Shown one piece after another: positions 1-33,185 of a DNA stretch of 33,185 nt (its first letter is position 1; each line of letters opens with the position of its first letter). The notes below the pieces were generated by a model. That model worked only from the letters and a program-made list of their open reading frames with translations, had not been told where the DNA came from and did no database searches. The translations under genes and the position numbers were made by a program. The stretch is taken from assembly GCA_944323615.1 (NCBI GenBank), contig CALUTG010000016.1, positions 1 through 33,185 on the forward strand, in the 5' to 3' direction. The stretch comes from Candidatus Gastranaerophilales bacterium. GTDB taxonomy: Bacteria; Cyanobacteriota; Vampirovibrionia; Gastranaerophilales; Gastranaerophilaceae.

Positions 1-1275
1 GATACAACGGATGAATTTGATAATTTAGGGACATTGCATCCTGCTACTGGACCTATTAAAGAAGCTCAGGAACTTGCTGCACAAGCTTTCGGCGCAAAAA
101 GAACATTTTTCCTGCTTAACGGCTCTACCGCAGGTAACCTTGCTATTGCAATGGCTCTTACTAAAAAAGGGCAGAAGGTTATTATTAACAGAAACTGCCA
201 CAGATCAGCTTTAACAGGTCTTATGATTTCAGGCGCAGAACCAATCTGGGTTTGTCCTAATCAGATTGAAGATTGGTCAATCTGGGGTAATTTGGATGCT
301 TCAACTATAGAAAGATTATTGCAGGAAAACCCTGATACAGGTCTCGTATGGATTACAAATCCGACTTACGAAGGGGTTGTATCAGATATTAGAGCGATTA
401 GTTCGGTTTGTAAAAAATACGGTGTACCGCTTGTTGTTGACGAAGCTCACGGATGCTTGTGGAATTTCAGCAGGGATCTTCCTGAAACAGCTTTGAAACT
501 CGGAGCTGATGCTATTGTACATTCTCTTCACAAAACCGGCGGAAGCATGAGCCAGAGTTCAATGCTCCATATCTCAAAAGATTCTATTTTGGATGATAAG
601 GCTGTGGAAAAAGCGCTTAAGCTTCTTCATACAACAAGCCCTTCATTGCTTTTGCTTGCAAGTCTAGATGCTGCAAGAGCCAATCTTCAGTCTAAATCGG
701 GTCAGGCTGCTTTGGAAAGAGCAATTAAAAATGCCAAATATTTAAGAACAAGATTGGATAATATTCCGAACCTTCATCAGCTTAAATCAGACTTTGGTTA
801 TATGACTGATGTTACAAAAGTCTTTATTAAGATTGACGGACTTTCAGGTAAAAGATTGGAATCAATCTTAGAAATTGATTTTAATATAGAGGTAGAATCG
901 GCTTCTGACATCGGAGTTCTAATTCTTTGCAACCTCGGCAACAAACATTCGGATTTTAAATATCTTGCAGATTCTCTGGAAAAGATTGCAACAGGAGACT
1001 ACAAAGACATCTATTATCTTGAAAAACGTAAACATATGCCAATGCTTGAACCTCAAATAAAAATGAGTTTAAGAGATGCTTTTTATGCAGATAAAGAAAC
1101 TGTTATGAAAGAGCATGCCGTAGGCAGAATTTCAGCTGAAGTTATTGCTGAATGTCCTCCGGGAATTTCAATTCTTCTTCCCGGAGAGCTTATAACAGAA
1201 GAACATTTACCATACCTGAATGATTATGATGTTTTGGAAGTGGTAAAAGAAGATGGCAAGAAAAAAGAAATCTAA
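1..1275 (+). CDS. Orn/Lys/Arg decarboxylase, 5'-truncated by window
   Basis: The reading frame is open from base 1, so the N-terminus lies outside the window. This is a fold-type I PLP enzyme of the Orn/Lys/Arg decarboxylase family, which removes CO2 from a basic amino acid to give a polyamine or its precursor. Visible marks are the PLP-binding lysine in HSLHKTGG (Lys codon 532-534), the VVDEAHG motif before it (about 433-453), and HPATGPIKEAQELAA near the start. The C-terminal part has the small-domain pattern AVGRISAEVIAECPPGISILLPGE. The size suggests the short form without a wing domain, as in cyanobacterial and Bacillus enzymes. Substrate (arginine, lysine or ornithine) cannot be read from the sequence. 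The end overlaps the next gene by 23 bases. Spermidine synthase lies about 4 kb away on the other strand. Confidence 0.9.
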   Translation, partial: DTTDEFDNLGTLHPATGPIKEAQELAAQAFGAKRTFFLLNGSTAGNLAIAMALTKKGQKVIINRNCHRSALTGLMISGAEPIWVCPNQIEDWSIWGNLDASTIERLLQENPDTGLVWITNPTYEGVVSDIRAISSVCKKYGVPLVVDEAHGCLWNFSRDLPETALKLGADAIVHSLHKTGGSMSQSSMLHISKDSILDDKAVEKALKLLHTTSPSLLLLASLDAARANLQSKSGQAALERAIKNAKYLRTRLDNIPNLHQLKSDFGYMTDVTKVFIKIDGLSGKRLESILEIDFNIEVESASDIGVLILCNLGNKHSDFKYLADSLEKIATGDYKDIYYLEKRKHMPMLEPQIKMSLRDAFYADKETVMKEHAVGRISAEVIAECPPGISILLPGELITEEHLPYLNDYDVLEVVKEDGKKKEI

Positions 1276-1681
1276 TAATACAATTATCCGTTTTTTAGTA
1301 ATTTTTCTTTTAATGGCTTCAGGAATTTATTATCTGGGCTTAAATTATGTGCCTCAAAAGTGGTATGAAACCCAAACTATGATGCCGGATCAGATTGAAT
1401 CATATTACGTTAATCAGTGGTGCACATCGGATTTTGGGCGAAAAGAAGCTGTTTTGTGGGATTTGACAAGAGTAGACTGCCTTGCTAAAGATTATGCAAT
1501 AGAATTTGATTTTGCCAAAAAGTGGGCTGAGGCTATCGGTCAGTCGCTTTATTATTCCAAAATGACAGGGAAAAAACCTGCTGTGGCTCTGATTTTAACA
1601 AGTATTACCGACTATAGATATGTTAAAAGAGTTGAAAGGCTCGATAAGGGAATTAAAATATTTCTAATTAGAGCATACTAG
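1253..1681 (+). CDS. membrane-anchored PD-(D/E)xK-like small protein
   Basis: The protein has 142 residues. The basic N-terminus (MARKKKSNN) is followed by one membrane segment at about residues 11-30. The rest resembles a compact PD-(D/E)xK nuclease fold: RVDCL, then YAIEFDFAKKWAEAIGQSLYY, then KPAVALILTS. This gives D, E-x-D and a Gln/Tyr helix in the family's usual order. The nuclease assignment is by motif only and catalysis is untested. With Nin and a large soluble domain outside, the domain may face the cell exterior. The start lies inside the decarboxylase gene with only a weak upstream purine stretch, so translational coupling is likely. It meets the next minus-strand gene tail to tail with a 4-base overlap. 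Confidence 0.8.
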   Translation: MARKKKSNNTIIRFLVIFLLMASGIYYLGLNYVPQKWYETQTMMPDQIESYYVNQWCTSDFGRKEAVLWDLTRVDCLAKDYAIEFDFAKKWAEAIGQSLYYSKMTGKKPAVALILTSITDYRYVKRVERLDKGIKIFLIRAY

Positions 1682-2019
1682 TTCCTTAGGCAAGCCTTTG
1701 CGGCATCCTGATTCTTTCTATCTTTTATCATTTTTTTCAAGAGTTTTTCTTTTGGTGTTTTGACCCGAAAAGCATTAAGAAACATGCATTTTACTATTCG
1801 CAGCCCTATTTTTGAAAAAAGCGGAATAGTCCCTTTTACAGGAGATTCCAGTGACATAGCAGTTTCGAAATTATCGACCGCAAGTTCCGCATATTTTACA
1901 TGTGCTTCTTTAAATCCCTTATAATCACCTAAAAGTAAAGAAAAAGCAGAATCACTCTTGAGACTTTTGAGATGATTTATAATTATATCATTTTGTGTTA
2001 TTGGTGCAATTTTTGGCAT
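1678..2019 (-). CDS. small protein with N-terminal PIT signature
   Basis: I do not recognise this 113-residue protein. It starts MPKIAPITQND, sharing I-x-P-I-T with the proteins starting at 3925 and 12369. The body is helical and basic toward the end (KTPKEKLLKKMIKDRKNQ), with no clear signal peptide or membrane segment. A good Shine-Dalgarno (GAGGAA) lies 7 bases before the ATG. It is the last gene of a minus-strand group (3925, 3325, 2019). It overlaps the stop of the PD-(D/E)xK-like gene by 4 bases. Confidence 0.75.
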   Translation of the reverse strand: MPKIAPITQNDIIINHLKSLKSDSAFSLLLGDYKGFKEAHVKYAELAVDNFETAMSLESPVKGTIPLFSKIGLRIVKCMFLNAFRVKTPKEKLLKKMIKDRKNQDAAKACLRN

Positions 2020-2056
2020 AAATAATTCCTCTATAATTTGTATTTAATAATTAACA

Positions 2057-3325
2057 TCAAAATCCGCTATGCATTCTTATATAATCAAGAAATGTATTAT
2101 CATCGGTAGGATTGTCTCTGAGACATTTATCATAGACTGCTCCGTATCTGTAATATAAATCCGATAATTTTTCTTTATATATATTCTCAAGCTCTTCTTT
2201 TAATTCAGTTTTATTTATAAAATTTAAAATATTTTTATATTTGCAATAAATAGTCTTATAAAGTTTAGGACTATTACTTTGTGTATTTTCGTCAGGTACT
2301 ATAAATTTAAACTTATCATTCACTCTCTGTTTATAAATCTCAAGCTTTTTGTCTTTATCCAGAGTATTTTGAGCAGAATCAAGCACCTGATAATCTTTTA
2401 TAATATCATCGGCAAGATATTTATCAATATTCAAGGATGAAGCAAGCTTAACAGAGTCTCCTTTGGATTCAAAAAGGGCTGTATTAAAAGCAATTTTTGA
2501 ATAATCCGTCCACAAATCATAGTTTGAAATATCTAAATAAGCATTCTTATTACCATCATAACTATAATACGTATATGCAAGATTCCTTTTTGATGTTATT
2601 TTTTTCTTAGCAGCTGAATATATAGAATGTAATAAATTTTTAATTCCATCTTTATTCTCTACTAAATATTTGTAATGATTTCCGTTATTAAGAGCTTTTA
2701 CTATTTCATAATTATAAATATATTGTTCTGGAAGAGTAGAAGGCAAATACTTTTTTACACCATAAATAGCTTTATCAGCAATATCCTCTTTAAAAGTTTT
2801 ATAATATACATCAGAAAGACTCTTAAAAACATTAATAAAATCTTGACTTAAATATTCTCCATAATTATAAAGCGATGTTATAAAATCTTTTTTTGCATTA
2901 CGCTCATAACCATTACTATCGTCTGTTTGATAAATAAGTTCAGTCAGTGTTCTTTTTTTCATTTCACTGACAGACGGAAGCGATTGTCTAAAAAAATTAT
3001 AGACAGAAAATTTTGATGAATTATCAATCTCGCTGCGCATTTTACTTAAAGCCAACATTATTTCAGCTTTGGCATATGGATGAATATTCAGGTCATTATA
3101 TAAGGTGTTAATAGATTGCTTAACTTTTGTAACCTGTTTGCAAGTGTGAAAATTTTTCGCTGTTTTATTTGAAACACTTAAAAGCAGGTAAGCTTTATAT
3201 ATTAGTACTGAAAGTTCTGCCGCAGCACCAAAGGAAATATTTTGAGCATTTGATACGTTTTGCTGAATTTTGGTAGTACAAATTTTATTATCGTTGTTGT
3301 AGGTTGGTGATATTGTGATTCTCAT
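2057..3325 (-). CDS. lineage-type protein with N-terminal SFG signature
   Basis: A 422-residue protein of unknown function. The N-terminus (MRITISPTYNNDN...) is Asn-rich and reaches NISFGAAAEL at about residues 29-38, matching the S-F-K/Q/G pattern of neighbouring proteins. Residues 38-55 are hydrophobic and could touch or cross a membrane. The rest is long, helical and rich in Lys, Tyr, Asn and Asp, with no enzyme motif that I can see. It starts 15 bases after the gene at 3341-3925 on the same strand, so the two are probably co-transcribed from the promoter at 3967-3995. The Shine-Dalgarno is weak (GGAT). It may be exported or surface-associated, which is inference from the signature only. 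Confidence 0.75.
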   Translation of the reverse strand: MRITISPTYNNDNKICTTKIQQNVSNAQNISFGAAAELSVLIYKAYLLLSVSNKTAKNFHTCKQVTKVKQSINTLYNDLNIHPYAKAEIMLALSKMRSEIDNSSKFSVYNFFRQSLPSVSEMKKRTLTELIYQTDDSNGYERNAKKDFITSLYNYGEYLSQDFINVFKSLSDVYYKTFKEDIADKAIYGVKKYLPSTLPEQYIYNYEIVKALNNGNHYKYLVENKDGIKNLLHSIYSAAKKKITSKRNLAYTYYSYDGNKNAYLDISNYDLWTDYSKIAFNTALFESKGDSVKLASSLNIDKYLADDIIKDYQVLDSAQNTLDKDKKLEIYKQRVNDKFKFIVPDENTQSNSPKLYKTIYCKYKNILNFINKTELKEELENIYKEKLSDLYYRYGAVYDKCLRDNPTDDNTFLDYIRMHSGF

Positions 3326-3340
3326 AATAAATTATCCGAT

Positions 3341-3925
3341 TTAAAGTATATTAGTTATTGTGTCGATTATTTTGTCAACAGCATTACCTATAATTTCTCC
3401 ATCATCAGAAGGGATTTTTTCTAAAATGTCCCCTCCAGATAGACCTCCTGTAAAAGTCTCTGCCGTTTGCCCCACAGCAGTTTCTGTCGTATTATCATAC
3501 AGAGAATCTTTAAATAAATGTTTGAAAACAGCATCTTGTCCAGAGCCAGAATTTAAAACAATATCCGTCCCTTTCATTACTTGATTATTTAAAATCTCAT
3601 TATTTATCTCTGTTAAGGGATCAGAAACGCTGTCTTTAAGCTCCATTATATGTGGACTTCCATCCGGTGTAAAATGGAGCAGGGTATTATTACTTTCGTT
3701 AATAATATTATTCCCGTCTCTTTTTTCCATAACCTTAGAAATAACTACTTCTAGTTTTTCTTTACTTTCACTTATTTCATCTCCTAATTTTTCAAAAATA
3801 TTTTTTGCGGGCTGCAAATTTTCTCTTAAGCTTGCCGGAATATTAGGTGTTGTCGGGTCATAGAACCCTTTGAATGATGGTCTGTATGGACTATTAAAAT
3901 TTACTGTTGTGATTGGTCGGATCAT
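3341..3925 (-). CDS. small acidic protein with N-terminal PIT...SFKG signature
   Basis: A 194-residue protein of unknown function and the first gene of the minus-strand group. It starts MIRPITTVNFN and reaches PSFKGFYDPT at about residues 16-25, the clearest example here of the I-x-P-I-T plus S-F-K-G pattern. The remainder is acidic and probably partly disordered, with a Gly/Thr-rich stretch (VGQTAETFTGGLSGGD) and an amphipathic C-terminal end. No transmembrane segment is evident. A strong Shine-Dalgarno (GAGGAGG) precedes the ATG, and a good promoter lies about 45 bases upstream. Confidence 0.75.
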   Translation of the reverse strand: MIRPITTVNFNSPYRPSFKGFYDPTTPNIPASLRENLQPAKNIFEKLGDEISESKEKLEVVISKVMEKRDGNNIINESNNTLLHFTPDGSPHIMELKDSVSDPLTEINNEILNNQVMKGTDIVLNSGSGQDAVFKHLFKDSLYDNTTETAVGQTAETFTGGLSGGDILEKIPSDDGEIIGNAVDKIIDTITNIL

Positions 3926-3966
3926 AATACCTCCTCTGATATCCCTAACTTTGTTGGTTTTTAGCT

Positions 3967-3995
3967 AGTATAATCCCGTAAAATTTGAGTTTCAA
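3967..3995 (-). promoter_or_regulatory. sigma70-type promoter for the 3925-1678 gene group
   Basis: On the minus strand, TTGAAA (3995-3990) and TATACT (3972-3967) are separated by exactly 17 bases. The first gene starts at 3925, giving a leader of roughly 35 bases with a strong Shine-Dalgarno. Confidence 0.75.
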
Positions 3996-4014
3996 TATTT
4001 TGTAAAGATTATTA

Positions 4015-4042
4015 ACAAAAAAGCCTCTTTTCAAAAGAGGCT
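4015..4042 (-). terminator. intrinsic terminator of serS
   Basis: GCCTCTTTT (4023-4031) and AAAAGAGGC (4033-4041) form a 9-bp stem, followed on the minus strand by a run of T. It begins only 9 bases past the serS stop codon. Confidence 0.9.
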
Positions 4043-4049
4043 TTTAAAT

Positions 4050-5312
4050 CTATATCTTATCAAATCCGGTATATTTTCTTAAAACTTCCGGAATGAGTAT
4101 TGTTCCGTCTTCCTGCTGGAAGTTTTCTATAATTGCGGCAAACGTTCTTCCGACAGCAAGCCCGGAACCGTTAATCGTATGGACAAATCTTACCTGTCCG
4201 TCTTTAGTTCTGTATCTCATATTTGCTCTTCTTGCCTGATAATCGCCATAGTTAGAACAGCTTGAGATTTCTTTATAGTTATTATATGAAGGCATCCAAA
4301 CCTCTAAATCCCAGCACTTGTTAGCGGAAAATCCGATATCCGCTGTGCATAAAGCAACTTTTCTATACGGAAGTCCTAATTTTTCCAAGCAAACCTCTGC
4401 ATCTCTCGTAAGTTTTGCGTGTTCTTCCGGACTGGATTCAGGAGTAGTAAGTTTTACCATCTCAACTTTATTAAACTGGTGAACTCTGATTAAACCTCTT
4501 GTATCTTTTCCCGCAGAACCGGCTTCTCTTCTAAAACATGGAGTATAAGCAGTCATATATTTAGGAAGATCATCCTCTGAAAGAATTTCACCTGCATAAA
4601 TATTTGTAACAGGAACTTCTGCAGTCGGAATAAGGTATAAATCCTCATCAACACATTTGTACATATCTTCAGCAAATTTAGGAAGCTGGCCTGTACCTGT
4701 CATTGTTGCAGCATTTGCCATAAACGGAGGAAGGATTTCTTCGTACCCATGTTCTTCCGTGTGTATATCTAAGAAAAATTGAATAATAGCACGCTCAAGT
4801 TTTGCGCCTTTTCCTCTGTATAAAGTAAATCTTGATTGTGAAAGCTTAACCCCTCTTTCAAAATCCACAATACCTTTTTCTTCGCAAATATCCCAGTGTG
4901 GCTTCGGCTCAAAAGAAAATTTGGTCGGCTCTCCCCAGGTTGAAACAACCTGGTTATCATCTTCCGAAGCCCCGATTGGAGTTGTTTCGTCAGGAATATT
5001 AGGAATTCTTAAAAGAATGTCTCTCTGTTTTGTATCAAGTTCTGCCTGCTTGTCTTCCAAAACTTTGATTTCTTCTCCTAAAAACCTTACTTCTTCCTGA
5101 ATAGAATCAGTATTTTCCCCGTTTTTTTTCATCAAACCGATTTTTTGTGATTCTGATTTTCTTTTTGCTCTAAGTTCATCTGCCTGAGCTTGAATCTTTC
5201 TTCTTTCGGAATCAATTTCAATAACTTCATTTACTGATAATTCAGGATTTCTTCTTTTTAAAAGCTCATTAATCTTTTCAGGATTCTCTCTGATAATTTT
5301 AATATCTAACAT
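4050..5312 (-). CDS. serS: seryl-tRNA synthetase
   Basis: Cytosolic enzyme that charges tRNA-Ser with serine using ATP. At 420 residues it is the usual bacterial length. The N-terminal long coiled-coil arm (about residues 30-100) comes first, then the class II catalytic core. Motif 2 is [20 protein letters not shown], with the TAEVP serine-binding loop before it, and motif 3 is [15 protein letters not shown] chose the ATG at 5312 ([10 protein letters not shown]) because GAGGT sits 7-8 bases before it and family proteins start this way; a GTG at 5348 would add 12 residues unlike the family. It is monocistronic, with its own terminator at 4015-4042. Confidence 0.97.
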
Positions 5313-5393
5313 TCTTAATACCTCATTTTCTGATTTTATTTTTATCACAAAATAGATTAAAAGTATATATTTCGGGAATAAAAACCTTTTTAT

Positions 5394-5435
5394 TTAAAAA
5401 AATTAACTAAGGTATAATTTATACCTTAGTTAATT
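5394..5435 (-). terminator. intrinsic terminator of the HIT-speE operon
   Basis: A perfect 17-bp inverted repeat with a one-base centre spans 5401-5435 (arm AATTAACTAAGGTATAA). On the minus strand it is followed by a run of seven T. It lies 20 bases past the speE stop. Confidence 0.88.
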
Positions 5436-5454
5436 CATTAGTTCAATTTGTATT

Positions 5455-6306
5455 TTATACCAAAAGCTCCTTCAAATAATTTGGAAGCGCAAACCTTGCA
5501 TTGTGGTATTCTTTATTATAAATTTTGCAAGTCTTTGTAATAGCGTTTCCGCGTCTTTCATCCCAGTAAGAAAGAGGCTCAACTGTTTCCGAGCAAAATG
5601 CCCATGCCCAATATCCGCCGGGATAAGTCGGGATATTAGAAGTATAAGTAGAACAAATCGGAAATACTTTTTTCAATAATGCATACATTTTTCTGATTTC
5701 TTCTTTATTAACAAACGGGGATTCGGATTGAGCTGACATAATTCCGCCCGGTTTAAGCGAACGCTTAACGTTTGTATAAAACTCTTCCGTAAACAGACCT
5801 TCCCCCGGACCTAACGGATCCGTTGAGTCAATAAGTACTATATCAAACATATTTTCTTTATCTTTAATATATTCGATAGCATCCTGAACCAGAATCTCGC
5901 ACTTAGGGTTATCCAACTCGCAAGATATTGTCGGAAGATATTTTTTGCACGCATCTATAACCATACCGTCAATTTCACATAAAACAATTTTCTCAACAGT
6001 ATCGTGTTTCAAAACTTCTCTAACAGTACCGCCGTCGCCGCCGCCGATTACAAGAACTGTTTTAGGATCAGGATGATGCATCATCGGAATATGTGCTATC
6101 ATTTCGTGATAATGATATTCATCTCCTTCCGTCGTCATCATCAAATCATCAATGGTAAGAACCCTTCCCAAGGTGCTATCTGTATCAAAAATTTCTACTT
6201 TTTGAAACTCAGATTTATCTGAAAATAAGATATCTTTTTGCTTAATAGCAATACCAAACCCAGAAGGTGTAATTTCCTTATAGAATTTTTCCTGTGTTAT
6301 CGTCAT
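5455..6306 (-). CDS. speE: spermidine synthase (polyamine aminopropyltransferase)
   Basis: Transfers the aminopropyl group of decarboxylated S-adenosylmethionine to putrescine or a related amine in the cytosol. The 283-residue length is typical. An N-terminal beta domain (residues 1-60) is followed by the Rossmann core. The dcSAM-binding loop is VLVIGGGDGG at about 85-94, with CEID following it, and the active-site segment is LIDSTDPLGPGEGLF at about 156-170. Its ATG overlaps the TGA stop of the HIT gene (ATGA), so the two are translationally coupled. The decarboxylase at 1-1275 belongs to the same broad pathway but is transcribed separately. Confidence 0.96.
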   Translation of the reverse strand: MTITQEKFYKEITPSGFGIAIKQKDILFSDKSEFQKVEIFDTDSTLGRVLTIDDLMMTTEGDEYHYHEMIAHIPMMHHPDPKTVLVIGGGDGGTVREVLKHDTVEKIVLCEIDGMVIDACKKYLPTISCELDNPKCEILVQDAIEYIKDKENMFDIVLIDSTDPLGPGEGLFTEEFYTNVKRSLKPGGIMSAQSESPFVNKEEIRKMYALLKKVFPICSTYTSNIPTYPGGYWAWAFCSETVEPLSYWDERRGNAITKTCKIYNKEYHNARFALPNYLKELLV

Positions 6307-6623
6307 AGTCTTATATCTCCTGATAAAATGTGTATATGTATATGAAAAACTTCCTGACCGGCTTCTTTTCCGGTATTAATAACTGTTCTGTATGATTTTA
6401 AGCCAGCCTTTTTTGCAGCCTCTTTAACCGTCATCATAAGCCTGCCGAGCAAAGCTTCGTCATTTAATTCATTTAATGATTCCACGTGAATTCTCGGAAC
6501 AACAAGAAGGTGGGTATCCGCTTTAGGATTAATATCCTTAAATACCACCGCGTCTTCATTTTCGTAAACAAATTCCGTTCCGAAATCTCCGTTAATAATT
6601 TTACAAAATATACAATCTTCCAT
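6303..6623 (-). CDS. HIT family (Hint-type) nucleotide hydrolase
   Basis: A 106-residue cytosolic histidine-triad protein. Hint-type members hydrolyse purine nucleoside phosphoramidates. The N-terminal CIFCKIINGD and C-terminal VFHIHIHILSG carrying the H-x-H-x-H triad are intact. I place the start at the ATG at 6623 (MEDCIFCKII) because AAGGAG lies 7 bases upstream and the family begins there; a TTG at 6644 would put that Shine-Dalgarno inside the coding region. It overlaps speE by 4 bases. It starts 53 bases after the stop of the secreted protein gene at 6676, so read-through from the 7848 promoter is possible. Confidence 0.95.
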   Translation of the reverse strand: MEDCIFCKIINGDFGTEFVYENEDAVVFKDINPKADTHLLVVPRIHVESLNELNDEALLGRLMMTVKEAAKKAGLKSYRTVINTGKEAGQEVFHIHIHILSGDIRL

Positions 6624-6675
6624 AAGACTCTCCTTGTTAGACAAGGATAATCCAAAGTAAGGGCAATGTAAAGAA

Positions 6676-7848
6676 TTAATTTGAATAATCTCTAAGTTCC
6701 GGACGGGAAGTTGTAGAATCGCCGTATAAGCTGTTTCTCCTGCCTTTTTTGAGGTCGATATCTATTATAAAATCGTCCTGCGGAGCTTCAATTTGCGGAG
6801 TCTTTTTGAATACCGTATTTTTCACATTACTGTCATCGGAAGTTGTCTTAAAGAGAGATTGAATCTTATTCATGCCGGATTCTTGAACTGGTGAAGTTGG
6901 TTCTGTATAGGTATTTGCCTGCGAAGGATATACAGGTTTTGCTTCAACTTCCAGCTTTGATTGCATTTCAAGCTGCTTTTTCTCTTTTTCGGCAGCTTTT
7001 TGAAGGCGGCGCTCTTCTCTTCTTGCTTTTGCAGCCTCATTTTTTTCATTAATATCTGTTTTGACTACATTATAAACTTTATCAGTTTCCTTACCCCAGC
7101 GTCTGTATTTTTTTGTAAAGACATTATCAATATTTCCTATATCATAGTAAATCTGGTTGGATTCTTTAGCAAATACATCAGCCGGAAGAACATTAGATTG
7201 TACATTTTGCGCTATTTCAGGGCAAAGAAGTCTTGAATAATCTTTAATTTTCTGAAGCTGTTCTGTTTGAGGAGACGGTCCCCTTGTTATAATTCTGTTT
7301 TCGCAAACGCTTATTGTTTTATAGAAAGTATCAGACCAAAGAGTGTTATTAGTTTTTGTATCCACAAGAACGGCATAGGTTGAGACTTTGTAAGCCGGAT
7401 CGACAACGGTTGCTCCCGCAATATTCAAAAAATCCCATAATGTACGTCTCAAAATATAATTTTCTGAGTCAATATAAGATGTCATTAAAAGTACATAGCG
7501 GGTATTTAAATTTGCAGCAAGTTTTTTAACCAAATTATAGTCAACATTATATGTTGCCCTGAATCTTTCAGTTAAAGTTTTTGCAGCCAGCATTGCGTTA
7601 GGACGTCCTTTTAAAATGTGACGTATTTCACTTACTCTCGGAGCTGTAATATAATCGGTTTTATTTAAAATATTTACAACTTCGTCAGCAAAGAACTCTG
7701 ATGCCGCATCATAGATATAAGAATCAAGAGAGGCATTTTCAGTAACAATATTATCAGGAATAACAACAACTTTATATTCCTCTGCAAAAACCAGAGGAGA
7801 AAAGAAAATAGCTATCCCAATTAATAATAATTTTAAAAAATCTCTCAC
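6676..7848 (-). CDS. secreted CsgG/TolB-N-like protein, GTG start
   Basis: The 390-residue product begins with a clean signal peptide, MRDFLKLLLIGIAIFFSPLVFA followed by EEYK. The mature part starts like CsgG/TolB-N periplasmic domains (YKVVVIPDN), with a later strand pattern YVLLMTSYID, then TYAVLVDTKTNNTLWSDTFYK. Residues about 265-300 form a charged Ala/Lys/Arg/Glu coiled coil, and the C-terminus is Pro/Ser-rich and probably disordered. The fold assignment is tentative. I chose the GTG at 7848: a strong promoter (7856-7884) places the transcript start on or next to that codon, and upstream starts (TTG 7884, ATG 7869) would lie inside the promoter itself. Confidence 0.75.
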   Translation of the reverse strand: MRDFLKLLLIGIAIFFSPLVFAEEYKVVVIPDNIVTENASLDSYIYDAASEFFADEVVNILNKTDYITAPRVSEIRHILKGRPNAMLAAKTLTERFRATYNVDYNLVKKLAANLNTRYVLLMTSYIDSENYILRRTLWDFLNIAGATVVDPAYKVSTYAVLVDTKTNNTLWSDTFYKTISVCENRIITRGPSPQTEQLQKIKDYSRLLCPEIAQNVQSNVLPADVFAKESNQIYYDIGNIDNVFTKKYRRWGKETDKVYNVVKTDINEKNEAAKARREERRLQKAAEKEKKQLEMQSKLEVEAKPVYPSQANTYTEPTSPVQESGMNKIQSLFKTTSDDSNVKNTVFKKTPQIEAPQDDFIIDIDLKKGRRNSLYGDSTTSRPELRDYSN

Positions 7849-7855
7849 ACTTGGA

Positions 7856-7884
7856 ATTATAACATACATATAGGAAAGTATCAA
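7856..7884 (-). promoter_or_regulatory. leaderless sigma70-type promoter for the 7848 gene
   Basis: On the minus strand, TTGATA (7884-7879), 17 bases, and TATAAT (7861-7856). The GTG start is 7 bases past the -10 box, so transcription should begin at or within a base of the start codon. No Shine-Dalgarno is present. Confidence 0.8.
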
Positions 7885-7902
7885 AAATTTACATCATGTA
7901 AC

Positions 7903-7934
7903 TTACTGTATTATTTTCTTATATATAATATAAT
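7903..7934 (+). promoter_or_regulatory. probable promoter of the AsmA/TamB-like gene
   Basis: TTACTG (7903-7908), 17 bases, then TAATAT (7926-7931), overlapping two TATAAT boxes (7924-7929, 7929-7934). The ATG is at 7943 with no Shine-Dalgarno, so the leader is at most a few bases. Which -10 is used cannot be decided. Confidence 0.5.
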
Positions 7935-7942
7935 TAATTAAA

Positions 7943-10900
7943 ATGCTAAAAAAAATAAATAAATACATAATTATAATAATAACATTTTATATACTATATC
8001 TGGGGATTCTACCGCTAATTTTATCGTGTGCGGTAAAAGAGTTGTGCAAAACCGTTACGGCAGAAACCAATTATACATTATCTATAGAAGACCCTTCATT
8101 CAGGTTTTCAATCCTTCCAACAGCTGCATTTGATGCAAAAGACATTTCACTAAAACAAAAAAACAGTATTGACAAATTTCAACTAAAAGATTTCAAAATA
8201 AAAATCCGGCTGTTCCCTATACTTACAGGTAAGCTCCATATAAATTACTCGGAAGCTGCTGAACTTAATATAACATCTGTAATAAAAGAAAATGTCGAAC
8301 TCGACAAAGATTTTTTCAGCAACTTAGAAACCTCCAGAATTAAACTGGATTCTGCCAAAATAAAAAGTTTTGAGATACTTATGTTTCAAAAAGACATTGA
8401 AAAACCTATCTCCTATAGCGGGGTAGATTTTAATTACCAGAAAAAAAACAGATTTCTCAAATTTGAAACCCACAGCAAGCTGGAAATTCAGGATAAAATT
8501 TCTAACACAAATATTAACCTCTACCTCCCGAAAAACAACGATATAAGAAAAACCGTATTTGAAGTTAATGTTTCCAATCTCAGCTTAGAACCTTTAAGGA
8601 TATATTTCAGAAACTATCTTCCAAAAGATTTAATTTCCCTGAACGGTACTATTAATATGGAAGCAAATAAAGGCGAGCTTATAACAAGGCTGGATAATTG
8701 CTCTGCCATTATGAAAAGTCCTTCTAAATCAATAATCTTGCCGGACACAATGAATATTAAATCAAAGTTTAATATCAAGAGAGAACGTATTAATTTTGAA
8801 AATGTTGATATTGATTCAAAAAACATCCACATATCATTAAACGGCACCATTAAAAACTATTTAGGCAAAACTAAACCAACACTGGATCTCACCATACTTA
8901 TTAATAAGTCAAAAGTGGAAGATATTGTTAATCTTCTTCCGGCCTTCAATATTGAAGAACTCAACTCCGAAAGACTTAAAAAATACAAATTCTATGGAGA
9001 TGCCATAGGAAACTTTACAGTCAAAGGACGGCTTCCGGAACCTGATGTCAACGGAGATATCTATGTTGATAACGGTATCCTTATGAAACCAATTCCAAAC
9101 ACAACAAAAGGAGCTACCCTAAAACTTCGTTTTAACGGACGAGATGTGGATTTTGATGTATCCGTTCCCGCAGGCGGTTCTGAAAAAGTCTGGGTAAAAG
9201 GAAATGTAGAACTTTATAATATTAAGTATGCAGATATGACGGTCAAAAGCACACCGTCAGTAGATCTGCATGTGGCAGAAACCGTTGTTAATCCGCTGCA
9301 TGAGATTCTAAACTTTATTATCGGACCTGTCCCTATAATGGATATAACAGGAAAAGGGAATATCGACATTGCAATTAAAGGCAACCGCAAGAATCCTCAC
9401 GTTTGGGGTGTTTTTCGAGCACAAAACTCTACTGTAAGATTTATTGAAATACCGGATTTAAAACTTACTGATGCAAATGCTGTTCTTACTTTTAATGATG
9501 AAAATGCGACATTTATTTCCAAAAACGGGAAAGTTGACGGTAAAACTTTCGATATAAAAGGAACCTGCACTCTATCCGGCAAATTCGATTTTGACGTTAA
9601 TTCTGACGGACAAAATACAGCCTATCTTTACAATGCAGTGCAGACTTCAACCATGATTCCGGAAATTAAACAGCTTATGCCGAAATTGGATAAGGTATCC
9701 GGTACATCAGACCTTATAATGAAGGTTTATGGGGAAATTAAGGATATTTCAGAACTTAAGTTTAATAAAAATACTTTTGCAAGAGGAGAATTAACTCTCA
9801 AAGACAATAATTTTACAATGGATGGTATGACCGTTGAAAAAACAAACGGAACTATAATATTCGACGGAACAAATATTACAGCATTTCTTAAAGCCTTTAT
9901 GGGCAAGTCTGTTATGAACATTGATGCCAAAATTAAAAACAACCTCGCAGATCTGATTTTAGATATTCCTAACTTTAACCCTAATATTTTAATCAGAAAT
10001 AAAGAAATGCGGGAAAAAGAAGTTCTACCGTTTATCTCTGTTAAAGCTAAATATAAGGGAAAAGTTGACAATATCGAATATAACAAAATTGATCTTTATT
10101 CAAAGATTCTTTCACCTAACCCGAAAAGCAAATTAAAGACTCAATCCGGAGAATTTACTCTTTCTAATGGAAAACTCAATATCAAAAACCTTAAAGGATA
10201 TATTAATAATACAAATAACACTTTTGACACTAATCTTATAATTACAGATGCATTTACGGAAAAACCAAATTCTAATGGCGAGATTAGACTAAAGGCTAAT
10301 GATTTAAGCCAATTTAATGATGTTTTCACAAGCGGGCTTTTACCTCAGCAAATAAGAAAATATACAAAAGATGTTAAGTTCCAAAAGGGTTCTATAAATT
10401 GCAACCTTAAAATTATCAACAGTAAATTACTTACAAGTACGGATCTGGGAGGTATTTCGCTTATCTATATACCGCTGAATCTCCCGATAAATATACTTAA
10501 CGGAAGTCTTGGAATAAAAAATAACGTGCTTAAGCTTAATAAAATAAATATTCTTGCGGATAATATGCCGATTCTTGCAGACGGAGAGATAAAAGACATT
10601 TTTGATAAACAAATTTTTAATATCTACTTGAGTTCCAAACCACAGCAGGAATTCATTGATAAATACATAAACAAAAATCAAATTTATCCGATAAAAATAA
10701 AGGGGGATATTGTTTATTGGGCAAGATTCAAGGGTGTTTTAGATAATTTTGAAGTTAAATCCAATATCAATATGAGCAAAGATTCAAGTTTCTACCATCT
10801 CGGGGCAACTATGGGAGATGTGGAAAATGCCATTGTACTTGATTTAGATACACGGGTTATAAACGGAAAATCGCTAAAAATCAAAGATTTTTCATATGAT

Positions 10901-12292
10901 AAACTCATTGAATCACAAGGCGGCAGGCAAACGCGTTTAAATATGCTGAAAGCCAGAGGAGGAGTAGATATCTATAAAGACGATCTGGGTTTCAATGATT
11001 TATATATCAAGACTCAGCACCCTACAGATGCAAGAATTTTCAATATTATTTTCAGAAAGCCGAACATAAAACAAGGGCAGTTTACTTCCGATCTAAAATT
11101 TAACGGAAGGCTGTCAAATCCTAGGATTTTAGGTGATTTTCATATCTTTGAAACTAATATTCCGTTTTTAGATACCACAATGAAAAATATTGAACTTGTC
11201 TTTAAAGAAAAAACTATTGAGGTCAGTTCCAAAGGAGACATCTTAGGAAATGATATCAGACTTAAGGGCTCTGCAAAAAATAAGCTTACTCCGCCTTATC
11301 AGCTGGAAAAAACGGAACTCTATACATCTGATTTAAACCTGAATTACATAGCGGAAAAACTCAAAGCCGCCCAAGTCGACACTGTTCCTACCTTTGAATC
11401 TCTGGAAGGCTTTGATATAAATTCAATTATATTTGAAAATTTAATATTAAAAGCCGATAAAATCCAGCTCAGAAATATTAATGCAACTGATTTTGAAGCA
11501 ACAGCAAGCCTAAATTCCAGAGGCGACCTGGATATTGACAGGTTTAAATTCAATATTGCCAAAGGAACCCTAAACGGAAAGTACAAATTCAATTTCAATA
11601 ACAACAATATGAGACTTGACCTCTCCGCTGACAGTATTAATGCAAATGAACTTACGCTTGCTCTTTTTGATTTAGGTAACCAAATATACGGCGATATGAC
11701 AGGTTCTGTTAACATGTCATGCAGCGGTACGAACTTCCAGCATTGTATGGAAACCCTGAACGGTCATATGGAGTTTAGCGTTAAAGACGGAAGAATTCCA
11801 AAACTCGGTTCTCTGGAATATCTCCTTAAGGCAAGCAATCTTGTTAAGGGCGGACTTACCGGGCTTTCAATAAACAGTGTTATAGATCTTATAACCCCGC
11901 TAAAAACAGGAGATTTTTCAAGCATAAAAGGTCAAATGGATATACAAGACGGCAAAACCGATAACCTTGAAATTCTTACAAAAGGCGAAGATTTGAGTAT
12001 CTATATAGGCGGGAAATATAATTTCTCAACATCAATAGCCGATATGGAAGTTCTGGGCTTATTGTCCAAAAAAATATCCACAATGTTCGGTCCTATAGGA
12101 AATATGTCTATAAATACTTTGTTTAATGTGATTCCGGGAGTAAATTTATCGGAAGATAATAAATTAATTGAAAAGATAAATAAAATTCCGGGTATTGAGA
12201 TTTCAAATAAACAGTACCGCAAATTCATAGCCATTATTCAAGGAAATATTAACGGCGATGATTACGTCACCAGTTTCAGGTGGGTTAATTAG
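7943..12292 (+). CDS. AsmA/TamB-like large envelope protein
   Basis: A 1449-residue protein with one N-terminal membrane anchor (about residues 8-30) and then a very long series of beta-strand repeats. Recurrent patterns such as GNFTVKGRLPEPDVNGDIYV, GKGNIDIAIKGNRKNPHVWG and LSNPRILGDFHI are typical of AsmA-like/TamB/YhdP bridge proteins. These carry phospholipids or help assemble the outer membrane across the periplasm. The last 200 residues include GHMEFSVKDGRIPKLGSLEYLL and a final GLLSKKISTMFGPIGNMSIN stretch, as at the C-terminus of AsmA-like proteins. No TamA partner is nearby. It implies a double-membrane envelope. The gene is divergent from the secreted protein at 6676-7848. Confidence 0.85.
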   Translation: MLKKINKYIIIIITFYILYLGILPLILSCAVKELCKTVTAETNYTLSIEDPSFRFSILPTAAFDAKDISLKQKNSIDKFQLKDFKIKIRLFPILTGKLHINYSEAAELNITSVIKENVELDKDFFSNLETSRIKLDSAKIKSFEILMFQKDIEKPISYSGVDFNYQKKNRFLKFETHSKLEIQDKISNTNINLYLPKNNDIRKTVFEVNVSNLSLEPLRIYFRNYLPKDLISLNGTINMEANKGELITRLDNCSAIMKSPSKSIILPDTMNIKSKFNIKRERINFENVDIDSKNIHISLNGTIKNYLGKTKPTLDLTILINKSKVEDIVNLLPAFNIEELNSERLKKYKFYGDAIGNFTVKGRLPEPDVNGDIYVDNGILMKPIPNTTKGATLKLRFNGRDVDFDVSVPAGGSEKVWVKGNVELYNIKYADMTVKSTPSVDLHVAETVVNPLHEILNFIIGPVPIMDITGKGNIDIAIKGNRKNPHVWGVFRAQNSTVRFIEIPDLKLTDANAVLTFNDENATFISKNGKVDGKTFDIKGTCTLSGKFDFDVNSDGQNTAYLYNAVQTSTMIPEIKQLMPKLDKVSGTSDLIMKVYGEIKDISELKFNKNTFARGELTLKDNNFTMDGMTVEKTNGTIIFDGTNITAFLKAFMGKSVMNIDAKIKNNLADLILDIPNFNPNILIRNKEMREKEVLPFISVKAKYKGKVDNIEYNKIDLYSKILSPNPKSKLKTQSGEFTLSNGKLNIKNLKGYINNTNNTFDTNLIITDAFTEKPNSNGEIRLKANDLSQFNDVFTSGLLPQQIRKYTKDVKFQKGSINCNLKIINSKLLTSTDLGGISLIYIPLNLPINILNGSLGIKNNVLKLNKINILADNMPILADGEIKDIFDKQIFNIYLSSKPQQEFIDKYINKNQIYPIKIKGDIVYWARFKGVLDNFEVKSNINMSKDSSFYHLGATMGDVENAIVLDLDTRVINGKSLKIKDFSYDKLIESQGGRQTRLNMLKARGGVDIYKDDLGFNDLYIKTQHPTDARIFNIIFRKPNIKQGQFTSDLKFNGRLSNPRILGDFHIFETNIPFLDTTMKNIELVFKEKTIEVSSKGDILGNDIRLKGSAKNKLTPPYQLEKTELYTSDLNLNYIAEKLKAAQVDTVPTFESLEGFDINSIIFENLILKADKIQLRNINATDFEATASLNSRGDLDIDRFKFNIAKGTLNGKYKFNFNNNNMRLDLSADSINANELTLALFDLGNQIYGDMTGSVNMSCSGTNFQHCMETLNGHMEFSVKDGRIPKLGSLEYLLKASNLVKGGLTGLSINSVIDLITPLKTGDFSSIKGQMDIQDGKTDNLEILTKGEDLSIYIGGKYNFSTSIADMEVLGLLSKKISTMFGPIGNMSINTLFNVIPGVNLSEDNKLIEKINKIPGIEISNKQYRKFIAIIQGNINGDDYVTSFRWVN

Positions 12293-12368
12293 GGGTAAAC
12301 ATATAGTTATAATCAAATTATTGCTAATATAGGTTCTTTATGTTAAAAATAATCTACAAGGAGTATTT

Positions 12369-12701
12369 ATGAATATCAGCCCTATCACAAGTTATAAACA
12401 AAATAATAATCAGCCCTCTTTTCAGGCGGTTAATATGAAGTATTTGGAAAGAGCGAAAAAAGAGATTGCTAATAGAGGCGGTGATATTACAGATGACTTA
12501 TTATCCTGTTTGAGCTATGATGTATTCTTTAAGAAAATATCAGCAGAAGATGGACTAGATACAATACGAGCTATAAAAGATCTATTGGGTGGGAAAATGG
12601 ATGAAGGTTTTCAACATGTATTATCAGTTATAAAAAAAGATGCAAAAATGGAAAGACAAGAGCTACGAAGACAACAGAAGAAAAATAAAAAAACTACTTA
12701 A
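12369..12701 (+). CDS. small basic protein with N-terminal PIT...SFQ signature
   Basis: A 110-residue protein of unknown function. It starts MNISPITSYKQNNN and reaches QPSFQAVNM at about residues 15-23, the same pattern as the proteins at 3925 and 2019. The middle is helical (LERAKKEIANRGG, DVFFKKISAEDGLDTI) and the C-terminus is very basic (RQELRRQQKKNKKTT). AAGGAG lies 7 bases before the ATG. It meets the next gene tail to tail with an 8-base overlap. Confidence 0.8.
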   Translation: MNISPITSYKQNNNQPSFQAVNMKYLERAKKEIANRGGDITDDLLSCLSYDVFFKKISAEDGLDTIRAIKDLLGGKMDEGFQHVLSVIKKDAKMERQELRRQQKKNKKTT

Positions 12702-13191
12702 TAGCTTTAGAAACCAAATAGCTTAATCCTGCACCAATCCCAAGACCCACAAGAGAACCAATAGGTCCAAAGAATGAACCTACCGTTCCGCAGATTGCGG
12801 TTATAGCTGTACCGGAAGTAAATCTTAAAGCCCCTTTCATTATTGCTTTTTCAGGCTTTTCGTTGTTCTTTATGGCATTTACTACCTGACAGGTCTCAAT
12901 AGCTGCCGATACAACTAGTCCTATAACCGGAGTTCTTGTCATTGCCCTGGCTGTAAATTTACCAATCTTACTAGGAGCATCAAAAGATTTAGCTTTAAGC
13001 ATTGTTTTATTATCGTCAGTGTACATAATGTCTTTTATCTTAGTTGAAATTTCTTTAGTTTGTATTTTAAATACTTTTGCTGTTTTTTCGCCTAACTTCG
13101 TATCCCATAGAGTTACATCTTTATCCAATATCCATTGTGCAGATTTCGGATTAGGACATTTGGGAGAATTAGGATTAACATAGTTCTGCAA
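12694..13191 (-). CDS. glycine-zipper protein of unknown function, TTG start
   Basis: A 165-residue protein that I do not recognise. It starts at TTG (MQNYVNPNSPKCPNP) with GAGGA 6-7 bases upstream. The N-terminal half is soluble and Lys-rich. The C-terminal 45 residues are a hydrophobic glycine-zipper stretch (GTVGSFFGPIGSLVGLGIGAG) of the kind seen in membrane-inserting proteins. Its 5' side abuts the repeat region at 13234, so an ancestral longer N-terminus may have been lost or displaced. Confidence 0.65.
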   Translation of the reverse strand: MQNYVNPNSPKCPNPKSAQWILDKDVTLWDTKLGEKTAKVFKIQTKEISTKIKDIMYTDDNKTMLKAKSFDAPSKIGKFTARAMTRTPVIGLVVSAAIETCQVVNAIKNNEKPEKAIMKGALRFTSGTAITAICGTVGSFFGPIGSLVGLGIGAGLSYLVSKAIK

Positions 13192-13244
13192 AAGGGTTCC
13201 TCTAAAATATGAAAACGGATGCTGAGCTTTTTTGAAATATACAT

Positions 13245-13291
13245 GTACTTTTCTTTTTCTTTATTTGCAAAGCAAAGAAAAAGAAAAGTAC
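13245..13291. repeat. long A/G-C/T palindrome, left outer arm
   Basis: GTACTTTTCTTTTTCTTT (13245-13262) and its exact complement (13274-13291) form an 18-bp stem with an 11-base loop. It is too extended and lacks a dedicated T-run to be a simple terminator. Confidence 0.75.
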
Positions 13292-13383
13292 CCAAAGAAA
13301 AAGAAAACACGCTATTGCTGCATTTTTCGTCAGAAAAATGCCTAAGAAACTCCCGCACCTCTTAGCACTACTGTCCATGATAA

Positions 13384-13420
13384 TCACCCTCCCTTAATGA
13401 GGGAGGGCAGGGGTGGGTGA
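13384..13420. repeat. REP-like hairpin CCCTCCCT/AGGGAGGG
   Basis: An 8-bp hairpin (13387-13394 with 13400-13407, loop TAATG) lies inside TCACCC...GGGTGGGTGA outer flanks, giving a second inverted layer. Confidence 0.7.
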
Positions 13421-13477
13421 CAGTAGAATACAAATACAATAACCGACTAAGTATTTAACTTCTTTCTTACATATAAG

Positions 13478-13510
13478 CACCCATCCCAACCTTCCCTCAA
13501 CAGGGAAGGA
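13478..13510. repeat. second REP-like hairpin, inverted relative to the first
   Basis: CCTTCCCT (13490-13497) and AGGGAAGG (13502-13509) with loop CAAC. The flank CACCCATCCC is the complement-side version of GGGTGGGTG in the first hairpin, so the two copies face each other. Confidence 0.65.
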
Positions 13511-13560
13511 GTTTGTACATTTCCCTTTCTTTATTTGCGAAGCAAAGAAAAAGAATAGGA

Positions 13561-13852
13561 GAAGCTAAAATTGTTAGTCAAAATTGCTTAATTCGTAAAC
13601 AAATGTTAAACACTTTTTTATGACGTTATAAAGAAAGGTAAAACGCACAAACTACACAACATTAAAAAATTTTAAAAAGATCCTTCCCTGCTTGCTTGTA
13701 AATCATGTTTATACTAAGATTTTATTGGTTATGCAATTCGATAGGCAGAGCCCTAGTCTGTAAATAGCATTATTATTTTTAATTTTACTATCACTATAGA
13801 TGGAAATGTATAGCCCGTAGTAAAACACAGTTAAAACAAAAGGAGACACAAG
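13561..13852 (+). other. rpsB upstream region
   Basis: A 292-base non-coding stretch between the repeat and rpsB. TATACT at 13710-13715 is the best -10 candidate, without a convincing -35. That would give a leader of about 130 bases, long enough for S2 autoregulation, but I cannot identify a known leader fold. A Shine-Dalgarno (AAAGGAG) lies just before rpsB. Confidence 0.4.
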
Positions 13853-14617
13853 ATGTCAACAGCATCACTTATTGAACTTTTAGAAGCAGGCGTTCACTTC
13901 GGACACCAAACACAACATTGGAACCCAAAAATGAAACCGTATATCTACGGTGCAAGAAACGGTATCTATATTCTTGATTTGAGAAAGACTTCAGATCTTT
14001 TAGATGCTGCTTACAATGCCGTAAGAGAATATGCTGCTAAAGGTAGAAATGTACTTTTCGTAGGTACTAAAAAACAAGCTGCAGAAGTTGTAGCTGAAGA
14101 AGCTAACCGTTCTGGTGCTTACTATATTAACAGAAGATGGTTAGGCGGTATGCTTACTAACTTCGAAACAATCAGAGGCAGAGTTAATAAATTAAGAGAA
14201 CTCGAAGACTTCATCTCTTCAGGCCACGCTGATAAATTACCTAAAAAAGAACAAGCTCAGCTTAACAGACAAGTTGCTAAATTGAGCAAAACTTTAGGCG
14301 GTATTAAAGAAATGCGCGGACTTCCGGATATCATCTTCGTTGTAGATCAGGCTAAAGAAGATATCGCTATTGCAGAAGCTAACAAATTAGGTATTCCTGT
14401 TATCTGCTTAGCTGATACAAACGCTAATCCGGATGGTATTAACTACATCATTCCTGGTAATGATGACGCTATCCGCTCTATCAAATTAATTACTTCAAAA
14501 TTAGCAGACGCTGTTCTTGAAGGTAAACAATTAAGAGAAAACAACGCTAACACTAAAGGCAAAGTAGAAGCTGTTACAGCTGCTGATGCCGGTGTTGAAG
14601 AAGTTGCAACTGTATAA
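13853..14617 (+). CDS. rpsB: 30S ribosomal protein S2
   Basis: A 254-residue S2, a structural protein of the small ribosomal subunit. The N-terminus ([19 protein letters not shown]), the [14 protein letters not shown] segment and the [23 protein letters not shown] segment are standard. The C-terminal tail after residue 235 is Ala/Val-rich and variable. AAAGGAG lies 8 bases upstream. Codon use (GCT, GGT, AAC, AAA) is that of highly expressed genes. It is followed by tsf, the usual order. Confidence 0.98.
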
Positions 14618-14633
14618 ATTTGTGATTAAGTGA

Positions 14634-14669
14634 CTAAGTGATTAGATGCCAAAAACATCAATCACTTAG
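14634..14669 (+). other. intercistronic hairpin between rpsB and tsf
   Basis: CTAAGTGATT, a bulged A, and GATG (14634-14648) pair with CATC and AATCACTTAG (14656-14669) around a CCAAAAA loop. No T-run follows, so it is more likely a processing or attenuation structure than a full terminator. Confidence 0.7.
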
Positions 14670-14697
14670 CCGCTTTTCAAAAGAAGGAGAAGTATAA

Positions 14698-15561
14698 ATG
14701 AATATTACAGCTACTATGGTAAAAGAGCTTCGCGATAAAACAGGCGCAGGCATGATGGATGCTAAAAAAGCTCTTGTTGAAGTTGATGGCGATATGGAAA
14801 AAGCTATGGAACTCTTACGCCAAAAAGGTATGGCTTCTGCTGATAAAAAAATGGGCAGAATTGCTGCTGAAGGTAGAATCGGCTCTTACGTTGACGATTC
14901 TAAAGGCGCTATGATTGAAGTTAACTGCGAAACAGACTTCGTTGCTAAGAATCAGGAATTTATTGATCTTACTAACGGACTCGCTCAACTGGTTGCAGAA
15001 ACTAACCCTGCAGATGTTGATTCATTGATGGAAACAATCTGCCCTAAATGCGGCAAACCAATCGCTGATGTTATAAAAGCAAAAATCGCTTCTATCGGTG
15101 AAAAAATTACTGTAAGAAGATTTGTAAGATACGAAGGCAATCTCGCAACTTATATCCACAACGGTAAAATCGGCGTTCTGCTTCAAACAGATGCTGCCGA
15201 TGCTGCTTTAGCTAAAGATATCTGCTTGCATATTGCATCTTCTGCTCCTGAATTCGTTTCAAGAAAAGATATTCCTCAATCAGTTATTGATGAAGAAACA
15301 AGAATCGAAATGGGTAAAGAAGACCTTGCTAACAAACCGGAACAAATCAGAGCTAAGATTGTTGAAGGCCGCGTAAACAAATTAATGTCTCACAGATGCC
15401 TTCTTGAACAACCGTTTGTTAAAAACCCTGACCAAACAATCGAACAATTGATTTCAGGTAAGTTTAACATTGTTAAATTTGACAGATTCGTTCTTGGTGA
15501 AGGCCTTGAAAAAAGAAGCGATAACTTTGCTGACGAAGTTATGAGCCAATTAAAAGGATAG
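14698..15561 (+). CDS. tsf: elongation factor Ts
   Basis: A 287-residue nucleotide exchange factor for EF-Tu. The N-terminal UBA-like module (VKELRDKTGAGMMDAKKAL) and the catalytic NCETDFVAKNQEF motif are present, followed by the dimerisation core and a C-terminal module. A CPKCGKP sequence at about residues 118-124 gives one C-x-x-C pair that I do not associate with typical EF-Ts. AAGGAG lies 8-9 bases before the ATG. A strong terminator follows. Confidence 0.97.
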   Translation: MNITATMVKELRDKTGAGMMDAKKALVEVDGDMEKAMELLRQKGMASADKKMGRIAAEGRIGSYVDDSKGAMIEVNCETDFVAKNQEFIDLTNGLAQLVAETNPADVDSLMETICPKCGKPIADVIKAKIASIGEKITVRRFVRYEGNLATYIHNGKIGVLLQTDAADAALAKDICLHIASSAPEFVSRKDIPQSVIDEETRIEMGKEDLANKPEQIRAKIVEGRVNKLMSHRCLLEQPFVKNPDQTIEQLISGKFNIVKFDRFVLGEGLEKRSDNFADEVMSQLKG

Positions 15562-15582
15562 GGGGCTATCCCAGCAAAAAAT

Positions 15583-15628
15583 AAAAAACAGGGGCGGAAA
15601 TTCTTTTAGAATTTCCGCCCCCTTTTTG
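15583..15628. terminator. bidirectional intrinsic terminator
   Basis: GGGGCGGAAATTC (15591-15603) and GAATTTCCGCCCC (15609-15621) form a 13-bp stem with loop TTTTA, with T-rich sequence after it and A-rich sequence before it. It serves tsf on the plus strand and the phosphoesterase on the minus strand. Confidence 0.93.
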
Positions 15629-15629
15629 T

Positions 15630-16445
15630 TTATTCCTGCATTAAAGTCAAAAAGACTATTTCCGGAGGATTGAAAAGCCTGAATCTGCTTAAGGTGCCTA
15701 TACCGGAAGTTATATAAAGCGTTTTCTCATTTTCTTTTATTAAACCTTTTGCAAAAGCTTTACCATGAACAGACGGAACAAAAGGCGGTCCGAATAACGG
15801 GAGGACAACTTCTCCGCCATGGGTATGTCCGCTCAAAATCAAAGAAACTTTATCCGGAGTCTTATCAAAAGCATCCGGATTGTGAGAAAGTAAGATTGTT
15901 GGTGTATTAATTTTTCCAACGGTCTTTTGAACATCAACATTATCAAACCACCAGTCACCGATACCGCAAATTTTAATTTTTTTAGTATTAAAAATTATAT
16001 AATCGGATTTATTAACCAAAAGTTTAATACCTGTATCTTTAAGAATACTTCTTACCACCCCTGGCGGATTGTAATCATGATTTCCCAGAACTGCATAAAC
16101 CCCGCACGGAGCTTTGAGCTGATTCAACACGGCTGAAATATCTTTATGAGGAATTTTAGAAGATTCTATAAGCAGAGCATCAAAATCCCCAAGTATTACA
16201 ATTAAATCAGGATTCTGTGAATTTATCATTTTTACAATTTTTTTAACTTTTTTAAGATTAATTTTTTTCGCACCGATATGCAAATCGGAAACAACCGCAA
16301 CCTTTAAACCATTAAGATTCTTATCCCAGTTTTTCAGAGAAATGGTTTCAGATCTGGTAACAAGGCTTGAAGGTTCTACCAAATAAGAATATATAAATGT
16401 CGTAAACAATAGCAGTATAAAAACTTTTCCCAAAATCTTTTGCAT
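15630..16445 (-). CDS. YaeI-like membrane-anchored metallophosphoesterase
   Basis: A 271-residue calcineurin-like phosphoesterase. An N-terminal hydrophobic segment (about residues 4-22) should anchor it, with the catalytic domain probably outside the cytoplasm. All metal-binding motifs are present in order: SDLHIG (Asp54, His56), LGDFD, LGNHDY, LLSHNPD and SGHTHGG. The subfamily resembles E. coli YaeI, a phosphodiesterase proposed to act on UDP-2,3-diacylglucosamine. The actual substrate is unknown. The ATG has no Shine-Dalgarno but sits 6 bases after an extended -10 box. It is the last clearly chromosomal gene before the phage module. Confidence 0.9.
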   Translation of the reverse strand: MQKILGKVFILLLFTTFIYSYLVEPSSLVTRSETISLKNWDKNLNGLKVAVVSDLHIGAKKINLKKVKKIVKMINSQNPDLIVILGDFDALLIESSKIPHKDISAVLNQLKAPCGVYAVLGNHDYNPPGVVRSILKDTGIKLLVNKSDYIIFNTKKIKICGIGDWWFDNVDVQKTVGKINTPTILLSHNPDAFDKTPDKVSLILSGHTHGGEVVLPLFGPPFVPSVHGKAFAKGLIKENEKTLYITSGIGTLSRFRLFNPPEIVFLTLMQE

Positions 16446-16451
16446 AAAATA

Positions 16452-16460
16452 AGTTTAACA
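16452..16460 (-). promoter_or_regulatory. extended -10, leaderless start of the phosphoesterase
   Basis: On the minus strand, TG-T-TAAACT (16460-16452), then exactly 6 bases (TATTTT), then the ATG at 16445. No Shine-Dalgarno and no clear -35. Confidence 0.6.
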
Positions 16461-16470
16461 TGGTCAGGCA

Positions 16471-16503
16471 CAAAAAACAGTGGCGGTATTTATACCGCCA
16501 CTG
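16471..16503 (-). terminator. minus-strand terminator insulating the host gene from phage transcription
   Basis: CAGTGGCGGTAT (16478-16489) and ATACCGCCACTG (16492-16503) form a 12-bp stem with a 2-base loop, followed on the minus strand by TTTTTTG. It lies upstream of the phosphoesterase promoter, where leftward transcription from the terminase gene would otherwise enter. Confidence 0.85.
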
Positions 16504-16549
16504 CACACTAATAAGCCGACATATTATATAAAAAATTTTTACTTTTTTA

Positions 16550-16558
16550 TGTTTTAAT
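16550..16558 (+). promoter_or_regulatory. extended -10, leaderless start of the 16565 gene
   Basis: TG-T-TTTAAT (16550-16558), then 6 bases (ATTTAT), then the ATG. No Shine-Dalgarno. Confidence 0.55.
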
Positions 16559-16564
16559 ATTTAT

Positions 16565-17110
16565 ATGAAAGCACCTATTTCTCTTTGGATTTTAATATCG
16601 TCGTATATCTTATTTTTGATTCTGTATTGTATTATGTATAATACCAGTCCTTTTTATTTATTGTATCTATTGGCAATCTTTGCTTTCCTTGGACTTATTG
16701 CTTTAGTGCTTGGATTACCAATTGAACTCATACTCAAAGGTTTGCCAACACTCAACAAATTAAGAACTGTGAATTTAATTTACTACCTGACATTACTGAC
16801 AATATTGGGGTATATTGTTGCTTTTGGCTGCTATTTTGTAACACATTTTTCAAATAAGAGCTTTTTCTTGTTATTAGGAATGGCTGCTCATGTATTTGGA
16901 TATTTGGGACCGCTTATTATTGCTGCAACAATCTGTTTCACCCCAGTTGAATATACTCTGATTAAAACTAATAAATGCAAGCCCCTTCAGCCCGTTTTAA
17001 ATGACAAGCACCAAAAAATTTCACTATATATTTTAGTTATCCTGGTAATAATTTTATCAGGACTATCATACTGGCAGTTTCTAACCCCGGGTACGCCAAT
17101 AATAGATTAA
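16565..17110 (+). CDS. small polytopic membrane protein at the phage-module edge
   Basis: A 181-residue protein with about five hydrophobic segments (about residues 7-24, 28-53, 70-92, 100-122 and 149-168). I recognise no family. It is not obviously homologous to the membrane proteins at 29675-33185, but shares their size, topology class, strand opposite to the phage genes and leaderless start. It runs tail to tail with the terminase gene, 41 bases apart without a terminator between them. Superinfection exclusion or immunity is possible but inferred only from type and position. Confidence 0.75.
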   Translation: MKAPISLWILISSYILFLILYCIMYNTSPFYLLYLLAIFAFLGLIALVLGLPIELILKGLPTLNKLRTVNLIYYLTLLTILGYIVAFGCYFVTHFSNKSFFLLLGMAAHVFGYLGPLIIAATICFTPVEYTLIKTNKCKPLQPVLNDKHQKISLYILVILVIILSGLSYWQFLTPGTPIID

Positions 17111-17151
17111 AAGTTTTTCTTATAACAAATTCGATGGATAAAAACCACCCG

Positions 17152-18483
17152 CTACCCCCGAAGCTTCCAGTAGTATTCAACCAGATAACTAATCGCATCA
17201 AAAGGATGCTCAAGGAATTTTGATTCCCTGTTATTCTTAATCTGAGTATGGGTTGGAACATCTACAATACTTGTTCCTTCTTTAAAAGAAAGGTTATAAA
17301 TATTGTAAAGAATCCATTTGCATCTTCTTGGATCAACAAAAAGATGCCGCTCATTGTTTGAGTTTTTGACTCTCGCATTAAAAGCTGATATTCTGCTTAA
17401 AATCGGAGGGTTGTAGTCTCTGAGTTTAAACTTCACATCTTCATATCCGTGATTTTTAAGTGCGTTTTTAATAATCGCATAATTTGTGTACTCACTCTGA
17501 GTGCTTCTGTTATCACCGGAAGCATCACCGTTAATTATTATTGATGATTTATGGTCCGGATAACGCCTCAAAAATTCATCAATACACTGCTGGGTTGTAG
17601 TTTTTTCGATAACAATTTCATCAAAAAAGTATACATTTTCCTCATCTTTATGAGCAAGTGCCCAGCACATAGGATCCACGTTAAAATCACAGGTAAGATG
17701 AAGAGGTAAGTTAGGGTTATATTTGAGTTTGAGTTTATTTTCTTCGCTAAAACCTTTTACTACAAGTCCGGAAGAATAATCCCCAAACTCGCCAAGGACA
17801 TTTATTTTATAATACTCTTCATCAAAGCTTTCCTTCATCGATTCAATAAAATGCGAAGGGAGGTAAATATTATTTGTTGTAGGAGCAATAATAAGACGGT
17901 AATTCTCTTTTGAATGTTCAACAAACCTGTGCCATATCCAGCCTTTATCGGATTGAGGGTTAGTGTGTCCGAACAGCCTGTATCGAAAATCTACCCAGTT
18001 TTTACCCCGATAAGTATTTCTCAATCTTCCAAGCAGCTGCTTAAATGAAGAATCACTTATTTGAGAAGCTTCTTCAATCTCTGCCCAGTGAAGGTTAAGC
18101 GACTTGAATTTTTCAGGATCTTCAAGAGCGGAAAAAAGAATCTCCGAGCCGTTAGAAAATTTTATAACTTTATCAATTTTGTTATAAATATAATCCTTAT
18201 CAGGCTGATATCCTAATGCATCAAGATGCTCAAGGTAACTTACAAGAGTAGTTTTTCTGACAAGTTCATATTCTTTTGCTCCGACAAGTCCTCTTGAGCC
18301 GGGGTATTTTTTAGCAAGAAGAATCCCTAAAAGCGACCCGCACCAGGTTTTTCCACTTCCGTATCCGCCCTGATAAATTGCTACATCAAGCTGATTGGAA
18401 TGCGGAATTTCTATAAATTCTTTTTGTTTATCAAGAAGTTTATACCTGACCACTTTGCCACCCGCTTTCATTTTGAGATTCAT
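17152..18483 (-). CDS. phage terminase large subunit
   Basis: A 443-residue DNA-packaging motor. The ATPase has Walker A GGYGSGKT (residues 39-46), a Walker B-like WAEIEEAS and the coupling motif FGHTNPQ. The C-terminal RNase H-like nuclease has its acidic residues in TCDFNVDP, INGDASG and HPFDAISYL. All key residues are present, so the gene looks functional. The ATG at 18483 overlaps the previous gene by 44 bases; G-rich repeat units just upstream can serve as Shine-Dalgarno. It is the last phage gene in transcription order, unusual since terminase normally precedes head genes. No small terminase is recognisable. Confidence 0.93.
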   Translation of the reverse strand: MNLKMKAGGKVVRYKLLDKQKEFIEIPHSNQLDVAIYQGGYGSGKTWCGSLLGILLAKKYPGSRGLVGAKEYELVRKTTLVSYLEHLDALGYQPDKDYIYNKIDKVIKFSNGSEILFSALEDPEKFKSLNLHWAEIEEASQISDSSFKQLLGRLRNTYRGKNWVDFRYRLFGHTNPQSDKGWIWHRFVEHSKENYRLIIAPTTNNIYLPSHFIESMKESFDEEYYKINVLGEFGDYSSGLVVKGFSEENKLKLKYNPNLPLHLTCDFNVDPMCWALAHKDEENVYFFDEIVIEKTTTQQCIDEFLRRYPDHKSSIIINGDASGDNRSTQSEYTNYAIIKNALKNHGYEDVKFKLRDYNPPILSRISAFNARVKNSNNERHLFVDPRRCKWILYNIYNLSFKEGTSIVDVPTHTQIKNNRESKFLEHPFDAISYLVEYYWKLRG

Positions 18484-19006
18484 ACCCTAACTCACCCCCT
18501 GATTTACCCCCTGATTTCCCCCTGGATTTACCCTTTGATTTACCCCTACCCCTCCAGCCGCAGAAAAGGATCTGAAAACAATTAACGGAATATTTCATCA
18601 TAAATCGCTTAAAAGGAAAAACATCAGAGGCTTCCAGCAGGGCATTAAATACCTCTGTGGAAAACCGTCTGTCATTATCTATATATGAATGGTTTTCGCA
18701 TAATACATCATGCACAAGCGCAGGAATAAGAAAACTGTTATCCGTATTTGAACCTATTACGCGCCAAAAAAGACGGGGTATGGAAGCCCCGTCATAGCAA
18801 TAACCTTTCGGTATTATAAAGTTATATGTTTTGTCCTTTTTGTAATCAACAAGCCGGACTCCTAATGTTTTTTTATTAATAAAAGGATATTTTTCTATTG
18901 ATTTTATCTCCTCTTTTGTCATTGATGGAAGAGCGTATCTAATTGAGACATGAGGAATATCATCAAAGAAAATACCCGCATATTCGTTTGAATACCACTC
19001 GATCAT
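18440..19006 (-). CDS. DUF1353 family phage protein with basic repeat tail
   Basis: A 188-residue protein. The core (residues about 45-120) has the DUF1353 pattern: FIIPKGYCYDGASIPRLFW, then LVHDVLCENH, with conserved His and Asp. The family is common in phage late regions but its function is not established. After residue 150 the protein ends in a low-complexity tail with repeated G-K-S units, encoded by 12-base tandem repeats, and overlaps terminase by 44 bases. It occupies the position where a small terminase is often found. GGAGG lies upstream of the ATG. Confidence 0.85.
   Translation of the reverse strand: MIEWYSNEYAGIFFDDIPHVSIRYALPSMTKEEIKSIEKYPFINKKTLGVRLVDYKKDKTYNFIIPKGYCYDGASIPRLFWRVIGSNTDNSFLIPALVHDVLCENHSYIDNDRRFSTEVFNALLEASDVFPFKRFMMKYSVNCFQILFCGWRGRGKSKGKSRGKSGGKSGGELGYESQNESGWQSGQV
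18487..18546 (-). repeat. 12-base tandem repeats ahead of terminase
   Basis: Five units related to GGGGTAAATCAG (plus strand CTGATTTACCCC) lie directly upstream of the terminase ATG and encode the G-K-S tail of the DUF1353 protein. The units also supply G-rich Shine-Dalgarno-like sequences. Confidence 0.8.
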
Positions 19007-19012
19007 TTTTTA

Positions 19013-19270
19013 TTAACCTCCTTGCTGAATTGACTTAGGCAAAGTTTCAAGGACTTTGCCGTTAACCTGAACAATTATACAAAACCAGTTGTTTTTTACA
19101 CATTGTTTTTGAGACTCTTCCAGAGACGGCTGTTTTTGAACCGAAACAGATGCTCTGTTATTGTTGAAAATCTGCTCAGGATTTCTTTGATTCACTAAGG
19201 TTTCATCTTCTCCTGCCATTACGGCGGGAAGAGAAATTAATATTGTTAAAAAGATTAAATATTTTTTCAT
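19013..19270 (-). CDS. small exported protein
   Basis: An 85-residue product with a textbook signal peptide (MKKYLIFLTILISLPAVMA followed by GEDE). The mature part is short, with two cysteines close together (QKQCVKNNWFCIIV) that may form a disulphide. I do not recognise a family. The ATG overlaps the previous gene's stop (ATGA). Being in the late operon, it may act in the periplasm at lysis or in the virion, but that is a guess. Confidence 0.7.
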   Translation of the reverse strand: MKKYLIFLTILISLPAVMAGEDETLVNQRNPEQIFNNNRASVSVQKQPSLEESQKQCVKNNWFCIIVQVNGKVLETLPKSIQQGG

Positions 19271-19746
19271 AATTCCTCGCTTTCATTCGTTTCGTCTTCA
19301 TCTATCTGAACAGGCGGTTCAACATCTTCTCCGTTACCTTTTTGAAAAATGTAGTCCAGCTGTTCAGGAGTTATACTCATTTGAGCCGCCATCAGATCCA
19401 AAAGCGGATTTGACCTTTCGAGTTCTACGCATAAATCCCACTCGAGCTGGGCTTGTTCATTGGTCGCAATTAAAGCTTTCAGCTGGGTATATGTTATCCC
19501 CAGTTCCTGAAGGGCCAGAGCAAAAACTCTTTTAGTAAGGGTTAAATTACCTATTCTTGCAGCCTCTTTAACAGCTTGCGCCTCTTTATACTCCTCTGTA
19601 TCCGCGAATTGAAAATCCACTATGGGACGGTCTGTCTGTTTAACCTCAAGACCTGAATATTCAGGTATAAATACAATTGTATTTTGTAACTTCTGCCTGT
19701 CAGTATCATATAATACAATTTTATTATCTTTCTCTACATAAAACAT
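19267..19746 (-). CDS. putative tail-fibre assembly chaperone
   Basis: A 159-residue protein. The N-terminus is beta-rich (YVEKDNKIVLYDTDRQ); the second half is helical (ALALQELGITYTQLKALI, ELERSNPLLDLMAAQMSITPEQLDYIFQ). The acidic end and its place directly after the fibre gene resemble small fibre-assembly chaperones of tailed phages. No specific family is certain. GGGGGAT precedes the ATG; the gap to the fibre gene is 3 bases. Confidence 0.6.
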   Translation of the reverse strand: MFYVEKDNKIVLYDTDRQKLQNTIVFIPEYSGLEVKQTDRPIVDFQFADTEEYKEAQAVKEAARIGNLTLTKRVFALALQELGITYTQLKALIATNEQAQLEWDLCVELERSNPLLDLMAAQMSITPEQLDYIFQKGNGEDVEPPVQIDEDETNESEEL

Positions 19747-19749
19747 CGT

Positions 19750-21879
19750 TTATCCCCCTTCACCTATTAAATGAATCATTCTGAAGTACTGTGTGCTTCC
19801 TGCTGTTGTATACTGAATCATAAACTTTGCCCCCTTTTCGATTGGAATAAATATAGCCGGAGTATACCCGGAGTTTGTTGAGTGTGCGTTATCTTTATAT
19901 ACAGTTTCACCGCTATCTTTGTTATACACAAAGACAGCAATATATTGATTTGCAGCAGTAGCGGTTTTAGCTAAGTGTAACCAACCATTAAATGGTGCTG
20001 TATATTCTTCTTGCGAAGCTGCCAGCGATAAGTCAACATAATTATTAACATCCGGTATACCCAAACCGGCTAATAAAGAATTATCTGAATCTGTTCTTTG
20101 ATAACAATTACTTATCTGTTCCGCAATCCTTCCTGCATTAATAAGGTTTGCGTTCTGAACCGTTTCGCCTACGTAAAAATAGAGTGAGCCGTTACCTTTT
20201 GCGTATACAAAACGGGAGGCTGCTATATCCCCAGCAGCATTGTAATAAACAAGAACTTGTTGCCCTCTTAACAAAAAAAGGTCACTTGCAGCAATCATTG
20301 AATTTGGAGCATTATTATCTACAAAAAGCATATTTTTCTCAGTTAAATCTACTCCTGTAGCATTTAGTTGTAAATATTGGTTATTTGCTGTGGAATATCT
20401 TCCTAAATTTAACCATCCATTTGCCGGTGCAGTGTAAATAGACCCATTTGCTGGGAATGATATATTGTCATATTTGTCACCAGGTAGATTTTCACTCCCG
20501 TCCAGCAACGGCAGCCTAAACGTTTCATCTGTAGTATTGATTACAAAGTCGTAGTCAGTTATATCCTCATCAGTAGAGAGTTTTACACTCAAACCTCTTT
20601 TTACATAACTTCCGCCGGATGGTAATGTAGCACTATCACCCGCTTCGATTGCGGAATTTTGTTCAACTACCAGCGCTTCATACGCGGTAGGATAAACGGA
20701 TTTAGAATAATATGTCCCGTTGGATAAAAGCCAGGAAGCATTATAAAGAGGAGCCTCTGCGTATTTAGAATCAAACAATGTGTAAGGATTGTTTAACTCA
20801 ATTTCGTTTGTAATATTTACCTCTGTCTCCTGACCTGTTGCTATCTGGATAAAGTATGTTCCTGCAATTTTATAAGGAGCAGGGATGTTGGTTTCAAGTC
20901 CGGAATTAGCAAGATTATCTCCCAATTGTTCAGCAGTAGGAACACCTATAGCTTTATAATTCTCAATACGCGAAGAATGACCCGTTGTGCCAAGAGTTTT
21001 ACCATAAAGACTACCATAAGCAGCAAGACCATAACCACCATCTGCACTATTAGGACTTGCACCGCCCAAAAGGGTTCCATCGGTTAAACCAAGAGCCAGT
21101 CCATTACCCACAACCGGAGCAGTAGCAGCTATATTCCCTATAAAATACTTAGGATAATTCGGAAGCCTTAAAGTTGCTGCCTCTGAATCCGTACCGGCTG
21201 TGTAAACAAACTTACCACACATTCCGTTTGCAGTATTTTCTGACTGCCATTCAGATTCTGTGGTTGCCATATCAGGATTTTGGGCAACAGAGGCAGTAAA
21301 CCAATCAAAAAGCCCTTGAGTATTTGAATTCCGGGTAACTACAGAACCATTTAATACCCTGCGTAACCCTTTGGTTTCATCTATTGCACCCTGAGTGAAA
21401 GCAACGTCGCCCACTTCAAGACCGGATGAGACTTTATCCCAGAAAACATCTGCACCATCGGTTTTTAAATACATATTTTCACAGCCGTCTCTTGAAGGTA
21501 AAAGCTCCAATTCTCCTAAGGCTTCTTCCATTTCAGATTCTTTTACATACAAAGAATCATTTTGAAGTTCACTTACTTTAGTCGGAAGTTCGCTTTTTAA
21601 TGCATAATTTTCCAGAGAATCTTCCAAAGCTTCAAATTGTGCGACGGTAACATCTGCATTATTCTCCGCATAATATTTTGCTTGTTCCATAAATTCGGCC
21701 GCCATATTTTTATATTCTTCAGCCAATTCCGAAAAATACTCCGCCTGATTATTTGTAAGTTTTATGTTCTCTTGAGTCTTATTGGTACTAACATTAAGAC
21801 CGTTAATACATACACAATTTTTCGGAGGCTTAACATTTTCAGAAGCATTAAAACCCACATTAATTTGATTCTTCGACAT
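19750..21879 (-). CDS. phage tail fibre / collar-type protein
   Basis: A 709-residue protein and the main receptor-binding candidate. Residues about 35-125 are helical or coiled coil (AEYFSELAEEYKNMAAEFMEQA). The middle has collar-like segments (LRLPNYPKYFIGN, FRLPLLDGS). The C-terminal third has two copies of a beta domain marked by YTAPANGWL and YTAPFNGWL, each followed by a NQY strand and a GQQVLVYY or GAKFMIQY strand. It overlaps the upstream gene by 20 bases. Confidence 0.85.
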   Translation of the reverse strand: MSKNQINVGFNASENVKPPKNCVCINGLNVSTNKTQENIKLTNNQAEYFSELAEEYKNMAAEFMEQAKYYAENNADVTVAQFEALEDSLENYALKSELPTKVSELQNDSLYVKESEMEEALGELELLPSRDGCENMYLKTDGADVFWDKVSSGLEVGDVAFTQGAIDETKGLRRVLNGSVVTRNSNTQGLFDWFTASVAQNPDMATTESEWQSENTANGMCGKFVYTAGTDSEAATLRLPNYPKYFIGNIAATAPVVGNGLALGLTDGTLLGGASPNSADGGYGLAAYGSLYGKTLGTTGHSSRIENYKAIGVPTAEQLGDNLANSGLETNIPAPYKIAGTYFIQIATGQETEVNITNEIELNNPYTLFDSKYAEAPLYNASWLLSNGTYYSKSVYPTAYEALVVEQNSAIEAGDSATLPSGGSYVKRGLSVKLSTDEDITDYDFVINTTDETFRLPLLDGSENLPGDKYDNISFPANGSIYTAPANGWLNLGRYSTANNQYLQLNATGVDLTEKNMLFVDNNAPNSMIAASDLFLLRGQQVLVYYNAAGDIAASRFVYAKGNGSLYFYVGETVQNANLINAGRIAEQISNCYQRTDSDNSLLAGLGIPDVNNYVDLSLAASQEEYTAPFNGWLHLAKTATAANQYIAVFVYNKDSGETVYKDNAHSTNSGYTPAIFIPIEKGAKFMIQYTTAGSTQYFRMIHLIGEGG

Positions 21880-22252
21880 ACTCTCCGCCTTTCACTTTTC
21901 TTGGATAAACCAAAATTCTGTTTAAATCTCCGTATCCGCAATTTGCGACAAACAAAGTATCTTCTACCAATTCTCCCGGTTGACAAGCCTTAATACCGTA
22001 ATAATAAAGTTCAAACGGTTTATTAACCGGGACGGTAAGAAGATTTGTATAATCCGATGTAAGAACAAATGATACAGTATCGGATTTACTGACAGATACC
22101 TGCAGCTCTTCTCCCACAAGATTTCTTTTAGAATCCTGAATCGCGAAGTACACATTATAACTCTTTGTTTTATCTAAACCGGATACAACAATTTCTCCAC
22201 TGTCACCTTGATAAATTGATATTGTTCCGTCATTTTCTATTATTAAACTCAT
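21860..22252 (-). CDS. phage Ig-like / baseplate-upper-type protein
   Basis: A 130-residue beta-sandwich protein. The sequence IENDGTISIYQGDSGEIVVSG followed by YNVYFAIQDSKRNL resembles the N-terminal Ig-like domain of BppU-type baseplate and fibre proteins. I chose the ATG at 22252 (MSLIIEND), preceded by AGGAGG, over an upstream in-frame start at 22276. It probably sits at a fibre or tail hub attachment. Confidence 0.7.
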   Translation of the reverse strand: MSLIIENDGTISIYQGDSGEIVVSGLDKTKSYNVYFAIQDSKRNLVGEELQVSVSKSDTVSFVLTSDYTNLLTVPVNKPFELYYYGIKACQPGELVEDTLFVANCGYGDLNRILVYPRKVKGGEYVEESN

Positions 22253-22263
22253 TTTATCCTCCT

Positions 22264-22737
22264 TTAACCTTCCCAATCAGCAACTGTCTGCATTAAACAT
22301 TCCTGAATAAAATCAGGGGTTGCAGATTTTATTTCCTGCAGGGTTTTTATATACTCATCGCTGAGCTCATGTGTAAAATCAGGAAGTTTGTAAGTTAAGA
22401 TACTTACATTTACCCCCATATCTAAACCCGCTTTTATTTGTAAAAGTAAGTCTGAAAGAAAATTTCTTGTACTTCCGTCTTTCATTCTTACTTCGCGTCT
22501 TATCCAGCCAAGTGAAGTATTAAAAAATTCTTTCTCAAAAATTTCTTGTCTATAATTTGCAGCTTTTTGAAGGTAAGAAGATTCTGCCAGTTTTTCAGAC
22601 AAATACCATTGCCCGTCATAACCTTGTGCAACATCTAATTTCTGCATACCTATAGATTTATAAAAGCTTTCATTATTACCCAGCCCTACATCACAAAGAC
22701 CTGTTTCGGTATCAGTAACTAAAGCATATTTAAGCAT
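22264..22737 (-). CDS. phage tail-associated protein, fibre-cluster type
   Basis: A 157-residue protein starting MLKYALVTDTETGLCDVGLG, with SIGMQKLDVAQGYDGQWYLSE following. The C-terminal half (TSLGWIRREV, NFLSDLLLQI) resembles a domain often found near fibre genes of gut phages (DUF4376-like). The role may be assembly or a virion part. The ATG at 22737 has GGAGG 6 bases upstream; an upstream in-frame start at 22761 is less likely. It overlaps the previous gene by 8 bases. Confidence 0.65.
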   Translation of the reverse strand: MLKYALVTDTETGLCDVGLGNNESFYKSIGMQKLDVAQGYDGQWYLSEKLAESSYLQKAANYRQEIFEKEFFNTSLGWIRREVRMKDGSTRNFLSDLLLQIKAGLDMGVNVSILTYKLPDFTHELSDEYIKTLQEIKSATPDFIQECLMQTVADWEG

Positions 22738-23275
22738 CTGTATCCTCCTCCTCTTCTTCAATTTTTATTTCTTCTACTACCGGTAAAAAATAAACCGCCG
22801 TTATATTGACAGCACAAGTTACTACATCCCCCTTTTTGACCGGATACGGTACCAGCTGAGCTGCGTTATCATTTTCATGTCCCCTGTATTTTAAATAAAC
22901 AGTTGTTCCATTAACTGTCATATTTCCTGCACCTTGTGCCTGCGGATTTATTAATATATAACCATTGGCTGGAACAGTATATGAATTAGGTTTTCCAATT
23001 GAAATACAAGCTGACCAATCCGGCAGCATTAATGCAGTCATTATACTTTGGTTTGTTTTACTAATTTCCCCATCTAACTCTTCTTTTGTATTATCCAATT
23101 TTTCAGACAATTCAGATAAGTTAGAATTAATCGTTGCAATATTTGATGATACAGATGAAAGACTGGTCGTAAAAGACCCAGCAGTTTCTGAAATTTTATC
23201 ATCAAGATATTGAAAGTTTTTGTTCATAGTCTCAGAACTCGCCAGAGACCCGTATTCGATATTAATTAAGGCCAT
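22730..23275 (-). CDS. short tail-fibre protein: coiled coil plus beta domain
   Basis: A 181-residue protein. Residues 1-30 look like a virion attachment end, and residues about 30-85 form a heptad-type coiled coil (SSNIATINSNLSELSEKLDN). Residues about 95-165 form a beta domain beginning SYTVPANGYILI, matching the YTAPANGWL domain duplicated in the 709-residue fibre. The last residues are acidic (EEIKIEEEEEDTDA). It overlaps the preceding stop by 1 base (TAATG). Confidence 0.75.
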   Translation of the reverse strand: MALINIEYGSLASSETMNKNFQYLDDKISETAGSFTTSLSSVSSNIATINSNLSELSEKLDNTKEELDGEISKTNQSIMTALMLPDWSACISIGKPNSYTVPANGYILINPQAQGAGNMTVNGTTVYLKYRGHENDNAAQLVPYPVKKGDVVTCAVNITAVYFLPVVEEIKIEEEEEDTDA

Positions 23276-23520
23276 TACTTTATTCCTCCTTCCATAATCA
23301 CATCGTAAATTTTATCAATTTTAGCTTGCATATTGTTAAGCTGCCCTTTAAGGTCATTGTATTGCTCTTTTGTTGAATAAGTTCCGGCTATATCGCTCAG
23401 AATTTCTCGGTGTTTCACCTCTAGTGATTCCGGAGTTACAAATAAGTGATATTGAAGTAAAAGAGCAATACACACTATTACTATCGGCAGGTATTTTAGA
23501 ATATATTTTTCTATTTCCAT
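23275..23520 (-). CDS. small single-span membrane protein, holin- or spanin-like
   Basis: An 81-residue protein with one membrane segment (about residues 8-26, YLPIVIVCIALLLQYHLF) and a charged coiled-coil C-terminal part (KEQYNDLKGQLNNMQAKIDKIY). This layout fits an i-spanin or class III-like holin, but the sequence is not diagnostic. The ATG at 23520 has GGGGG at suitable spacing; a TTG at 23526 is too close to it. Confidence 0.6.
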   Translation of the reverse strand: MEIEKYILKYLPIVIVCIALLLQYHLFVTPESLEVKHREILSDIAGTYSTKEQYNDLKGQLNNMQAKIDKIYDVIMEGGIK

Positions 23521-23532
23521 AAACAATACCCC

Positions 23533-24144
23533 CTATCCCGCACTCATCATTGCCATAACGGCAGATAACGCCAGCTGCAATATCTGATCATTACTTATTC
23601 CGCTTCCACCTGACTTATTTGTAGAAGAAGAATTTCCCTGGCTTGTTGCTAAAGATTGAGCTTGATTATTGGATATAATATTATAACCGTTCGTATAATA
23701 CGAAAGAAGATTATTCAAAACATTAGCCGTATTTTCCTGCGAATTAGCAAGTAGGTTATTTGCGAACTCGGCAATAGCATTTGTATTATTCTGGGCAAGA
23801 TTATTATACATATCTGTTGCCTGAGAAGAACGTATCATATTTCTGTTTGATAGCGGATTTATAATATTATTCTCAAGACTGTTTTTAGTTTGTGTATTTA
23901 AAGTATTTGTAAATGAATTCAATTTTGCCTGATTGGTAGTTGAATTCAATGTAGGATTCAAATATTCATCCAGAAGAGACCCTACAGAATTATTTACTGT
24001 ATTATAAATTGTCTCAAATGCCGTTCCAGGCTGAAACACGGTTGCTGTTCCGGCATTATTTGTCGTACTTGTAACATACGGATTTGAAGTTGTAGTATCT
24101 CCATATTTTGTTGTTGAAGTTGTATTTGTAGATTTATTTCCCAT
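23533..24144 (-). CDS. Asn/Thr-rich virion protein, possibly internal/ejection
   Basis: A 203-residue protein, very rich in Asn, Thr and Ser. It begins MGNKSTNTTSTTKYGD, a style common to podovirus internal or ejection proteins, then becomes helical (AIAEFANNLLANSQEN). It ends in a hydrophobic helix, DQILQLALSAVMAMMSAG. The ejection role is inferred from composition and from position right after the hub gene. AAAGGAT precedes the ATG. Confidence 0.6.
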   Translation of the reverse strand: MGNKSTNTTSTTKYGDTTTSNPYVTSTTNNAGTATVFQPGTAFETIYNTVNNSVGSLLDEYLNPTLNSTTNQAKLNSFTNTLNTQTKNSLENNIINPLSNRNMIRSSQATDMYNNLAQNNTNAIAEFANNLLANSQENTANVLNNLLSYYTNGYNIISNNQAQSLATSQGNSSSTNKSGGSGISNDQILQLALSAVMAMMSAG

Positions 24145-24203
24145 AATTAATCCTTTCTTGGGGAAAACAATAAAACAAAGCCTGAACTTCCCCTATATTC
24201 AAG

Positions 24204-25745
24204 CTAAGATTTGACCTTTATTTTTCCGAATTCAATGTTATTTATACAGAAATTCTGTCCCTCTTCTTTTGCATAAAAACTCATCTGCAGAGTTTTAAAA
24301 AACGCAGCAGGCAGTTTTTTTATTGCATTAATTTTCTGAGGAGGGTAAATATTTATATCCCAGTGTCCGATATCAAAATATAAAACATTTCTTAGCGTTT
24401 TTGATATAATCCTTCTGATTTTTGTAGTCATTGAATTATAATCTTTTGTATATTCAATATAAAAATCATTGCTGTAATACATATTCAAGGCAATTTTAGG
24501 TGGATATGCAAGAATTTTGCGAGAATTTTCCACACCTAAATTTAAAGGTGTACATTTGTAATAAGCTTCTATAAATTCCCCGTCAAAATCTGACGAAACA
24601 TATTCTTCATAAATCTTTTTGCCCGCAGAATAAAGCTTTCCGCCTATAATTGCACAACAATTAATCTTCTGGGATTTTCTTTTAACCCAGGCTCTTCTTA
24701 AATAATCATAAATCATGATAGTTGAATAATTTTCCTCCTCGCCCGGCAAAAGAAACCAGATTTCATTCCTGTCAGAAGTTACAACAGAAAGTGCTTTAAT
24801 ATTCTCCAGCTCGGAAACCGGAATTGAAAACAATTCATCCTGAATATCAAGTGCAATATTATCTCCGAGAGTCTTATCTCCATTAACAACCTGTAAGAAA
24901 GAAAATACTCCCTTTTTAGTATCATCATAAAAATAAAGCTGTGTGCCGTGAAAAACTAAAGCATTCGGTCCTGCACACCCGCCCGGAGAATCGAACGTTT
25001 TATAAAAAGAATAATCACTTTCATCCACGGCTATCATGCATGATGAATTTTTATGAAAGACAGCAAGAGTACCCAGATACGGGTAAATAGCCGTTATGGT
25101 TTTGACAAACTCTATATATCCAGCAGAAGTTGAAATTTCTGCATCAGAAGTTTTAAAGTCGTAAATATTTTCCTGAACGGAATACCACAAAACCTGACCG
25201 TTAAATACCCAGAGCCTGCCGGAAAAAATTACAAGACCGAGACCTTTAACGGTTCTTCCATCCATATCTTCAAGCTCCATCATTGTAATTTCATCAAGCT
25301 CGCCGTCCTCATTATAGTTATCAAGTTCTATTGAAAGCATTTCTTCCGAATTAGAAAACACCCACAAATCAGACCAGCCCTGAGCAGCATCCGTTGCCGC
25401 AGATTTTCCCGTTACACTAAGTCCATCAACTTTTTGTACTAAGTCTCCGGAATTGGGATAAAAAAGATAAATCTTACCCTCAGTTGAACTTTCCGTATGT
25501 ACAAAAAAGTAAGTAACAGCTTTTTGCACACTTTCAAAAATATTAATAACCGTCTCTCCCGCAGGAATCAGGTCACTAACTGCAATATTTCCGCTAGATG
25601 TCCTTATTCCGACTCCGGAATTAATCTCTGTTGAAAATAATTCCACATTCTGAATATCAGACGCTGTTATAACAGAAGACGAAAAAACCGACGAACTTCT
25701 GTTTATTCCGGAAAAATTATTGCAGATTAAAGAAGTTCTTTGCAT
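24204..25745 (-). CDS. P22 gp10-like tail hub / DNA stabilisation protein
   Basis: A 513-residue beta-rich protein. Repeated W/F-containing blade-like segments (WSDLWVFSNSEEMLSI, VIFSGRLWVFNGQVLWYS, YLGTLAVFHKNSSCMIAV, LVFHGTQLYFYDD, IWFLLPG) suggest the beta-propeller hub of podovirus tails, like P22 gp10. This plugs the portal channel and binds the fibres. It follows the adaptor family gene in transcription order, as in P22-like phages, but with cargo genes between. A good purine-rich Shine-Dalgarno (AAGGAAAGGA) precedes the ATG. Confidence 0.7.
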   Translation of the reverse strand: MQRTSLICNNFSGINRSSSVFSSSVITASDIQNVELFSTEINSGVGIRTSSGNIAVSDLIPAGETVINIFESVQKAVTYFFVHTESSTEGKIYLFYPNSGDLVQKVDGLSVTGKSAATDAAQGWSDLWVFSNSEEMLSIELDNYNEDGELDEITMMELEDMDGRTVKGLGLVIFSGRLWVFNGQVLWYSVQENIYDFKTSDAEISTSAGYIEFVKTITAIYPYLGTLAVFHKNSSCMIAVDESDYSFYKTFDSPGGCAGPNALVFHGTQLYFYDDTKKGVFSFLQVVNGDKTLGDNIALDIQDELFSIPVSELENIKALSVVTSDRNEIWFLLPGEEENYSTIMIYDYLRRAWVKRKSQKINCCAIIGGKLYSAGKKIYEEYVSSDFDGEFIEAYYKCTPLNLGVENSRKILAYPPKIALNMYYSNDFYIEYTKDYNSMTTKIRRIISKTLRNVLYFDIGHWDINIYPPQKINAIKKLPAAFFKTLQMSFYAKEEGQNFCINNIEFGKIKVKS

Positions 25746-25775
25746 AATTTTTTCCTTTCCTTAATAAATGCAACA

Positions 25776-25806
25776 CAAAAAGAGCCCTGCAGCACGCAAA
25801 AGCTCT
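25776..25806 (-). terminator. probable terminator of the Ca-loop gene pair
   Basis: On the minus strand AGAGC (25806-25802) and GCTCT (25785-25781) pair across a GC-containing loop, followed by TTTT. The stem is short, so confidence is moderate. Confidence 0.5.
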
Positions 25807-25834
25807 GAACAAAAAAGAAAACTAAAAGATTATA

Positions 25835-26380
25835 TTATTCTAAAATATCCGCAAGCTGCTTTATCTGCCGCGGATTGTAATAAGCCCTGTTTTCAGCATC
25901 ATATTTGATAATGAAATCTTCAACAGAACAATAAGTATCTTCAAAGTAGATAGATTTAATTTTTAAATCATGATACCCGTTGGTTTTATGCCGCAGAATT
26001 TTAACCCCTCCCCGAGGGAAGAAGTTAACAGCAGCACCGGCATTTTTATACTCCCCACTCTCTCTTTTTTCAAGAATGAAAAGCTGGGTTCCCATTATCC
26101 ATAAATCATCCGCCTGCCTGCTATATCCCACAACTTCATCCACCCCGTCGCCGTTTAAATCTACAAAAACAGCGAGGATTCGTTCCGGTGTTATATTTTT
26201 ATACATATAAAAATCCATATCTTTTGAAAATTGAATAAGGAATTCTGTCAGTATTTTAGCCGCATCCAAATTGTTTTTCTTAAAATTGATGCTTGAATTA
26301 AAGAACAAAAATATCCAACACATTGTAATTAATATAACAACACTAAGTATTAATACGGTAATTTTTATTCTTTGACTCAT
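25835..26380 (-). CDS. exported/anchored Ca-loop protein B
   Basis: A 181-residue protein with an N-terminal membrane anchor (about residues 8-28). The central FVDLNGDGVDEVVGY carries a D-x-N-x-D-G-x-x-E calcium-binding loop as in VCBS/FG-GAP or dockerin-type modules. TQLFILE follows, and a conserved YNP/R-x-x-QI end. It is the tandem paralogue of the gene just upstream (26384-26911), 3 bases away, with its own AGGA Shine-Dalgarno. It has no typical phage structural role; it looks like cargo. Confidence 0.75.
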   Translation of the reverse strand: MSQRIKITVLILSVVILITMCWIFLFFNSSINFKKNNLDAAKILTEFLIQFSKDMDFYMYKNITPERILAVFVDLNGDGVDEVVGYSRQADDLWIMGTQLFILEKRESGEYKNAGAAVNFFPRGGVKILRHKTNGYHDLKIKSIYFEDTYCSVEDFIIKYDAENRAYYNPRQIKQLADILE

Positions 26381-26383
26381 GTA

Positions 26384-26911
26384 TCATCCTAAATATTTTT
26401 TCAGATTCTGTTGTATCTGGGTTTCATTCTTATAGACATTGCCGTTATATTTAAGAATAAATTTCCTATCCTCAAATAACCCATCGTTTTGAATAAACAA
26501 AGACCAAAGCTGTATATCTCTAAATCCATTTTCTTTAGATCTTAAAATAACCAAATTTTTATCCGGATAAAAGTTAGAATAGCGACAAATATTTCTATAA
26601 TCAAAATTATATCCGCCGCGTTGGAGAATAAATAAAGTTGTTCCGGCAATTCCTGTATACAATTCTGATTTAATATAACCCACAACTTCATCCACCCCGT
26701 CGCCGTTTAAATCTACAAAAACAGCGCGAACATCTTCCGGTGAAACTACTTCTTTATCCGGTTTGCTATTTACGGCTGTTTTATACAAAATCTCCGCAGC
26801 AGACAGGTTATTTTGTTTATCAAGATCTATAGTCCTTGGTGCAACTAAACAGAAAACAACAATATCTAAGATAAAAATAATAAAAATTCCTAACAACCAA
26901 AATCTTTTCAT
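26384..26911 (-). CDS. exported/anchored Ca-loop protein A
   Basis: A 175-residue paralogue of the following gene. It has an N-terminal anchor (MKRFWLLGIFIIFILDIVVFC) with a Cys at the end that is not a clear lipobox. AVFVDLNGDGVDEVVGY carries the calcium loop, followed by TTLFILQRGG. No Shine-Dalgarno precedes the ATG, but a TAGAAT box sits 6 bases upstream, suggesting a leaderless bicistronic mRNA. With the terminator at 25776-25806 the pair forms a free-standing unit inside the phage block. Confidence 0.75.
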   Translation of the reverse strand: MKRFWLLGIFIIFILDIVVFCLVAPRTIDLDKQNNLSAAEILYKTAVNSKPDKEVVSPEDVRAVFVDLNGDGVDEVVGYIKSELYTGIAGTTLFILQRGGYNFDYRNICRYSNFYPDKNLVILRSKENGFRDIQLWSLFIQNDGLFEDRKFILKYNGNVYKNETQIQQNLKKYLG

Positions 26912-26917
26912 ACCATA

Positions 26918-26923
26918 ATTCTA
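26918..26923 (-). promoter_or_regulatory. -10 box, likely leaderless start of the Ca-loop pair
   Basis: TAGAAT on the minus strand, then 6 bases (TATGGT), then the ATG at 26911. No clear -35 and no Shine-Dalgarno. Confidence 0.45.
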
Positions 26924-27107
26924 CAATAAAAAATTTTACTTATACTAAAGCCACCACCTCCTTTTTTCAGTGTTAATATTTATTGCGTTTTTTACTTAAA
27001 AATAAATTCAATTTTACATTTCTTAATATTTGGGCTTAAAAAAGGCAATTTTTTGTAATAGATATACTTTATATATATGTAAGAGATAAATACAGGAGCT
27101 TTATAAG

Positions 27108-27398
27108 ATGTTATTCACTACTAATACAGTTAACAACGAAGAACTTAACTCTATTAACAACTTCTTCAAACAGTATGACAAAGAAATTGAAGTAGTTGAC
27201 GTGAATGACGTTGTTGAAGAAACTCCTGTTTCTAAATACATCTCTTCACTTGTTTCTTCTCAGTATCAAAAATCTGTTGAAGATATAGAAAACACCAAAG
27301 TCGGTAACAGAATCGTCAGAAAAAGATCCCTCCAGCAGGTTATGAGAGAATCTTTCTTCTACGGCGCTAACAGATTCGGTAACAATTTCATCGCTTAA
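27108..27398 (+). CDS. 96-residue gene of unknown function, high-expression codons
   Basis: I do not recognise this protein (MLFTTNTVNNEELNS...). The N-terminal half is acidic; the C-terminal half is basic (VGNRIVRKRSLQQVMRES) and ends in FFYGANRFGNNFIA, a charge split that could allow self-assembly or nucleic acid binding. Codons (AAC, TTC, CTT, TCT) resemble rpsB and tsf rather than neighbouring phage genes. AGGAG lies 10 bases before the ATG. It opposes the phage genes and has its own terminator, typical of a lysogenic-conversion 'moron'. Confidence 0.75.
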   Translation: MLFTTNTVNNEELNSINNFFKQYDKEIEVVDVNDVVEETPVSKYISSLVSSQYQKSVEDIENTKVGNRIVRKRSLQQVMRESFFYGANRFGNNFIA

Positions 27399-27468
27399 TA
27401 CTTTTGAATCTTATTAAATAACTTAAATAACTCTTATATTTACATCTTACATCTTACAAAAATTTTTA

Positions 27469-27491
27469 ACCCCATTTCGGGGTCTTTTTTT
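27469..27491 (+). terminator. intrinsic terminator of the 96-residue gene
   Basis: ACCCC (27469-27473) and GGGGT (27479-27483) with loop ATTTC, then C and seven T. Confidence 0.88.
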
Positions 27492-27508
27492 GCCCATAAA
27501 CAGGGAAT

Positions 27509-28168
27509 TTACTGAATAATACGTTTGTCCGTCTCAAGAGCCTTTGCATACTTAACCAATAGTCTATAAGCTTTATCAGCCTGCTTTTTGTAAGCTGAAT
27601 AGTTTTCATCGCTTTCAGATGCTATAGAATTAATCATTGCCTTTGTAATAATTGCATCTTTCATCAATACTTCAAGATGAGGCGGAACAGAGAGAATATC
27701 ATCCTGATTCTTGAGGGTATAAATCTCTTCCCCGCTTGCAGTTTCACCGATAGCAAGAGTAGAATAATCTATCGTAACGATGGATTTCACAACAGGAGAC
27801 GGATAAAGAACTATTTTATCTCCTTTTATAAAGAACCCTTCCGGCATCCCGCATTTGTGTTCTAAACTTTCAGGATTTTCAATCAAATCAAGAAATTTTG
27901 AATTAAGTTTAACTAAATATTTACCTCCGGAATCTTTTTTGATAAGCCCGTTTGGCAAGTCATACGCATCCGTACCAGGGATGGTGAGTATAACATGAGT
28001 TCGCTCCCTGAACGGAAAATCGTAAGAAGAGTAAATATCCACAATAGCTTTATTCAAAGCCAAAACAAGTGAATCTTCAAACTCAGATTCAGAAGCAGCA
28101 TCGTTGTCATACATTGACCACTCTTGCGATGCCGCTGTGTTGTACAAATCAAGTAATGTTAACGTCAT
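27509..28168 (-). CDS. podovirus-type head-tail adaptor
   Basis: A 219-residue protein resembling the portal-attached adaptor family (P22 gp4 / T7 gp11-like). Helical ends (LTLLDLYNTAASQEW; SAYKKQADKAYRLLVKYAKALETD) surround a beta section (FPFRERTHVILTIPGTDAYDLPNG, GDKIVLYPSPVVKSIVTIDYS). The ATG at 28168 (MTLTLLDLY) has AAAGGAGG upstream; an in-frame TTG at 28237 would add residues without a ribosome site. A portal gene would be expected just upstream but is absent. Confidence 0.7.
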   Translation of the reverse strand: MTLTLLDLYNTAASQEWSMYDNDAASESEFEDSLVLALNKAIVDIYSSYDFPFRERTHVILTIPGTDAYDLPNGLIKKDSGGKYLVKLNSKFLDLIENPESLEHKCGMPEGFFIKGDKIVLYPSPVVKSIVTIDYSTLAIGETASGEEIYTLKNQDDILSVPPHLEVLMKDAIITKAMINSIASESDENYSAYKKQADKAYRLLVKYAKALETDKRIIQ

Positions 28169-28340
28169 AAAACCTCCTTTAAATTGTAATCTATCATAAT
28201 TTTTTATTTTTACCGATTCCACTTTTGCATTTTCCAAGAAGAAAAAGATTGCAATTTTACATTTCCTCCAAACTACTAAACATAATTACTAACACTATTT
28301 TATTCTTCTTGGGTAATAAACTTATCGTTTAACATTATTA

Positions 28341-28369
28341 TTGACCTCCTATAAAATCTTGATTAATAT
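28341..28369 (+). promoter_or_regulatory. leaderless sigma70-type promoter for the 28377 gene
   Basis: TTGACC (28341-28346), 17 bases, TAATAT (28364-28369), then 7 bases to the ATG at 28377. No Shine-Dalgarno. Confidence 0.75.
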
Positions 28370-28376
28370 ATAAATT

Positions 28377-28766
28377 ATGCAGCTACCTAAAACCAGTAAA
28401 TATAAGACAATAAATTTCTTTAACTATCTCTTTTATACGAGTATTCTTGTATATGTCCCTTTTATCATTTACAGACTCAACCACTATAGTGAAAAAGAGC
28501 ATGTCGTACTTGTAATTGACTGGATTTTAAATACTTTAATTTTCTTTTTTCCGGTTTTCGTAGTACTTATTCAGACATTAATTTTTTCCAAATCCGAATA
28601 TGTAATCTCAAACAGTGACAAAAAGTTCTTTGATAATCCTACAGATAGAAAGAAAATTTTTCAGAAGATAGTTACAAATACTGCTTTAACACTATTTTTT
28701 ATCTTTCTTATTATTTACTTATTACTTACTATATATCTTATTTATCTAAGTTACGGAATTGACTAA
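28377..28766 (+). CDS. small two- or three-span membrane protein
   Basis: A 129-residue protein with hydrophobic segments at about residues 17-33, 47-68 and 101-126. Family unknown. It opposes the phage genes, sits between the lysis gene and the adaptor where portal and capsid genes would be expected, and has its own leaderless promoter. The stop is 4 bases from the end of the transglycosylase gene, tail to tail. Exclusion or immunity function is possible but unproven. Confidence 0.7.
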   Translation: MQLPKTSKYKTINFFNYLFYTSILVYVPFIIYRLNHYSEKEHVVLVIDWILNTLIFFFPVFVVLIQTLIFSKSEYVISNSDKKFFDNPTDRKKIFQKIVTNTALTLFFIFLIIYLLLTIYLIYLSYGID

Positions 28767-28770
28767 TAAT

Positions 28771-29271
28771 TTAGCCAGTAACTTCTGACACATCGTAATC
28801 CGCGAACTGTTTCATATAACTTTCTATACTTGTTCCAAAACCGTCCCGGCTGTTATTTTTCCCGCCGCTCTTTAAATAATCTATAACCGCACCCGCGCCT
28901 TTGAGATGAGCACCGGCAAGCAGACCGGATGAAGTTATTTTATACCCGTTTATAACCAGACCTAAATACTTATCCGCACCTACAGCCTTTAAATATCCCC
29001 ACTGTTTTTTCTTAAAAGCAATTTGAGAATTTTCCTGAGCCTTAGGATTATTTAAAAAATCTTGAATTGACCAAACGCCGTCCTTTCCCATAAATTCTCC
29101 GCGCCAGTCATTATTATATATATGGGAAGGCTTTTTGTAATATCCTGCATCAATTAGAGCCGCTTCACCCATCTGGTATTTACCGGCATAACCGTATTTA
29201 TTAAAAGCTTTATAATTCCCGCCAGATTCTCTTGCGCCGAGATCATTTAAAAATTGCTGAAACGTTTTCAT
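28771..29271 (-). CDS. phage lytic-transglycosylase-like endolysin
   Basis: A 166-residue muramidase-type protein without a signal peptide. The N-terminus FLNDLGARESGGNYKAFNKYGYAGKYQMG has the SLT-like E-S-G-G catalytic motif (Glu15) and the G-Y-x-G-x-Y-Q-M-G motif, followed by AALIDAGYY. The fold is that of phage and VgrG-linked lysozymes that cut peptidoglycan. Without an export signal it needs a holin or delivery with the virion. The ATG overlaps the previous stop (TAATG), with GAGGAGGGG upstream. Confidence 0.85.
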   Translation of the reverse strand: MKTFQQFLNDLGARESGGNYKAFNKYGYAGKYQMGEAALIDAGYYKKPSHIYNNDWRGEFMGKDGVWSIQDFLNNPKAQENSQIAFKKKQWGYLKAVGADKYLGLVINGYKITSSGLLAGAHLKGAGAVIDYLKSGGKNNSRDGFGTSIESYMKQFADYDVSEVTG

Positions 29272-29474
29272 TATTTCCCCTCCTCATCCAGAACTTTGGA
29301 TAATATAGATTTATCATCCTGAACTTTTTCTGCTTTTTTAATCCTGTCGCGGAATTTTTTTCCGTTCTTTTCAAGGATTTTGTAATCCGACGGGAATTTT
29401 TCTTTCAATTCTTTTGCAATATTATCCGGCAAAACAAAGATATGGCCGGTCGGAATAAATTCTATCTTGTACAT
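29271..29474 (-). CDS. small basic phage protein before the endolysin
   Basis: A 67-residue protein of unknown function. It has a short beta start (MYKIEFIPTGHIFVLPDN) and then a Lys-rich helical part (KEKFPSDYKILEKNGKKFRDRIKKAEKVQ). GGGGAG lies upstream. It is coupled to the endolysin by a 1-base overlap. Confidence 0.65.
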   Translation of the reverse strand: MYKIEFIPTGHIFVLPDNIAKELKEKFPSDYKILEKNGKKFRDRIKKAEKVQDDKSILSKVLDEEGK

Positions 29475-29486
29475 GGTTTTTCTCCC

Positions 29487-29633
29487 CTAAATTAAATCTT
29501 CCAGCATTTGAGAAATCTCTTTATCTGACATATCCTTCAGAGGTTTTGTGTTATACTTTTTCTTTAAAATATCCAGAGGAGAAATTTCTCCCCAGACTAA
29601 TTCTTTTTCGTTTTGAAAATTCTTATCCGTCAT
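29487..29633 (-). CDS. 48-residue ORF at the start of the lysis group
   Basis: A short ORF with a good ribosome site (AAAGGAATTAATT before the ATG). It begins MTDKNFQNEKELVWG and ends SDKEISQMLEDLI. Its first four residues and its 5' sequence match the start of the lipase at 30272-31027, but the proteins diverge at once. It is 12 bases before the 67-residue gene. It may be a small phage protein or what remains after recombination at this promoter. Confidence 0.6.
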   Translation of the reverse strand: MTDKNFQNEKELVWGEISPLDILKKKYNTKPLKDMSDKEISQMLEDLI

Positions 29634-29725
29634 AATTAATTCCTTTCTTTATTAACATGTGATACAATCACAATATGAAACTTGATTCTTATTTCAAAAA
29701 TCTCCCCAATATGTGGAGTGCTAAT
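29623..29725. repeat. duplicated divergent promoter segment, copy 1
   Basis: About 100 bases covering the start of the 48-residue ORF, the promoter and the first 17 codons of the membrane protein. They match 31017-31119 with about five differences by eye. Confidence 0.85.
29658..29672. promoter_or_regulatory. palindromic operator over an extended -10, copy 1
   Basis: TGTGAT-ACA-ATCACA is a perfect inverted repeat. It contains the extended -10 TGATACAAT (29660-29668); the ATG of the membrane protein follows 6 bases after the -10. On the minus strand TGTTAATAA (29659-29651) may be the -10 for the phage side. Confidence 0.65.
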
Positions 29726-30268
29726 TTCTTAGCTATGCTGGGTTTTGTTAGCTTTATATTTTCTATTATTGGTATTGCTTCCTTAATTTTTTATTCGCAT
29801 ATCAATATAGATATGCCATATAAAATTGGAGCATCAATAAAAGACATCGGCTGGTATTTTATATTGATTCAGGGCTCTCTATTACCGGTCATTTGTTTGC
29901 TTGGAATATTACCTATAATTACTCAGTACGGTATTTTAATGAGACCAAGTAAAAACACTCATCTGCAAATATTATTACTTGCCGTAGTTATAACATTATG
30001 CACACTGCCAAGCTACATATTCTATGCCGAAAACGGAAGCGGATTCTTCTTTGCTTTTATTCCATTCTTTTGCTATCCGGTTTTAATTGCAGTATTTTTT
30101 ATATTTATTACATTGTTATTTATAGATTTAATTTTAAAAAAACAAATTCCTAATAAAAACCTTGTGAAAAATAAGTACTACAAGTTTATAGTAAATATTT
30201 TTTTCTGGTATTCAATTGTTATTTTCATTCTTGCTTTTATTACAATATATAAAATTCATCAGATTTAA
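29675..30268 (+). CDS. polytopic membrane protein, array copy 1
   Basis: A 197-residue protein with about five membrane segments (about residues 17-41, 59-86, 98-117, 123-151 and 173-193). The N-terminal SYFKNLPNMWSAN is shared by all three copies, as is the C-terminal pattern K-Q-I-P and N-I-F-F. The central part differs strongly from copies 2 and 3. It has no Shine-Dalgarno and a leaderless-type promoter. It runs tail to tail with lipase 1, 3 bases apart. Function unknown; immunity to a membrane-acting lipase is one hypothesis. Confidence 0.8.
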   Translation: MKLDSYFKNLPNMWSANFLAMLGFVSFIFSIIGIASLIFYSHINIDMPYKIGASIKDIGWYFILIQGSLLPVICLLGILPIITQYGILMRPSKNTHLQILLLAVVITLCTLPSYIFYAENGSGFFFAFIPFFCYPVLIAVFFIFITLLFIDLILKKQIPNKNLVKNKYYKFIVNIFFWYSIVIFILAFITIYKIHQI

Positions 30269-30271
30269 AAT

Positions 30272-31027
30272 TTAATAAGGATAAACATAATTTTTTATTT
30301 TGTCTTGCATTTTTTGCATATTGTTATGAAGATAGTTTTTAACTTTATTTGTTGTATATTCCATCTTATTTTCTACTCTATTTAGAATATTCTTATGTCT
30401 CTTTAAATCCTGTGGTGTTCTAAATTCTCTGTCAGCCAAAGAATTCATGGCGCGAGAAAAGTGAGGAATTTGATTACTTTTACTGTTTACTGCATATGTT
30501 GTACCGATATGATTTTCAGCATTAAACATTGTTATAGGATCCCATTCATTTATATAATTAATCAAATTATCATCTTTAAATTTTGTACCTTCTATAAACA
30601 TATTTTTAATGCCATATGGATTAAATGTAACCGCATTTCCGCCACGTACACCTGAAACAATAGCCCCTAAACTACCTCCCAATGACTCTCCGGTCATTGT
30701 AATATCAAGATTTGGATACTTTTCCAGTGTTTTATCATAAAGATTCAACGCATCTATTGCTTGCATTGGAAGTCTTTTTTGAGCCATATATACATCATTT
30801 TTTATATCCTTTTTGGCTTCTCCAGGTTTTAAATCAGTTCCTCTATATGCAATTATTATATCCTTACCATTTGATAAAACATCTGCATAGAAACCATTAT
30901 CATCATTTTTTCCAACATCAATAACTTTATATCCTGATGGCAAAGATGTTTTACCATCATGATATGAATATAATGCTGCTTGCTTTAGTAGCTCATGGTA
31001 CTTTATATCATCTTTTTTATCCGTCAT
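30272..31027 (-). CDS. class-3-type lipase/phospholipase 1
   Basis: A 251-residue alpha/beta hydrolase. Catalytic residues line up as Ser115 in TGESLGGSLG, Asp163 in INEWDP and His173 in NHIG. The oxyanion-side motif IIAYRGTD and the segment NDVYMAQKRLPMQAIDA are typical of lipase class 3/Mbeg1-like proteins. The nucleophile elbow is GESLG rather than the commoner GHSLG. There is no signal peptide. I place the start at 31027 (MTDKK) because this aligns residue for residue with lipase 2 (KYHE at 9-12); an ATG at 31039 arises from a base change in the old Shine-Dalgarno. Confidence 0.85.
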   Translation of the reverse strand: MTDKKDDIKYHELLKQAALYSYHDGKTSLPSGYKVIDVGKNDDNGFYADVLSNGKDIIIAYRGTDLKPGEAKKDIKNDVYMAQKRLPMQAIDALNLYDKTLEKYPNLDITMTGESLGGSLGAIVSGVRGGNAVTFNPYGIKNMFIEGTKFKDDNLINYINEWDPITMFNAENHIGTTYAVNSKSNQIPHFSRAMNSLADREFRTPQDLKRHKNILNRVENKMEYTTNKVKNYLHNNMQKMQDKIKNYVYPY

Positions 31028-31119
31028 AATTAATTCCATTCTTTATTAACATGTGATACAATCACAATATGAAACTTAATTCTTATTTCAAAAATCTTCC
31101 CGACATGTGGAGTGCTAAT
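31017..31119. repeat. duplicated divergent promoter segment, copy 2
   Basis: Partner of 29623-29725. One of the few differences changes AAGGA to ATGGA in the minus-strand ribosome site and creates an upstream in-frame ATG for the lipase. Confidence 0.85.
31052..31066. promoter_or_regulatory. palindromic operator over an extended -10, copy 2
   Basis: The same 15-base palindrome TGTGATACAATCACA as at 29658-29672, between lipase 1 and membrane protein copy 2. The -10 TACAAT ends 6 bases before the ATG at 31069. Confidence 0.65.
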
Positions 31120-31665
31120 GTTATAGCTATGCTGGGGTTTGTAAGTTTTGTTCTTGCAATTATTGCCAAATCCGTTACATTTTATTATTCGGGAGATGCG
31201 TTTTCTCTTCCAAAAACACTTGAGGCAGTTCATGTAATGTTTGAAAGTTACATAATATTACATGTGTGTCTATTCCCGTTAACCTGCGCTCACGCAATTG
31301 TTCCTATTATTGTTCAATATGTATTGTTTGCTAAGCAAAAACTACAAAACAATATCACATTTATCATAATGATAGTTTTTACTATTCTTTGCACAATTCC
31401 GGGGTATAATAAATTTGATTTCAACAGAGGTAAGGGCATATATTTGGCATTTCTATCATTATTTGGTTCGCCTGTTACATTGCTTGCATTTATTATACTT
31501 TTTATATTACTCTATAGAGACTTGAAAAACAGAAAACAAATACCTGACAGTAAGCATATTACAAATCCTTCTTATATCAATTTTATAAATATTTTCTTCT
31601 GGTACGGAACTGTTGTACTGATTCTTGAAGCTCTTCTGCTGGTATATATGTTCATAATTTTATAA
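31069..31665 (+). CDS. polytopic membrane protein, array copy 2
   Basis: A 198-residue paralogue of copies 1 and 3 with about five membrane segments. It is much closer to copy 3 than to copy 1 over the centre (CAHAIVPIIVQY, AKQKLQNNI, MIVFTILCTIPGY) and the end (KQIPDSKHIT). It has a leaderless-type start under the palindromic operator. It is tail to tail with lipase 2, 8 bases apart, with no terminator between. Confidence 0.8.
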   Translation: MKLNSYFKNLPDMWSANVIAMLGFVSFVLAIIAKSVTFYYSGDAFSLPKTLEAVHVMFESYIILHVCLFPLTCAHAIVPIIVQYVLFAKQKLQNNITFIIMIVFTILCTIPGYNKFDFNRGKGIYLAFLSLFGSPVTLLAFIILFILLYRDLKNRKQIPDSKHITNPSYINFINIFFWYGTVVLILEALLLVYMFIIL

Positions 31666-31673
31666 AATTCCCT

Positions 31674-32564
31674 CTAACTTCCATGCTTCGCGCCGCAGGT
31701 ACGTACATAATCACCGACTTTTGTCCCGTCAGAACGCGTATAACCGCTCACTGTATATGAACCAACGCATTGTGAACCGGTTGAACCACCCTTATCTTTG
31801 TCTTTTCTCCCGAGCTTTTTATCAATTGAAGATTTTAAATCTCCCATCTTTTGCCGAATATTATTTTTGAGATTTCCAGCCGTTTCTCCGGATATAAGCT
31901 CCTTCACTTTTGTCATATTTGGATGCAAGTTCTTACTTGTCTGTTTAATTTCTTCAGTAGTTCGTATTTTCCTTTGAGACAAATCTTCCATGCTTTCTGC
32001 CTCATGGCTGTTTGCGCTTCCGGGTTTTTCAGGTACTGCATAAATTTCTCCGATATGACTCTGCCCGTTCACCATTGCTATATAGTCCTTCTCATTAACA
32101 TAGTTTATTACATTATTTTCCTTTAACTTTATTCCGCTTTTGAACATATCTCTGACTCCATAGGCGTTAAATGTCGCGGCAAAAACTCCCCTGATACCGG
32201 AAACTATTTCGCCAAGGCTTCCTCCCAGAGAATGACCTGTTACAGATATGTCCATCCCCGGATTCTCCCTCGCTACTTTATCATAAACAGCTATGGCATC
32301 CGTTGCCTGAGCAGGAAGCCTATTTCTTGCCATTGCTATATCGTTCCTAATATCTTCTCGGGTAGTTGGTTCCGTTCCGCGATAGGCTATTATCATATCT
32401 TTTCCGTTGGACAGAACTTCGGCATGAAAGCCGTTATTTTTATTATCCACTGAATCAATTACTTTATATCCGGCAGGAGGTTTTGAATTATCCTTGCGAT
32501 ATGCATATATAGAGGCTTGTTTTAGTATTTCATGATACTTAGTATCTTCTTTTTTATTTTTCAT
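31674..32564 (-). CDS. class-3-type lipase/phospholipase 2 with C-terminal module
   Basis: A 296-residue paralogue of lipase 1. Triad: Ser112 in TGHSLGGSLG, Asp160 in VNEKDY, His170 in SHIG. IIAYRGTEP and NDIAMARNRLPAQATDA are conserved. Beyond the hydrolase domain it has a basic linker (about residues 225-262) and an extra 30-residue module, CVGSYTVSGYTRSDGTKVGD followed by YVRTCGAKHG, with paired cysteines; lipase 1 lacks this. There is no signal peptide. AAGGAAA precedes the ATG. It is divergent from membrane protein copy 3. Confidence 0.88.
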   Translation of the reverse strand: MKNKKEDTKYHEILKQASIYAYRKDNSKPPAGYKVIDSVDNKNNGFHAEVLSNGKDMIIAYRGTEPTTREDIRNDIAMARNRLPAQATDAIAVYDKVARENPGMDISVTGHSLGGSLGEIVSGIRGVFAATFNAYGVRDMFKSGIKLKENNVINYVNEKDYIAMVNGQSHIGEIYAVPEKPGSANSHEAESMEDLSQRKIRTTEEIKQTSKNLHPNMTKVKELISGETAGNLKNNIRQKMGDLKSSIDKKLGRKDKDKGGSTGSQCVGSYTVSGYTRSDGTKVGDYVRTCGAKHGS

Positions 32565-32593
32565 ACTTTTTCCTTTTCTTAAATAATGTTTAC

Positions 32594-32602
32594 TGATATA
32601 AT
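32594..32602 (+). promoter_or_regulatory. extended -10, leaderless start of array copy 3
   Basis: TG-A-TATAAT, a perfect extended -10, then 6 bases (TACGAT), then the ATG at 32609. The palindrome of copies 1 and 2 is not present here. Confidence 0.7.
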
Positions 32603-32608
32603 TACGAT

Positions 32609-33185
32609 ATGAATATTAAGTCTTATTTCAAAAATCTCCCCAATATGTGGAGTGCTAATATTATAGCTATGCTCGGTTTTGTGAGCTTTGTTCTTATAAT
32701 TATTGCCATGGTTGCTTCATCCTATTATTCCGTAGATGAGTTCCCGTTTCCGCAAACATTCCGAGACCTCTACGGATTGATTGAAGACTGCTTACTATTA
32801 CAAGGGTGCATGTTTCCGTTAATCTGTGCTCACGCAATTATTCCCATTATTGTTCAATGTATATTGCTTGCTAAGCAGAAACTACAAAACAATATCATAT
32901 TTAGCATAATGATAGTTTTTACTATTCTATGTACAATACCCGGATATGACTTATTTGATTCCAGCAGAGGAGGGGGCATTTATTTTGCCTTCTTACCAAT
33001 ATTAGGCTCCCCGATAACAATAAGTGCATTTATTATACTTGTTATATTATTTTGCCGTGACTTGAAAAGCAGCAAACAAATACCTGACAGTAAACGTATT
33101 ACAAACCGTTCCTATATCAATTTTGTAAATATCTTTTTCTGTTATGGAATTGTAGAACTAACTCTCGCATTAGTTCTGCTTATCT
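32609..33185 (+). CDS. polytopic membrane protein, array copy 3 (cut by window end)
   Basis: 192 residues are visible and the frame is still open at the window end. It starts MNIKSYFKNLPNMWSANII and is clearly paralogous to copy 2 along its length (CAHAIIPIIVQC, AKQKLQNNI, IPGYDLFD, KQIPDSKRIT). By the pattern of the array a third lipase on the minus strand may follow beyond the window. Confidence 0.8.
   Translation, partial: MNIKSYFKNLPNMWSANIIAMLGFVSFVLIIIAMVASSYYSVDEFPFPQTFRDLYGLIEDCLLLQGCMFPLICAHAIIPIIVQCILLAKQKLQNNIIFSIMIVFTILCTIPGYDLFDSSRGGGIYFAFLPILGSPITISAFIILVILFCRDLKSSKQIPDSKRITNRSYINFVNIFFCYGIVELTLALVLLI

Follow-up and report, generated by a model that had tools for sequence, protein, structure and literature searches.

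A lipase and membrane-protein array in the head operon of a domesticated-looking phage element, a candidate toxin/immunity cassette

Introduction

The closest known kind of system to the locus analysed here is that of the MuF polymorphic toxins of temperate phages, whose toxin genes lie in the head region near the portal gene with immunity genes adjacent, and for which targeting to the capsid has been proposed (PMC5576092; Bxa, PMC11699363). In an engineered P22 system, capsids package cargo that carries a C-terminal scaffold piece at its C-terminal end (PMC9962691). In TslA/TilA, a T7SS lipase toxin with reverse domain order, the immunity protein is a lipoprotein (PMC10730906).

Here, we analyse a DNA stretch of 33,185 nucleotides (the window), a single contig (C16) of a Gastranaerophilales MAG in which lipase genes alternate with genes for membrane proteins. 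The hosts are uncultured gut bacteria related to cyanobacteria. With modest confidence, we read this array as a cassette of toxin and immunity genes that occupies the cargo slot of a phage element, GTA-like and domesticated.

Results

ORF calls place the array at 29675-33184 in the order M+ L- M+ L- M+ (M, membrane protein; L, lipase), the last M leaving the contig. Its features are:

29487-29633, minus strand: 48-aa adaptor-like gene with a WGEI..DIL...Y core and the C-terminus DMSDKEISQMLEDLI, which is like the scaffold C-terminus
29675-30268, plus strand: M1, polytopic membrane protein (197 aa), candidate immunity protein, convergent with lipase 2
30272-31039, minus strand: lipase 2 (255 aa, likely start 31027), class-3-like, GESLGGS nucleophile elbow, without the C-terminal tag
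31069-31665, plus strand: M2 (198 aa), candidate immunity protein, convergent with lipase 1
31674-32564, minus strand: lipase 1 (296 aa), class-3 lipase, GHSLGGS, with a C-terminal 33-aa tag
31677-31775, minus strand: tag module CVGSYTVSGYTRSDGTKVGDYVRTCGAKH of lipase 1
32609-33185, plus strand: M3, candidate orphan immunity protein, cut short by the end of the contig

The alternating layout described in the initial annotation was borne out: three M genes face two lipase genes, with stop-to-stop gaps of 3 and 8 nt and head-to-head starts about 30-45 nt apart. The gene inventory had been incomplete, as the 48-aa gene on the minus strand, part of the array, was overlooked. A 152-nt block, comprising about 55 nt upstream of M and the start of M, is present three times at spacings of 1394 and 1540 nt, which indicates that a unit of M plus lipase was duplicated in tandem as the array grew. 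A promoter scan of the array found sites no more numerous than in shuffles.

The right end of C16 adjoins contig C27. Both contig ends share 7 nt (CTTATCT) at the junction, and the M3 frame runs on for a few codons into C27, which carries a 128-aa gene, the major capsid protein (MCP) and the portal directly 3' of the third M. Across the junction the order is 67-aa gene, array, 128-aa gene, capsid protein, putative scaffold and portal; the capsid gene lies between the array and the portal. This junction puts the array within the head operon, part of a phage-type element. It had been described as sitting next to a phage lysis end, which is wrong: it occupies a cargo slot among head genes. The window holds the following further genes of the element:

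17152-18483, minus strand: large terminase (PHROG 2, 3.7e-33)
18440-27398, minus strand: tail-side genes of 709, 181, 83, 203 and 513 aa, with a 96-aa gene on the opposite strand
18440-19006, minus strand: tail assembly chaperone (PHROG)
27509-28237, minus strand: SU10-type adaptor (Pfam SU10_adaptor, 7e-8)
28771-29271, minus strand: lysozyme-like protein (PHROG 27932, baseplate hub/tail lysozyme, 5.5e-19)
29271-29474, minus strand: 67-aa conserved element gene, the left border of the array

The terminase adjoins host rpsB-tsf (13853-15561), and both the order of the element genes and the host genes flanking them are conserved. The capsid gene was found in 58 of 65 congeneric genomes, almost always as one intact copy, and distances among MCPs follow those of a gene in the host flank (Mantel r 0.75, p 0.001, n=15). 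The element is under purifying selection: dN/dS was 0.07 for MCP, with a median of 0.024 for the large terminase (5 unsaturated pairs). No integrase or replication gene was detected in 35 proteins scanned from two genomes, a scan in which sub-threshold families could be missed. One element copy carries two small HTH genes, and all structural genes look intact. The IMG/VR contigs matched are mostly fragments of the same element, and one extends to a host gene. Judged from its genes, the element looks domesticated and GTA-like. In most genomes the cargo site is empty, with the 67-aa and 128-aa genes only 57-132 bp apart; cargo varies from one species to the next, and the element often persists without any. 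Evolution is fast in the lipase arrays, themselves a variable cargo (dN/dS 0.30 for lipases, 0.38 for M).

The two lipases of the window are about 50% identical to each other. Lipase 1 matches Pfam Lipase_3 (E 1.1e-5) and Mbeg1-like (1.7e-5) above cut-off, lipase 2 gives a Lipase_3/Mbeg1-like match under cut-off (E 7e-4), and the match of lipase 1 to the NCBIfam SA1320 family (4e-16) is far below that family's cut-off. The expected triad (S112, D160, H187) is invariant in the lipase alignment (A3); with the GxSxG elbow, this Ser-Asp-His triad predicts class-3 lipases. The best PDB sequence match, the T6SS lipase effector 7ubz, is not significant (E 0.037), and AlphaFold2 models of lipase 1 and M2 (7 and 9 sequences) were too poor for use (pLDDT 45-50). 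A MuF domain was found in neither window lipase (Pfam, PHROG); among the lipases only a relative, L104, has a MuF match, an N-terminal minor-head-protein-like segment (PHROG 115, 1.2e-8; Pfam 0.021, below cut-off). Lipase 2 has tag-less orthologues in G010 and G004, and its lack of a tag counts against the reading proposed here.

The M proteins of the array are 38-66% identical among themselves and have 5-6 hydrophobic spans by simple hydropathy count. M1 has no Pfam, PHROG or PADLOC match, and the family has no relative in IMG/VR or among INPHARED phages. It was found in 16 of 144 relatives, each time sharing a small locus with a lipase gene, except in one case (G034) where a tag-only relic takes the place of the lipase. 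Lipases of this class gave matches in 53 of the 144 genomes, part of them to the tag alone. As to whether the two families occur independently, a point raised in the initial annotation, the answer is split: M is never found without a lipase or relic, whereas lipases do occur without this M family. Beside many of the latter, an unrelated small membrane protein occupies the same convergent position, as swapping of immunity genes would give. A convergent membrane neighbour was present for 41 of 71 tagged or lipase genes versus 25 of 522 other genes (odds ratio 27, p 7e-27). A common N-terminal motif for all small membrane partners, sought by regular expression, was rejected as non-discriminating (25/58 partners versus 42/145 others).

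Several arrays hold more M than lipase genes, and lipase relics adjoin intact M genes. With immunity candidates beside predicted toxins, orphan immunity genes and toxin fragments, the layout looks like that of polymorphic toxins. No co-divergence was found between lipases and their convergent M proteins (Mantel -0.05, p 0.62, 15 pairs), leaving strict one-to-one specificity unsupported, though the distances approach saturation. Several lipase/M pairs (G046, G008, G055) sit outside the element; in all element-linked loci mapped, the lipase shares its strand with the head genes, and M runs the other way.

An adaptor gene of 45-49 aa was present in every array examined (16 genomes), with a clear ribosome-binding site and a median dN/dS of 0.30, which together argue that the 29487-29633 frame is a real gene; on these grounds, an earlier reading as a possible decayed effector was dropped. 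From position and length, a 200-240-aa gene is presumably the scaffold, and its PHROG matches are weak (0.0046 head assembly, 0.073 scaffolding). An HMM built from scaffold C-termini only and run on 10,584 ORFs matched, besides scaffolds, only the C-terminal ends of adaptors, lipases and tagged muramidases; these further matches are modest (E 1e-5 to 0.1). In lipase L105, the adaptor sequence is fused to its end, and pairs distant from the element (G046, G008, G055, G042, G037) keep an adaptor with a scaffold-like tail. The 33-aa tag is common to lipases, GH108 muramidases, DUF6973-type, portal-adjacent and unassigned proteins; a permissive threshold detects it in 168 of 383 genomes from the order, some of them by partial matches. 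It may serve in trafficking, and such a shared module joined to different predicted toxin domains is a mark of polymorphic toxins. Most tagged muramidases are located outside the element; the one GH108 muramidase tested for its neighbour lies beside an LprI lysozyme inhibitor (PF07007, 1.1e-9).

Discussion

Among the three readings offered in the initial annotation, effector and immunity fits best. The gene association is shown; toxicity and immunity we infer. We propose that the lipases may be capsid-loaded antibacterial effectors and the M proteins their membrane immunity proteins, packaging and delivery being part of the proposal. An adaptor peptide that ends like the presumed scaffold suggests that particles carry the enzymes as packaged weapons. 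Given no evident signal peptide and the strand shared with head genes, the lipases are probably produced at the same time as the particles, and M, encoded on the other strand, could be expressed separately from the head operon. The lipases would enter the particle via the 33-aa tag and the 48-aa adaptor, or alternatively via a scaffold-like C-terminal peptide fused to the lipase; both routes would mimic the contact of the scaffold with the capsid. When a particle meets another cell, the lipases would attack the membrane of that cell, and M proteins in the inner membrane of kin would block them. Loading by scaffold imitation, perhaps along with host DNA, such that only kin with matching M survive particle contact, is a tentative suggestion that we regard as possible but doubtful.

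Lipases might instead aid lysis, breaking the producer from within at release as tagged muramidases would, with M restraining them until the time comes. Co-orientation with the late structural genes, the endolysin-like GH108 domain (phrog_315, 3e-32) and the lysis needed for GTA release (PMC8987985) would fit. Surplus M genes and lipase relics, cargo that differs by species and is often missing though the element persists, and pairs outside the element argue against this, and a scaffold-like C-terminus makes little sense on a free lysis enzyme; we consider a lysis aid rather unlikely. Particles could also be dispensable, with the same toxin/immunity pair freed by lysis or exported by some host route, and another role for the C-terminal peptide. 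Isolated lipase/M pairs and GH108 genes do occur in ordinary chromosomal surroundings, and packaging is itself something we infer. However, element-distant pairs still come with the adaptor and its scaffold-like tail, and markers of antibacterial secretion were not found among 63 congeners (TssC, VirB4 and WXG100 each 0/63 over cut-off, one marker each for T6SS, T4SS and T7SS in incomplete MAGs), which makes release without particles unlikely.

The intact-looking structural genes and the two HTH genes would also suit an ordinary active temperate prophage with a moron cassette, which is compatible with effector and immunity functions. Against such a prophage stand the single copy with flanks conserved genus-wide, the vertical signal, the lack of integrase or replication genes in the 35 scanned proteins and the IMG/VR contigs, mostly pieces of the same element with one running into a host gene; we judge it improbable. 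Least credible, and very unlikely, is superinfection exclusion or anti-phage defence, in which the pair damages or blocks the membrane on entry of a foreign phage. A polytopic membrane protein paired with an enzyme at a phage-derived location would suit it. Nothing specific came to support the exclusion of other phages proposed initially: PADLOC models of known anti-phage defence gave no match, and the tag on muramidases and portal-adjacent proteins, together with the scaffold-like tails, points to a particle, not to sensing.

If our reading of a capsid-loaded cassette is true, it would represent a natural case of toxins being loaded into a phage head through mimicry of the scaffold and provide a concrete hypothesis for the packaging of phage-borne polymorphic toxins. 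It would further place a GTA-like element in cyanobacterial sister groups, for which literature searches found no reported GTA, and make the function of a widespread, unnamed 33-aa tag a testable question.

Compared with T6SS Tle effectors, the class-3 lipase is shared, but TssC is absent from the 63 congeners. TslA/TilA likewise combines an N-terminal lipase with a C-terminal targeting region, an envelope immunity protein and small helical partner proteins; it is a T7SS substrate, whereas the genus here has no T7SS marker and the immunity candidate is polytopic. Unlike the P22 fusions, scaffold-like tails appear to be in natural use here, to judge by sequence similarity. Gene transfer agents (PMC9836097, PMC8987985) share the terminase/portal/capsid cluster, conserved flanks, purifying selection, vertical inheritance and the lack of integrase or replication genes (35 proteins, two genomes), but differ from this element, known here from its genes, in its SU10-type portal and variable toxin-like cargo. 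As with MuF toxins, the array lies in the head region near the portal, a candidate immunity gene is adjacent and one lipase (L104) carries a MuF-like segment. Most lipases lack MuF; found in its stead are the 33-aa tag at the C-terminus and an adaptor whose tail is like that of the scaffold. Multi-copy arrays with convergent immunity candidates in the membrane and a domesticated-looking element are further differences, and the word lipase is absent from the text of the MuF survey (text search). The initial remark that no described system has such a layout holds for what could be searched, with MuF toxins the nearest relatives in kind.

An alternating lipase/membrane-protein array within a head operon

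The window corresponds to contig C16 in a 1.93 Mb MAG (G000), whose closest named relatives are Candidatus Gastranaerophilales MAGs. The alternating array described in the initial annotation was borne out: three genes for polytopic membrane proteins (M1 to M3) on the plus strand are interleaved with two genes for class-3-like lipases on the minus strand, and the gaps at convergent gene ends are 3 and 8 nt.

29487-29633 (-): gene of a 48-aa adaptor-like protein; it shares the strand of the lipases and lies some 42 nt away from where M1 starts
29675-33184: array in the order M1 (+), lipase 2 (-), M2 (+), lipase 1 (-), M3 (+)

A 152-nt block spanning each M start is present in three copies; the array thus arose by tandem duplication of an M plus lipase unit. 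A lipase of a related genome (G004, L130:3918-4691) is apparently chimeric, with the N-terminus of one lipase type and the rest similar to lipase 2, which suggests recombination at the common gene starts.

The array had been placed next to a phage lysis end, but it sits elsewhere, and the capsid gene of the same phage-type element is found at the beginning of another contig, C27. C27 starts with 7 nt shared with the end of the window and prolongs the M3 frame; next come, all on the minus strand, a 128-aa gene, the major capsid protein (MCP) gene, a putative scaffold gene and, farther on, the portal gene. Taken alone, the 7-nt overlap is weak evidence of a junction; the order is nevertheless backed by the related genome G026, where a 67-aa gene, M (+), lipase (-), the 128-aa gene and the capsid gene follow in the order inferred for the window on a single contig. 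In most other genomes the site is empty, with only 57-132 bp between the 67-aa and 128-aa genes. Lipase/M arrays of two genomes (G019 and G033) lie on the opposite side of the capsid gene, between portal and putative scaffold. We infer that this 200-240-aa gene encodes the scaffold because it precedes the capsid gene; profile matches support this weakly.

Several further genes were observed in the element. The 67-aa/128-aa slot of G043 holds another insert, a 235-aa protein between two similar 125-aa membrane proteins (L190:13450-15602). A 223-aa cargo-slot protein of G033 (L103:10341-11012) comprises a serum amyloid A domain (PF00277, 3.7e-26) and an N-terminal Cys/His stretch similar to minor head proteins. 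A 247-aa membrane protein encoded on C27 lies between two related proteins that adjoin the portal, one of 403 aa and the other split into 199+121 aa; together (L133:2333-5638) they are perhaps a further effector/immunity duplication. Within the window, a 129-aa membrane protein gene (28377-28766, +) between lysozyme-like and SU10-type adaptor genes is possibly an orphan immunity gene, and two paralogous 175-181-aa proteins with a FVDLNGDGVDEVVGY motif are encoded at 25835-26911 (-).

The element is conserved and phage-derived

Profile matches identified a terminase, an SU10-type portal and adaptor, a major head protein and a tail chaperone. The capsid gene is present in 58 of the 65 genomes of the genus, a count that includes G000 and also G008 and G060, each with the gene in pieces only. 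It is single-copy in nearly all; a few genomes have a second copy (62-64% identical) or that copy alone. Gene order and flanks are kept in the loci examined (rpsB-tsf on one side, alcohol-dehydrogenase-like and HEAT-repeat genes on the other), with the exception of the seemingly rearranged G033. Purifying selection acts on the structural genes, with median dN/dS values of 0.07 for MCP, 0.12 for portal and 0.024 for the large terminase TerL, the last based on just 5 unsaturated pairs. The cargo evolves faster, at 0.30 for lipase, 0.38 for M and 0.34 for the tagged protein next to the portal. MCP distances track those of the flanking host gene (r 0.75, p 0.001); TerL and tsf distances were not significantly correlated among five genomes (r 0.29, p 0.22). 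Given the conserved presence, order and flanks, the purifying selection, and a scan of 35 proteins that recognised neither an integrase nor a replication protein, we read the element from its genes as domesticated and GTA-like, with DNA transfer being putative.

IMG/VR contigs bearing the capsid gene are short and mostly fragments of this element, one of which extends into a host gene; three carry a capsid gene of a more distant type (58-70%). A second capsid element (L222-L224 in G035, G044 and G062; 61-64% identical) differs in gene order and occurs beside the main one or replaces it.

Lipases, membrane proteins and a shared tag

Lipase 1 ends in a 33-aa tag, CVGSYTVSGYTRSDGTKVGDYVRTCGAKH. 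Other lipases and GH108 muramidases carry the tag too, and it recurs close to the N-terminus of proteins of 300-640 aa, many of them adjoining the portal; lipase 2 and its orthologues are without it. Outside the element, a small lipoprotein is encoded before each of the tagged GH108 muramidases (L122:1121-2576, L127:6101-7573, L129:8223-9653). The lipoprotein tested, that of L122, matches the lysozyme inhibitor LprI (1.1e-9), and muramidase and lipoprotein form a recognisable predicted enzyme/inhibitor pair. This same-tag pair is the best single argument for reading lipase and M as effector and immunity.

The M family occurs in 16 of 144 relatives, all from one genus. The co-occurrence check proposed initially held from the M side, with a lipase adjoining M in each of the 16 genomes (one case being a tag-only relic). 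M copies outnumber lipase copies in several arrays, and lipase fragments adjoin intact M genes. Convergent neighbours with at least two hydrophobic spans accompany 41 of 71 lipase/tagged genes versus 25 of 522 other genes (Fisher p 7e-27), a value we take as a guide only, because the loci compared were selected for holding lipases or tags and homologous loci are non-independent. Lipase and M distances were uncorrelated over 15 pairs, which would speak against strict one-to-one matching or may be a saturation effect.

A scaffold-like terminal peptide

Relatives of the 48-aa adaptor accompany every array examined (16 genomes), including pairs outside the element; these genes have a clear ribosome-binding site and a dN/dS of 0.30. 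An HMM built solely on the last 22 residues of each of 32 putative scaffolds was searched against 10,584 non-redundant ORFs, a set enriched for lipase/tag loci. Beyond scaffolds it matched only adaptors, tagged muramidases and lipases, each at its own C-terminus. Singly, these matches are modest (1e-5 to 0.05; one lipase 0.12), and we credit the similarity because of this exclusiveness, not because of individual scores. For so short a helical peptide, the likeness could be convergent. In the L105 lipase, the adaptor sequence is fused to the end of the enzyme.

The locus is real and unusual. The genomic data establish that a variable cassette of lipases and membrane proteins lies in the head operon of a conserved element of phage origin and that it features a common tag and a terminal peptide similar to that of the putative scaffold. 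Its packaging, delivery, toxicity and immunity functions are hypotheses suggested by these sequences. A role in lysis, an exclusion function, or release without packaging into a particle are possible as well; markers of T6SS, T4SS and T7SS were not found in 63 congeners. Loading of cargo into the head is plausible by analogy, since cargo joined in front of a C-terminal portion of the P22 scaffold is packed into capsids (PMC9962691), and here the adaptors and the matched enzymes have a scaffold-like C-terminus.
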